DNA of 64,000 bases from Tanypteryx hageni. Lineage: Eukaryota > Arthropoda > Insecta > Odonata > Petaluridae. Each line of letters opens with the position of its first letter. The first letter of the stretch is position 1. The notes beneath the pieces are model-generated. The model saw only the letters and a program-made list of their open reading frames with translations. It was not told where the DNA came from and searched no databases. Positions 1 to 64,000 of the stretch are shown in pieces. The DNA is taken from positions 7,857,501-7,921,500 of the forward strand of contig CM054115.1 in the NCBI GenBank assembly GCA_028673005.1, written 5' to 3'. Position numbers and translations under genes: made by a program.

Positions 1-3000
1 GAATAAACATTTCAATTTATCCATAAAGTGGGTATTTTGGCCGTTAAAAATTATTTAAATTTAAACAATTAGATAAATGTTATTTCACTTCTAATTGTAC
101 TATAAATTTAAAATTTTTGCAGAAATGTGTGGTATTATTAACTCAATGTGGTAAATGTATAATATTTCGAAAATTGCAAAAATTAGTGATTGTTTTACGC
201 AATTATTGTTCCATAATGAAAAAACGAATATCCGGCCAGAGGAGAAATATTTAGAATTAAAGAAATATTTCCCATGATGAAATATCTATCTGAAAAATTA
301 ATGTTTTTTCAAGGTGAGTTGAAGTGCTTGCAGTATGCAAGTACCTTCTTCTAGAATCGTTATATATAGACGTTTCTTACAGAAGAGGAGGAGGATATAA
401 CATATGATAGGACGATACTAATGCTTAGGCACTTCCAGATGAGCTGGAGATTCGAAATTTTTTTCTTAGGTAGAATTTTGTGCAAAACCGACTAGAAAAA
501 ACGAAAATCTTGGAAAAGTGCAACAATGCGGCCGCTAAAAACTCGCAATTGTATAACAAGTTTTCCAGGTTTATGTATTTTCGCATGAGCTACGGACCTG
601 AAATTTTTTTTTAGACGTAGCATTTGTAAAAAACGAAACAGGGATTATAGAAATTTTGATATTTTAATTTTTTGGCGGGTAAAAATTCTTAAAATTTAAA
701 CAAATAGGTAAAGTTTTAGATAATACGGGTCAAGTTAGGGAGCTGAAATTTTTAAGTTATTTAAAGTTTATTCTATATAAACGATTACATATTTCACTAT
801 ATCCATGAAATTCTTATTACGGCCGTTAAAAATTATTTAATTTTAAAAAATTAGGTAAATGTTATTTCACTTCTAAAAGTGCTACCAACTTAAAATTTAC
901 CAGAAATGTGTGGGGTTATTAACCCAATGTAGAAAAAGTAGAATATTCCTAAAATTGCAAGAATTTGCGATTGTTTCACTCCATTTATTTTTCCATAAGG
1001 AGAAAACGAAAATCGGTACTGATGAAAAATCTGTTGAATTAAAGACATATTCGCATGATGAATAATCTCTCTGAGTAATTAATGTGTTTTCAAGGGGAGA
1101 TGAAATGCTTGCAGTATGCAAGCAACTACTACTAGTATGTCATATCCTCCTCTGTAAGAAAAGTCTATATATAATGATATGTTATATATATGATATAACA
1201 TGCTAGTAGAAGTTGCTTGCATTCTGCAAGAATATCATCCCACATTAAACTCAGACATATTTAATCATTACTAATATTTTTTTAATTCTAAAAAGTTCAC
1301 CTCCGCAGCGATTTTCGTTTTTCCCTTATGTAAAAATAATATATTAAAACATTCCCAAAACTTTGCAATCTTAACAATTTTATACTTTCTTCATTATGGG
1401 GTATTATTGCTACACATTTCTGCCAAATTTTAAAGTTATACAACTTCAAGAAATGAAATAATATTTTTCTAATTGTTTAAATTTAAACATTTTTAACGGC
1501 CGCCACAATACATATATGGAGAAATTGGAACGTTTGTTTGTGCAAATGCGCTACTTTATAAATAATTTGAAAATTTCAGCTTCCTTGCTTATCCCGTAGT
1601 ACCTAAACAGTTATCTATTTATTTAAACTTTAAGAATTTTTAATTGCCAATCGAATTAAAACATCTGAATTTCTATATTTTCTATTTCGTTTTTTTACAA
1701 ATCCTATCTCTAAAAAAAATTTCAGTTCCGTAGAACATTCGAAAATACTTCAACCTTGAAATTTTGTTTAAACAATTGCAAATTTTTAGCGGCCGAATTG
1801 TTGAACTTTTTCAAGATTTTCGTTTTTTTTAGTCGGTTTTGCACAAAATCCTACCTAAGAAAAAAATTTCGAATTTCCAGCTCATGTGGAAGTGCCTAAA
1901 CATTAGTATCCTCATCCTCTGTAAGGAACGTCTATATATAATGATACAAGTAGTTGGTGCTTGCATTTTGCAAGCATTTCATCTGACACTGATAAAAATT
2001 AACATTTCAGGGAGATTATAACATTATTAGAAATATTTTTTTTAACTCACAATATTTCACCTCTACCCCCAATTTCTATATTTCCTTATTGAACAATATT
2101 TGATTGAAACAATGCCTTAAATTTGCAATTTTGAGGGTATTATACTTTATCCAATGTAAGCTACTAATTCTACACATTATTGTCAAATTTCAAGTTGTAG
2201 CACATCTAGAAGTAAAATAATAATTAGTTTATTGTTTAAATATTAAAATTTTAATACGGCCGCTATAACACTTTGTTGGAGTTTATGAAACGTTTGTTAG
2301 TTTCAATCCATTAAGCCCTACTTAACTTTAAAATTTCAGTTTCCTAGGTTGCCCCAAAGTACCTAAACATTTATCTATTAGTTTAAATTTTAAGAAGTTT
2401 AACAGTCTAACAAATTAAAATATCAAAATTTCTATAATCCCTGTTTTGTTTTTTTTTTTCAAAATCTACCGGTAAAAAAATTTCAGCTCCCTACCGCATT
2501 CGGTAATACATAAACCTCAAAAATATATTTAAACAATTGCGAATTTTTAGCAATCAAATTTGTGAAGTTTTTTAAAAAATTAATTTTTTTCTAAGTATAG
2601 TTTGTTACAAAATGTATTCAAGAACTCGAACCTATAGCATATAATTTCTAAGATAAAAATTACTAAACTTTAATGTTCGAATGGGGTTAATACAACCCCT
2701 AAAAATTAACAATTTTGAAATTTTCGATTTTTGTGGTTGGTTATGAAAAAAATTTTATAATTCTGCAAAATTTCATCTTCCTAAACTTATTAGATTGGTC
2801 TACACACTGGGAAAACCTTTTCCCATGCTAACTTATAGGAGATATTCCGAGGTATCTGGAGTCGAACCCAGGACACTTGTAAGCAAAAATAACAATAATT
2901 CCTTATATATTGCGGCCAACTAGCAACACTGATAATATCATTCTTCTAGCTTTCAGGCAAGTGCGCAAAATTAATTTACAAAAATGGCGCAATGCTTTTC

Positions 3001-3447
3001 TTATGGGAAAAACGCAACTTTCGGATTTTCTGGAGTCGAACCTCGGTCACTTAGGTGAGTTCTCTCACATTATCTGTAAGTTTCTCCATAATTTCTACAA
3101 AAACTGAAACTTTTAGCTCTCTATCTCTTGTGGTTTCGGCTGGACATTAGTATCTTCCTATATGTTATCATTACAGATATATCGACGTTTCTTACAGCGG
3201 ATATAATATACTAGTAGTTGGTGCCTGCATTCTGAAAGCATATCATCTCAAAATTAAAAAAACATTTATTTTTCATATTTCATCATTACAAATATTTTTT
3301 ATTCTAAATATTTCACCTCCGGAGCGATTTTCTTTTTCCCTTATGTAAAAATAATAGATTAAAAGAATCCCAGAACTTTTCAATTTTAAGTTTTCTCTAT
3401 TATGGGGCACAAATGCTACACATTTCTGTCAAATTTTAAAGTTGTAT
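1..3447. repeat. AT-rich satellite array, block 1 (about 0.78-kb monomer, mixed orientation)
   Basis: Recurrent landmarks define a monomer of about 780 bp: a GTTAAAAATTATTTAA stretch (near 45 and 824), a GCGGCCGCTAAAAA stretch, TTCCATAATGAAAAAACG, and a GAGGAGGAGGATATAAC segment. Monomers from 1 to about 1130 run forward. From about 1210 to 3447 they run in reverse, with a palindromic switch near 1130-1210. The array runs off the left edge of the window. Short open frames inside it have no family resemblance and are not called. It may be a satellite or a tandemly amplified non-autonomous element. Confidence 0.85.
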
Positions 3448-3456
3448 TACATCTAG
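3448..3456. repeat. left target-site duplication of RTE copy 1
   Basis: TACATCTAG precedes the LINE and recurs exactly at 6782-6790 after its tail. Uninterrupted satellite monomers (for example near 2200) carry one similar CACATCTAGAAGT site, which is the pre-insertion state. Confidence 0.8.
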
Positions 3457-3718
3457 CCCTCCCTAAGGACTGCATAACCTTACAGAGGTGGGAGGGTTTG
3501 TGTACTCTTACGAACTAAAGAGCTATGCCGGCGGGAGATAATTCTCCTGGTAGGACCATCCAAGCCGGAAAGGTCTGAGGGTAAGAGTCAGACTAAGAAG
3601 CAGTCTTGGGGGTTTTACATCCCCCTGTGCAAGGGAAGCAGCTTGCACAGTACCTCTGTAGGTGGTGATCATGTGGATCTGAACAGCTGCAGATGGGTAA
3701 TCACTCTGTGAAACTGCG

Positions 3719-4987
3719 ATGAGGAAAGCAAGGGGAAACTACCTCATTATATTTCCCATGATATGCTGTAAAGCTGAAAATACCTCTATGGATCTTTCTG
3801 GGGTAAAATACTCCGGAGGTAAAATGGTCCCCCAATCGGATCTCCGGGTGGAGACTACCCTAGGGGATGCACAGAGGAAATGTAGCATTAATAAGAAAGC
3901 AAGTAGTGAGAAATTAAAAATAGGCACATGGAATGTTAGGACTATGAATTCAGGGGGTAAACTAGAGAACTTAAAAAGGGAAATGAGAAGGAATAATGTA
4001 GGTATAGTAGGTCTTAGTGAAGTTCGGTGGGAAGGAGAAGGCGAGATAAATTCAGACGAATTTAAGATTATTTACTCGGGAGGGGAGAAAAAGGAAAGGG
4101 GAGTGGGGATTATAATGAGAAAAGAGATAGCTGAAAGAATTAGCAAGGTATTGACAGTTAATGATAGATTAATAGCCGTAAAACTTCAGATGGAGCCAGT
4201 GGAAATGCTTATAATTCAAATGTATATGCCAACAACTAATGCTGGCGACGACGAAGTAGATGAAATCTATGAACAGATTATGGAGATATTGGAGAATGAG
4301 GGAAAAGGAAGGATCACCAACATAGTAATGGGAGATTGGAACAGTGTAGTCGGAGAGGGGCAGGAAGATAACATAGTGGGAAAATATGGACTAGGGAAGA
4401 GAAATGAAAGAGGGGATAAACTTGTGGAATTCTGCCATAGAAATAGATTAATTGTAACTAATACATGGTTTAAGCATCACCAGCGAAGACTTTACACATG
4501 GAGAAGCCCAGGAGACCAGAGACGATACCAGATAGATTACATACTAGTCAATGAAAGATTTAGAAATAGCATTAAAAATGTGAAAACACTACCAGGAGCA
4601 GATATCGATTCTGACCACAACCTTTTGGTGGCAAATACACAATGTAGACTGAAGAGCGTTAAGAGAAACATAAGAGTTAACAAGAAATGGAACTTAGAGG
4701 AACTCCTTAAGAACAAGGAGGCTATCATGACTGAGCTGGAGGAAAGGTTGGGGGAGAGATCTGAAGAAAATAGGAAGAATGTAGATGACGAGTGGAGATA
4801 CATCCATAGCAACATTAAATATGTAATGGAAAAGAAGGTAGGAAAGGTAACGGGTCAAAGAAACAAAAAACCCTGGATCACAGCAGCCATGCTGCAAAAA
4901 ATGGAAGAGCGGAGAAAGTGGAAGAACATAAACACTGAAGAAGGCCAAAGAAAGTACAAGGAGTTAAATAATGCTTTAAGAAGGTAA
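3719..4987 (+). pseudogene. RTE LINE endonuclease region (AP-like endonuclease) plus linker
   Basis: The product nicks target DNA to prime reverse transcription. The frame of 422 codons shows the APE-type endonuclease order: GTWNVRTMN (catalytic Asn) near residue 69, GLSEVRW (catalytic Glu) near 100, MYMPTTNAGDDE near 168, MGDWNSVVG (Asp and Asn) near 204, a YTWRSPGDQRRYQIDYIL block near 264, and GADIDSDHNLLVA (the final Asp-His pair) near 293. A basic linker follows. The frame meets TAA at 4985, with further in-frame stops near 5023 and 5188. The RT region continues in the same frame, so endonuclease and RT were once one polyprotein. The true start is uncertain; the first ATG may lie upstream of the conserved part by chance. 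Confidence 0.88.
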
Positions 4988-5257
4988 ACAGATAAAGCAA
5001 GAGAACAGTGGATAAATGAAAAATGAGAGGAGATTGTAGAATGTGAAAGAATTTGTAGAACAGACTTCATGTATAGCAAAGCAAGGGAACTATTCAAGAA
5101 AAAAGCAAGAAAGATAGAACGTAAAGGAATCATGAACAAAAGTGGTAAAATATTATCGGCGCCAGACAATGTAAAGAATGCCTGGAAATAATACATTGAG
5201 GTTCTGTATGACAAAGAAGGAAAGCCAAGAAATATTGAATTAAATGAAGAAGAGGAT

Positions 5258-6771
5258 GTGGAAGAAGATCAGCTAGGACCAAGTATTCTCGAGTCTGAAG
5301 TTAAAAGAGCAATTGATGACATGAAAAGAAGGAAGGCTGTTGGGAGTGATGATATACCCGTGGACGTTCTCAAGGTTTTAGGGTCTAAAGCAGTTAAGCA
5401 ACTCACAAAATTTTTTAACCAAGTATATGATACTGGCATATGGCCTGAAGATTTTTTGGATGTTGTTATGGTACCACTGGAGAAAAAGAACAATGCAAAA
5501 TGTTGTAAGGATTACAGAACTATTAGTTTAATTTCTCATACAGCTAAAGTTTTAACCAGAATAATACCCAAAAGAATTGAATTTAAAATAGAAAAGGAGC
5601 TGCAAGATAATCAGTTTGGTTTTAGAAGAGGAAGGGGGACTAGAGATGCTATAGGATGTATGAGGATGATGACAGAAAGAGCGCTAGAAGTAAATAAAGG
5701 TATGTATTTTGTTTTGTAGATTGGGAGAAAGCTTTTGACCGAGTGAAATGGGATAAAATGCCGGGTATTTTAAACAAAATAGGAATAGATTGGAAAGATA
5801 AAAGACTGCTTAAAAACCTTTACTTTGATCAAAAGATTAGAGTCAGGGTTGAAGGAGAAGAAACAGAAAGTACTTCAATAGGGAGGGGAGTGAGGCGGGG
5901 CTGTCCTATTTCACCAGCGATATTGAATATTTATGCAGAAACAATAACAGAAGAAGCGTTGATGAAAGAGAAAGGATTTAAGATAGGAGGTGAAAGAATT
6001 ACCACCATTAAATACGCAGATGATCAGGGCTTAATAGCAGAAGGCGAGAAAGAGCTTCAGTGGATGACAGACAGACTAGTGGAGGTTGGTCAACAATATG
6101 AAATGAAGATCAATACAGAAAAAACGAAAGTCATGGTGGTTTCAAACTAACATAAAGAATTAAATATAATGGTAAATGTAAAAAAATTGGAACAAGTAAG
6201 TAGTTTCAAATATCTCGGCAGTATTTTAGCACAGGATGGAAGTAGTACACAGGACATCAGAAGTAGGATTGCAATGGCAAAAGCAGCATTTAACGAGAAG
6301 AAGGGGCTTCTCACAAGCAAGAAAATAAATTTAGAAACAAGGAAGAAATTAGCAAAATGCTACATATGGAGCATAGCTCTTTATGGTGCAGAGACGTGGA
6401 CGGTAAGGAGAAAGGAGGAAAAATATTTAGAAAGTTTTGAGATGTGGGTATGGAGAAGAATGATGAAAGTGAAATGGACAGAGAGGAAGAGAAACGAAGA
6501 AGTATTAGAAATGGTGGGAGAAGATAGGACGCTAATAAAAACAATCAGGAAAAGAAAAGCAAATTGGATAGGGCACATATTGAGAAGACAGTGTTTACAA
6601 AGGACGATCTTAGAAGGAAAAATTAGTGGAAGAAGAGGAAGAGGGAGAAAAAGAATAGGAATATTAGATAATATAAAGCAGGGATATAATACTTATAGAG
6701 GTATAAAAGAGGCTTCTAGGGAGAGAGAGAAATGGAGTTCAGTTAAAACCTGTCTTCGGACAGAAGCATGA
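5258..6771 (+). pseudogene. RTE LINE reverse transcriptase region, broken
   Basis: RNA-templated DNA synthesis domain. RT landmarks in order: KAVGSDDIPVDVLK, DYRTISLISHTAKVL, QFGFRRGRGTRDAI, then after a frameshift near 5715 DWEKAFDRVKW (motif A Asp), GVRRGCPISPAILNIYAE (motif B), and KYADDQGLIAEG (catalytic YADD intact). After an in-frame TAA at 6148 the thumb and C-terminal region continues with FKYLGSILAQDG, LYGAETWTVRR and RKANWIGHILRR. It ends just before the ATG-repeat tail. One frameshift and one stop break the domain, so the product is not functional as it stands. Confidence 0.88.
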
Positions 6772-6781
6772 TGATGATGAG

Positions 6782-6790
6782 TACATCTAG
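6782..6790. repeat. right target-site duplication of RTE copy 1
   Basis: TACATCTAG follows the ATG-repeat tail and matches 3448-3456 exactly. Satellite sequence (AAGTGAAATAAT) resumes immediately after it. Confidence 0.8.
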
Positions 6791-9700
6791 AAGTGAAATA
6801 ATATTTTTCCAATAGTTTAAAATTTAAACATTTTTAACGACCGCCGCAATATATTTATTGTGAGATTCAAATGTTTATTTGTGCAAATGCACTACTCTGT
6901 ACATAACCTGAAAATATCAGCTTCCTAGCTCATTCCGTAATGTCTAAACAGTTATCTATTTGTTTAAATTTTAAGAATTTTTAACTGCCAAACAAATTAA
7001 AATATAAAAATTTATATAATCCTTGTTTCGTTTTTTAACGAATTCTATTTATAAAAAAATTCATTTCCGTTGCATATGCGAAAATACTTAAACCTTGAAA
7101 ATTTGTTTAAGCAATTGCGAATTTTTAGCGGCCGCATTGTTACATTTTTTCATGATTTTTGTTTTTTCTATTCTGTTTTGCAGTAAATCCTACCTATGAC
7201 AAAAATTTCGAATCTCCAGCGCATCTGGAAGTGCCTAAACATTAGTATCCTCCTATATGTTATCATTATATATCGACGTTTCTTACAGAGGAGGAGGATA
7301 TAGGAGGATACTAATGTTTAGGCACTTCCAGATGAGCTGGATATTCGAAATTTATTTTTGAGGTGGCATTTTGAGCAAAACCGACTAGAAAAAACGAAAA
7401 TCTTGAAAAAATACAACAATGTGGCCGCTAAAAATTCGCAATTGTTTAAACAAATTTTCAAGGTTTATGTATTCCCGAATGCGCTACAGAGCTGAAATTT
7501 TTAAAAAGCGAAGCGAGGATTATACAAATGTTGATATTTTAATTTGTTTGGCAGTAAAAATTTCTTAAAGTTTAAACAAATAGGTAAATGTTTAAACCCT
7601 ACGCGGCAAATTAGGGAGCTGAAATTTTTAAATTATTTAGAGTTTTCTCTATATAAACGAATAAATATTCCAATGTATCCATGCATTTTTTATTGCGGCC
7701 GTTTAAATATATTTAATTTTAAACATTTAGAAAATGTTATTTCCCTTCTAATTGTGATATAAATTTAAAATTTGACAGAAATGGGTGGAATTATTAACCC
7801 AGTGTGGTAAAACTATAATATTCCTAAAATTGTAAAAATTAGTGATTGTTTAACGTCATTATTGTTCCACAGTGAAAAACGAAAACCGATCCAGAGGAGA
7901 AATCCTTAGAATTAAAGAAATATTCAAGGTGAGAGGAAATGCTTGCAGCACCTTCTACTAGTCATTATATATAGACGTTTCTTACAGAGGAGGAGGAGGA
8001 AGAGGAGGATATTAATGTTTAGACACTTCCATATGAGCTGGAGATTCGAAATTTTTTTCTTAGGTGGGATTTTGTGCAAAACCGACTATAAAAAACGAAA
8101 ATCTTGAAAAATTGCATCAATGAGACCGCTAAAAATTCGCAATTGTTTAAACAAATTACATATCGACGGTCCTTACAGAGGAGGATATAACATTCTGCAA
8201 TCATTACATCTCAACATAAAAATACATTCATTTTTCATATTTAATCATTGCAAATATATTTTTAATTCTAAATATTTCACCTCCGTAGCGATTTTCGTTT
8301 TTCCCTTATGTAAAAATAATAGATAAAAGAATCCCAACACTGAAATTTTAAGAATTTTATACTTTCTCCATTATGAGGTACTAATGCTACACATTTCTGC
8401 CAAATTTTAAAGTTGTACTTCTAGAAGTGAAATAACAAAATTTCCGCTTCCTAGATTATCCCGTAATGTCTAAACAGTTACCTATTTGTTTAAACATTAA
8501 GAATTTTTAACTGCCAAACAAATTAAAATATCAAAATTTGTATAATCCCTATAGGAATCTGAAATTTTTAAATTATTTAGAGGTTAGCATATGTACACGA
8601 ATAAACATTTCAATTTATCCATACATTTTTCATTTTGGTCGTTAAATATTATTTAAATTTAAACAATTAGAAAAATTTTATTTCACTTCTGATTGTACTA
8701 TAATTTTCAAATTTCGAAGAAATGTGTGGCATTATTAACTCAATTTGGGAAAAGTATAATATTCCTAAAATCGCAAAAATTAGCGGTAGTTTTACTCCAT
8801 TATTGTTCCATAATGAAAAAACGAAAACCTGTCCAGGGGAGAAATCTTTATAATTAAAGAAATATTTCTCATGATGAAATATCTGTCTGGAAAATGAATG
8901 ATTTCTCAAGATTAGATAAAATGCTTGCAGTATGCAAGCACCTTCTAACTAGTCATTATATATCGACGTTTCTTACAGAGGAGGAGGACATAACATATGA
9001 TAGGAGGATACTAATGTTTAGCTACTACCAAATGAGCTTGAGATTCTTAGGTAGTATTTTGTGGAAACCGGCTAAAAAAACGAAAATCTTGAAAAATTGC
9101 AACAATGCGGCCGCTAAAAAATGTGCAATTGTTTAAACAAATGTTCAAGGTAAATGTATTTCCGAATGTGCTACGGATCTGAAATTTGATTTACAGGTAG
9201 AAAATGTAAAAAAACGGAATAAGGATTATACAAGTTTTGATATTTTAATTAGTTTAGCAGTTAAAAATTCTTAAATTTTAAACAATAGGTAAATGTTTAG
9301 ATACAACGGGGCGAGTTAGATAGCTGAATATTTCAAGTTAACTAAAGATTAGTCTATTTAACCTAATAAATATTTCATTTTTTCTATGAAATTATTATTA
9401 TAAATAATAAACATTTCAATTCATCCATAAAATTGTTAATTTGGCCGTTAAAAATTATTTAATTTTAAACAATTACATAAATTTTATTTCACTTCTAATG
9501 TAAAATTTAGCAGAAATGTGTGGCATTATTAACTCAATTTGGGAAAAGTATAATATTCCTAAAATTGTAAAAATTAGCGATAGTTTTATTCCATTATTGT
9601 TCCATAATGAAAAAACGAAAACCTGTCCAGAGGAGAAATCTTGAGAAATAAAGAAATATTTCTCATGATGAAATATCTGTGTGAAAAATGAATGATTTTT

Positions 9701-10760
9701 CAAGGTGAGATGAAATGCTTGCAGTATGTAAGCACCTTCTACTAGTATGTTATATGTTATCTTCTCCTCCTCTGTAAGAAACGTCGATATATAATGATAA
9801 CATATCGGATGATACTAATATTTAGGCACTTCCATATGAGCTGGAGACTCGAAATTTTTTTCATAGGTAGAATTTTGTGCAAAACTGCCTAGATAAAACG
9901 AAAATCTTGAAAAATGCAACAATGCAGCCTCTAAAAATTCGCAATTGTTTAAACAAATTTTCAAGGTTTATGTATTTTCGTATGTGCTACGGAGCTGAAA
10001 TTTTTTTAGACGTAGGATTTGTAAAAAAACGAAATAGGGATTATACAAATTTTGATATTTTAATTTTTTGACACTTAAAAATTCCAAAATTTAAACAAAT
10101 AGATAACTTTTTAGGTACTACGGGATAAGCTATAAAGCTGAAAATTTCAAGTTTTATAGAGTTTAGTTCAGAGAATTTATGAAATTCTTATTACGGCCGT
10201 TAAAAATTATTTAAATTTAAACAATTAGATTAATGATATTTCACTTCTAATTGTGCTGCAAATTTAAAATTTAGCATAAATATATGGCATTAATTACTCA
10301 ATGTGAAAAACGTATAATATTCATAAAATTGCAATAATTAGCAATTGTTTTACTCCATTATTTTGCCATTATGAAAAAACGAAAACCGGTCCGGAGGAGA
10401 AATATTTAGAATTAAAGGAATATTTATCATGATGAAATATCTCTCTGAAAAATTAATGTTTTTTCAAGGTGAGAGGAAATGCTTGCACTTTGCAAGCACT
10501 TTCTACTAGTATGCTATATCATCCTCTATAAGAAACATCTATATATAATGATAAAGTATGACACTAATGTATAGACACTTGCAGAAGAGCTGGAGATTCG
10601 AATTTTTTTATGAAGGTAGGATTATGTGCAATACCGATTAGAATAAACTAAAATCTTGAAAAAGTTCAACAATGCGACCGCTAAAATTTGCAATATTTAA
10701 ACAAATTTTCAAGATTTATATATTTCCGAATTTGCTACGAAGCTGAATGCTTTTTAAAAG
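6791..10760. repeat. AT-rich satellite array, block 2 (continuation)
   Basis: Same 0.78-kb family as 1-3447. Orientation is reverse to about 7265, forward from about 7270 to 8160, reverse from about 8190 to 8560, and forward from about 8560 to 10760. A central segment of about 55 bp (TATATATCGACGTTTCTTAC joined to a GAGGAGGA tract) appears in both orientations relative to its monomer: one way near 7275, 7970 and 8960, the other way near 9750 and 10515. Similarity ends near 10745-10760. Short open frames here are not supported as genes. Confidence 0.83.
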
Positions 10761-11107
10761 GTAGTATTGTAGATTTTATAATTAACTATCTTTATAGTTA
10801 TTTTCAAAGTTATTGTTGTAGTGAATGTTATAATTTACCGAAGTTATAAATTTTAATCGCAAATATGACACGCAAAAATGCATTTTTTGACATGTAGACC
10901 GTTTTCGTTTACATTTTAATACATCTCAAGGATGAGGTATTTAACTTAGTTATGCGAAGAGAAGAATTTAAATCTCATTCGTTAATCTCCAAAAATTACG
11001 TTTTAATCCGATTTTTCACGCATTTTATTTATACGAGCGAAATTACCCGTTGAACAACAACTGGACTTTGTAGTGTGATTATAACTTCTTAGGTGTGTGT
11101 GTAAAAA

Positions 11108-11159
<52 letters not shown>

Positions 11160-13079
11160 ATATATACATATATGGTAAATGTAATTGTTTGATTAATTAA
11201 TAAATTACTGACAATCATTTGAATTTTCTCAGAAAATGAAGCGCTTGAAATTTATTACATTCTGGCATCAATATACGACTTGATTTGCCACTCTTCGTTC
11301 CGTTATTCTTTCTCTTCGTATGTATACTGAATAATAATATTCTTCAATTATTATTGCAATGTATTTTGTTTGACATTGCGCGAAGCGAATAACACAATTC
11401 TTTCGTCTATTTAAAGGCTTAATAGACGCTAATTTATCGGAGGCAACAATGAGGTTCGCCTTGGCAACACCCGGAAAGAGTACGAAAAAGCCATAAAATT
11501 TCAAAAAGAAATGCGTGTTTTTGACAAAGTCTTCCATGTAACATCTACACATCACAAGAGTAAAATATTTTATAGTTTTAGCCGTCGAATAAAAGAAAAT
11601 TGTAGAAATTCGGTCCATATTTACATATTTTAATGAATGAAGGAAAGAAACCTTGTACCTTGAAAACTCGAAAAACCCGTGTAAACTTATAGGAATATAT
11701 AATTGTCTCCCGGAGTCGAATCCGGGACTTTTTCTAGGATGTTTGATTTTTTTAGAGACCACCACATGGGGGTTTAACGATTGTGAAAGTTTCAGCTCTT
11801 AATTCCTTTGGAAAATGTCCAAAAATACCGGGACAGACGGACACTTGAGAATTATTATATAAGGTTTGGGCCACTGTTGTCCCAATTGCTGAATTCTATT
11901 CTTATGGGTATAACTTATTTACTGAATCTATTAAGTAATTAGAGGGAGGAAGGAAAAGAGAATGTGAATGAGCAGAAACTGAGAAAGAGGAAGAGAACGT
12001 AGCATTTGTATAGGATTAAAAGTAGCTGCAGTTCACAAATAACAATATTAAATTATAATTGATTGTAAAAAATGTTATACTATTGAATTATGCGCCATTG
12101 CCATATGGTGGGAATTCATAAAACTAAATATAGGTCACGTAATTTTCAATGAATTTCTTTAACTGATAATACAGCAAATATTTCGATCCCAATTTCAAAT
12201 AGGGCTGAAAAAATAACATTTTATGACTTTTATTTAAATTTCTTTAAATAAAGTGATTTTTCTGGAAAATTTTGAAAACTATTATAGTTAAAAGAAAAGT
12301 GCGATCTTAAAATATAGTTAAAACTCCCTGCAGTTCGTGTAAGTGTTTAGTTAATAGTAAGTTACTACACAATTTTCCTTTGATGGTAAATTGACAGCTC
12401 GTTCACCTTTTATTCTGTTTTTTCACGAGTTAATAAGAATGAAATACTTCAATTAACTTAAATTCTATACCTTTTAAATATCTTATAATTTGCTCAAATA
12501 TTTCAAGTAAATTTCAGGTACTTCTTTATGTATTATATCTTATTATTTCGATTTTCCTCTTATTTTCAGGAAATATTTGGATAATCACATGGTCTGTCTA
12601 CTAATAATTACCTAAACAGTATAATTTAAACAAAGATAACTTTCAAAAACACTGATTTGATTGTGCATGAAAGCCAAACCAGATCATAGCATATCTTACT
12701 GATTTTTCATATCGAAATCATATATATTTGGAATACTTTTATGATAATCCCGTCATATTTGACGGACAATTACGCTAGTTATCTGGGGTAGTCCAATATT
12801 TCACTTTCGTCATTCTGTCAAAGATATCATTTTTTTAAATACCAATAGTTCTATTTTCTTGTGTATTATTAATATTTATGCAATTCACAGTCGGAAAATA
12901 TTGCCTATGTTTCATTACGATTTCCTCCGATCCCCCCCCCCTTACAGCCAGTATGTCATATTATATTTGTCATTTCCTCGGTTATTATTATATATGTTTT
13001 TCCCTATATTACCTATGTTGAATTTTACTAGTGGCGATAAAAATTTTCCGTTTTTCTGCTTATAATTATGTACTTCCCA
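10761..13079. other. AT-rich stretch with no recognised gene
   Basis: I see no domain, splice-bounded exon or transposon end here. A 165-codon minus-strand frame at 11268-11765 has no recognisable motif and biased low-complexity content. A GGAGTCGAATCC string near 11705 resembles the reverse complement of a tRNA B box and recurs near 2862 and 3035, hinting at an old tRNA-related fragment. Probably intron or intergenic DNA. Confidence 0.5.
11109..11156. repeat. (AT)n microsatellite
   Basis: About 24 uninterrupted AT dinucleotides. The frame of repeated Tyr-Ile codons crossing it is an artefact. Confidence 0.95.
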
Positions 13080-13610
13080 TTACCCGTTCAATTGTTCATA
13101 ACAGGTTAGTATAATGTACCCGTTCAATTGTTCATGATACGGGTAGTATAATTGACCCGTAGATTTGCTTATACTTCTGTTGCTACTGATTACACAATAA
13201 ATTGTTTATGCGTAATGCTGTACACATACTCTTTCAAATGTTAATATTTCGGGTTTTACACTTTACCTCTTCAATTGCTTATGCTACTGACTACTATATT
13301 TTTTGGTGGTTAAAACTAATCTTACAGTATCATATTCCACTGATGGTACAAGTTATACCTTCAATTGTTGATATATCTGGCGGAACAGTGTACTCGTTAT
13401 TTTGTTTGTACTCTTGGCGGTTCATGTTACCCATTCGATACTTTATAATTCCCTCGGTTAAATCTACACGTTCAATATTCAGTTCAATATGGCAGTGCAC
13501 ATTCAATTGTTTATACTTCGGACGGCTCTCCCATCTTGTCCGCACAACGTACTGTCCGCACAACGTCCTGTCGGCATAACGTCAGTTCGGCATACCGTCC
13601 AGCCACGGCG
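13080..13610. repeat. degenerate TTCAATTGTTTAT units followed by a 16-bp tandem motif
   Basis: TTCAATTGTTYAT-like cores recur irregularly at about 13088, 13121, 13199, 13271, 13361 and 13502. The block ends in four units of a roughly 16-bp motif (TGTCCGCACAACGT, TGTCGGCATAACGT, TTCGGCATACCGT) at about 13535-13605. The same two-part structure is found inverted at 52066-52310, so this is a dispersed family of unknown class. Confidence 0.65.
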
Positions 13611-13740
13611 GAAAACACCTGCGAAGAAAAGAGAGGTGTAAAAAAACGCGAAAAATTCATAAATAGTTCAGAGAAAAAAACAGTAATTTGAGACAAAGAG
13701 AAAAAAATCATTTGTAAATACATACATATATACATACATT

Positions 13741-13765
13741 AATATCCATATAAGGGAGGGGGTGA
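13741..13765. repeat. 25-bp flank repeated on the other side of the piggyBac remnant
   Basis: ATCCATATAAGG followed by a GGGGGTGA end precedes CCCTAG here. A near-identical copy lies at 15364-15388 after the right TTAA. A standard piggyBac duplicates only TTAA, so the longer repeat needs another explanation, such as a pre-existing tandem target or later rearrangement. Confidence 0.7.
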
Positions 13766-15361
13766 CCCTAGAAGGACCAAGGTATTTTCTGTCACGCCGT
13801 GGACCAAGGGAGGGTCAATAAATGTCCATAAAGAAAAATTAAGTTTTTTTATTGTTTTAATTCTGCAAGTTGGTGATTCAAAAAGATACAACTTGTAACA
13901 ATATTTATTACCAAGTTTTATCTTCAATAAAATTGCATTTTATACATAAACAATAGAAAAATAATTTTGAAATTTTGAGTACCAAAAATAAATACGAAAA
14001 CATTTTGGTCAGAAGAAATCAATTGCTATCGTCCGACTCTGTTATATTGACCTTTTCACATGCATTTGTTTTTATGTCGTGCCTTCCACATATATACTTG
14101 CCACATTTGGAACATATTATGGTGGTTTTTGCTAATTTATTTATCTTTCCGCTCTTTGATGTAGCTGCGAAAGAGTAAACATGACACCTTCCTTTTCCAT
14201 TTTGATTTCTAACCGTTCTTTCATGTTGCGTTAATTTTTTCTCTAATACAAATTCCATCGAAAATACAATGTGGCTTTGTAACCCTGAAATATATTGTGA
14301 TCGATGTTCTACTTGTGGTTTCAAAAATTGAAAACCTAGTTCCTGTAGATATAACCGTCGACGGTTGGTTTTCTTTGGAATCCACTTCGGAAAGTTTTGA
14401 GAAAAAATGGAATAAGCTTTTATAGCAGCTACTATAAGAGAAAAAACATTGCCACCTTCTCGTTAATTTTTTAGTGGAATGCTTCCTTCCCATTTGGTCA
14501 ATGGTATCTACTCCTTCTTTAGTACTATTGTAGAAAAATATTGTCAGGCTTTTTCTTTTCTTCATTGCTTACAATGGCGTCCGAATGCTGAGTTGAAAGC
14601 AAAATCAAGATTTTTTCTGTTTTTGACGAGTAATGTATGAAACTAACGCAACAGGGAGCTTACCAGAAGTTGGATCTGTAAATTCAAAAACACTTGAATA
14701 TAAATCTCTGCTGTTTGTTGTTCTCAGCTCTTCTGGGATATATAGAATTCGTAAGGACTGCTTTATTATTCAAACTCTGCCTTTCATGTTTGTAGATGTG
14801 TAAATTTCGTATTATTTCTTTCTGAAGCAATATTTTGGGAGCAAAAAATGAGTGTTGTTTACGATAATATGATTTTTAAGTATTGCCAATCTATAAAATA
14901 ATCTTCAATCTCAGATGTCGCACCTTCACAAAATATAAAGTTCACAAAAATTTCAAAACAGAAAATAAAACTGTAAAATTACATTTGAAACAATTAAAAA
15001 TCATAGATATAAAAGAAAAATGGACAATAAAGTAAGAAATGATCCTTTTTCGTAATTAGAAATAAATAAGGGATTAAAAACTATAAGTTATTTCAACAAT
15101 ATTCATGGAAAATGCATTCGTACACATAACAAAAAGGAACCAAGATAGACCGAGGGAGGGTTATTTTGTGTTCACCACTTATTAATCAACGCATAACAGC
15201 TGTACATTTCAGAATGAGTAATTATAAATATGGTAAACTGATTAGTGCTCATTTAGAGACAATGTCAATTTTTTTATTAATTTTCTGATTCATAAAATAA
15301 CAAAAATGTCCTAAATAAAAAGTGGTGGACATTTTTTAACCCTCCCTTGGTCCATCTAGGG
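13766..15361 (-). mobile_element. piggyBac-family DNA transposon, internally deleted
   Basis: The ends read CCCTAGAAGGACCAAGG on the left and CCTTGGTCCATCTAGGG on the right, an imperfect terminal inverted repeat with the CCCTAG start typical of piggyBac. TTAA follows the right end (15362-15365); the left site reads GTGA and is mutated. A GGACCAAGGGAGGGT motif is repeated subterminally near 13802, in diverged form near 15150, and in inverse at the right end. Only the C-terminal part of the transposase survives, so the 1.6-kb element is a non-autonomous remnant. Confidence 0.8.
14019..14566 (-). pseudogene. piggyBac transposase C-terminal fragment
   Basis: The transposase excises and inserts DNA at TTAA. 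The upstream part reads FFYNSTKEGVDTIDQMGRKH, then TRRW, the conserved piggyBac block carrying the last acidic catalytic region. After a frameshift near 14320 the second frame ends in a cysteine-rich zinc-binding domain (GRCHVY, then IICSKCGKYICGRHDIKTNAC). The N-terminal DNA-binding part and the first two catalytic aspartates are absent. The element termini place it inside a true piggyBac. Confidence 0.82.
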
Positions 15362-15388
15362 TTAAAATCCATATAAGGAAGGGGGTGA

Positions 15389-17222
15389 GAGGGGAATAAG
15401 GATTGTAGGATAAGATATGCCTGGTTGGTTACAGAGTAATTATAATACAGGAAAATAAAGTAAACTAAATTATGAAATTCATAAATAAATTATGCCTAAT
15501 ATGCGCATCCTTTCGACAACCTGAAAGAAAAGACAGGGAGTGGTTCAATGCATGGAGAGTGCGAGGAAAAACTTGTAATACAAGCGTTTAAAAGTGCATA
15601 CAGGTAAAGAGTTTTTTATTAACGTTGGAAGGCCATTCCAGAGCTTGGTAGCAGTGACGGTAAAGGATTTGTTGTAAATATCTGTTCTATGAAGTGGAGA
15701 TAGTAGTTATCGCATTCTCTGGTATTGCATTGGTGAACTGTATTAATTTTTCGTATTATATTTTAGAAACAAACATTGTTAGAGTAGAAGAAAATGTACA
15801 TCAATCGCTAATTTTCCGGCGCGCGTTCGCGCTTTACATATAACATTCAGCACCGAGAAATCAATGAAAGATATTGATGTACAATCTTAATAAAACAATA
15901 ACTTAAATTAGTAACTATTTTATTCTACGAATCTACCAAACTAAACCAATTAGGTGAAAAGTTTTACGCATCTCATCTTTTTCATGTCTTGAATGGAAAT
16001 TTTTAAGTAAATGTAGTATTACTGATTTATTAGAAGACGATTTATTTATAATACAAACGTTTTAGTTATACAGTCATTATTCTTGGTCATAACAAAAGTC
16101 ACATAAAAGAAATGATTACATTTCGTTCTTTGGAAAGGGAGATATGACGATGTATACCTCCGAAATGAATTTAGATGCAAAACACGGAAAACTTTTATAA
16201 GTTAAACTAGCTTATGGGTCCTTTCCAAATATTTTTAGAAAATTTACATATGCGTAATGGGATTCAGCAAGAAATGCCTTATAGTTTAGTAAACACATCT
16301 AGTAAAATAATGTTTAAATATATGGAAGAGCTTCGCTGTTCGTGATTTTTGATGACGTGTCCTCTTCTTGCTCACTCGCTTCATCACTGCTTTGGTCCCA
16401 CTAGATAGCACAACAAAGAAAGCCCTTATCTGAAGAGGAAAACAAACCCTGCATCTTCTTTCAGATGTCAAAGAAAAGGAAACCAATTTTGTGGGTTCCC
16501 TTTTCTCAGGTATTTATGTGTCAACTTTAGAAACCGAAAGTCCGTAGGTCAGTGGTAAAAACTAAAATTCTATCACAAAACTAAACGTATATTATATGCA
16601 AACAAATCCATACAAATAGATATACACAATTTTTCGCAGTTCCTCTCAGAAAAGAACAAAGGCTCCTTCTCAACTAACTTGCTTTAGGGATGCAAAAAAC
16701 CTAAGTAATCCGAACCACCTCGAAGAGGACAAAATAATAGATATTGGTTGGCGTTGACGCTCTCCTATGCAGCGAGGAACGAAGGATCGCGCGGTCATGA
16801 AAGCGAATGTTTACCGAAATGATTTTACTCAACCCAATTCCATTCTTCATGAATTGCATCGTAAACATTTCTAATAAGACGTTTTCCTTTCTTTTTTTAT
16901 GTGCCGACGAAGACCTTTGTCGCATGACATAAGCCAAAAGGCTCCACCAGGAAAAAAAGAGGAGAAAAATCGTGCTCTCCTTTGAAAAGTTACACAATTG
17001 CTACATTGCATTTCAAAAACCAAGGAAAGGTTCCTAGCCGCATAAAAAAGCGATTTTTATACGGAAAAACACCGTCATATCGTAGCAAAATTGAAAATTC
17101 CATCGAAACATTCAACGTTGATCATATATTTTTAAAAACAAAAACAAAATACAGGACCAGCATAGATAGGAAGTACAAAGCTTCCTTTTTCAAAATATAT
17201 AAAGGTTATTTAGATTTAAAGT
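15389..17222. other. non-coding stretch with no recognised gene
   Basis: AT-rich sequence without a domain I recognise. A GC-rich patch near 15830 (GGCGCGCGTTCGCGC) and moderately GC-rich sequence at 16330-16500 and 16720-16980 were read in all frames. No conserved motif or convincing pair of splice sites was found. Likely intron or intergenic DNA. Confidence 0.45.
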
Positions 17223-17545
17223 GGGGGTGCCGGTGGTGTAGTGGTTAGGACGCTGGCTGCTACTCGCCTGCTGCTTGAAAAGGTAGCTGGTACGAATCCT
17301 GTGCAAGTAGGATTTTTCCAAGGTCGCCCGACCCCCCGTTTGTGTGGTTTGAGGAGACCGCGCAAATTCAGCTGTTCCGTCCTTTGGAAGGGACGTTTAG
17401 CTGTCGGGCCCCCCGGTGTTCTTCGTAGGAGCAGGCAAATGCCGGCACCGGGTTTCCCTCCTCCTCTCTCCGGTAATTTATTGCACTACCTCTGAGATAC
17501 CCACAGTGCGTAGGACAGAGACGAATCGGCTGGACATTCAAATTC
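17223..17545 (+). mobile_element. tRNA-derived SINE, copy 1
   Basis: The head looks like a tRNA gene with pol III promoter boxes: GGTGTAGTGGTTAGGACGC (A box) and GGTACGAATCC (B box). The body continues with GTTTGTGTGGTTTGAGGAGA and a GGAAGGGACGTTTAGCTG stretch. Copies occur at 46791-46955 (truncated) and 53561-53883 (complete). No protein is encoded; mobilisation would use a LINE in trans. No clear target duplication is seen at this copy. Confidence 0.85.
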
Positions 17546-17556
17546 AAATTTTGACG

Positions 17557-17830
17557 TACAGTGGGCTGGGAGACCGGTTTAGACGGACAAAAGTCAGAAC
17601 ATGCTCAAATCGGCCTGAAACTGAATACTATGGGGTTTTGGAGAGTGGCGAGTTCATTTTTGATGTTTTCAACACTTTGTACTGTCTCCTTATGGCCAGT
17701 ATCGGCGGACAAAAATGAAAATATGCTCAAATTGGTCTGTGTGTGTTTACTAGGGGGTTTTCGAGGGCGCTGAGCTCCCTTTTAATGGTTTTAAGGGTTA
17801 GCGGCGGCTCCCTATGGTCAGTGGTATAGC
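17557..17830 (+). repeat. unclassified dispersed repeat
   Basis: The start (GTGGGCTGGGAGACCGGTTT through GGACAAAAGTC) recurs inverted at about 24714-24750, fused to a truncated CR1 copy. Two internal segments resemble each other (ACAAAAGTCAGAACATGCTC and ACAAAAATGAAAATATGCTC), suggesting a short tandem structure. Class unknown. Confidence 0.5.
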
Positions 17831-18009
17831 CTAAGTGGTGTTTTTCCTTCTTTAAGTAACCAGTCTCCCTCAAATTCAACAGAAAATCAGGAAAATACAC
17901 CATTTGTGGTAAAACTGATATATTTATTCTTTTTGGGCCAACGCTTACAATTTACAAATGATTTTAAATGATTGAAGTCCAAGAATTACAATCACAATAC
18001 TGCTTTTAC

Positions 18010-18620
18010 TCATCATCGTCACCAGACACGCCACAGTCTTTAATTGGAGTCAATGAGAAGCTCGGCTCCATAAGAAGCCGGAGAAATTGGAGTAATAATT
18101 GTCCTTTCCTCTTGTTAGGCAGGTGTTATTAGGCATAGGTGAAATAAGTCCTCATTACAGTCTCTTCTAGAAGCTTTTTTCGTGTTGAAAACTCGAAGGC
18201 ACTTGCAATCCTTATGCTTAGATTCCTGCGCATCTTCAGACATCATCCCTATGGGGAGGGGGCAGCTTGGATTATAGCGGCACCATGCAGGAGTATCTTG
18301 TGCACTCTGAGTGGCATTGTGTACCACGGATACAAAGCCACATATCTGCGTGCCGTTTCTAAAGCATACTTCTCATATTCCTGCACGTTTAGTTCATAGC
18401 CACTCCCCAAAGCATGAAGTAATACATAGAAGCGATGAACTAGATCCTCGTCTAGGCCGATGATAGAGGCTGTAAACGAAGGACTCTCGAAGAATTCACA
18501 GGCGGTATTCTCATCATTAGAAGAGCCGAAGCCCTGCTTCGGCATGTCTATAATTAAGCCCATCTTCTCTTTAAATTCATATTGAATATTTTGCTTCTGC
18601 AGCTTTACGTTGTCTTTTCC
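18010..18620 (-). pseudogene. C-terminal half of a conserved multi-copy-type arthropod gene
   Basis: Visible motifs include EFKEKMGLIIDMPKQGFGSS, NDENTACEFF, YALETARRYVALYPWY, MPLRVHKILLHGA, then after a frameshift near 18260 PLPIGMMSEDAQESKHKD and NEDLFHL. The C terminus ends in an acidic DDDE tail near 18010. I recall this pattern (VHKILIHG, LSEEAQE.RNKD, RK.SR) as widespread in arthropod genomes and probably derived from a DNA transposon, but no biochemical role is known to me. The N-terminal half lies at 23175-23906, separated by a CR1 LINE. The frameshift and the insertion make this copy dead. Confidence 0.6.
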
Positions 18621-18699
18621 TTCTACATCTACATCTACATATTACCCTGCAAGGCACCTTGACGGTGGACGGCAGGGGGTGCCGCACACCAAGTTCCTT

Positions 18700-21524
18700 A
18701 CTAATTATTATTCAATTATCTATTGTGGCCACGTATTGTCCTAGGGAAAAATAACACCTTATACCTCTCCGTCCTACTATCTATTTCGCGAATCTTGTCC
18801 TCATTATCCCTCCGTCCAATATATGTTGTTTGTCGAATAATATCCTTCATTTAATTTACGAATATATCCGACCTATATTTATCTAGAAGTTTAAGTCTAG
18901 CCTGTAATCTACGATATTTCAACGATGGCCAACTCAACTCTTCAATGAGTAACGTAACGTTCTGTTTTTTATCGTAATTCTTTTTCACCAATCTAGATGC
19001 CCGCCGCTGTATTTTTTTCTAACTCCTTTATGAGTCCCCTCTGATATGGATCCCAAACCGATGCTGCGTATTCCATTTGAGGTCTAACCAAGGATAAATA
19101 ACAGGATTCTCTCACCTTTTCCGTGCTTTTACTGACTATTCTACGCACAAAAGCCAACTTCTTATTTGCCGCACCTATCACTCATCTTATGTGGGTATCC
19201 CAAGACAGGTCACGTTTCAAGGTAACCCCGAGGTATTTCACGGATTCCGAAACAAGAATGATCTCACCATCTATCGAGTAGGTAAACACGGACGATGGGC
19301 TTCTAGATTTCCAAAAGTTTAGAACGTTACTCTTTTTCTGATTGATTTCTAGCTGCCATTTCTTGCACCAAACAGATAACGCATACAGATCATCCTGAAG
19401 CTGACGATGGTCGCTAGGACCACTAATTTCTCTATAGACTACGGTGTCATGCGCAAAAAGCCTGATATTACTTTTTACAACTGAGCTGATGTCGTTTATA
19501 TAAAGCAAGAAAAGCATTTGTCCGATCACACTACCCTGCGGCACTCCAGATACTACATCTGCCACACACGAGGACTTACCATCGATGACTACTTTTTGTT
19601 TTCTATTCCAAAGGAAAGCGCGAACCCAGTTAATGGCTTTAACATTAACGCCAAGATTTCCCAATTTTAATAACAACTTACGGTGGGGAACCTTGTCAAA
19701 TGCTTTTCTAAAATCAAGGAACACTGCATCGACCTGCTTATTATTTTCGCTGCATGATAAAACATCATTTACAAACAAACCGAGTTGGGTGTCACAGGAT
19801 CTACCTTTTCTGAAGCCATGTTGACAGCTGACTAACAGTGATCTACTCTCGAGATAACGCATTGTGTTGCTAACAATAACGTGCTCCAAAATCTTACATG
19901 ATAATGATGTTAGAGAAATCGGTCTATAATTTTCGGGGTTTTCTTTGTCACCACCCATATGAATGGCTGTGACGTGTGCTAGTCTCCAATCATCAGGAAC
20001 CTCACAGAGGATAAGAGATTTCTCGAATACTATCCGAAGAAAGGGAGCTATTTCTTCTAATAGTTCTTTTAATAAACGCGCGGGAAATTCTTCTGGTCCT
20101 GGGTTTTTGGGTGGCTTTATCGCACTCAGTTGCTTCGCTATTCCTGCCTCAGAGATTTTAATATTATCCATCCGAGTACTTCCATCGGGAATAAGGTTAT
20201 CTTCAAGTCTATCTCCACCTGCCGTGAACGCCTTCGCGAAGTAAACGTTTAGTAGATTAGCTTTATCCTCCCCATTGTGAAGGATGTCTCCGGAATCATA
20301 TCGCAGGAAGGGTATTGAAGGACCCCCTCCCTTGACTTCTCTTGCATAGGACCAGAACGCTTTTGGATCCTCCTTCAATTTTGTATTTAATACCTCATTC
20401 CGGAAGGTGTTAAATGCGTTACGCATGGTCTTTCTCGCTAATTTGCGGGCCCTGTTATACTCATGGACTATAGCTGAGCGATACTCATCGGAAGCGGTGG
20501 TAGGTATGTTTTTCAATTTTGCGTGGCTACGCCTCTGTCGTCTTAAGGCAATCCTGACTTGCTTATTATACCAACGAGGTTATTTCTTATCAGATTTTAA
20601 CTTACTGGGGATAAATCCATTGATACCTTTTCCTAGTATATCCTGAAAAAATAACCATGATGGCTCCATACCTAATCGTTCTGGCTTTTCACGATAACTG
20701 ACAAAGGTACTTCTGAGATGTAAGCTGAAACTTTAAAAGTCGGCCTTGGCGAAAGCGTATACATTCCGAAGGGGCTTATGATATCTTTAGAGCTTTAATT
20801 CGCACTCCGCATACACAGCTCGATGGTAGCTAAGTCTCTCCTCTGTGGACACCTTAGTTATCCTATGCGGGATGTTAGAAGCAAGCAAGTCGAGAACATT
20901 GCACGAACGCGTGGCTTTTCGTACCGTCTGGATTAAGGAATATTCATGAAACGTGTCAATTTAGGCTTCACACGATTCGCGTTCCTTACCTCCCATAACG
21001 AAACATAGGTTTTCCCAATCGATTGACGGTAAGTTAAAATCGCCTCCAATTATCACATAACCGTCGTTCATAATAGATCTAAGCTCGGCTAATTGCCTCT
21101 CTAAACTTAAAATATAATCAACTTTGGCATTAGGTGGTCTGTAAAATGAGCATAAATATATCTTTTTCGAATTATCCTTACTTAGGTGGCACCACACGCT
21201 CTAGGTCGTTTCGTCGATAATAGGGATCTGACAACTATCGTACTTTTCACTTATTGCCAAAAATGCTCCGCCACCTATTCTATTGGCACGGTCTTTCCTG
21301 TACACTCTATAGCTTTTCGGAAAAATTTCTTGGCTAGCGATATCTTCGGTGAGCCAACTTTCCGTACCTATAACTACATCAGCATGCAACGTGCGAATTA
21401 CGTGTTTGAGTTCGGCAGACTTCCTACGAATGCTGCGGCAGTTTAAAAGTATAATATTTAATTTCTCGTTATCGCCCGAAGCATTAACTGCTCTATTACG
21501 GCTTCTGCAGGTGGACTCTCTCAC
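18700..21524 (-). pseudogene. CR1-like LINE ORF2: endonuclease and reverse transcriptase
   Basis: The N-terminal endonuclease shows ILLNCRSIRRKSAELKHV, GTESWL, a YRKDRANRIGGGAF block, FYRPPNAKVDY and GGDFNLPSIDW. RT blocks follow: NYRPISLTSLSCKILEHVI, HGFRKGRSCDTQL, VFLDFRKAFDKVPH (motif A), GVPQGSVIGQMLFLLYINDI (motif B), then SNIRLFAHDTVVY where FADD is expected, so one catalytic Asp is now His. The C-terminal region carries YLGVTLKRDLSWDTHIR, a stop at about 19182, then LSLVRPQMEYAASVWDPYQ. In-frame stops also lie at about 21198, 20958, 20800 and 20580. The reading frame is otherwise mostly continuous, so decay is by point mutation. Confidence 0.88.
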
Positions 21525-21722
21525 TTCGCGACCAGAAACTGTATTACACTCGATGCCCTTATGAAATCTCCTATTACGCCTACACCATACCCTGCTCTCT
21601 AATCTAAAAAAGACCTACCATGGTCGAAGATCTTACACGCTACACTCTGTGAAGCCTCGGTCGTGTAATGGACTCCAGAGCCGTTTAGGGGTACCTTACA
21701 CTATCCACGAACCGGCCGGAGA

Positions 21723-22618
21723 TCAACGAAGTCGACTCCCATGCCTTTGGTTTAGCCCCGCCACGCGGTTCCAAACCTCCGAAACACAGTCAATCCGCGG
21801 GACAATACTACAAATGGTGAGCCGCACATCAGAACCCGACTCCTCTCGGACACGAGTGACCTCGGCGACCAAGTCCTCAAAAGAACTTAGAATCTCCTCG
21901 GACCCGCGCTTCGAGGCGTCATTAGTCCCTTCATGGACCACCATCCGCAGCCTAGAGCAACCCGTTGACTCCACTGACTCCCGTACCGCCCTCGTCACTT
22001 GTGGGACCGTTCCTCCTGGTATACACCTAGAGAACACCCGCTCAGCCACTCCCTCCCGGCGGGCCCGAGTTAGCAAGGGAGCCATAACTCGCTGGACATT
22101 AGAACTACCTATTACTAGAAGGCCTCCCTTCCCACCCCGACTTCCCATAGATCCAGCCTCCGCCAAAGAGACGGGAGCGGATGCGAGAGCATCGGCCGAA
22201 GTGTAGTCCTCCGACAACGCCGCGAACCGACTGCAAACTAGAAGAGGGTCTGCCGAGGCATTCCCAGCTCCCAGCCTTCGCAGGACCACCCCACGATCCC
22301 CTCGGTTGGAGACCACTCTCCAATCGTTGGGTTTCAGGATTGGAGCGACCCCAACCCCCGAAGAGGTCCCACAAACACCCTCGATAACACCACCGACTTT
22401 CGCACTCGAGCGCACCCGAGTCGCCATCATGGCGCGGTGAGTTCTCGGGGATGGATGCGTTCTCCCAACACGAACAAGGGCCGATTCCGCTCTCGCCACC
22501 TCCGACGGAGGCCCGTAACCTCTCTTACCAGCTCCGTGATTCGAGACCTCATTCCCTCGAAATCAGCGTCGCATAGAAAGGAGGAAACGGGAAACCTAGG
22601 TGAATCCATCCTAAACAC
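21723..22618 (-). pseudogene. CR1-like LINE ORF1 with SGNH/esterase-like domain
   Basis: ORF1 proteins of CR1-group LINEs bind RNA, and some carry an SGNH hydrolase domain. The N-terminal segment (RSRITELVREVTGLRRR) looks helical. A frameshift near 22500 joins it to the main frame. The esterase signature is present: GLLVIGSSNVQRV (block I, Ser), CIPGGTVPQV, and VVHEGTND (block III, GxND). The expected DGxH block near 21640 is out of frame and reads SGVH. A sister copy at 24740-25391 confirms the arrangement. Confidence 0.75.
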
Positions 22619-23174
22619 TAATCTGTACTAGCTACGAATTAAATTAAACTCCAAGCTAAGGTTATACTAAGTGACTAACTAATTCGTGGACTTAAGGTCT
22701 ACGCTAGAGAAGAACGCAGGTAAAAAGTGAAAGGGAGGCGCTGACTCACCGCACAAACAACGTTAGCGAACAGGCAAGATAGGAACACAAGCAAGCGTTA
22801 AAATAATTTAAATTAGTACACCAACAGCGATAATCAGGTTAAAACAAGTTAAGTTAGTACACAAAGAGCGTAGAGTTCTTACAGAAACAATTACTAATTG
22901 AATATGATTTTTTTTAAAGCATGTGCTAGAAAAAATACTACTGAAAAATAACGATATTGGGATTAAGAGATACTACAATAAACAATATAAATAAATGTTA
23001 GTTCTACTTATCAGTACGGTTACTTCGACTCTACTTCTACTGCTACACAACGATACAGCTACGGAAGGACAGCTGCTACAGCTAGTGCTATTAAAGTGCC
23101 GGTCACCCGCAGGTCAGAAGCTCTCGCAGGAGGAAGTGAAAGGCACGTCCTAACCCTTCGACAGCTAGGCACTA

Positions 23175-23906
23175 ACTTCTGGGGTCCCACTCTGCCATTT
23201 CCTGGCTTCAAACTTGTATGAAACGTGTAGCAGGTACTCAAAAGAGCGGATCCATCCGTGTAAAGTGGACAACCCCAATTTATAGGTATCTTCTTTCGAC
23301 GGCATTTTTGAAAGAGCTTCAAAATTGTTCATTTGAGATGGTTTTGCGTAGCGCACAACACGACTGCGATGATTTTTTGCCTGTTAGCGCGTTTGACAGC
23401 TTTCCATCGACCATCATCATGTGCATTTTGTGCGTTACTGACACTGGGCGCCATGAGATCACTGATGTAGATAGTATCAGGTGTGATATTTCCTCTTCAA
23501 CGCGGTTAGTGTCCTGCAGAATGTGTAACGTGGTTTCTTTCGTAAACTCCAATTTTAACGGCCGATAGTAACGCGGCGAAGATGGCCTTGGATTTTGCCA
23601 CACAATAAGTTTTGATCCACTTTCGTGTCGGACGAACAATTGAAGTGGCACAACAGATGTGACATACAGGCTTCTATCATCTAGGTCAGAATTTTGGGCC
23701 TTTTGCTTATGCATCGTATAACCTGAGCTCCCGTTAGACCCACATTTATAAATTAGCACTAAATTCGTCAGTTGATCAGGGTTGAGGGAGTTGAGAACAG
23801 GCTCCAGAACAGTAAGTAGCCGAGTAACTTTGAGATCCATCAGTGATTGTAGTCGAGTTTCTGCAGAAGGCTCGGACTCCGCAATTTCTTCCGTGCGCAT
23901 GCGCTA
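23175..23906 (-). pseudogene. N-terminal half of the conserved arthropod gene split by the CR1 insertion
   Basis: The frame runs from an ATG near 23900 through DQLTNLVLIYKCGSNGSSGY, SLYVTSVVPLQLFV, KLIVWQNPRPSSPRYYRPLK, then HKMHMMMVDGKLSNALTG, and in a shifted frame TLHGWIRSFEYLLHVSYKFE ending in ARKWQ. The CR1 leader starts right after. The expected continuation appears at 18620 downward, on the far side of the LINE. Order and spacing therefore give one gene of about 1.35 kb interrupted by a 4.5-kb insertion. Function unknown; by recollection of its multi-copy behaviour, possibly a domesticated or transposon-borne protein. Confidence 0.6.
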
Positions 23907-24713
23907 AGAGAGAGAAATGATTTTAATCATGGACGAGAGGTTGTGAACGTTATCGAGAATACAAATATCTAAGGGGAGGAGTCGCACCTGGTAATAAAGT
24001 TAAACAAGTTCTCTACATTCCCTTTGCCGCTCTTCGACCGAACTGAAGAAAAATCTCGAGCTTCTTCATTTTGCTACTAATTTGCCAATTAACAAACGTA
24101 ATTGAACGTGCACGCTTCTATTTGCACGCTATCTGCACTGATAGTGGCAAGAGAAATGGGTTCCTGCTCCCAAAAGCGCCAGCCACCCTTAACACGTTCA
24201 AACCTGCAGACCTGACGCAGCGCAGAGGCGCACTTATCGTTGCATAAAATTTGAAACTACAGGTCTCCGCAGCTAATCTTTATTGCGATATGTTCAGTAG
24301 GCCATGCCTAACATGCCTCATCCCTACAGACAACAGTGCAAAGCGGCGCATTTTTTGTAGCTCACTTTTAATGTTAAATTTTGTGAATTGGGATGTACAA
24401 GTGTATATAAGGCTGAAAACATTCCATGAAACTGTCAACTGTAAAGTGTGGGGTGAAAATATTACGTCCATAGCACAGTTAAACGAGAAAAATGTATTTG
24501 AACCGTGGCAATTTATGTTTTGAGTCACAGCAAGAAAATTTGCGAGCTGATTGCAACACGGCAAAACGAAAAATGAAAAACCAGCCTAAATAAAGGCTTA
24601 ACTCGCAAAAATTTAAGTTTCGATTGTCGAATTGGTTATCAAATATGTAAGTCTGGACACGTTGCTTTACATTAACGCAACTTTAGGGATTTTTTGATCA
24701 AGTTTGCAAAACC
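23907..24713. other. non-coding stretch upstream of the split gene
   Basis: It could hold the promoter and first exon of the split gene on the minus strand. Frames of about 90 codons on each strand around 24251-24564 show no recognisable motif, and I do not call them. Confidence 0.4.
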
Positions 24714-24739
24714 GACTTTTGTCCGCCTAAACCGGTCTC

Positions 24740-25391
24740 CCAGCCCACTTGAGAAGCCCTGAACTCCATCGTACCCTGGGGCTGCGGAACCTCCTAGTAT
24801 ACACCTGGAGAACACCCGCTCATGAACTCCCTCCAAGCGGGCCCTTGAGAGTAAAGACGCTACCACACGCCGAACGTTGGAGCTCCCTATCACTAACAGC
24901 CCCCTCTTTCCCCCCGAGCACCCATTGGGCCCGGTCCTTACCAAGGAAACGGGAGCCGGTGCGGGCGTAATGGCAGTGCAATCGCCCTCCGATAACACCG
25001 CAACACGATTACTAACAGGAAAAGGGTCCAGCGAAGCGTTCCAAACTCCCTGCCTCCGCAGCACCACCCCACGATCCCCCAGAGTGGACACAACACACCA
25101 CTCATCGGGCTTCTTGACCGGAGGACCCTCGACCCGCGAAGAGGAGCCAGGAGCCTCCCCGATCACTCTGCCGGCTTCCGAACCCAGGCGAACCCGAGCC
25201 GCCATTTTGGCGCGGTTTGCTCTCAGGGAAGAACCAGCACCCCTCCCACGCGCCAAGTCTGCCTCCGACCTTTCCACCCTCTGAAGGATGTCCGCAACCA
25301 CCCTCTCCAGCTCCGTGATCCGAGACCTCATAGCCTCGCAACCAGCGTCGCGCAAGATGGAGGAAACAGGATTCCTTAGAGCAGCCATCAT
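24740..25391 (-). pseudogene. CR1-like LINE ORF1, copy 2, 3'-truncated
   Basis: About 215 residues are clearly homologous to ORF1 of copy 1. They start at MMAALRNPVSSILRDAG, followed by a predicted coiled coil (RSRITELERVVADILQRVER), a linker, and esterase block I (GLLVIGSSNVRRVVASLLSR) with FSRCILGGS. The sequence then shifts frame and fuses at about 24750 to the unclassified repeat seen at 17557. Blocks III and V are therefore missing. The coiled coil is better preserved here than in copy 1 and probably serves trimerisation, as in other LINE ORF1 proteins (inference). Confidence 0.75.
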
Positions 25392-26025
25392 ATCCTCTTA
25401 ACTAATCTGTAATATCTATATAAATATACTAGAACTAACGTAAATACGCGGTTGGCTAATCTATGCTATCTATAAATTATATTTAAACTAACGTAAACAC
25501 GCGACTAGCTACTTCGTTTACTGGCCTCAAGGTTAAATTATATGATCGAACGCAGGTAAAAAGTGAAAGGAATAAAGTGATTCACTATGCAAGCAACGTT
25601 AGTAAACAGGCAATAAAGTTTGGCACAAGAGCCAAGTACATCTAGAAGCTAAATAAATACGAACACAAGGACAAATAGCTAGGACGGAGAAGGTAATAAG
25701 CTACTATAAAAAAATTACAAAATATTATGGATGGAGTGGTTGAGAGAAGCTATTAGCTACGACGATATGGCTAGAGATGGATGAGTATAGCGTTTCTTTC
25801 AGAGATCAATTAACTAAATTACAATACAAATTACGTAATAAGATGGTAAAAATAATAAAAATAGGTAATAAAAATAAATAAGGAAAGAAATACTGGTTCT
25901 ACTTAACAAAACTATACGGCTACTGCTGAACTACTGCTACTACTGGTGTCGCTCGCAGGCTGGTCAGCATTCGCAAGAGGGAGTGAAAGGCACGTCCGTC
26001 CTCTTCGAGAGCCAGGTGAAGAAAG
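24750..26025 (-). mobile_element. CR1-like LINE copy 2, 5' part only
   Basis: It contains the leader (from about 26025, including a CGTGCCTTTCACTCCC stretch matching copy 1) and ORF1, and stops inside ORF1. LINE copies are usually 5'-truncated, so loss of the 3' part points to later deletion or recombination with the repeat at 24714-24750. Confidence 0.75.
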
Positions 26026-26375
26026 TACGAGAAGAACCAATATATTGAAAATGAAGAGAATTGCATGCAGCGGAGTTTTGCTAGGAATATTTTATTGTCT
26101 ACTGAGTCAAACGCTTTCTTAATATCTAACAACACTAGTAGGTAGCCTTGTAAGCTTTGGGCGTTAAGATAGATAAGTTTAAAGGATCGAGGAAAAGGTT
26201 TAAGTTCTTCTGCAAGAAGAGAATATGTTGGAACTTGGATGGGTAAGCGAAAGCCATTATGGGGTGGGGGCAGACGGTTGGTGGTAAGATGAGGAGTGTG
26301 ATAATGAGTTCCTCTGTGGATAGTTAGTGTGATTTGTGGGGAAAATTTAGGTGCATTAGGATTTGGGTGTGGCAC
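26026..26375 (-). pseudogene. internally deleted LINE fragment fusing endonuclease start to RT motif A
   Basis: One frame reads FKLIYLNAQSLQG, which resembles the start of an apurinic-type endonuclease. It is followed directly by YLLVLLDIKKAFDSVDNKIF, an RT motif A block. More than 250 residues normally lie between these. The fragment resembles Jockey/I-type LINEs and the RT piece at 51700-52065, not the local CR1 family. It abuts the 5' end of CR1 copy 2. Confidence 0.6.
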
Positions 26376-26749
26376 CTTGCAGTGTGACGGGACGAAGGCT
26401 GGTGAATTAGGGTTAAGAGTAGAATTAGCCTGAAGAGAAGTTCCGGTGGAAGACTCAATGACAAACGTTTTGCGGTTTGGTTGAGTTATTCAAGAAGTAA
26501 AGTGTAGTGGATAATTTATGTAAAGAAGTGGGTGAGAAGGCTACGATAAAGTTAGTAATGCAGACAGGAAAATGCACACCTAGAAGAGAAGTAATGCTGC
26601 AGTATATGCAAATGACTGAGTAAAAATAATAAAAATACCAATTAATTATTACGAAATAATAAATGAGAGACCACACTAAAGCAGCACTGGTAGAACAAAA
26701 TAGAGGCAGAGATGAAATAAAGCGATAGAGTGGAGCACTTGGTAGGAAC
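26376..26749. other. no recognised feature
   Basis: AT-rich sequence, possibly the 5' flank of the deleted LINE. No motif is visible in either strand. Confidence 0.4.
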
Positions 26750-27215
26750 CGCAGGTCGAATATGCTTCAGCTGTGTGGGATCCCTACGAAAAGGGATTCA
26801 CTAATGAGATAGAAAAGGTTCAGCGCAGGGCAGCTAGATTTGTAAAGAGGAATTACGATAGAAAACAAAGCGTAACATCATTAATAGAAAATCTGAAATG
26901 GACATCGTTAGAGGAACGTAGGCTGCAGGCTAGATTTAAACTACAGGTAAAATTTATGTCGGAGGGAATAGCAAATGATGTGGTAGGACTTATCGGAAGC
27001 CCGACCTATCTCGGAAGGTAGGATAGTGAGGATAAGATTCGCAAAATCGACTGTAGAACGGAGCGATATAGAGAATCGTTTTTCTCTAGGACAATAAGAG
27101 AACATAATAGGAAAAGATGACGTAGGAAAATTATAGACTCTTGGTGCACTGCACCCCCTGCCATCCACCAAAAATGTAACTTGCAGGGTATCATGTAGAT
27201 GTAGAATTAAACACG
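26750..27215 (+). pseudogene. CR1-like LINE 3' fragment
   Basis: It encodes the C-terminal end of ORF2: VEYASAVWDPYEKGFTNEIE, then VQRRAARFVKRNYDRKQS, PTYLGR, a stop, and KIRKIDCRTERYRESFFSR. It ends with GCACCCCCTGCCATCCACC and a degenerate GATGTA tail, as in the copies at 18621 and 43477. This is a 5'-truncated insertion with two stops. Confidence 0.8.
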
Positions 27216-27784
27216 GAGAAACTAATCGGATAAAGAGCACAGCACTGGAAATGGACGCTATGATTGAGTAAAGGGAATGGGTGGTGATTGCACTTTTAAC
27301 TAGTTAGAGAGAATGAAGAAGAACTGCACCATGAGGTGAAACTAAATCACGGATTTGATGAGAAAAGCACTGAACCGGGAAGCACTGAAAACCACAAAAT
27401 TGGATTTGCACCAACACTAAGGGCTACTTCTACACGGAAAAGGAGCACTGAAACAGTGGGAAACAAAAATAAAAGCAGTACAAACACTAAGAGAGATACA
27501 GGAAAAGGAGACATTTTATGCTCCGGAACCACTTGGAAATAAGCACTAGGGGGAGGGGATTACACCAAAAACTTGCAACGTGGAGGACACTATAGGGAGG
27601 GGATGGCAGACGTCACGGGAACGGGGATGGCCTGCAGAGGTCGATTGAAGGAGTAGCCACCAACCAACACGAAAGACTTTAAGAGAGGTAGGGAGAAAGA
27701 GTGGGGACGAAATATGGGGAGAGAGAGAGGAAGGGATATAGGGAAGCCCGAAAGTAAGGTTACATATATATGTATACATATATA
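27216..27784. other. no gene recognised; GA-rich then AT microsatellite
   Basis: Contains GAAAAGCACTGAA-type short repeats near 27360-27460, a GA-rich tract (27660-27740) and an AT-rich microsatellite at 27760-27787 that borders the Penelope terminal repeat. Confidence 0.4.
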
Positions 27785-28010
27785 TATTAACTTAAGGAAA
27801 TGAAAAGGTAGTGATGAGGGTGGCAACAAGGTGTTGAAGGAAGCCCAGCGGACACTTACCAAGTCGGGGACCAAATTGGCAGGCTGCTGGGAGCGTCGAA
27901 GAGACACGTTAAACACACGAACACAAAAAACTAAAACACGCAAACTTATCGGGCTTATGCCCTTCTTCAGCGATAGAGTAACTGAGAGTGACTCACTGGG
28001 CGGGGAATAT
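27785..28010 (-). repeat. solo Penelope-like terminal repeat (pLTR)
   Basis: Matches the terminal repeats of the Penelope element at 57911-61320: ATATTAACTTAAGG, GATGAGGGTGGCAACAAGG, GAAGCCCAGCGGACACTTAC and CTTATGCCCTTCTTCAG. The minus strand carries CTGAAGA, a short stem (GGGC/GCCC) and GATAAG at 27945-27970, a hammerhead-like arrangement discussed separately. No RT is attached. Confidence 0.75.
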
Positions 28011-28430
28011 AATTTGTATATTTCAAATGATCATATAGTACTATAAAAACTTGATTTCGATCCTTCTCTGGGAACAATATAAGGTGTGAAATGGGTGCAT
28101 GAGAAAGACGCTGCTAACGCAAAATGTTTCTTTCTTATTCTATCAAACATAGAAGAATTAATTGAAGACGCCACTTTTGTGTTTGAAGCTGCATTTCCTC
28201 TACATTGAAGTCATGAGTTTGATTCCGGGAACGTATACTATGTCGATTTGATTGGAACACGAATGAGAGTAGCACCTTAATAATTTGCATATTAAAATTA
28301 CTTAGTACTTCAGTATACGAATTTGAAAAAGAACGAAATTTATTTTCCTTGCCGTTAACCTTTATACACGCTAAGAATTGGTCCACAAACTAGTTTGTAA
28401 CCTCATAATTTTATATATTTTCATGGTTAT
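28011..28430. other. no recognised feature
   Basis: AT-rich flank of the large palindromic element. No exon or repeat end was identified. Confidence 0.4.
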
Positions 28431-28556
28431 ATTGTTCCCGGTTACGTTTGATTGCCTATGATTGACTGAGATTATTAATTTGCGTCGCATCAGTCCTCCT
28501 ATTCACGAACCTCCGACGCTGTTTTGAAGTTTATACAATACCTTGGTGACTATGAA
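28431..28556 (+). repeat. dispersed repeat X, left part, including the left TSD (28551-28556)
   Basis: It reads from ATTGTTCCCGG through TTTGCGTCGCATCAGTCCTC to TTGGTGAC. The same repeat occurs uninterrupted at 41994-42155. Its continuation is found only after the right end of the palindrome (38919-38970), so the palindrome inserted into a copy of X. The last six bases, TATGAA, are the left half of a target duplication. Confidence 0.8.
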
Positions 28557-28689
28557 AGTAGAATAGAAAAGACAATTTCAGCGCAGCGATAGTGACGCCG
28601 CCTGTCAGTAGAAACTGTAAGCTAAAGATAAACAAAAGATAAACGTAATGACGTCATAACAAAAGACGATCGTAATGCGCAATGTTAGT

Positions 28690-28881
28690 TTGGTATCATG
28701 GAAGGCGGTAAATTTGAATCGAGTTAAAATTTTGCTGTTGGTATCATGGAAGGCGGTAAATTTTAATCGAGTTACAATTTTGCTGTTGGTATCTTGGATG
28801 GCGGCGGATTCGAATCGAATTAAACTTTCTGGGTTGGTATTTTGGATGGCGGCGGATTTGAATACGTTAAAATGAAGCGAA
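28690..28881. repeat. subterminal 48-bp tandem repeat, four units (left)
   Basis: TTGGTATC/TTGGTATT units start at 28690, 28738, 28786 and 28834, exactly 48 bp apart. Each contains GGCGGYRRATT and GAATCGAGTTAAA-like cores. Mirrored at 38594-38785 and degenerate near 32611-32750. Placement next to the termini suits integrase-binding sites (inference). Frames of 66 and 98 codons across these units are periodicity artefacts. Confidence 0.85.
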
Positions 28882-28938
28882 ATATTGAGCAGGTTGATCA
28901 AGTTTTTTTATTTCCAATAAAAGACAATCATTATTACT

Positions 28939-29237
28939 TTATAAAAACACACAACAAAAATGACAATCTTTTTTCAAAGGAGGTGGTCCATCGATATGAA
29001 TTTCTCCTTTATTGCAGTGTTCCAGGCATGGCTGATATCGTTCCCTCTTATTCCAGTCTTCTATTTCTTGTAATTCGGGAAATATGACGGCTCTCTGATG
29101 GATGTCACGTGGATGATACAGTTCAATATAATCAATAGGTATAAATTTCAGGTCCTCTAATTCTTCCAACCACGTTCATGATAGGCCCGAATGGCCGACC
29201 CAACTTTATGTATAATTGCGAGTTGTTTTAAGTCCAT
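28939..29237 (-). pseudogene. small arm gene A (left copy), frame-broken
   Basis: Starts at MDLKQLAIIHKVGSAIRAYH (ATG at 29237) and stops after GWKN. The rest continues in another frame with DYIELYHPRDIHQ, FPELQEIEDWNKRERYQP and GEIHIDGPPPLKKDC, ending CCVFL. A short deletion relative to the diverged central copy (32815-33117) explains the break. A 78-bp 5' leader intron is likely at 29240-29317 (GGTAAT...TTTCAG). Small, Cys-containing, no signal peptide; function unknown. The exact mirror at 38238-38536 has the same lesion. Confidence 0.6.
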
Positions 29238-29317
29238 AACTGAAAGTTAATTATTTTCAAATCAATGATTGCTTAGATTTATAATATAATAATAATTTTA
29301 AATATAAATTAAATTAC

Positions 29318-29640
29318 CTTTGGAGAGCGATCTTATGCGTGGAGTATTCTGGATGCGTCTTTCTTCGAGAAACTCACTTATGCACGCGTCCGTCCTCTGC
29401 CGAGTCTCAAAACCGAATGAAACCTTCTATGTGCAAGATTGCAAAAATGCTGAGGCTGCACGGCCGCGAGACTCTGCGTAGCGATTTTGAGTCAGCGAAC
29501 CGGACGTGATCACTGCAAAGTGCCGAGTTCGTGTATACACCGGATGTGATCTGGAGAGTGGGGGCTAACGCAAAAGTATCACGTCAACACTTTCCCAACT
29601 TGCGGTATATTTGAATCGAGTTAAAATTTGGTGCTTGGCA
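29318..29640. promoter_or_regulatory. GC-richer divergent intergenic region between arm genes A and B
   Basis: Genes A (minus) and B (plus) diverge from here. The stretch is markedly GC-richer than the arm (GCACGGCCGCGAGACTCTGC, CCGGACGTGATCACTGC) and is the only part also well kept in the central copy (33240-33420). A shared bidirectional promoter is the simplest reading, but no core promoter element was identified with confidence. Confidence 0.4.
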
Positions 29641-29815
29641 GTAATTTAAGAATCTCAACCGTCGTCTCCACCACTTCACTGCTTTCATCGACACCGACGT
29701 CTCCATCGCCTTCTTTATTACACCACCACCGTCTCTACAACTTCGCTGGGTTAATTTCCACCACCGTCTCCACCACCTTCTTCATACTACAAAACCGCCG
29801 TCTCCACCGACTTGA

Positions 29816-30906
29816 AGTAAGTTGTATTCAATTCCATTCATTGATTTTACGCTTCTTGTGAGAAACGATTGAAATATTCTTTTTTAGTATGTCTAGCCCC
29901 AGAAGCCTTCAGAGCTATACCATTGACGTCATAGTTGAAAATGCTATTGATATTAAAGATTTACCAAAAATTATACAAGAAAAAATTACGTCATATAAAA
30001 ATCATAGCGATTTGATATTAACTATTTTGGAAGGGAGATTGATTTGTGAACCAAACTCACCACCATGGGTGAAAAAGTGGATTCATGACCGGAAAATAGC
30101 ACGGGATAAAAAACTCGGGATAAATAAGGTTTTTCAATCGTTTCTCATCATTTGCTTCTAATTAATTTTATTCCTGTTCCCGATGTGTGTATATATTTTT
30201 CATAACACACATTATCTAATTGTATGTTTCATTATCTGATTTATATGTAATAGATTCTTTTTATATGGAATTCTGATTTAAAATCTATATATTTTATTAT
30301 CTGACTTAACTAATGAGAAAAATTACTTCATATGTTTTTAAATTGTTAAAAATTATTTTATTAATTATTATTAAAAATAATACTTATCATCATTTACGTC
30401 TAATTAATTTCATTCCTCTTCTTGATGTCCGTATGCATTTTTTCATAACGCATTCTCTAATTGTTAGTTTCATTATCTGATTTATATGTAATAGATTCAT
30501 TTTTGTATGGAATTTGATTTAAAATCTATATATTTTATTATCTGACTTAACTAATGAGAAAAATTACTTCATATGTTTTTAAATTGTTAAAAATAACCCT
30601 CATTTACAGATGGATTCTCTCAAGGCGAAATTTCAGAAAGTGTCGAAGATGAATACATTCGTAAAAAAGGAGGATTTGGTGCAAGATAAAAACTACGAAA
30701 TAGCATCATTTGAAAAATTGAATACTAGATATGGTTGGACATTAGTAGTGACGATAGGAGAAGATGAAGATTTGTCGGGGGTAAAGATGTTTTTACCCAA
30801 GAAATTTGTAAATGCTATTACAGACGAAGAAATAAAAATGTATAATGAGAGTAATAATAAGAATTTAAGCATAAAAGTAAATAATAGCAATGTTATTATT
30901 TGTTAA
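29816..30906 (+). CDS. small arm gene B (left copy), probably spliced
   Basis: A leader intron is likely at 29816-29887 (GTAAGT to TTTTAG), one base before ATG at 29889. Exon 1 encodes about 80 residues starting MSSPRSLQSYTIDVIVENA, with IIQEKITSYKNHSDL and PPWVKKWIHDRKIARDKK. A second exon at 30610-30906 begins directly after TTTACAG and encodes MDSLKAKFQKVSKMNTFVKK, then FEKLNTRYGWTLVVTIGEDE and GVKMFLPKKFVNAITDEEIK. An intron of 30129-30609 would join them in frame (AAG then ATG), though its donor (GTTTTT) is weak, so two separate genes remain possible. The second part resembles small KYG..VVVT...FLPKRF proteins that I recall from invertebrate Polinton- or virus-like loci; a nucleic-acid-binding fold is a guess. 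AATAAA lies just after the stop. Confidence 0.55.
30147..30596. repeat. direct duplication of about 210 bp inside the gene B intron
   Basis: Segments 30147-30352 and 30388-30596 share long runs such as ATCTGATTTATATGTAATAG and CTTAACTAATGAGAAAAATT. Mirrored in the right arm at about 36879-37328. Confidence 0.8.
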
Positions 30907-32461
30907 AATAAAAAAAATTTCTAAATATTTTGATTGATTCCATTTTTTCCCCCAAAAATTATGTGAAATATTGAGCAGGTTGATCAAGTTTTTTTATTTA
31001 CAATAAAAAATACAAGCATTGTCACGAAAACAAAAATACTTTGTCCTAACTCGTCTTACTTATATGATTTAACAAGTCGTAACTTGTCGAAAGTCGAATG
31101 GAAGGACGAGATGAAATAAAAAAATAGGACGTATCTATTACTAGAATAACTTGCCAGAAAACCTGAAAAATTTTTAACCAAATATTATATGCCAAATAAA
31201 TTTGAATATACCGAAAATTGATAAAATTCAGTAATCTATAAAAATAATTAATTTATCAAATCTCATTTATGATTATTTATATAAATTAGAATAAGAGAAT
31301 CACTCGAACAATTTATCGACGCGTTTTTTGCAGGTCAGAGCGGTTTATTTACCGCGCTCGCACATAGTCAAGATCTTAAAGGCTAAATAAAAAAAAAACA
31401 CATTAAAAAGGTAGAATCTATGGCAGTTCGTAACTCACTCCGCTTCACTGACGAAAAGAGCCTATTAAAAAAAAAAACTGATATTAACATTAACATAATG
31501 ATATCTAAGATGCAGTAGCGACAATTTAACAGATTTATATTGTTTAAATTCCGTTTATAATCGATATTATATCAAAAAATTATAATACGGGTAATAAAAT
31601 ATTCACTTTAACCTGATACGATATAATTCTTTTCTTTTATCCAAATCTTTTAAGCGGACAGTCTTCTATTCTATCCAACGTTGTCGTTGAAATGAAAGAA
31701 TTCCCGTATACAAATTGGATTTAAGAAATTACGTATTAAATCATCGCGAGATTTAAATAGAATGTCTCCACGCATATGTTTCTATTTCTTTTCCGCTGGG
31801 GAACTATGAAGGAAAAGCCTGCACACGCTCTCTGAAATAATGCCACCTTGCTCTTTGAAGACGCTATCTACATCCGGCCGCGCAATCCTCGTAACCAGAT
31901 CGCGACATCATAACATCTCACCGTAGAGAATCTCGCTGTTGTTATATTAAGAAAGTCGAAATTGTACATCTCTTCGTTATTCATTACGCTCGTGGATATC
32001 AACAGCATTCATATGTTAGTAATAAATAATAATAATTAGCTACATCCATATCGAAATTGTGTCACACTGCCTCCGAAAAAATATACACGGGTAAATTATT
32101 ATTTATTTGCCTTTTATTCTTTATTAAAAAAAATAACTAATGGGAAAATTTTGTATTCGATATTAATTTCTTTATATATTTTAATATTATAAAAAAATCA
32201 ATTTTATAAATCCCATCGGGAATTTCATGAACAAAATTAGGGAATAAAGACACGATATATTCTCTTAGACTTATCTTGTAAGATTTAATAGCAAAATTTT
32301 TCGGTCTACGAAAATTTATTTTGAGTTATTTTTTTCGGCTACTTTCACAAAAAAAAATCAATTTTATAAATCCCATCGGGAATTTCACGAATAAAAATTT
32401 AGGGAATAAAGACACGATACATTCTCTTAGACTTATCTTGTAAGATCTAATAGCAAAATCT
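30907..32461. other. inner part of left arm, no gene recognised
   Basis: AT-rich. It contains the 35-bp block GAAATATTGAGCAGGTTGAT... (30965-30999) that also occurs at 28878-28913; one unit of the TCTATTACTAGAATAAC repeat (31131-31250); a GC-richer patch at 31830-31930; and a duplicated segment (about 32200-32345 and 32355-32515) sharing TCCCATCGGGAATTTCA. No open frame of note. Confidence 0.5.
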
Positions 32462-32604
32462 TTCGGTCTACGAAAATTTATTTTGACTTATTTTTTTCGG
32501 CTATTTTCATATTTTTGTGGAAAATTCGTCTAGTAAGAGATATTTTGGAAAATGTTTTCGAATTTCATTTGATAAAAAATTAAGTATAAACTTTGAAAAA
32601 AGTT

Positions 32605-33460
32605 TTTTAGGTTGGTATTTTGGATGGTGGCGGATTCGAATCGAGTTAAAATTTCGCTGTTGACATAGCCGAATGCGCGATATATTGGAATCGAATTAAA
32701 CTTTCTGGGTTGGTATTTTGGATGGCAGCGGATTTGAGTACGTTAAAATGAAGCGAAATATGGAGCAGGTTGATTAAGTTTTTTTGTTTCCGATAAAATA
32801 CAATTATTATTACATTATAAATACACACAACACAAATAACAATCTTTTTTCAAAAGAGGTGGTCCATCGATATGAATTTCTCCTTTATTATAGTGTTCCA
32901 AGTATGGCTGATATCGTTCCCTCTTACACCAATCTTCTAATTCTTGTAATTCGGGAAATGTGGCGGCTATCTGATGGATGTCACGTGAATGATACAATTC
33001 AATTTAATCAAAAGGTACACATTTCAGATCCTCCAAATTCATCCTCTTCCAACCATGTTCATGATAGTTCCGAATAGACCCAACTTGATGTATAATTGCG
33101 AGTTGATTTAAGTCCATAACTGAAAGTTAATTATTTTCAAATCAATGAATGTTTAGATTTATAATTTAATAATAATTTTAAATATAAATTAAATTACCTT
33201 TTGAGAGCGATCTTATGCGTAGAATATCTGGATGCGTCTTTCTTCGAGAAAAAAATCCAAATGAAAACTTCTAGGTGCAAGGTTGCAAAAATGCTGAAGC
33301 TGCACGGCCGCGAGACTCTGCGTAGCGATTTTGAGTCAGCGAACCGGACGTGATCACTGCAAAATGCCTAGTTCGTGCATACACAGGATGTGATCTGGAG
33401 AGTGGGAGTTAACGTGAACAATTTCCCAACTTGCGGTATATTTGAATAGAGTTAAAATCT
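32605..33460. repeat. diverged third copy of the arm's terminal and gene A module
   Basis: Collinear with about 28780-29620: the GGTTGGTATTTTGGATGG repeats, the GGAGCAGGTTGATTAAGT block, gene A, its leader intron, and the GC-rich CGGCCGCGAGACTCTGCG region. It differs from the arms at many positions, unlike the arms from each other, so it is older. Confidence 0.8.
32815..33117 (-). pseudogene. small gene A, central diverged copy with one in-frame stop
   Basis: A 101-codon frame from ATG at 33117 starting MDLNQLAIIHQVGSIRNYHE, continuing through GWKRMNLEDLKCVPFD, one TAA, then IELYHSRDIHQIAATFPELQ and ending LCCVYL. The stop replaces a position that reads Tyr in the arm copies. The spacing around GWK is longer than in the arms, showing that the arms carry a small deletion. 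The pair together indicates an ancestral protein of about 100 residues. Function unknown. Confidence 0.65.
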
Positions 33461-33546
33461 CCGAACGAATTTTGACAAGAAATACGTTATTTAAAACAAT
33501 AGTTTGGAGTCCGATTAAATTTTAAAATCCATTTATAACGATCCCT

Positions 33547-34019
33547 CTAACCCGGCAGGATTTTTAACAACCGATAAATTGTATAAAGCACTGGGTAAAA
33601 ATAAGTTATCGAAGAGATACGTTCAGGATTGGTTGAATTCACAGGATGCTTATACATTGCACAGGCCTTTAAGAAAACGCTTCCAAAGAAATTTTTACGA
33701 TGTTGATTATATCGACGAAACTTGGCAATGTGACTTAAATGATATGCGAAATTTGAAAAAGTATAATAGTGAATTTGCATATATTCTAACCATTATAGAT
33801 TTATTCTCAAAATATGCTTGGGCAGTTCCTTTGAAGAGCAAGACGGGGGAAGAAATATTATTATATTTTCAAAAATAGAAAACCTTTAAAATTACAAAGC
33901 GATAAGAGCTCCGAATTTAGGAATAAAAAGTTTCAAGATTTCCTCGAGAGAAAAAACGTCAACTTTTATTATAATCATAACCCCGATGTCAAAGCTGCCG
34001 TAGCAAAAAGATTCCGAAA
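33547..34019 (+). pseudogene. Polinton/Maverick-type integrase (rve core), decayed
   Basis: DDE integrases join element ends to target DNA. The frame carries SKRYVQDWLNSQDAYTLHRP, then WQCDLNDMR (first catalytic Asp) and ILTIIDLFSKYAWAVPLKSK, the pattern of Maverick and retroviral-like integrases. It stops at about 33876. A one-base shift continues the domain with SDKSSEFRNKKFQDFLERKN (second Asp) and HNPDVKAAVAKRF, where the usual catalytic Glu of AAVxER is Lys. The N-terminal zinc-binding part and C-terminal chromodomain-like part are missing, and repeats follow directly. Not functional; transposition would need an integrase in trans. Confidence 0.85.
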
Positions 34020-35010
34020 ATTAATAAAATTCAGTAATCTATAAAATAATTAATTTAAAAAATCTCACTTACGATTATTTATATAATCAGAGAAATATTG
34101 CATAAAAAACGTCTTTTTTGTCAAAATTCGTTTGGAAAAACATTTTTTAGATCATATATTACGAAGAAAATTTCTAAAAAAAGCCGATGCTTAATTTTTT
34201 CAAAATATCTATTACTAGAATAACTTTCCACAGACGCGAAATATTTTTTAACCAAAAAAAATATTTGCCAAATATATTTGAGTATACCGAAAATTAATAA
34301 AATTCAGTAATATATAAAATAATTAATTTATCAAATCTCGCTTATTATTATTTATAAAATCAGAGAAATATTGCTTAAAAAACGAATTTTTTGTCAAAAT
34401 TCGTATGGGGAAACATTTTTTAGATCATGTATTACGAAGAAATTTTCTAAAAAAAGCCAATGCTTAATTTTTTCAAAATATCTATTACTAGAATAACTTT
34501 CCACAAACACTAAATATTTTTTAACAAAAAACATTTTTCTATTACTAGAATAACTTTCCACAAGCGCTAAATATTTTTTAACCAAAAAAAATATTTGCCA
34601 AATAAATTTGAGTATACCGAAAATTAATAAAATTCAGTAATCTATAAAATAATTAATTTTAAAAATCCCACTTATGATTATTTATATAAATTAAAATAAA
34701 AGAATCACTCAAACAATTTATCGACGCGTTTTTCAAAATAATCAAAAATATTCAATATATCTATTACTAGATTAACTTTCCACAAACCATGAATATCTTT
34801 TAACCAAAAAACCATTTGCCAAATAAATTTGAGTATGCCTAAAATTAATAAAATTCAGTGATATATAAAATAATTAATTTATCAAATCTCACTTACGATT
34901 ATTGATATAATCAGAGAAATATTGCTTAAAAAACGTATTTTTTGTCAAAATTCGTTTGGGAAAACATTTTGTCGATCATGAATTACGAAGAAATTTTCTA
35001 AAAAAGTCGA
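34010..35010. repeat. tandem AT-rich repeats, roughly 230-330-bp units
   Basis: TTAATAAAATTCAGTAATCT recurs near 34019, 34292, 34621 and 34853. TCTATTACTAGAATAACTTT recurs near 34200, 34482, 34538 and 34758. A GTCAAAATTCGT segment alternates with them. One unit also sits inside each arm (near 31131 and 36240). The block truncates the integrase. Confidence 0.8.
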
Positions 35011-36568
35011 TGCTAGATTGTGCTATTAGATCTTACAAGATAAGTCTTAGAGAATGTATCGTGTCTTTATTCCCTAAATTTTTATTTGTGAAATTCCCGA
35101 TGGGATTTATAAAATTGATTTTTTTTGTGAAAGTAGCCGAAAAAAATAACTCAAAATAAATTTTCGTAGACCGAAAAATTTTGCTATTAAATCTTACAAG
35201 ATAAGTCTAAGAGAATATATCGTGTCTTTATTCCCTAATTTTGTTCATGAAATTCCCGATGGGATTTATAAAATTGATTTTTTTATAATATTAAAATATA
35301 TAAAGAAATTAATATCGAATACAAAATTTTCCCATTAGTTATTTTTTTTTAATAAAGAATAAAAGGCAAATAAATAATAATTTACCCGTGTATATTTTTT
35401 CGGAGGCAGTGTGACACAATTTCGATATGGATGTAGCTAATTATTATTATTTATTACTAACATATGAATGCTGTTGATATCCACGAGCGTAATGAATAAC
35501 GAAGAGATGTACAATTTCGACTTTCTTAATATAACAACAGCGAGATTCTCTACGGTGAGATGTTATGATGTCGCGATCTGGTTACGAGGATTGCGCGGCC
35601 GGATGTAGATAGCGTCTTCAAAGAGCAAGGTGGCATTATTTCAGAGAGCGTGTGCAGGCTTTTCCTTCATAGTTCCCCAGCGGAAAAGAAATAGAAACAT
35701 ATGCGTGGAGACATTCTATTTAAATCTCGCGATGATTTAATACGTAATTTCTTAAATCCAATTTGTATACGGGAATTCTTTCATTTCAACGACAACGTTG
35801 GATAGAATAGAAGACTGTCCGCTTAAAAGATTTGGATAAAAGAAAAGAATTATATCGTATCAGGTTAAAGTGAATATTTTATTACCCGTATTATAATTTT
35901 TTGATATAATATCGATTATAAACGGAATTTAAACAATATAAATCTGTTAAATTGTCGCTACTGCATCTTAGATATCATTATGTTAATGTTAATATCAGTT
36001 TTTTTTTTTAATAGGCTCTTTTCGTCAGTGAAGCGGAGTGAGTTACGAACTGCCATAGATTCTACCTTTTTAATGTGTTTTTTTTTATTTAGCCTTTAAG
36101 ATCTTGACTATGTGCGAGCGCGGTAAATAAACCGCTCTGACCTGCAAAAAACGCGTCGATAAATTGTTCGAGTGATTCTCTTATTCTAATTTATATAAAT
36201 AATCATAAATGAGATTTGATAAATTAATTATTTTTATAGATTACTGAATTTTATCAATTTTCGGTATATTCAAATTTATTTGGCATATAATATTTGGTTA
36301 AAAATTTTTCAGGTTTTCTGGCAAGTTATTCTAGTAATAGATACGTCCTATTTTTTTATTTCATCTCGTCCTTCCATTCGACTTTCGACAAGTTACGACT
36401 TGTTAAATCATATAAGTAAGACGAGTTAGGACAAAGTATTTTTGTTTTCGTGACAATGCTTGTATTTTTTATTGTAAATAAAAAAACTTGATCAACCTGC
36501 TCAATATTTCACATAATTTTTGGGGGAAAAAATGGAATCAATCAAAATATTTAGAAATTTTTTTTATT

Positions 36569-37659
36569 TTAACAAATAATAACATTGCTATTATTTACTT
36601 TTATGCTTAAATTCTTATTATTACTCTCATTATACATTTTTATTTCTTCGTCTGTAATAGCATTTACAAATTTCTTGGGTAAAAACATCTTTACCCCCGA
36701 CAAATCTTCATCTTCTCCTATCGTCACTACTAATGTCCAACCATATCTAGTATTCAATTTTTCAAATGATGCTATTTCGTAGTTTTTATCTTGCACCAAA
36801 TCCTCCTTTTTTACGAATGTATTCATCTTCGACACTTTCTGAAATTTCGCCTTGAGAGAATCCATCTGTAAATGAGGGTTATTTTTAACAATTTAAAAAC
36901 ATATGAAGTAATTTTTCTCATTAGTTAAGTCAGATAATAAAATATATAGATTTTAAATCAAATTCCATACAAAAATGAATCTATTACATATAAATCAGAT
37001 AATGAAACTAACAATTAGAGAATGCGTTATGAAAAAATGCATACGGACATCAAGAAGAGGAATGAAATTAATTAGACGTAAATGATGATAAGTATTATTT
37101 TTAATAATAATTAATAAAATAATTTTTAACAATTTAAAAACATATGAAGTAATTTTTCTCATTAGTTAAGTCAGATAATAAAATATATAGATTTTAAATC
37201 AGAATTCCATATAAAAAGAATCTATTACATATAAATCAGATAATGAAACATACAATTAGATAATGTGTGTTATGAAAAATATATACACACATCGGGAACA
37301 GGAATAAAATTAATTAGAAGCAAATGATGAGAAACGATTGAAAAACCTTATTTATCCCGAGTTTTTTATCCCGTGCTATTTTCCGGTCATGAATCCACTT
37401 TTTCACCCATGGTGGTGAGTTTGGTTCACAAATCAATCTCCCTTCCAAAATAGTTAATATCAAATCGCTATGATTTTTATATGACGTAATTTTTTCTTGT
37501 ATAATTTTTGGTAAATCTTTAATATCAATAGCATTTTCAACTATGACGTCAATGGTATAGCTCTGAAGGCTTCTGGGGCTAGACATACTAAAAAAGAATA
37601 TTTCAATCGTTTCTCACAAGAAGCGTAAAATCAATGAATGGAATTGAATACAACTTACT
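36569..37659 (-). CDS. small arm gene B (right copy)
   Basis: Exact mirror of 29816-30906: second exon 36569-36865, probable intron 36866-37346, first coding exon 37347-37586, leader intron 37588-37659. No coding difference from the left copy was seen. The same caveats on splicing apply. Two identical copies in inverted orientation mean convergent transcripts from the arms could pair into long double-stranded RNA. Confidence 0.55.
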
Positions 37660-38157
37660 TCAAGTCGGTGGAGACGGCGGTTTTGTAGTATGAAGAAGGT
37701 GGTGGAGACGGTGGTGGAAATTAACCCAGCGAAGTTGTAGAGACGGTGGTGGTGTAATAAAGAAGGCGATGGAGACGTCGGTGTCGATGAAAGCAGTGAA
37801 GTGGTGGAGACGACGGTTGAGATTCTTAAATTACTGCCAAGCACCAAATTTTAACTCGATTCAAATATACCGCAAGTTGGGAAAGTGTTGACGTGATACT
37901 TTTGCGTTAGCCCCCACTCTCCAGATCACATCCGGTGTATACACGAACTCGGCACTTTGCAGTGATCACGTCCGGTTCGCTGACTCAAAATCGCTACGCA
38001 GAGTCTCGCGGCCGTGCAGCCTCAGCATTTTTGCAATCTTGCACATAGAAGGTTTCATTCGGTTTTGAGACTCGGCAGAGGACGGACGCGTGCATAAGTG
38101 AGTTTCTCGAAGAAAGACGCATCCAGAATACTCCACGCATAAGATCGCTCTCCAAAG

Positions 38158-38536
38158 GTAATTTAATTTATATTTAAAATTATTATTATATTATAAATCT
38201 AAGCAATCATTGATTTGAAAATAATTAACTTTCAGTTATGGACTTAAAACAACTCGCAATTATACATAAAGTTGGGTCGGCCATTCGGGCCTATCATGAA
38301 CGTGGTTGGAAGAATTAGAGGACCTGAAATTTATACCTATTGATTATATTGAACTGTATCATCCACGTGACATCCATCAGAGAGCCGTCATATTTCCCGA
38401 ATTACAAGAAATAGAAGACTGGAATAAGAGGGAACGATATCAGCCATGCCTGGAACACTGCAATAAAGGAGAAATTCATATCGATGGACCACCTCCTTTG
38501 AAAAAAGATTGTCATTTTTGTTGTGTGTTTTTATAA
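38158..38536 (+). pseudogene. small arm gene A (right copy), frame-broken
   Basis: Mirror of the left gene A, with leader intron 38158-38235 (AAAG/GTAATT to TTTCAG) and ATG at 38238. The frame stops after GWKN and resumes in another frame as on the left. AATAAA lies at about 38563. Sharing the same lesion with the left arm shows that the arms were copied, one from the other, after the break. Confidence 0.6.
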
Positions 38537-38593
38537 AGTAATAATGATTGTCTTTTATTGGAAATAAAAAAACTTGATCAACCTGCTCAATAT

Positions 38594-38785
38594 TTCGCTT
38601 CATTTTAACGTATTCAAATCCGCCGCCATCCAAAATACCAACCCAGAAAGTTTAATTCGATTCGAATCCGCCGCCATCCAAGATACCAACAGCAAAATTG
38701 TAACTCGATTAAAATTTACCGCCTTCCATGATACCAACAGCAAAATTTTAACTCGATTCAAATTTACCGCCTTCCATGATACCAA
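38594..38785. repeat. subterminal 48-bp tandem repeat, four units (right)
   Basis: Mirror of 28690-28881 with the same 48-bp spacing. Confidence 0.85.
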
Positions 38786-38918
38786 ACTAACATTGCGCAT
38801 TACGATCGTCTTTTGTTATGACGTCATTACGTTTATCTTTTGTTTATCTTTAGCTTACAGTTTCTACTGACAGGCGGCGTCACTATCGCTGCGCTGAAAC
38901 TGTCTTTTCTATTATACT

Positions 38919-38970
38919 TATGATTTATACGACGGTAAAAATAGTTACACATTCCATTTTTCGTTGATTT
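38919..38970 (+). repeat. right TSD (38919-38924) and remainder of dispersed repeat X
   Basis: TATGAT, then TTATACGACGGTAAAAATAG and ACATTCCATTTTT, correspond to ACAATACGAAGGTAAAAATA and ATATTCCATTAAT in the uninterrupted X copy at 42112-42155. Confidence 0.75.
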
Positions 38971-38976
38971 TGTGTT

Positions 38977-41900
38977 AAGGGGGACCCTACTGAGTTTTAG
39001 GGCCCAAAATGGTCAAAATATCGATTTCCTGTTTTTTACCTTAAACTATATCAGGAACCTTGTTCCATCCTGGGATAGTGTTTATTTATGTCAGCGGCCA
39101 TTTTAAAGGTCAAAAATTGGCCATTTAAAAGTATATGCGCAGTCTTTTAAATCTGACACTCCCCATTTATATATTCCATAATGGAATGCTGCTTTACTTT
39201 ATACTTTTTCGTTCAAATTTTTTATTTTTTTCATACGATGCCTATAAGGATTTGTGTGCCATCTATTGACTAATGGGTGTACTTGGTACTCATGGCTACA
39301 AGGAATGTCAAGTGAGAAAAATACATTCATAAAGTCTGTAATTTTATTTTTTCGTTTGCGTCTTACTTACTGTAACATTTTTAGTGTATTATTTGTTAGC
39401 CTTGAATCTTTTTTTGCTATTTAAACGTATTCTAAAAAAATTTGAAATCACTCATGTGACGTAATATCCTGGTAACGTTGTTTACAGTTTTATGCCGTAC
39501 TTGTGAAAAAGTCCCCTTACATAATTTTTGAATTACATACATAATTTTTTGGTGAGTTCATAGTATTCAGTATGGATATTATTCGCAGTTGGTGGAATAA
39601 ACCAAAAGGTCGAAAGAAAGAGAAAAGTGAATGTGCCCGTGCAGATGTACAGAAACGATGGGGAAATGATCCCAATCTCGACGGTAACACTAAGGAAGAT
39701 AACATCCCTATTGTGACTGAATATGATCCACAGCCAGGTCCATCTTGTGAATCTCCTAATGAAACATCAACTCCTATACGAAAACTAAGCTACTTTGACG
39801 GCATTTCAAGTTATTCTAGTAAAGTTGGTGTTGATGACTTCATTCTTGTCCATCGCAATACTTTCCAGGAATTGTTTAAAAATCAGAAGTGCTCTGAGTG
39901 TGATTGTAAATCATTGTGTGTGCAAACTAGGGAAAGGAAAGGGTTTTGTAGCAAACTAATTATGAAATGCGATAACTGTGGTTATTTACATTCATCCAAT
40001 TACACAAGTCCATGCACAAATGCCAAGAGTCAAGACCAACTTTTGAAGTGAATAGAGCAATGGTTGATGGGTTTGCTAGTGTGGGCTTAGGTCATGCAGC
40101 TATAAATAAAGTTTGTGTTGCTGTGGGAATGAGAGGCATGGCAAGGAACACCTATGAAAACCATTTTAAAAATTTAATAGATGATAATAGATGATGTAAA
40201 GTTTTTGAGGAAAGAATTTTGGAGTAAGACATGAGAAGGGGTCCACAGGAAACACCAAGCTCTAGACCCTTCTCTCAAGTAATAGACATTGCTGTGTCAT
40301 ATGATGGTACTTGGCATAAAAGAGGACATACCTCACTTTATGGTGTTGGGGTAGTTATAGATATTTTGACAGGGTTAGTTGTAGATTATGAGGTTTTATG
40401 AAAATATTGTCATATGTGTAGCATTACATCAATAGAACTGGGTTCAGATACACCAGAGTTTGCAGTGTGGCAGGAAGGACATCAAAGTAGTGGTGATTGT
40501 AGCAGAAATTTTGATGGAACCTCAGGTGCGATGGAGGTTGTAGCAGCAGACCATATTTGGAAACAATCTGTCACTGACTGTAGGCTGCAATACACTACTA
40601 TGTTGTGTGATGGTGACTCAAAGACATATCTGCACATCAACGAAGAAAAGGTGTATGGAGACTGCAGAATTGAGAAGGAAGAATGTGTGAATCACATTTC
40701 ACAGAGAATGGACACAGGACTGAGGAATTTAGTGAATGAATGGCAAGCAAAAGGAGTGCGGCTTGGAGGTCGCAGAGTTGGAGCACTGAAAGAAAGTACC
40801 GTTATTTCACTCACATTCTACTACAGAACTGCCATCACTTCAAATATTCCAGATGTCACCAAAATGAAAAATGATATCTATGCTACCCTCAGCCATTGCA
40901 TGTCGATAGATGACAGCCCACAGAATTTTTGATGCCCATATTGGCCAGAGCCCTGGTGCTTTTATAAATGTGCAGTGGCTACATGCGAAAAGCCTCAGTC
41001 ACGTGACAAAATGCACATAAAATTGACAACTGATGTAGTGAAAAAGATTATGCCTTTGTATCAAAGATTGGCAAATGAAGAAATTCTGAAAAGGTGTGCT
41101 AGAGAAAAGACTCAGAATCCCAATGAGAGTTTGCATTCTCTTATTTGGCAGAAATGCTCAAAAGAAACATTTGTTTCGAAACAAAGAGTGGATATTGCAG
41201 TATAAAATGCAGTTGGAGAGTTTAATATGGGAGCACTTTCATGCCAAAAAATAAAAATGGACCTTTTTGGGGTAGTACTTACTGCCAATGCTCATAAAAT
41301 CGGTGTGGATTGCGACACAAGGCGAAAACGGAAGAGTGAACTGAAAAGCATGGAATCAAGGAGAAATCCTCAACGTAAGAAAAAAATGATGAAGACTGCA
41401 GTGGAAGAGATAAATATACAGAGGGAAGGGGAAATGTATAAAGCAGGGGCATTCTGAGTTGAAGAAATATTTTTATAGCACTGTATGTACAAAAAATGCT
41501 TTTATCTAAAAACTAACATTTTTAGCAAATAAAATGCTCCCTGCGCATCAGTTTTGGTTTGATTTGCTTACAAATTTTACTATAAGTTCATTTCTATGTT
41601 TTACGCCAATTCTAGTATTAATTTTAAGATAAAATGAAAACTTTTGAGTGTCAGTGCTTAACAACCTGTAAAAAAATGTAAATAATAAAAAACAAAAATC
41701 TCAAAATTTTAAATTTTAAAAAATATACCAAATAAGCTCAAATAAACTGTTCTTACTACGGTTTATATATATGAATATTGTGTATTCTGTAGAAGTTTGA
41801 AAGTGATAGCTCAAAATTTGGCGAGGCAGAAACTTTTTAAATAAATGCACTTTTTTCCTTAAAATTAATCAATTATCAAAAACTATATAACCAAATTAAG

Positions 41901-41990
41901 TAAAAATTGGTATAAACGTTTTAATTAGCATAGCAAACAATCCTTCCAAAAATGAAACAAATCGGATTTAAAATGAAAAATTTTTCAAAC
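38977..41990 (+). mobile_element. Mutator-like (MULE) DNA transposon remnant
   Basis: The region begins with GGGGGACCCTACTGAGTTTT, a plausible element end, and contains a single decayed transposase. No matching inverted end was found near 41990, so the right boundary is approximate and may be truncated. Repeat X lies on both sides (38970 and 41994), so the element may sit between two X copies or have inserted within a duplicated X. Confidence 0.65.
39572..41457 (+). pseudogene. Mutator-like transposase, multiply broken
   Basis: Fits the arthropod Mutator-like transposase pattern. The N-terminal part has a Cys-rich zinc-binding-like region (CSECDCKSLCVQT, then MKCDNCGY). A frameshift near 40030 is followed by MVDGFASVGLGHAAINKVC. 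The catalytic region reads DIAVSYDGTWHKRGHTSLYG, VVIDILTGLVVDYEVL, then a TGA at 40399, GSDTPEFAVWQEGH, GAMEVVAADHIWKQS, YTTMLCDGDSKTYLHI (acidic residues retained) and ISQRMDTGLRNLV. Further in-frame stops lie at 40930 and 41203. The tail EGEMYKAGAF matches the usual C terminus (EGETYxAGxF). Length is close to full, so decay is mainly by point changes. Confidence 0.82.
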
Positions 41991-41993
41991 GCC
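41458..41993. other. AT-rich 3' region of the MULE
   Basis: No gene recognised. Very AT-rich, with no visible inverted copy of the left end. Confidence 0.4.
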
Positions 41994-42155
41994 ATTGTTC
42001 CCGGTTTCATTTGATTGCGTATGATTGACTGAGATTATTAATTTGCGTCGCATCAGTCCTCCTATTCACGAACTTCCGACGCTGTTTTGAAGTTTATACA
42101 ATACCTTGGTGACTATAAACAATACGAAGGTAAAAATAATTAAATATTCCATTAA
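41994..42155 (+). repeat. dispersed repeat X, uninterrupted copy
   Basis: Covers both the left (28431-28556) and right (38919-38970) X parts without the 10-kb element, reading TTGGTGACTATAAACAATAC across the insertion point. It therefore acts as a paralogous empty site. Confidence 0.8.
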
Positions 42156-42299
42156 TGAGTTTTCCTAAGTGAGATAAAAAGATTTAAATTGCTGATTTAA
42201 AAAATATATTTACAGTACATTTTCTGCAAAAGCTGAATAAGTTTTTAATCTTTGACTGCTAACAGAAAAATGAAATTTATAAATGCTTTTTAATGAAAC

Positions 42300-42582
42300 A
42301 AGGTTTCGTATGGATTCTCAGGTTTTCCGGGATTTCCCATGTTATTGTCATTATAGCCTGATTAGGTTTCTCCAGCGTTATTGCTGGCATACAGAAAATG
42401 TTCCCGTTATATTTGTATTCGGTAGCGGCTTTCTTTGGCCAATTAGGTGTCATCTTGATTAACCGCTATCGAATATATAAGGAGATCATTTTCTGGATTC
42501 TAATTATAACGCTGAAGAAAAATAGTGACAACTAAGCGGAACATCCAGAAAAAAGACTGAGAATCCTAAGACACACCGAAAA
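42300..42582. repeat. long imperfect hairpin (foldback), about 280 bp
   Basis: GGATTCTCAG (42312) pairs with CTGAGAATCC (42558). CAGCGTTAT...CAGAAAATG...GGTAGCGG (42373-42427) pairs with CCGCTATC...CATTTTCTGG...ATAACGCTG (42463-42514) at roughly three-quarters identity. The loop is at about 42430-42460. It could be an old foldback MITE; transcription is unknown. Confidence 0.6.
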
Positions 42583-42796
42583 TCTCACGATCGGATTCAA
42601 AAGTCAATCAAATCGATTGATTAATAAATAATAACCGTCGTATCAGCTTAATAAAAATATTCGCTTCTTCAAGCTTTAGTTGTGGAGTGGCTCATGGCTT
42701 TGTCCACGATGATGTAGGCTACAGGAATTCGACAGCCAAGTCAATACAATAAATCATGAAGGATGAGAAAAAAGCAAATCGAGCAGATTTTGCCTT

Positions 42797-43120
42797 AAGG
42801 CCGCCACACACCGAATGTTGCACCACGCTATGCTAAACCCCGCTAGGTATGTCTACGCATCGCTTGTCTGCAGCAGGTAGCTAGTTCCACACACTAGGCG
42901 CTACGCCACGCTATGGGTATGTCTCCATGCCTCCACACGTCCAACAGCAGTTGCCTCCCGCGCGATTTCTGTTGCATGCAAGCGCACTCCGCTCATTTTC
43001 CGCCAGGGTCAGTGCAAGGGTGTTTTGCGTCCTAGGCGAACCTTCCGCCCCTCGCATTCATGAGGGTCTCAGAGCACAGCATAGCACAGCGTGGCTTATC
43101 TTTCGGTGTGTGGCGGCCTT
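42797..43120. mobile_element. MITE with 19-bp perfect terminal inverted repeats
   Basis: Starts AAGGCCGCCACACACCGAA and ends TTCGGTGTGTGGCGGCCTT; imperfect pairing continues inward (CCACGCTATGCT and AGCATAGCACAGCGTGG). It is 324 bp, GC-rich against an AT-rich background, and non-coding; a frame of 92 codons crossing its end is not supported. The superfamily is not clear and no convincing target duplication was found. Confidence 0.8.
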
Positions 43121-43470
43121 GAACCTTCTAGTACTCGTGTGGGGTGTTGTGGACACCCCAGGCATACGTTTTATGACTGGAATCCTTTCTTTAGGTCTTT
43201 TATGACCCCGACCCTTCAGTAGCTAGAATGAGATGTGTTTCGAACCTATTCTGATAAAAAATTTCAGCTTTCTGTGGTAATCATTTGAGTCTGGACGTTT
43301 GTTCAAAGAGCGTTCTGCGTTGTACGTTACAGGAATCAGCGTTTTTTTTCTTTTTGCGGACCTTGTTAATATTTATTCCAAAGTTATTGCTACTATCGAC
43401 AGAACATTTGCAATTTCACATAATTTGAAATTGTCTCTCAATAGTTTCTTCACTGATCGTCATCGTATGA
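43121..43470. other. no recognised feature
   Basis: Spacer between the MITE and the CR1 fragment. A GTGTTGTGGACACCCC hairpin lies near 43145-43160. Nothing else was identified. Confidence 0.35.
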
Positions 43471-43476
43471 TGTGAT

Positions 43477-44360
43477 ATGTGCTCGGTTGTTCGTAGTAAA
43501 ATTAGGCTTTTCGCCGATGACACCGTTCTATATAAAGAAATAAAAAATCAGGAGGAACATCAGTCTCTGTGTGAAGACTTAAGAGCCATTTCAGCGTGGT
43601 GCAAAGAATGGCAAATCGAAATTAATTATACTAAATGTGCCGCAGTCACGTTCTGGAAAAGTAAGAACAAAGATTTAGGTTTCGAATATAAAATAGATGA
43701 AATGAGTATTCGACAAGCTGAGTATGTAAAATATTTAGGAGTAACCATTTGTCGAGATCTTTCGTGGGACATGCACATTCGTCGAGTTATAGGCGCGGCC
43801 AACAAGAAACTGGCATTCATAGGTAGAATAGTACGGAACACTACAGAGAAAGTACGCGAAACATGCTACTTATCACTGGTAAGACCACAAGTAGAATACG
43901 CAGCGAGCATATGGGATCCGTACGAGAAGGGACACATAATTCAACTAGAAAGAGTACAGCGCAGAGCAGCCAGATTTGTAAAACAAAAGTACGAACATAA
44001 GGAAAGCGTCACCTCTTTATTGAGCGATTTGAACTGGGTATCACTGGAGGACCGTAGATTGCACTCAAGGTTGAAACTTCTAGAGAAATATAGGTCAGAA
44101 TGTCTAAAAGAGGAGGTAGTGGGAATAATTGTGGCACCGACGTATATAGGTAGAAATGATCGAGACGATAAAATACGTGAGATCGATTGTAGGACGGAGC
44201 GTTATCTAGGCTCGTTCTTTCCGAGGACAGTAAGAGATCACAATAGGAAATTTCGAATTGCGTTAGACAATCTTTAGGTAGGATTTGGTGCATTGCACCC
44301 CCTGCCACCCACCAACTTGGTGAATTGCAGGGTAACTTGTAGATGTAGATGTAGATGTAT
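43477..44360 (+). pseudogene. CR1-like LINE 3' end with intact RT C-terminal frame
   Basis: A 5'-truncated copy starting inside the RT. The 266-codon frame runs KIRLFADDTVLYKEI (catalytic FADD kept), WCKEWQIEINYTKC, YLGVTICRDLSWDMHIRRVI, LSLVRPQVEYAASIWDPYEK, VQRRAARFVKQKYEHKES, and DCRTERYLGSFFPRTVRDHN, ending in TAG at 44275. The 3' end follows: GCACCCCCTGCCACCCACC, then a (GTAGAT)n tail at about 44338-44360. The open frame and catalytic residues make it the youngest-looking CR1 copy here. Confidence 0.85.
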
Positions 44361-44479
44361 AAGTAAAAATCTGTGGGGTGGCGGGAGCGGGAGTTTGAAT
44401 AATTAACGCGAGTACAGCAGGGTTAACTCGAAGCTAAGATCTTCCTTTAGATATTTTCGTTACCACGAAATACCGTTTA

Positions 44480-44780
44480 TACACTACCTAGATTTTTACT
44501 TTCTCCATACGTAGTATACGAGAAAGTATTGTTTTCGGGAAAAAATTGATTTTGAGATTTCAACGGAAATACGCGTTTTGCGGTTCCCTGAACACGTTTT
44601 GACCATTTTCTCGATGATGTCTGTGTCGTATCTTTTTTGTGGGTGCTCTAACTCAAAAACCATTTATCAGGTCAATGCGAAATTTTATATTTCACATTTT
44701 TATAAAAGTCACAGGAACCGATTAGTTTTTGGTAACAATCGGTCAACCAGAAGTGGGTGTTTACTCTTGTCACATCCGTT
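44480..44780 (+). repeat. dispersed repeat, inverted copy at 61325-61600
   Basis: Shared landmarks include ACTTTCTCCATACG, GGAAATACGCGTTTTG, GAACACGTTT, TTTTGTGGGTGCTCTAAC and the end GGTCAACCAGAA. Class unknown. Nothing coding is visible. Confidence 0.65.
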
Positions 44781-44879
44781 ATTTTGAAATATTTGCTTTA
44801 ATATTCGATAAATGTAAAAATGTACCACAATAAAAGTTATAGGAAATTTAATTTTCTACAACCTTTGTTTGAAACATGT

Positions 44880-45170
44880 TCCCATATAATGCATTGTTTA
44901 AGAGGTATCTTATATTTTTAATTGCCACCATTACGCAACCTACCGACGACTATTGACGCTTAGTTACGACTTAGTTAGTAACGCTCCTTTTCTTTTAATT
45001 GTTGGAGCTTTGCGGTTATATCCAATAACAGAAGGCTATGGTTTGAGATTATTTCTGTTCTTTGTAAAGTCTAAAGTTTTCTCGCAGTTTCTTAAAATAT
45101 GTATTGTTATGTAACCTATTTGGAATATTTAGAAATATTACAGATATGGAGAAAGTCACATCAGATCTTT
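44880..45170 (+). repeat. dispersed repeat, inverted copy at 55041-55320
   Basis: Shared landmarks include CACCTACCGACGACTATTG (here AACCTACCGACGACTATTG), TTAGTTACG, GCTATGGTTTGA and ATTACAGATATGGAGAAAGTC. Class unknown. Confidence 0.65.
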
Positions 45171-46361
45171 GCATATGCCTTTACCGTCTAGTACAGCGCT
45201 AGTTTTGCCCTGCTGGGAATTCCTTGTATGTTTGTGTATGGAGCGCCTGCAACGAATATATTTTAGCCTTCTCTATTAATCCCAGTAATATACACCACGA
45301 AACGAATACCATATCGTGTAATATAATGCTGCACCCAAAACTTATATCACCAAAATTATGGAAAATATTAGCTATCTTAATGGAACCAGCTAAAAACGAT
45401 TTTACCCAAAATGTATACCACCAAATTTACAGCAAATGTCCCCTAATTTTCTGTAAACCAGCTTACATAATATTCCCTCTAAATGTATACCACCATGATG
45501 AGTAAATTCCGCAGAGTTGAGCCTGAACTCATTATTGATATTATTGGTATATCACCAAATTTACTATTAATATCTCCCTTATTACGCGTTCTTTACCAGC
45601 GAAGCGCTAATAGCAAAACGCCTTATGGGCACGTCTGGTCCGTGCATCGTAACTTTCATCTCCGAAACCGCTGGACTGATTTTAATTAAATTAAGTATGA
45701 GTGATCGTTATTAAAATTAATCTCCCAATTGTGATGTGAACTTGATCTAGAACTTTCACTTTACATAATTACTTCAATAAACTTATACTCGTATCTCGTT
45801 AAATGGCATCCGTCAAGCAACAATGAAATGCCAAACTTTTCTCTCCCAAGCTCTTGTATGATCTGGAAGGTATAGATTAAAAAATTAATCTGATAGAGAA
45901 CAAAATTTACAGCAAGAAAGTCCGCAGACCACATACTTACGAGTTATAGTTTCGGAGATTGTAGAAACTCCCGCACAAAACCTCGCATATTATGTTTGCA
46001 TCGATCCCAAAGACGGCAAACAAAAATTAAAATCCATGTTTTTTCTATCCCAAGCACTTATATGATCTGCGAGGAATGGTTTTAAAATTTATTCGGATAG
46101 AGGACCACATTTACAAGATAGTTAGCGAGACTCCATAATTACGAGTTATGGCATCGGAGATAAAAATTCGATAAAATTCCGTGCAAACATAGCATAATTT
46201 GTGGTGGTGTGGTTGAGTGGTAGTAAATTGCCACCAAAATACTACGTGAATTTGACAATATAGAAAAATAGATTTTCATGATTGAAATTGTAATGAAAAA
46301 TTATTTGATTTTACACACCAAAATACGAATTACTGATCATTTATATTGTTTCTATTTACAG
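45171..46361 (+). other. non-coding sequence ending in the GluCl 3' splice site
   Basis: AT-rich with loosely repeated TATACCACCAAATTTAC strings (45280-45500). It ends in a good polypyrimidine tract and acceptor, TATTGTTTCTATTTACAG, at 46361. Read as intron of the GluCl gene. Confidence 0.6.
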
Positions 46362-46444
46362 GATATCGCTTACCCTGTCATGTCCAATGAACCTGAAGCT
46401 GTACCCGCTGGACAGACAAGTGTGCTCCTTAAGGATGGCCAGCT
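46362..46444 (+). CDS. GluCl: internal exon of a glutamate-gated chloride channel (Cys-loop exon)
   Basis: GluCl is a pentameric Cys-loop receptor in invertebrate nerve and muscle membranes; glutamate opens its chloride pore and avermectins act on it. The 83-nt exon starts with one base of a split codon and encodes ISLTLSCPMNLKLYPLDRQV followed by CSLRMAS, ending one base into the next codon. The two cysteines, 13 residues apart, form the extracellular Cys-loop disulfide, and the CPMNLKLYPLDRQ(V/I)CSLRMAS wording is specific to GluCl among insect receptors (GABA and histamine channels differ). Flanks are strong splice sites: TTTACAG before and GTAAGT after. The remaining exons were not found in this window, so introns must be long. 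It is the only host exon recognised. Confidence 0.93.
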
Positions 46445-46611
46445 GTAAGTAGTAATCACGAACAACCTATTGGAAATCGTGCGTACGGATATTTACAATC
46501 AAAACGCTCAGGATGCGTGCGCTCCATCTTTGACTTAATGATGCTAACTCTATCGTGAACGGAATAAATTTCAACAAAATTTCATAATCAAAAGTAATGG
46601 TGACTGTATTT
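46445..46611 (+). other. start of the following GluCl intron
   Basis: Begins GTAAGTAGT. No further exon is seen before the CT-rich array. Confidence 0.6.
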
Positions 46612-46790
46612 TCCTCGGCTCTCTCCCCCCTCTCTCTTACCCCTCTCCCTTCCCCCTCACTCCCTCCCCCTCTCTCTTTCCTCTCTCCCTTCCCCTCTCT
46701 CTTCCCTCTCTCCCTTCCCCCTGTCCCCCTCCCCCTCTCATTTCCTCTCTCCCTCCCCCCTATCTCTTCCCTCTCTCCCTCCCATGGTGT
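46612..46790. repeat. CT-rich satellite, first block
   Basis: Degenerate CTCTCCCTTCCCC units. The frame of Ser/Leu/Pro codons is an artefact of the repeat. Confidence 0.9.
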
Positions 46791-46955
46791 GCCGGTGGTG
46801 TAGTGGTTAGAACTCTGGCTGCTACTCGCCTACTGCTTGAAAGGGCAGCGATTACGAATCCTGCAAAAGTAGGATTTTTTCTAAGGTCGACCTTGCTTGT
46901 GTGGTTTGAGGAGACCGCGCAAAGTCAGCGTCCGTCTTCCGAAAGGGGTTGGCCT
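46791..46955 (+). mobile_element. tRNA-derived SINE, copy 2, 3'-truncated
   Basis: TGCCGGTGGTGTAGTGGTTA, GCTGCTACTCGCC, ATTACGAATCCTG and TGTGTGGTTTGAGGAGACCG match the SINE at 17223. It breaks off near CCGTCTTCCGAAAGG and the CT satellite resumes, so it is nested in that array. Confidence 0.85.
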
Positions 46956-47915
46956 TAACCCCTCTCCCTCCGCTCTCTCCCTTCGCTCTCTCCCTTTGCT
47001 CCATCCCTCCCACCTCACTTTTCGCTCTCTTACTTCGCTCTATCCATCCCACCTCTCCCTTTTCAATATCCCTCTCCCTTCGATTTCTCCCTAGCCCCTT
47101 TCCCATCGCTCTATCCCTCCCATCTCTCCCTTCGCTCGCTCCCTTCGCTCACTCACTTCGCTCTCTCCCTTCGCTCTCTCCCTCAATCTCCTCCTCCCCC
47201 TCTCCCTTCGCTCTCTCCCTTTTCTCTATCCCTCCCACCTCTCCATTTGCGCGCTCCATTCACTCGCTCCCTTCGCGCTCTCCCTTCGCTCTCTCCCTTC
47301 GGTCTCCCCCTTCGCTCTTTCCTTTCGCTCACTCCCTTCGCTCTCTCCCTTCGCTCTCTCCCTCGCACTCCTCCTCCCCCTCTCCCTTCGCTCTCACCCT
47401 TCGCTCCCTCCTCTCTCCCCTCTATCCCTCCCACCTCTCCCTTTTTACTATCCCTTTCCCTTCGATATATCCCTAACCCCTCTCCCTTCGCTCTATCCCT
47501 CCAATCTCTCACTTTGCTCTCTCCCTTCGCTCTCTCCCTTCGCACTCTCCATTCGCTCTCTCCATTCCCTCTCTCCCTTTGCTCTCTCCCTCCTCCCTCT
47601 ACCTTCGCTCTCTCCCTCCCCTCTCTCCCTTCCCTCTCTTCTTTCCCCCTCTCCCTTCCCTCTCTCCCTCGCGCTCCTCCTCCGCCTCTCCCTTCGCTCT
47701 CTTCCTCCGCTCTCTCCCTCGCTCTCCTCCTCCACCCTCTCCCTTCGCTCTCTTCCTCGCTCTCCTCCTCCCCTCTCTCCCTTCGCTCTCTCCCTTTGCT
47801 CTATCCCTACCATCTCACCCTTCGCTCCCTCCTTTCTCTCTATCCCTCCCACCTCTCCCTTTCCACTATCCCTCTCCCTTTGATATTTCCCTAACCCCTT
47901 TCCCTTCGCTATATT
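46956..47915. repeat. CT-rich satellite with higher-order units, second block
   Basis: Basic unit CTCTCCCTTCGCT (12-13 bp). A longer marker containing ACTATCCCTCTCCCTTCGAT and ATTTCCCTAACCCC recurs near 47062, 47445 and 47865. Overlapping Ser/Leu/Pro-rich and Arg/Glu/Gly-rich frames on the two strands are artefacts. Confidence 0.9.
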
Positions 47916-49170
47916 CCTTACGTAAACTCTTAGTGTCCACACTCCTATTTCCTCACTTTGACTATTGTGATGTTGTTTATAATGATCTCTCCTGTAAACT
48001 GTCATTAAACTACAACGCACACAAAACTCCTGCATGAGATTCATCGGTGACCTTAAAAAGAGTGACCACATTAGCGAACAATACAATAATCTTTTATGAC
48101 TCAAACGTGACGCTCGAAGGAACTTACATACCATGATGCAAATGTATAAAATCCTTACTTATAACCAACCTGACTACCTCTCTTCCCTCTTCAATGAAAT
48201 CAATATAGTACACAAGCGGGATACTAGAGGCAAGAATAACCTCCTTATTCCTCATCACAGGTCGAACATCTACAATAAATGCTTTCAAGTCTCCGGTTGC
48301 CGACTCTGGATTAACTTAGATGAGAATTTTAAAACATCTCCCTCTTTAAACTCATTCAAACGCACCTGTGTCACTCACTTCCTAAAAGAACAAAGTATTC
48401 CTTAATCATCACTTTACACTCCCCATAAATTATCCTTACTCAAGTTTTTTTTGTATTGACTTATATTACTTTGTATTTCTTACTATAATTTTGTATTGTT
48501 TTTATATATATATATATTTTTTCTATTGTTTATGTATATTTTTGTGTTGTTTTTATTTTTTTTTCTATTGTTTTGTATTATTTTGTATTGTATTATATTA
48601 TTTATGTATTTTATATCTTTTCCTGCTTTCTTATAATATGCATGCCCCAACAACATTCTTTATATTCATTCATTGTATATATTTCATGTATATTTCATCT
48701 CATTCTGCATACTTGTATAATTTCTTGTTTACATTACGTTATTACCTTTACGTGTACTTTTTTATGACGGTATATAAATACGCTGTATATACGAACTCTC
48801 CCACTGTACATACACCTTTCTGCTTAATTTTGTAGTTTTGTATTATCATATGTACACTATCTAGGGTTTTCGCAGGTTTTTCACACCACCCCTTCTAAGC
48901 GGGTGTTTTTCTGCGTGGGTTTTACTAGGGAGGACATGCCTGTTTTTACCTAGGTTTTCCCCACAAACACAAATCTGTATTCAATTTTATCATTTTACTT
49001 TGTATGATTTAGGTACATAATGTTTATATAATGTTTCTTGTTATACCTTATTTTATTATTTTTCTTGTATTTATTATATTGACTATGGGTTAAATGTAAG
49101 AATGGACCTTAAGGTATAAATTTCGCCCGAATAAAGACGATTATCCATATATCTATCTATCTAACCCTAC
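47916..49170 (+). pseudogene. Jockey/I-type LINE 3' end
   Basis: Frames with one shift near 48025 and a stop near 48097 encode the RT C-terminal region: LLVSTLLFPHFDYCDVVYND, RFIGDLKKSDHISEQYNN, ARRNLHTMMQMYKILTYN, SLNSFKRTCVTHFLKEQS. A T-rich 3' untranslated part follows, then AATAAAG near 49131 and a tail of (ATCT)n. Satellite lies on both sides, so this is a 5'-truncated insertion into the CT array. It is not from the local CR1 or RTE families. Confidence 0.75.
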
Positions 49171-51690
49171 CATCTCTCCCTTAGCGCTCTCGCATCGCTC
49201 TCTTACTTCGCACTCTCCATTCGCTCTCTCCCTTTGCTCTCTCCCTTCGCTCTCTCCCTAAGCTCTCTCCATTCGCTCTCTCCATTCGCTCTCTCGATTC
49301 GATCTCTCCCTTCACTCTCTCTTCCCCTTCACCCTTCGCTATCCCCCTCCGCTCTCTTCCTTGCTCTCCTCCACCCCCCTCTCCCATCGCTCTCTCTCTC
49401 GCTCTCCTACTCCGCACTCTCCCTTCGCTCTCTCCATTTGCTCTATCCCTCCCACGTCACCCTTCGCTCTCTCCTTTCGCTGTATACCCCATCTCTCCAT
49501 TTGCGCTCTCCCTTCGCTCTCTCCCTTCGCTCGCTCCCTTCGCTCTCTCCCTAAGCTCTCTCCCTTCCCTCTCTCCCTTCCCACTCTCCCTTCACTCTCT
49601 CTCTACGCTCTCTCCATTCGCTCTCTCTCTTTGCTCTCTACCTTCACTCTCTCTTCCCTCTCTTCCTTCGCTCTCCTTTCCCTCTCTCCCTTTACTCTCT
49701 CCCTCCTGTCTCTCCCTTTGCTCTCTCCCTTCCCCCTTCTTCTCCCTTCGCTCTCTCCCTCCCGCTCTCCCTTCGCTCTCTCCCTCCGCTCTCTTCCTCG
49801 CTCTCCTCCTCTCCCCTCTACAATCACTCTCTCCCTCGCACTCCTACTCCCACCTCACCCTCCCATCTCTCCATTTGCTCTCTCCCTTCGCTCTGACTCT
49901 TCGCACTCTCCATTCTCTCTCTCCCTTCGCTCTCTCCCTTCCATCTCTCCTTTCGCTCTATCCCTCCCATCTCTCCATTCTCTCTCTCCCTCCTCCCTCT
50001 CCCTCCGCACTCTCCCTCCCCTTTCTCTCTTTGCTCTCTACTTTCCCCATCTCCCTTCGTTCTCTCCCTCGCTCTCCTCCTCCCCCCTCTCCCTTCGCTC
50101 TCTCTTTTTGCTCTATCTCTCCCACCTCACCCATCGCTTTGTCCCTCTTACCTCTCCCTTTTCACTATCCCTCTCCCTTCGATATTTCCCTAACCCCTCT
50201 CTTTTCGCTCTATCCCTCCCATCTCCCCATTTGCTCTCTCCCTTCCCTATCTCCTTTTGCTCTCTCACTCCTCCTCCTTCTCTCCCTCCTACCTCTCCCT
50301 TCGCTCTCTCCCTCCCCCTCTCCCTTCGTTCTCTTCCTCGCTCTCCTCCTCCCCTCTCTCCATTCTCACTCTCCCTTCCCTCTCTCCATCGCTCTCCTCC
50401 TCCCCTCCCTCACTTCGCTCTCTTCCTCGCTCTCCTGTTCCCCCCTCTCCCTTCGCTCTATTCCTCCTACCTCTCCCTTTTCACTATCCCTCTCCCTTCC
50501 ATATTTCCCTATCTCCCTTTGCTCGCTTCTTCCACCTCCTTCTCTCCCTCCTCCCTCTCCCTTCTCTCTCTCCCTCCCCCCTCTACCTTCGCTCTCTCCC
50601 TTGCTCTCCTCCTCCCCATCTTCTTTTCCTCCCCCTCTTTTTTCGCTCACTCCCTTCGCTCTATTCCTCCCATCTCTCCCTTTTCACTATCCCTTCCCTC
50701 TCTCCCTTTGCTCTCTTCCTCCTCCTTCTCTCCCTCCTCCCTCCCCCTTCCCTCTCTCACTCCCCCTCTACCTTCGCTCTCTCCCTCGCTCTTCTCCTCC
50801 CCCCTCTCTTTTCTCTCTCTCCCTTCCCTCTCTCCGTTCCCTCTCTCTCTTGCTCTCCTCCTCCCCCCTCTCCTTTCCCTTTCCCTCTCTCCCTCGCTCT
50901 CCTCCTCCACCCTCTCCCTTCGATCTCTCCCACGCTCTCCTCACCCCCCTCTCCCTTCGCTCTCTCCCTCCCCTTCTCCTTTCGCTCACTCCCTTCGCTC
51001 TATTCCTCCCATCTCTAACTTTTCACTATCCCTCTCCCTTCTATATTTCCCTAACCCCTCATCCTTCGCTCTATCCCTCCCATCCCTCCCTTTGCTCTCT
51101 CCCTTCTCTCTCTCCCTTTGCTCTATTCCACCCATCCCTCCCTTTGCTCTCTCCCTTCGCTCTATCCCTCCCATCCCTCCCTCTTCTCTCTCTTCCCTCT
51201 CTCCCTTTGCTCTCTCCCTCCGTCTCCTTCTCTCCCTCCTCCTTCTCCCTTCGCTCTCTCCCTCCCCCCTCTCCCTTCGCTTTCTCCCTCGCTCTCCTCC
51301 TCCCCCTCTTCCTTCGCTCTCTCCCTTCCCTCTCTCCCTCGCTCTTCTCTTCCTCCCTCTCTCTTCGCTCTCTCTATTTGCTCTATCCCTCTTACCTCAC
51401 CCTTTGCTCTCTCACCTTTCACTATCCCTCTTCCTTCGATATTTCCCTAACCCCTCTCCCTTCATTGTATCCCTCCCATCTCTCCCTTTGCTCTCTCCCT
51501 TCGGTCTCTCCCTATGCTCTCTCTCTCTAAGCTCTCTCCCTAAGCTCTCTCCATTCGCTCTCTCCCTTAGCTCTCTCCCTTAGCTCTCTCCCTTAGCTCT
51601 CCTTCCTTCTCCCTGTTTGCTCTCTCTCTTTGCTCTCTCTATCCTCCTTCTCTCCCTCCTGCATCTCTCCCTCCTCCCTCTCCCTTAGAG
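49171..51690. repeat. CT-rich satellite with higher-order units, third block
   Basis: Continues the array. The higher-order marker recurs near 50160, 50480, 50685, 51018 and 51410, at irregular spacing. A plus-strand frame of 740 codons and one of 551 codons traverse the array. Their products are almost only Ser, Leu, Pro, Phe, Ala and Arg, and complementary Glu/Arg/Gly frames exist opposite. No gene is supported. Confidence 0.92.
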
Positions 51691-51699
51691 AAATTGACT

Positions 51700-52065
51700 C
51701 AACAAAAGTCAATTGTTAGATCCCTTTCAATGTGACTTTCCTAAATCTCATTGCACCAAATCTTGTAAAATTCATTAATGATATTCGTCATGTAATGGAC
51801 AAAATGGAAGTGAAAATCCTTGTTCTATTTGATTTCAGTAGGGCTTTCGACTCGATAGACAAAGATGTTCTGCTTTCCAAACTTCTTGCAATGAATTTCT
51901 TGCATTCGGTTATAAATAGGATCTCGTCCTAATTAAGTGATCCTTCCCAACTAATGGTATCTAATAACACTTCCACTGATTGGTATATCAACAGCAGAGG
52001 CGTCCCACCGGGCTGAATTTTGGGCTCCATACTATTCTCTTTATACATAAATGACTACTCCTTGT
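51700..52065 (+). pseudogene. Jockey/I-type LINE RT fragment
   Basis: VKILVLFDFSRAFDSIDKDV (motif A) in one frame is followed, after a stop, by DWYINSRGVPPG, a stop, and ILGSILFSLYINDY (motif B). It resembles the RT of the fragment at 26026-26375. Truncated on both sides; the right end meets the 16-bp-motif repeat. Confidence 0.75.
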
Positions 52066-52310
52066 AGTTTTCGACCGATTTGCCGACACACGGTATGCCC
52101 AACGGACGTTTTGCCGAAGAGACTATATGCTGAACGGACGTTATGCGGACAAGATGGGAAAGGCGGGAAATGTTAACCACCGATTAATAAACAATTTCGC
52201 TGGAAATTTATACCACCAGAATCATATAATATTGTACGGGTTATATAAACCACCGGAATTGAACAGGTGGATTTAACCCTCGGAAGTATAAACAATGGAA
52301 CAGGTAATGT
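52066..52310. repeat. inverted relative of the 13080-13610 repeat family
   Basis: Read on the minus strand it gives TTCAATTCCGGTGGTTTAT-like units, then CCCATCTTGTCCGCATAACG, TCCGTTCAGCATATAG, CGGCAAAACGTCCG and TGGGCATACCGT. This is the same two-part order as at 13080-13610. Confidence 0.7.
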
Positions 52311-52389
52311 ATTATAGGCTATTTGTTGGTGTCCCTTTGCTGTGTTACGAGAAGGAAGAGTGAATGTAACTGGCTCTTTGCGTAATGTA

Positions 52390-53400
52390 GATTTTTATTA
52401 CGTTTACTTCATGTTCAGCGATCATAGAAACTGCTCTAAATGGCGGCCTCGAACCTCGCAACACACCGTGCACCTTTGTTATATTGATTGCCGAACACTT
52501 TCAAAGATACCAGGTGTGTTCCTAATTTCATCACCAGCAGCTGTGTCGCAGACTAATCTCTTGAGATGTCCCCACAAAAAGTAATACATTGGTTTCAAGT
52601 CAGGGAACCGCGCCGGCCATGGCAAGGGACCACAATTCCCAATTCATTTCTCAAGGTACCTCGAATTAAGATGGTTACGCAGCACCAAGCTGAAATGGGT
52701 AGGGGCACCATAATTCTGGAACCACATGTGCTGGCGGATCCTCAGAGGAACATCTTCCAGTACCTGAGGCTGGGTTTGATTAAAAAATTCGCGATACAGA
52801 TCACCCGTCAAACTATCAGGAAGGGTGTGTGGCCCGATAAGATAATCGTTCAGTATCCCGCACCAGACATTAACGGAAAATCGCACTTGGTTTGCTCTGA
52901 CTGTTATCTCATGAGAGTTTTCCTGCATGTTTTGTGAGTTGAGGATGCCATCCTTCGTAAATGTGTCCTCATCAATGTACTACACGTTGCTGGCAAAGAA
53001 GCGACCTGCAAGAGTGCGATGAAGATATCACTGACCGAAAGCTACACGGCGTGGATAGTCGTTGGAATTCTATGGTTGCACTTTTTCCATACAAAAAGGG
53101 TAAAGCTGCTGCTCATGTATAACTCGCCACACAAGCGACTGACTGGTCTCAACAGTCCGTGCAATTCTGTAAGGTTCGGTAACAACCAAGTCCAAAATTT
53201 CTTCCTCCAAATCCGGTGTGGAAACAGTTCTCTGCCTTCCCGTAAGATGCATGAGTGCCTTCAAAGAAACATGCTCGCAGAGAGGCCTGTCAATGCTTGC
53301 GAAAGTGGAGTGATGAGACTGCAGTTGATGTTCTTTGTACAATCGCGCGGCTTCTCGTCCGTTACCCCCGCGCAGCACCGTATGCGAGATGCATGCCGGA
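52390..53400 (-). pseudogene. Tc1/mariner-superfamily transposase, decayed
   Basis: Cut-and-paste transposase of the type common in ants and other insects. The N-terminal helix-turn-helix part reads GREAARLYKEHQLQSHHSTF, STPDLEEEILDLV and SQSLVWRVIHEQQLYPF. The catalytic part reads VNVWCGILNDYLIGPHTLPD, REFFNQTQPQVLEDVPLRIR and MWFQNYGAPTHFS, where the usual HDGAP Asp is Tyr. A later frame carries YYFLWGHLKRLVCDTAAGDE (usually DYFLWG) and RNTPGIFESVRQSI. Several stops and frameshifts separate the pieces. Element ends were not defined. Confidence 0.78.
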
Positions 53401-53547
53401 CAACTCGGTGAATGTGTACCTTCTCACAGCGTAAACACTGTCAAACGAGCACTAAAAGCAAAACTTTCGAAGCAGGAGACAGATGTAGTGTGGCCACGAA
53501 TGACACGCAAAGCCTTAGTTTACCCAACCTCCTGATAACGTAATCCC

Positions 53548-53560
53548 AACACATCGCATA
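53548..53560. repeat. left 13-bp TSD of SINE copy 3
   Basis: AACACATCGCATA, identical to 53884-53896. Confidence 0.9.
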
Positions 53561-53883
53561 AGGGGTGCCGGTGGTGTAGTGGATAGAACGCTGGCTGCTA
53601 CTAGCCCGATGCTTGAAAAAGTCATCGGGTACGAATCCTGCGCAAGTAGGATTTTTCCAAGGTCGCCCGGCCCCCTGTTTGTGTGGTTTGAGGAGACCGC
53701 GCAAATTCAGCTGTTCCGTCCTTCGGAAGGGACGTTAAGCTGTTGGCCCCCCTGGTGTTCTTTGTAAGAGCAGGCAAATCCCGGCACCAGGTTTCCCTTC
53801 TCCCTTCCCAGGCTATTCATTGCACTTCCTCTAAGATACACATTTGTGCTGTAAGAGAGGCGAATTGGCTAAGCATTCAAACA
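53561..53883 (+). mobile_element. tRNA-derived SINE, copy 3, complete
   Basis: About 323 bp between perfect 13-bp direct repeats, which fixes both ends. A box GGTGTAGTGGATAGAACGC; B box GGTACGAATCCTGC. The body and tail match copy 1 at 17223. It inserted just upstream of the mariner-type transposase remnant and provides the reference for the family. Confidence 0.92.
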
Positions 53884-53896
53884 AACACATCGCATA
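53884..53896. repeat. right 13-bp TSD of SINE copy 3
   Basis: AACACATCGCATA, identical to 53548-53560. Confidence 0.9.
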
Positions 53897-55040
53897 GTAC
53901 ATTTGACTCTTCCTTTTTGTACCTCACAGCAAACGGACGCCAAATAATTGCGTACATTTCACTCACCACCGAGACCGGGTTGCATATTTTGAGGCGCCGG
54001 GCGTCAACTTCCGAACCTCATATCTCGGACGTTAAGCGGTTCCGGAAGCTAGAACAATGCGTTTCGTGCTCTACGCAAACCCCCCTATTACCCCTATAAT
54101 TGTGTCGATAGGGTTCAGAATCACCCGTATCTAGAATATATGGACATCTTTTCACAATGCAAGAAAATATGAAAGAGATTGTAGAAGTCTTGATATTTTA
54201 CACTTCCGAGATGGAGGATGAGGATTTTGCTAATTTTGATTGATAATTCGATAGCACATCCAGCGATATTTTACCCAATATATACTAGTCGGCGCTATCG
54301 CTATCATCTTAAAATGATATATGATCAGTGGCCTGAGTAGCATTAGCAAATGAAAATGTAATTCATTTGCTGATTGACTTAAGAAACTGGTGAAAATTTA
54401 GAGAAGTGATGAATAAATGTCCTTCTTGAGAACGATTGCTCATAAATTTTAATATTAAAAAAAATAAAATAAGCAATATTTGGTTTGATTTATTAAAAAT
54501 TCTAAAATAAATCATTGAAAAGTACAATCATTTAAATTGATAAAATGCATAAAAGCGAAAGAGAATCACATCAAAATATAGTTTTTGGATTTTTACCGAT
54601 GAATTTTGAATTTCCGCGAAAAGGAAATTATTCTCCAAGCCTTCCTTACATAACTATACAATTCCCTTATCAGTATCTACATTACAAGATATTTTAATTG
54701 TGAACAAAAAAAATCAAGAAATCTATTTTTTACAGGCTATCTTATAGGAAAGAGAAGTTATCTCCTAGAGACAACCCCGAGTTATTTTCGGAAATTCTTT
54801 TAACGCCATTCCCTTTTAATATCAAAATCAAACATTCCTGCCAAAATATTTACGTATCTACTCATAAATTTTGTTAAAATTTGATCAAAGTTTCAACGAA
54901 CAAGATTAAATGCGATAATAAGTATCTATTAATTCCGATATATAAGATAATCACCTAAAACATTTTAGAGAAAGGAAGAGTGAGTTAGGGGAGAGAAGGG
55001 AGTTTGGTTGCTTAGCTTTTGAAAAAAAAATCTGATGTGG
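53897..55040. other. no gene recognised
   Basis: The first 200 bp are GC-richer and may belong to the mariner-type element. From 54120 on the sequence is AT-rich without motif. Likely intron or intergenic. Confidence 0.4.
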
Positions 55041-55320
55041 CCACCACATGACTTTCTCCATATCTGTAATATATCTACAAATTCCAAATACGATACATAA
55101 TAATAAATAATATAAGAAACTACGAAAAATTTTAAACTTAAAAAATAAATTCAAACCATAGCTATTGGATATAGCCAGGAATCTCCAACAAATAGGAAAC
55201 TATGAAGGACCGTTACTAAGACGTAACTAAGAGTCAATTGTTAACAATAGTCGTCGGTAGGTGGCGTGGTGGTGGCAGCAAAAATAAAAGATATCTCTTA
55301 AACAGTGCATTATAATATAT
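55041..55320 (-). repeat. dispersed repeat, inverted copy of 44880-45170
   Basis: Matches on the minus strand: CACCTACCGACGACTATTG, TTAGTTACGTCTTAG, GCTATGGTTTGA and ATTACAGATATGGAGAAAGTC. Confidence 0.65.
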
Positions 55321-55328
55321 TATATATA

Positions 55329-55548
55329 TATATGGATGTCAACAAGGTGTTGGGAAGAGGAGAGAGTTCTCTCTCTGTAGCTGAAGAAGGAGCAGTTCCG
55401 AAAGCTTTACGTTTGTGATGTTTCTGTGTTTTTGTGTTATTTTACGTGTGTCGCTTCGACATCCCCGGGGCCTCGCCAACCTGAAGTCGTCTGATTGGTG
55501 AGTGCTCACTGGGTTTCCTCATCCCAACACCTTGTTGACATCCATATA
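55329..55548 (+). repeat. Penelope-type terminal repeat bounded by 27-bp perfect inverted ends
   Basis: The ends are TATATGGATGTCAACAAGGT...GGGA and its exact complement at 55522-55548. The interior shares order with the Penelope terminal repeats (GTTTTTGTG, ACGTGTGTCGCTTCGAC, CTCACTGGGTTTCC, CAACACCTTGTTG) but diverges in sequence, so it is a second Penelope family. AT microsatellites lie on both sides. Confidence 0.75.
55381..55404 (+). ncRNA. hammerhead-ribozyme-like core
   Basis: CTGAAGA, a short stem (AGGAGCAGTTCC, imperfect) and GAAA lie in the order of a hammerhead core (CUGANGA - stem II - GAAA). Hammerhead motifs are known in Penelope terminal repeats. Stems I and III and the cleavage triplet were not resolved, so activity is unproven. 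Confidence 0.4.
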
Positions 55549-55603
55549 TTCATTTTACCTTTCCTTTTCCGTAAGTTGTTATATATATATATATATATAT
55601 ATC

Positions 55604-57862
55604 ATCATAGGTAGTCTGTCCGTAGACAGGTCCGTGATTATTCATGGTTAAACCTGGTTCTCCATATACTCCTTTTTTCCGCTGTCCTCTTTATATCTTG
55701 ATAACTCTCTTTCCCTTTCAATTCGTCTATCAGCTGAAACCTTTTCCTACCTCTTTCCCTTTTCCCATCTAGTTTTCCTTCTAACACGTCTTTAATCATA
55801 CTCTCTCTCCTCAGGTAATGTCCAACCCAGTTAGCCTTCCTCTTTCTGATAGTCTGTATAATCATTCGCTTCTCTCCTATTCTTCATAGCACTTCATCGT
55901 TTTTCACCCTATCTGTCCATTTTATCTTCAGCATTCTCCTCCAAGTCCACATTTCAAAGCTTTCCAAGTATTTGATGTCATTTTTCCTTAACGTCCATTT
56001 TTCTGCCCCATACAATGCTATACTCCATATTTAGCATTTTATCAACTTCTTGCGGATATCTTCTCTTATATTCCCTGTAAGTAGTTGTTTCTTTTTCCTG
56101 AAAGCCGCTTTTGCTTTTCCTATTCTAGTTTTGATCTCATCCGTACATTTTGCCTCTCGTGTTATGATACTTCCAAGGTATTTATATTCTGAAACTTGTT
56201 CTAATGGCTTTCCCCCAATAGTTATGTTCATATTCTCTTCTTTACCCGATATTCGAATGACCTTGGATTTTTCTGTATTTATTTCCATACCGTATTTTCT
56301 ACCTGCTATCACTAGTCACTTTATCATTTTTTGTAGCTCCTCTTCCTTTCTTGCTAGAAGTACTTGATCATCTGCGTATTTTACTGTTCTTATAATCCTT
56401 CCTCCAATTTTAAAATCCCCTGTGCCTTCTAAAGCTTCTTGCATTAGACTTTCTCCATATATATTGAATAGGATTGGCGATAGGCAGCAGCCTTGTCTTA
56501 CTCCTCTACCGATATTTACTCCGCAGGTGTCCGCATTCTCCCAATCTCACCTTTACAACTTGACTCACATATAGATTCCTGATCAGTCTCCTGTCTTTCC
56601 AGTCTACACCTATATCCTTTAATATCTTCATAAACATTACCCAATTTACTCTATCAAAGGCCTTCTGCCAGTCTACGAAACATGCGCAGATATCTTGACT
56701 GTATTCTATTGCCCTTTCTGATATGATTATAACTACTCCTATAGCATCTCTAGTTCCTCGTCTTATTCTGAAACCGAATTGATCTTCCCCTAGTATTTCT
56801 TCTGCCTTTTTCTCCAGCCTTTTATTAAGAATCCTCGTGATGATCTTCGATGTGTGTGACAGAAGGCTTATCGTTCTGTAATCTTTACACTGCATTGCCT
56901 TTGGCTTCTTCTTTAGAGGGATCATTGTTACTTCTAGGAAATCCTGAGGCCACTCTCCCGTGTCGTAAATCTTATTAATTAAATTTGTGATCGCTTTTAT
57001 TCCTTCTGATCCTATGAATTTAAGTATCTCAGCCGGTATTCCATCGCTGCCCGTGGCTTTCCCCTTCTTTATTTCCGCTATCGCCTTTTCTACTTCCCTC
57101 TCCATAATACTTGGTCCTAAGTTGTCTTCTTCAATGTTTTCCTCATTTTCCAGTTCTATTTTTGCCGCTCCTGCCTGTTTGCTGTATAATTCCTTAATGT
57201 ATTCTTCCCATACCTGTGCTACATCCTTTGTTTCTGAGACTATCTTCCCATCCGTATTCATAATTCCTTTACCACAAATTCCATTAGACTTCTTATCTTC
57301 TAATTCCAGTGCCCTAGCGTACATCATATCGTACAGTCCTAACTTCTCCATTTGTTCTATTTCATCACATTTTCCTTTTATCCAGTTTTCTCTAGCTTTA
57401 TCTGTTACCCTTCTCAACTCATTGTTTATACGCCTGTAGTTGGCTCTACCTTCTTCACTGTTAACGTTTTTCCATTTTCGTCTCTCATCCGTTTTCTCCA
57501 GCATTTCCTTCGTGATCCATGGTTTTCTGATTTTCTTCTCTTGTTTTCCAATCTCTTTATCCAAGGTATCCTTGATACTGGTTTTAATTTCATCCCATTC
57601 TATATCAACGGTCTTCGGTTTGTTTTCCAACTTTCCTAGGTTATCTTCCAACTTCATGCTGACTACATCCTGCCTTTCTTTCAGTTTTTCTAGGTCTCAG
57701 GTCTGTCTTTCTCTTCTCGTTTTTCTTCTTTGTTTGAGCTTTGTACTCACGTCAAATATTAGAAGGCTGTGATCTGAATCAATATCTGCTCCTTGAAATG
57801 CCTTGGCGTTCTATATGCTGTTCCTGAATCTTTGTTTTACAAGGATGTAATCTATTTGGCAT
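55604..57862 (-). mobile_element. RTE-type LINE, 5'-truncated (copy 2)
   Basis: Minus-strand element of the same family as 3457-6781. It begins inside the endonuclease domain next to an AT microsatellite (57868-57910) and ends with ACGGACAGACTACCTATGAT and an ATG-like tail at about 55605. It shares the C-terminal KANWVGHYLRR block and the ACCTGTCTACGGACAG 3' end. Confidence 0.85.
55638..57862 (-). pseudogene. RTE LINE endonuclease C terminus and reverse transcriptase, broken
   Basis: The endonuclease end is seen as GADIDSDHSLLIF near 57770. A 383-codon frame (57657-56506) covers the linker (KPWITKEMLEKTDERRKWKN) and RT blocks GKATGSDGIPAEILKFIGSE, KDYRTISLLSHTSKIITRIL, DQFGFRIRRGTRDAIG and CFVDWQKAFDRVNW (motif A). 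A shift near 56510 is followed by GVRQGCCLSPILFNIYGESL and TVKYADDQVLLARKEEELQK (YADD kept). Then come a stop, YGMEINTEKSKVIR, YKYLGSIITRE, further stops, and IRKRKANWVGHYLRR. At least one frameshift and several stops make it inactive. Confidence 0.87.
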
Positions 57863-57864
57863 CT

Positions 57865-57867
<3 letters not shown>

Positions 57868-57910
<43 letters not shown>
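57868..57910. repeat. (AT)n microsatellite
   Basis: Uninterrupted AT run at the junction of the RTE copy and the Penelope element. Similar short AT runs adjoin the other Penelope repeats (27760, 55320, 55579). Confidence 0.9.
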
Positions 57911-57913
<3 letters not shown>

Positions 57914-58060
57914 CTAAAGGGAAAAAAAGGTAGTGATGAGGGTGGCAACAAGTTGTTGAGGGAAGCCCAGCGGATGATGATGATTGGAGGAGGTGGGGAG
58001 TAGGAGGGGTGGATAACCAATAAAGAGGGAATGTAATAAGGGAAAGTTCGAATAACTACA
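57911..58060 (-). repeat. 3' Penelope terminal repeat, internally deleted
   Basis: ATTAACTAAAGG, GATGAGGGTGGCAACAAG and GAAGCCCAGCGG match the 5' repeat at 61021. About 160 bp are then missing before GATGATTGGAGGAGGTGGGG, so the hammerhead-like segment is absent here. Confidence 0.75.
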
Positions 58061-58097
58061 ATGTAACAAGGAGACATTTTAGCGGGGGCTAATAGGG

Positions 58098-60935
58098 TTA
58101 GCGGAGGTTGAGGCCAGGCGGAGAGAAAGAGCCGAGAAGATGGATATGTGCTAGTTCCCAGTGTCGGAGAAGGGGAGCAGGAGTGTCATAGGGTAAAGCG
58201 CGAATAATCCTAACATTGTAGCAACTATTGAAGGGGACATTGTGGGTATTGACGTGTAGTGCAACTGGGAGGGGGCGTCTGAGAGAAACGCTATTCCGGT
58301 GACCGTTCATTCGGATGTTTTACGGATTGCTGGTGAGGCCTACGTAAAACGCGGGACAAAGGGTGCAGGTAAGGAGGTAAATGACGTTACGGGTGGTGCA
58401 GTTACTTCTGAAGGTGATGGGGTAGGTGATGTTGGTGGAGGGACTCGAGAAAGAAGATGAGGGTAGGTGGATAGGGCAAGTGAGGCAGCCAGGTTTTCCG
58501 CAGGGGTGGGAAGCAAGAAGAAGAAGCGTGGTAGAAGTGGGAAGTTCCTTCCTCCACAAGATATTTCCCAAATTTGGGGGCCGGCGGAAGGAGAGGAGCG
58601 GAGGATTGGCAAAAAGGTTGATAAAGAGGGGCTGATGGGAGGAAAAGGTAAGAATTGGTTGGGCAGCATGAAGGATTGTTTTGAGAGCTTCGTGGATACC
58701 AGGAAGGAAAAGTGTCGTAAGAGTGAGTGGAGGGGTAGATGCAGGAATTGTGGGTTTGTGAGAATGAGATCCATTGTGGGTAGGCGTCATCGCCCTATGG
58801 ATCTGTTCGCGGACCAAGACTGGAGGGTAACCACGTTTGAGAAGAGCATCCTCGAGGACAGAGTAATACTCTAGAAGGGATGCTCTATCAGAACAAAGCC
58901 TCCATCCTCGACGAGCAAGGGCATAGGGGATAGAGGTTTTGGTATGAAGGGGATGGCAGCTATCAAAGTGGAGGTATTGGACGCTGTTGGTGGGTTTGAT
59001 GTGAACACAGGTGCGGATTTGGCTGTCTTGAAGGTAAAGATCGACATCCAGGAATGTGATGTGGGAAGCAGAGGATTGGTGGGTAAAGGACAGTGAAGGA
59101 TGGGAGGAGAGACGCGAGAGAAAGGAAAGGAGAGAGTCAGGTCCATGCGTCCAAATGAGGAAGACATCGTTGATATATCTCAGCCACAAAAGTGGTCTGA
59201 GTGGAACGTTGAGGAAGAGTCTTTCCCATTCTCCAAGGTAGCAATTGGCGTATGAAGGCGCCATTCGGGTGCCCATCGCAGTGCCTCTAATTTGAAGGTA
59301 GTGACGACCATCGAAAGAGAAGTTGTTCAATTTGAGCACCATAGCTGCCAAGTATAATAAGAAATGGGAGGATGGTCTTGCGTCGGGTGGTCTTGAGTCC
59401 AGGAGTTTACTAAGGGCAGAGAGTCCATCATCGTGGGGGATGTTTGTGTAGAGGGAACAGACATCGATAGTGGCCAAAATGGTAGAGGGAAGGGGAGGTG
59501 TTTGAGGCGTTTGAGAAAGGAGTTAGTGTCTTGGATGAAGGAAGGGAATTGACGAATAAGAGGTTGTAGGTGAGAGTCAACGTAGGCGGAGATGCGTTCT
59601 GTAGGGGAATTACAGCTGGCAACAATGGGGCGGCCGGGGATGTTGGGTTTATGGATTTTAGAGAGAAGGTAGAATGTGGGTGTGCGGGGTTTGTTGGGGA
59701 TCATTAGAGCAATGGCGGAATCGGAAAGGCCTTCCTGTTTTCCTGAGGAATGAAGATAGGACGAAATTTTGTCGGAGTGGTGGTCTGTGGGGTTGGAAGT
59801 AAGGTGATGGTAAAAGGTTTCGTCAGAAAGTTGGCGCTCGGCTTCCTCGTTATATTTAGCGCGATCCATCACAACCGTGGTGGTGCCCTTGTCGGCAGGG
59901 AGGATGATGATATGGTCAAGATGTTTGAGTGTAGAAATGGCATGCCTTTCACTTTCTTTTAAGATTATCTGTATGGTCGATAAGATCGGAAAAGTTAGGT
60001 TGGGAGATTCTGGAAAGGATATAATTGAGGTATTGTTCGACCGGGTGTAGGGAAGGAAGGGTGGGTGGAATGTATTGGGAAGGAGGTTTGAAGATGGAAA
60101 AGGTAGGTGGGAGGCCGGGAGGGAGTTTTGGGTTGGCAGAGGTGAGAGAGTCTTCTTTGGGAGGGTTAGTTTTTAGACGTAGTGTGCGGGCAAAGGACTG
60201 GACGTCGGCAAGGAGGCGAAAATGATCAAATTTGGCGGTGGGACAAAAGGAAAGGCCGCGTGAAAGGAGTTCATTCTCGGCAGGGGTAAGTACGTGGGAG
60301 GAAAGATTCAAGACTTCATCTGGTTGGCAAGATGAAGAGGTGGTGCCAGGAGTGTGCGAAAAATAGGAGCGCTTCAAAGGTTTGCGGGTTAGGAAAGTGT
60401 TGGTCTTTTTCAGGATATAGAGTGATGGTGGCGTTGGGAATCCTAGGAGGTCCGCAAGACAGGGAGTTTGACCGATGAGTTGCGGGGAAGGAGGTGGTTT
60501 GTTGACCTCGCCAGCTGTTATGAACGGAAGAGGAAGACCAAGTTTGAGGTGCCGGACGCAAAGCAGAGAGAGTTTACGGAGAAGTCTGTTGCGATGTGCG
60601 GTGATATCATTAGCCGCTTGAATGAAAGCGGCACGAAGGTCGGATATGGATTGCGAAGAATGACGAAGATAAAGAACGAAAGATTTACAATTAGGAAAGT
60701 GGGTGTTAGAGAGGGTGGTATAATGGTTTACGGTGGAACGGATAATGTGGATAGAGGCGAGGTGATACGTGAGGGCTAGGGAAGCGCGGATAGGGGGAGG
60801 AAGGCCTGAAAGAGGAATTCTGATGGTGAGGCATTTGGGGGTGAGTCCAAGTGCAAGGCAGGAGTTGAGGAATTCAATCTGGCAGTTGAGGGTAATGTGT
60901 CTACGGAGATGATAACGGAGACGGGTCCGTTCCAT
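58098..60935 (-). pseudogene. Penelope reverse transcriptase - GIY-YIG protein, broken
   Basis: Likely start at MERTRLRYHLRRHITL (60935). The N-terminal part ends NLSSHVLTPAENELLSRGLS, a Penelope signature. A frameshift near 59960 is followed by DHIIILPADKGTTTVVMDRA, PTFYLLSKIHKPNIPGRPIV, and a second shift near 59490. The RT core then reads MATIDVCSLYTNIPHDDGLS (motif A), IRGTAMGTRMAPSYANCYLG (motif B), and LRYINDVFLIW where (Y/I)DD is expected, so a catalytic Asp is Asn. The GIY-YIG domain begins NVIYLLTCTLCPAFYVGLTS. An in-frame TAA at about 58325 interrupts it before RMNGHRNSVSLRRPLPVALH. The C terminus is at 58098. Confidence 0.88.
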
Positions 60936-61020
60936 GGTGGAAGAGAAAGATAAGAGGAAAAGACGACAGGAATGAAACGTAAAGATATAGACAAAAAAAG
61001 GAGAAAAAAGGACGGTATAT

Positions 61021-61320
61021 ATATTAACTAAAGGAAAAGAAAAGATAGTGATGAGGTTGGCAACAAGGTGTTGAGGGAAGCCCAGCGGACACTTACCAAG
61101 TTGAGGACCAAGATGGCAGGCTGCTGGGGGCGTCGAAGAGACACGTGAAACACACGAATACAAAAAGACAAAAAAACACACGCAAGCTTATCCGGCCAAT
61201 GCCCTTCTTCAGCGAAAGAGTATCTGCAAGTGACACACTGGGCGGGGAATGACAGGGTGATGTGGGAAGGTTGATGATTGGAGGAGTTGGGGAATAGGAG
61301 AGGTGGATAGTCAATATATA
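61021..61320 (-). repeat. 5' Penelope terminal repeat
   Basis: Full-length repeat matching 27785-28010 closely. The minus strand carries CTGAAGA, GGGC, loop, GGCC and GGATAAG at 61187-61212, a hammerhead-like layout with GATA in place of GAAA. It ends in GGTGGATAGTCAATATATAG near the (AT)-rich border. Confidence 0.8.
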
Positions 61321-61324
61321 GGGT

Positions 61325-61600
61325 TCTGGTTGACCGATTGTTACCTAAAACTAATGGGTTCTTGTGAATTTTTAAAGATGATAAATATAAAATTTGGTGT
61401 TAACCTGATTAAAAGTTCTTCAGTTAGAGCACCCACAAAATAAACTATGACTTACACACACACACACACAAAATATCATCGAGAAAATTGCCGAAACGTG
61501 TTCAGGGGATATCAAAACGTGTATTTCCGTTGAAATCACGGTCGATTCTTCATGAAAACAACTTTCCCTTATACAACGTATGGAGAAAGTAAAAAGCTGT
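61325..61600 (-). repeat. dispersed repeat, inverted copy of 44480-44780
   Basis: Minus-strand matches: TTCTCCATACG, GGAAATACACGTTTTG, GAACACGTTTCGG, TTTGTGGGTGCTCTAAC and GGTCAACCAGAA. Contains an (AC)n run at 61453-61470 not present in the other copy. Confidence 0.65.
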
Positions 61601-61704
61601 CTTCAAAAGCTTAAGGAATTCAACAGCCGGCTGAGTTAGGACTTATTTATCAGGTACATACTATCTAATTAACTTTCTCGCAGCGATATATTTCTCAAAA
61701 CATA

Positions 61705-64000
61705 GTTCCCTCCCCCACATCCCTCCTCCACATCCATTCTCCACATACCTTCCCCACACACCTCCTCCACACCCCTTCTCCACATACCTCCTCCACATCC
61801 CTCCTCCACATCCCTACTCCACATCCATTCTCCACATACCTCCTCCACACCCCTTCTCCACATCCCTCCTCCATATCCCTACTCCGCATCCCTCCACCAC
61901 ATCCCTCCATCACATCCCTCCTCCACAACCCTTTTCAACGTCCCCTCCTCCACTTCCATCGTCCACGTCCCTCCTCATCCCTCCTTCACGTCCCTCCTCC
62001 ACATCCCTCCACCATGTCCCTACTCCACGTCCCTCCTCCACGTCCCGCCTCACGTCATTTCTCCACATCCCTCCTCCACATCCCTCCCCCACATCCCTCC
62101 TCCACATCCCTCCTCCACATCCCTTCTCCACATCCATCCTCCACATCCCTCCTCCACATCCCTCCTCCACATCCCTCGTCCACATCCCTCCTCACTTCCC
62201 TTTTTCATATCCCTTCTCCACATCCCTCCTCCACATCCTTCCTCCACATCCCTCTTCCACATCCCCCCTCCACATCCCTTCTCCACATCCCTCCTCCACA
62301 TTCCTTTTCCATATCCCTCTTCCACATCCCTCCTCCACATCCCTCCTCCACATCCATCCTCCAATTCCCTCCTCCACATCACTCCACAACATCCCTCCTC
62401 ACTTCCCTCCTCCACATCCCTCTTCCAAATCACTACTCCACATTCCTCCTCCATATCCCTCTTCCACATCCCTCCTCCACATCCCTCCTCAACATCTCTC
62501 CTACACATCCCTCCTCCACATCCCTCCTCCACGTCCTTCCTCCTCATACCTCCTCCACATCAAATCTTCAAATCCTTCCTCCTCATCCCACCTCCACATC
62601 CCTCCTCCACATCCATCGTCCATATCCCTCCTCCACATCTTTCCTCCACAACCCCTTTCCACGTCCCTCCTACACGTCCCTCCACCAGGTACCTCCTCCA
62701 CGTCACTCCTCACATCCTTCCTCCACATCCCTCCTCCATATCCTTCCTCCACAATCCCTCCTACACAACCTTTCTCTACGTCCCTACTCCACGTCCCTCC
62801 TCCACTTCCATTGTCTATATAACTCCTCCACGTCCCTCCCCCACTTCCATCGTCCACGTCCCTCCTCTACGTGCCTCATCCACGTCCCTCCTCCATATCC
62901 GCCACATCCTTCATCAACATCCCTCCTCCACGTCCCTCCTCCACATCCCTCCTCCACATCCCTCCTACAAATCCCTCTCCCACATCCCTCCTCCACATCC
63001 ATCCTCCACCTCCATCCTCCACATTCCTCCTCCACATACCTCCTCCACATACCTCCTCCACATCCCTCCTCCACATCCCTCCTCCACATCCCGCCTCCAC
63101 ATCCCTCCTCCACATCCCTCCTTCACATCCGCGCTCCAAATACCCCTCCACATCCCTGCTCTACATACCTCCTCCACATCCCTCCACCACATCCCTCAAC
63201 CACATCCCTCCTCCACATACATTCTCCACATCCCTCCTCCACATCCCTCCTCCTCATCCATGCTCCACATCCCTCCTCCACATTCCTCCACATCCCCCCT
63301 CCACATCCGTCCTCCACATCCCTGATCCACATCCCTCTTCCAAATCCCTCCACCACATCCCTCCTCCACGTCCATCCTCCACGTCCCTCCACATCACCCC
63401 TCCACATCCTTCCTTCACATCCCTCCTCCACTTCCATCATCCACGTCCCTGCTCCACGTCCCTCATCCGTATCCCCTCTCACCATTCCTCCGCCACTACC
63501 CTCCTCTACATCCCTCCTCCGCATCCCTCCCCCACATCCCTCCACCACATCCATCCTTTACATCCCTTCCCAACATACCTCCTCCACACCCCTTCTCTAA
63601 ATCCCTAATCCACATCCCTCCTCCACATCCCTGCTCCACATCCATTCCCCACATACCTCCTCCACACCCCCTTCTCCATATCCCTCCTCCACATCCCTAC
63701 TCCGCATCCCTCCACCACATCCCTCCTCCACAACCTTCCCCCACAACCCTTTTCTACGTCCCTCCTCCACTTCTATCGTCCACGTCCCTCCTCCACATCC
63801 CTCCTCCGCGTCCCTCCTCCACGTCCCTCCACCATGTTCCTCCTTCACGTGCCTCCTCCACGTCACTCCTCACGTCCTTTCTCCACATCCCTCCTCCACA
63901 TCCCTCCCCCACATCCCTCCTCAACATCCCTCCTCCACATCCCTTCTCCACATCCATCCTCTACATCCATCCTACACATCCCTCAAATACATCCCTCCTT
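61705..64000. repeat. 12-bp minisatellite (CTCCACATCCCT)n, runs off the window
   Basis: About 190 degenerate units. Because 12 is a multiple of three, any frame free of stops in one unit stays open; the result is a 528-codon plus-strand frame (repeating His-Pro-Ser-Ser-Thr-Ser-Leu-Leu) and several minus-strand frames (repeating Met-Trp-Arg-Arg-Asp-Val-Glu-Glu). Variant units (CCACGTCCCT, CCATATCCCT) cluster, and a segment at about 61700-61960 resembles 63590-63790, indicating higher-order duplication. Not coding. Confidence 0.95.

Follow-up and report, generated by a model that had tools for sequence, protein, structure and literature searches.

A near-palindromic Polinton-type insertion in the odonate Tanypteryx hageni, one end of which may have been rebuilt from the other

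Polintons, also called Mavericks, are self-synthesising DNA transposons and relatives of the adintoviruses. The window considered here, that is the whole 64-kb stretch of Tanypteryx hageni DNA that was analysed, contains an element of 10.4 kb that forms a near-palindrome. The arms of this palindrome, their open reading frames (ORFs) and tandem repeats, and the sequences that flank them are as follows, with the strand in parentheses where one applies.

28551..28556: left flank TATGAA, putative target-site duplication, matching 38919-38924 at 5/6 positions
28557..32461 (+): left arm of the palindrome, 3905 bp, 99.8% identical to the reversed right arm
28690..28863: subterminal tandem repeat with a unit of 48 bp present 3.6 times, mirrored at 38612-38785
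29889..30161 (+): ORF1, left arm, no Pfam family above cut-off
30145..30594: 241-bp tandem repeat between ORF1 and the beta-rich ORF
30610..30906 (+): beta-rich ORF, left arm, 98 aa
32191..32509: 162-bp tandem repeat spanning the inner end of the left arm
35015..38918 (-): right arm of the palindrome, 3904 bp
36569..36865 (-): beta-rich ORF, mirror copy in the right arm
37314..37586 (-): ORF1, mirror copy in the right arm
38919..38924: right flank TATGAT, putative target-site duplication, matching the left flank at 5/6 positions

The palindrome is real in the given sequence. BLASTN aligned the left arm with the reversed right arm at 99.795% identity over 3907 columns (5 mismatches and 3 gaps), and in a global alignment the differences comprise 5 substitutions and 3 one-base differences in the length of A runs. 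An inverted repeat of 3.9 kb at 99.8% identity rules out a chance palindrome, and the arm alignment bears out the 3.9-kb mirrored arms of the initial annotation. The constant coordinate sum of 67475 that had been assigned to the arms applies to two stretches: the mirror register is exact from 28576 to 31397 (with 2 mismatches beyond, at 28561 and 28575), is lost at one A-run difference, is regained at about 32126-32349 through a second and is lost again at a third, these run-length differences shifting the register elsewhere. The element ends in AGTA...TACT, as had been proposed, with the same terminal sequence, AGTANAATAGAAAAGACANTTTC, at both ends with 0 mismatches; no other site in the 64 kb matched it at up to 3 mismatches, and 0 were found in 100 shuffles. 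The 6-bp flanks claimed earlier, TATGAA and TATGAT, hold at five of six positions, and random flank pairs match at 5/6 or better in about 0.6% of draws. Flanks of 3, 4, 5, 7 and 8 bp match at 0-1 positions, those of 9 bp at 4/9 and those of 10 bp at 3/10, leaving a single peak at length 6 that is imperfect and comes from one copy of the element.

The initial annotation had placed small spliced genes in the arms, where the ORFs at 29889-30161 and 30610-30906 are indeed present as candidate genes and splicing is plausible by eye. The structure model of ORF1 was not usable (pLDDT 45). The beta-rich ORF bears a weak, non-significant resemblance to single-stranded DNA-binding proteins, and none of 7 candidates from the protein collection was homologous to it at E≤1e-3. 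None of the 25 ORFs of at least 60 aa in the left arm and centre (the right arm holds 13 mirror ORFs) matched a Polinton polymerase (PolB), capsid, packaging ATPase or cysteine protease, and none matched a P-type transposase.

Between the arms lies a centre that had been described as unique and 2.55 kb long. Its size is 2553 bp, in agreement with that description, but its uniqueness does not stand, as it repeats arm sequence. It consists of a partial copy of a terminal inverted repeat (TIR), followed by a broken integrase and then AT-rich repeats. The features concerned, including the putative ancestral TIRs within the arms, are listed below.

28557..29627 (+): putative ancestral TIR of ~1.07 kb in the left arm; similarity to the centre ends at 29627
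28939..29175 (-): frame-disrupted ORF remnant in the left-arm TIR, directed towards the end of the element
32462..32603 (+): junction of left arm and truncated TIR, comprising the last stretch of a 162-bp tandem unit and a portion of an AT-rich repeat
32604..33458 (+): diverged TIR copy, truncated by the loss of the outermost ~130-180 bp; 84% identity across 900 aligned columns
32815..33003 (-): ORF remnant in the centre TIR copy, aligning with the arm remnant at 28939..29175, one stop inside
33519..33878 (+): first piece of an rve-type integrase (119 aa)
33835..34044 (+): second piece of the rve-type integrase, lying in a different frame and ending early
34008..35014: AT-rich repeats of the centre, related to arm 31132-31328
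37848..38918 (-): putative ancestral TIR of ~1.07 kb in the right arm, mirror of 28557-29627

Positions 32611-33458 of the centre align by BLASTN with 28737-29627 of the arm at 84% identity over 900 columns, and the two TIR copies differ by 67 substitutions at 790 aligned sites and by 12 indels. The ORF remnant that they share has no homologue in the protein collection, and its arm and centre versions give dN 0.091 and dS 0.125 over 63 codons, a count from which the stop-containing codon is excluded. Within the junction, 32462-32509 is 95.8% identical to 32300-32347, and 32514-32576 is 76% identical to inverted 34786-34729.

The integrase begins ~60 bp past the end of the TIR similarity and reads inward. 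For its first piece, 11 of 13 candidates were recovered at E≤1e-3 (best 2.2e-27), with further matches to a PHROG transposase (E 1e-5) and, below their cut-offs, to NCBIfam IS481 transposase (E 3.6e-6) and Pfam rve (E 2e-4); the second piece corresponds to positions 62-96 of the Pfam rve profile (E 0.0016, below cut-off). Of the Maverick-type integrase remnant noted initially, an rve-type integrase in two frames stands, made clear by the homologues; the Polinton/Maverick class is a tentative label.

The few differences between the arms are not evenly spread, and one feature needs to be added here.

28576..32388 (+): arm interior without substitution relative to the right arm, 3813 bp, containing 3 A-run length differences

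This interior has 0 substitutions; 2 fall in the outermost 19 bp of the arms and 3 in the innermost 73 bp, and the 6-bp flanks contribute 1. The outer 19 bp and flanks together (3/25) differ from the interior (0/3813) at a Fisher p of 2e-7, and the outer 19 bp alone (2/19) at p 2e-5, a pattern that rests on 6 differing positions, one of which sits in a possibly coincidental 6-bp flank. The A-run length differences lie deep in the arms, at 31389, 32126 and 32349. The left arm ends on its inner side within a tandem unit, and taking the adjacent unit as outgroup places the changed letter in the right arm at all three inner differences. Read-averaging by an assembler or polisher would give the same divergence pattern.

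The element combines old outer ends, new arms and an old centre with a truncated TIR inside it. As the outer ends and flanks differ while the interior is free of substitutions, the arms look younger than the insertion. From 32604 to 38918 the order is TIR, integrase, further sequence, two small ORFs and TIR, and this part alone reads like the layout of a small Polinton-type element, to which the left arm would have been added as an inverted duplicate of the right half. The diverged, truncated TIR copy adjoins the integrase in the centre, an arrangement that points to an ordinary ~1.07-kb TIR in the ancestor and to duplication of one entire half.

The explanation we favour, at a little short of even confidence and from a single copy of the element, is that this is a decayed non-autonomous Polinton-type insertion in which one end was broken and then rebuilt by copying ~4 kb of the other. 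Here we infer what the ancestor looked like, that one end broke, which way the copying ran and that it took place in the chromosome once the element had inserted. The ancestor would have possessed TIRs of ~1.07 kb, with the integrase beside one and the two small ORFs beside the other, all three pointing inward, and its ancient insertion would have left a 6-bp duplication behind. Later the integrase-side TIR would have been broken or truncated, whereupon the stump of the broken end may have annealed to the opposite TIR and started copying inward for ~4 kb, through the TIR, ORF1, the beta-rich ORF and the AT-rich spacer, before the new strand was joined to the truncated TIR. The outcome would be one half duplicated in inverted orientation, with the old TIR stump and the integrase as a central fossil; gene conversion from arm to arm may also have kept the arms alike afterwards. 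A fuller version, in which the locus is a fossil of long-range end regeneration with 4 kb copied, 3.8-kb arms held identical by gene conversion, and termini and centre left to age, is on balance doubtful. Gene conversion in Y-chromosome palindromes and repair of adenovirus terminal repeats were considered as well. Panhandle repair alone was set aside by argument, as it should give back the TIR and leave no truncated TIR in the interior.

The initial reading of the locus as a non-autonomous Polinton-type element with an enlarged inverted repeat remains the best one, on account of the 6-bp flanks, the AG...CT ends, the inward integrase beside a TIR and the lack of a polymerase or capsid ORF among those found, although it had missed the truncated TIR in the centre. 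We class this copy not as a Polinton but as a probable derivative of one, because no polymerase, capsid, ATPase or protease match was found among the 25 ORFs scanned.

Relatives were sought within and beyond the window. BLASTN and TBLASTX (1e-3) found no second copy of the element in the rest of the 64 kb, and TBLASTN (1e-2) found no match there to five ORF pieces. Four protein-based scans of viral_contigs, which does not include the host genome, confirmed no relative; pattern matches numbered 10 and 25 stretches for the integrase pieces, 7 for the beta-rich ORF and 147 for the integrase alignment. The terminal 18-bp pattern matched 9 viral and 61 genome stretches, and since comparison of these 70 loci with the whole window by BLASTN gave only one 23-bp match, the terminal-pattern matches are taken as chance. 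No palindromic Polinton was named in the titles or abstract openings of the literature searched; the available text of PMC3573991 mentions earlier reports in which segmental duplications and the inverted repeats of Polintons had expanded.

These searches bear on the possibility that the layout belongs to a family, with many host copies sharing the long arms and the centre and moved in trans by an autonomous Polinton. Extended-TIR Galileo elements can be numerous, the E subfamily having 22 copies of which none had transposase sequence in the part of the source available (PMC3573991), and the small ORFs in the arms are still open. We nevertheless consider a family layout rather unlikely, given that the window holds no second copy and viral_contigs no relative (neither being the host genome) and that the aged outer ends argue against a recent jump. 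The palindrome might instead have formed before integration, two broken linear replicons, or a copy-back replication product of a protein-primed linear genome, having been joined in such a way that one intact end supplied both termini; the molecule would then have integrated in trans, and conversion between the arms would later have kept the interior identical. Such joining would account for near-identical outer termini and for a single 6-bp flank match enclosing the whole unit, and fusion of broken ends would leave a truncated TIR; Polintons also encode a protein-primed polymerase for replication, according to the portion of PMC6431247 consulted. No polymerase was found in this copy, however, and without conversion it would go unexplained that the outer 25 bp carry 3 differences and the 3813-bp interior none, so that joining before integration appears unlikely.

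The near-identity of the arms could also be partly an artefact, through collapse or polishing with reads from both arms, which would let differences survive only within one read length of unique sequence, or the palindrome itself a chimeric assembly. None of the five substitutions is farther than 19 bp from an outer end or 73 bp from an inner one, a distribution that read-anchored polishing would produce, but three A-run lengths differ deep inside the arms, which is not expected of one sequence pasted twice, and the limits of the palindrome coincide with plausible termini of an element flanked by a 6-bp match; an artefact is judged improbable. A plain fold-back sequencing chimera is ruled out by the asymmetric centre and the element-like termini.

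To our knowledge, it is an open question by what means linear virus-like elements that carry terminal repeats preserve or restore their ends. Under the favoured end-rebuilding account, the locus keeps an apparent old, truncated end beside the integrase, so that divergence by itself allows a sequence of events to be proposed. The locus also suggests that most of an element can be taken over by an inverted repeat of Polinton type, and for annotation it makes TIR length an unsafe classifier. If copies with the same junctions exist, they would form a mobile Polinton family consisting largely of inverted repeat, of which the literature consulted gives no description.

Several known systems can be compared with this element. 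It resembles Polintons/Mavericks in its 6-bp flanks, its ends starting with AGT, its putative ~1.07-kb ancestral TIR with an rve-type integrase by one copy, and the inward orientation of the integrase and the two arm ORFs. In the text available for PMC8097293, intact vertebrate Mavericks are 12.7-24.6 kb long and make 6-bp duplications; they end in (AGT)2 or (AG)3, their TIRs measure 46-1447 bp and most of their gene modules point inward. The present element, in contrast, has only 10.4 kb, a broken integrase, no polymerase, capsid, ATPase or protease ORF found, an inverted repeat of 3.9 kb that exceeds this TIR range, into which the putative ancestral TIR would fall, and AGTA ends that match neither six-base motif exactly. 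Among other elements whose DDE/rve transposases are related, 6-bp duplications are likewise made by IS3EU and GingerRoot, but their ends, TA..TA or occasionally TG..CA in the portion of PMC10045372 available, rule them out against the AG..CT termini here. The same source gives duplications of 4-5 bp for Ginger and about 4, 15 or 25 bp for IS481EU; Ginger1 and Ginger2 are ruled out by matches of 1/4 and 1/5 at those lengths, and IS481EU by termini or duplication length.

The claim of the initial annotation that no such layout had been described was too strong, being preceded by Galileo TIR growth (PMC3573991) and by regenerated TIRs in mavirus-like elements (PMC8547959), as far as the available text of each goes. 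In the latter, three truncated mavirus-like elements (EMALEs) are said to have regenerated TIRs, and the portion available describes no intermediate and mentions no old inner TIR of the kind present here; EMALEs differ further in their virophage genes, protist host and TIRs of 0.2-2.3 kb. Galileo, as far as the available part of PMC3573991 goes, has a P-superfamily transposase, 7-bp duplications (0/7 flank positions match here) and a longest TIR of ~1.26 kb. Its TIRs grow when internal sequence is taken up in the inverted orientation, for which Marzo et al. suggested that one broken TIR is copied from the other in a tract longer than the TIR. The '2RT' arrangement of Galileo/Foldback is likewise lengthened by inverted duplication of internal sequence, some Galileo TIRs contain tandem repeats, and the longest-TIR copies lack transposase. 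The same extension is seen here, where the left arm repeats the right half beyond the TIR and a truncated TIR lies in the centre, and the route suggested for Galileo would fit it. TIR growth at this locus most likely reflects, in extreme form, a type of repair that had been suggested for other transposons; in Galileo such growth is on a smaller scale.

Compared with itself, the window yields a single long inverted repeat that is near-identical: 28556-32461 pairs with 38919-35015 at 99.795% identity over 3907 columns. Cut back to AGTA...TACT, the arms measure 3905 and 3904 bp and, when aligned, differ at eight places, five of them substitutions and three single-base differences in A-runs. The terminal motif occurs without mismatch at 28557 (+) and 38918 (-), and at no further site in the window with up to three mismatches allowed. 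The flanking 6-mers, TATGAA and TATGAT, agree at five of six positions, a level reached by about 0.6% of randomly drawn flank pairs, and among flank lengths of 3 to 10 a near-complete match is seen at 6 only. The palindrome described in the initial annotation stands because of this arm identity, the motif at both ends and the flank match, and the palindromic element is real, well-defined and informative. The proposed mirror register, with paired coordinates summing to 67475, is exact over 28576-31397 and again over about 32126-32349, and is lost at an A-run in between.

The 2.55-kb centre between the arms (32462-35014) had been described as unique, which it is not. Here, 32611-33458 is 84% identical to left-arm positions 28737-29627 in the same direction, and is read as a truncated copy of a putative ancestral terminal inverted repeat (TIR) of about 1.07 kb (28557-29627, mirrored at 37848-38918). 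Similarity in the subterminal repeats starts at 32604, more weakly than that from 32611, and the similarity between arm and centre ends at 29627/33458. With the repeated margin left out, 67 substitutions over 790 aligned sites and 12 indels separate the two copies, and the centre copy is without the outer 130-180 bp. About 60 bp beyond the similarity begins an integrase ORF, in two pieces:

33519-33878, reading away from the centre TIR copy: rve-type integrase, first piece, recognized by protein homologues
33835-34044, in another frame: continuation of the integrase, then lost

In a large protein collection, the first piece has matches at E<=1e-3 to 11 of 13 candidate proteins, the strongest at 2.2e-27 with 59% identity, and matches to Pfam rve and NCBIfam IS481 fall under the curated cut-offs. 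The integrase remnant noted initially is upheld as rve-type by its homologues; its Maverick-type label comes from the element's termini, the flanking 6-mers and an integrase motif that we take to be Maverick-type, and not from any named match.

The order from 32604 to 38918 is truncated TIR, integrase, AT-rich repeats, 162-bp tandem units, a beta-rich ORF, ORF1 and complete TIR, with the integrase and both ORFs oriented inward. The left arm duplicates the ORF half in inverted orientation and is joined to the truncated TIR. Beyond the inner limit of the right arm it continues through what remains of a tandem unit and a portion of an AT-rich repeat (32462-32603), after which the truncated TIR follows. 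Gene modules of vertebrate Mavericks, as described in PMC8097293, generally point inward as well, and intact copies have 6-bp duplications, TIRs of 46-1447 bp and (AGT)2 or (AG)3 ends, whereas the ends here begin AGTA and complete neither six-base motif.

In both arms, ORF1 (29889-30161) and the 98-aa beta-rich ORF (30610-30906) are open, and a putative splice between them, judged by eye, is plausible. For the beta-rich ORF, the protein collection searched yielded no sequence relative, and the predicted model of this ORF bears only a weak likeness to ssDNA-binding folds. A third ORF, within the TIR, points outward and is broken differently in arm and centre. Because no match to polymerase, capsid, ATPase or protease was found among 25 ORFs of at least 60 aa from the centre and left arm, the left-arm ORFs being scanned in place of their 13 mirror ORFs in the right arm, the element is called Polinton-like and derived, and not a Polinton. 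The TIR also carries 48-bp subterminal tandem repeats (28690-28863 and 38612-38785), parts of which are found again at 29602-29629 and within the centre. These may be multiple protein-binding sites, by analogy with those suggested, in PMC3573991, for the TIRs of Galileo, a P-superfamily transposon with extended TIRs.

Elsewhere in the window, further inverted and direct repeats form a second set that shows no relation to the element (BLASTN/TBLASTX at 1e-3). In this set, 39-2261 and 6788-7750 are each an imperfect self-palindrome (75% and 76%, respectively) and together flank a LINE-like reverse transcriptase stretch; copies related to them lie at 1-2551 and 8599-10771, and the set is possibly a fold-back repeat family. 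A LINE-type element at 3701-6771 is spread over several ORFs, which match an endonuclease (E 1.4e-9 to Pfam Exo_endo_phos) and a reverse transcriptase (E 9e-20 to RVT_1); further RVT_1 ORFs lie at 19182-20579, 43471-44277 and 56506-57696, and the window is therefore rich in retroelements and resembles animal genomic DNA. Long overlapping minus-strand ORFs at 58320-61187 resemble, by eye, a Penelope-like reverse transcriptase; neither of the two tested matched a Pfam family at E<=0.01. Long tandem arrays rich in pyrimidines repeat every 13 bp (46962-47847, 49173-51686 and 61707-63999; units about CTCTCCCTTCGCT and TCCCTCCTCCACA) and leave several frames open over hundreds of codons. Directly right of the element, at 39545-40932, are Mutator-like transposase pieces:

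39545-40051: Mutator-like transposase piece, E 0.0025, under the cut-off
40402-40932: Mutator-like transposase piece, PF20700, E 3.4e-23

No confirmed relative of the element was found among the viral contigs scanned, and terminal-pattern matches in viral and genome sequences were taken as chance.

The five substitutions between the arms are unevenly placed: two fall within the outer 19 bp and three within the inner 73 bp, and the 3813 bp of arm interior (28576-32388) have none. Against this interior, Fisher tests give p 2e-7 for the outer 19 bp with the 6-bp flank (3/25 differing), 2e-5 without it (2/19) and 6e-6 for the inner edge (3/73), at cut-points picked post hoc from the data; independently of these, five positions drawn uniformly 200,000 times never left a gap of this kind. 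Taking the adjacent tandem unit as outgroup places the changed letter in the right arm at all three inner sites. This pattern makes both the centre and the outer ends look old and the intervening arms new. The simplest account is an old insertion whose arms were made, or made alike, later in the chromosome.

An assembler or polisher unable to separate the arms would likewise confine differences to the vicinity of unique sequence, where alone they would survive; this is possible, although the three A-run differences deep within the arms argue, if not conclusively, against simple pasting. It is also possible that two broken linear molecules were joined before integration, which accounts for the anatomy equally well but requires subsequent arm-to-arm conversion to account for the old ends. 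Inheritance of the layout within a mobile family is a further possibility, against which no second copy is found in the remainder of the 64-kb window (BLASTN/TBLASTX at 1e-3).

The most likely origin is a TIR break followed by long copying from the opposite end. On the integrase side, a break would have removed some of the TIR, whose stump would then have copied inward for about 4 kb from the other TIR as template, far beyond the TIR itself, and the newly copied end would have been joined to the truncated TIR. The centre copy looks like the surviving stump inside the element. Anatomy and divergence pattern are seen in the sequence itself; that a break occurred, which way copying ran and that this took place in the chromosome we infer. 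The same route, in which one TIR breaks, the other is copied and the tract exceeds the TIR length, was suggested by Marzo et al. for the extended Galileo TIRs of Drosophila mojavensis, in a passage that also mentions Polinton inverted-repeat expansion as already reported (PMC3573991). Among mavirus-like elements, PMC8547959 notes three truncated copies with TIRs that 'must have regenerated'. The mechanism proposed here is thus close to TIR-extension events already described.
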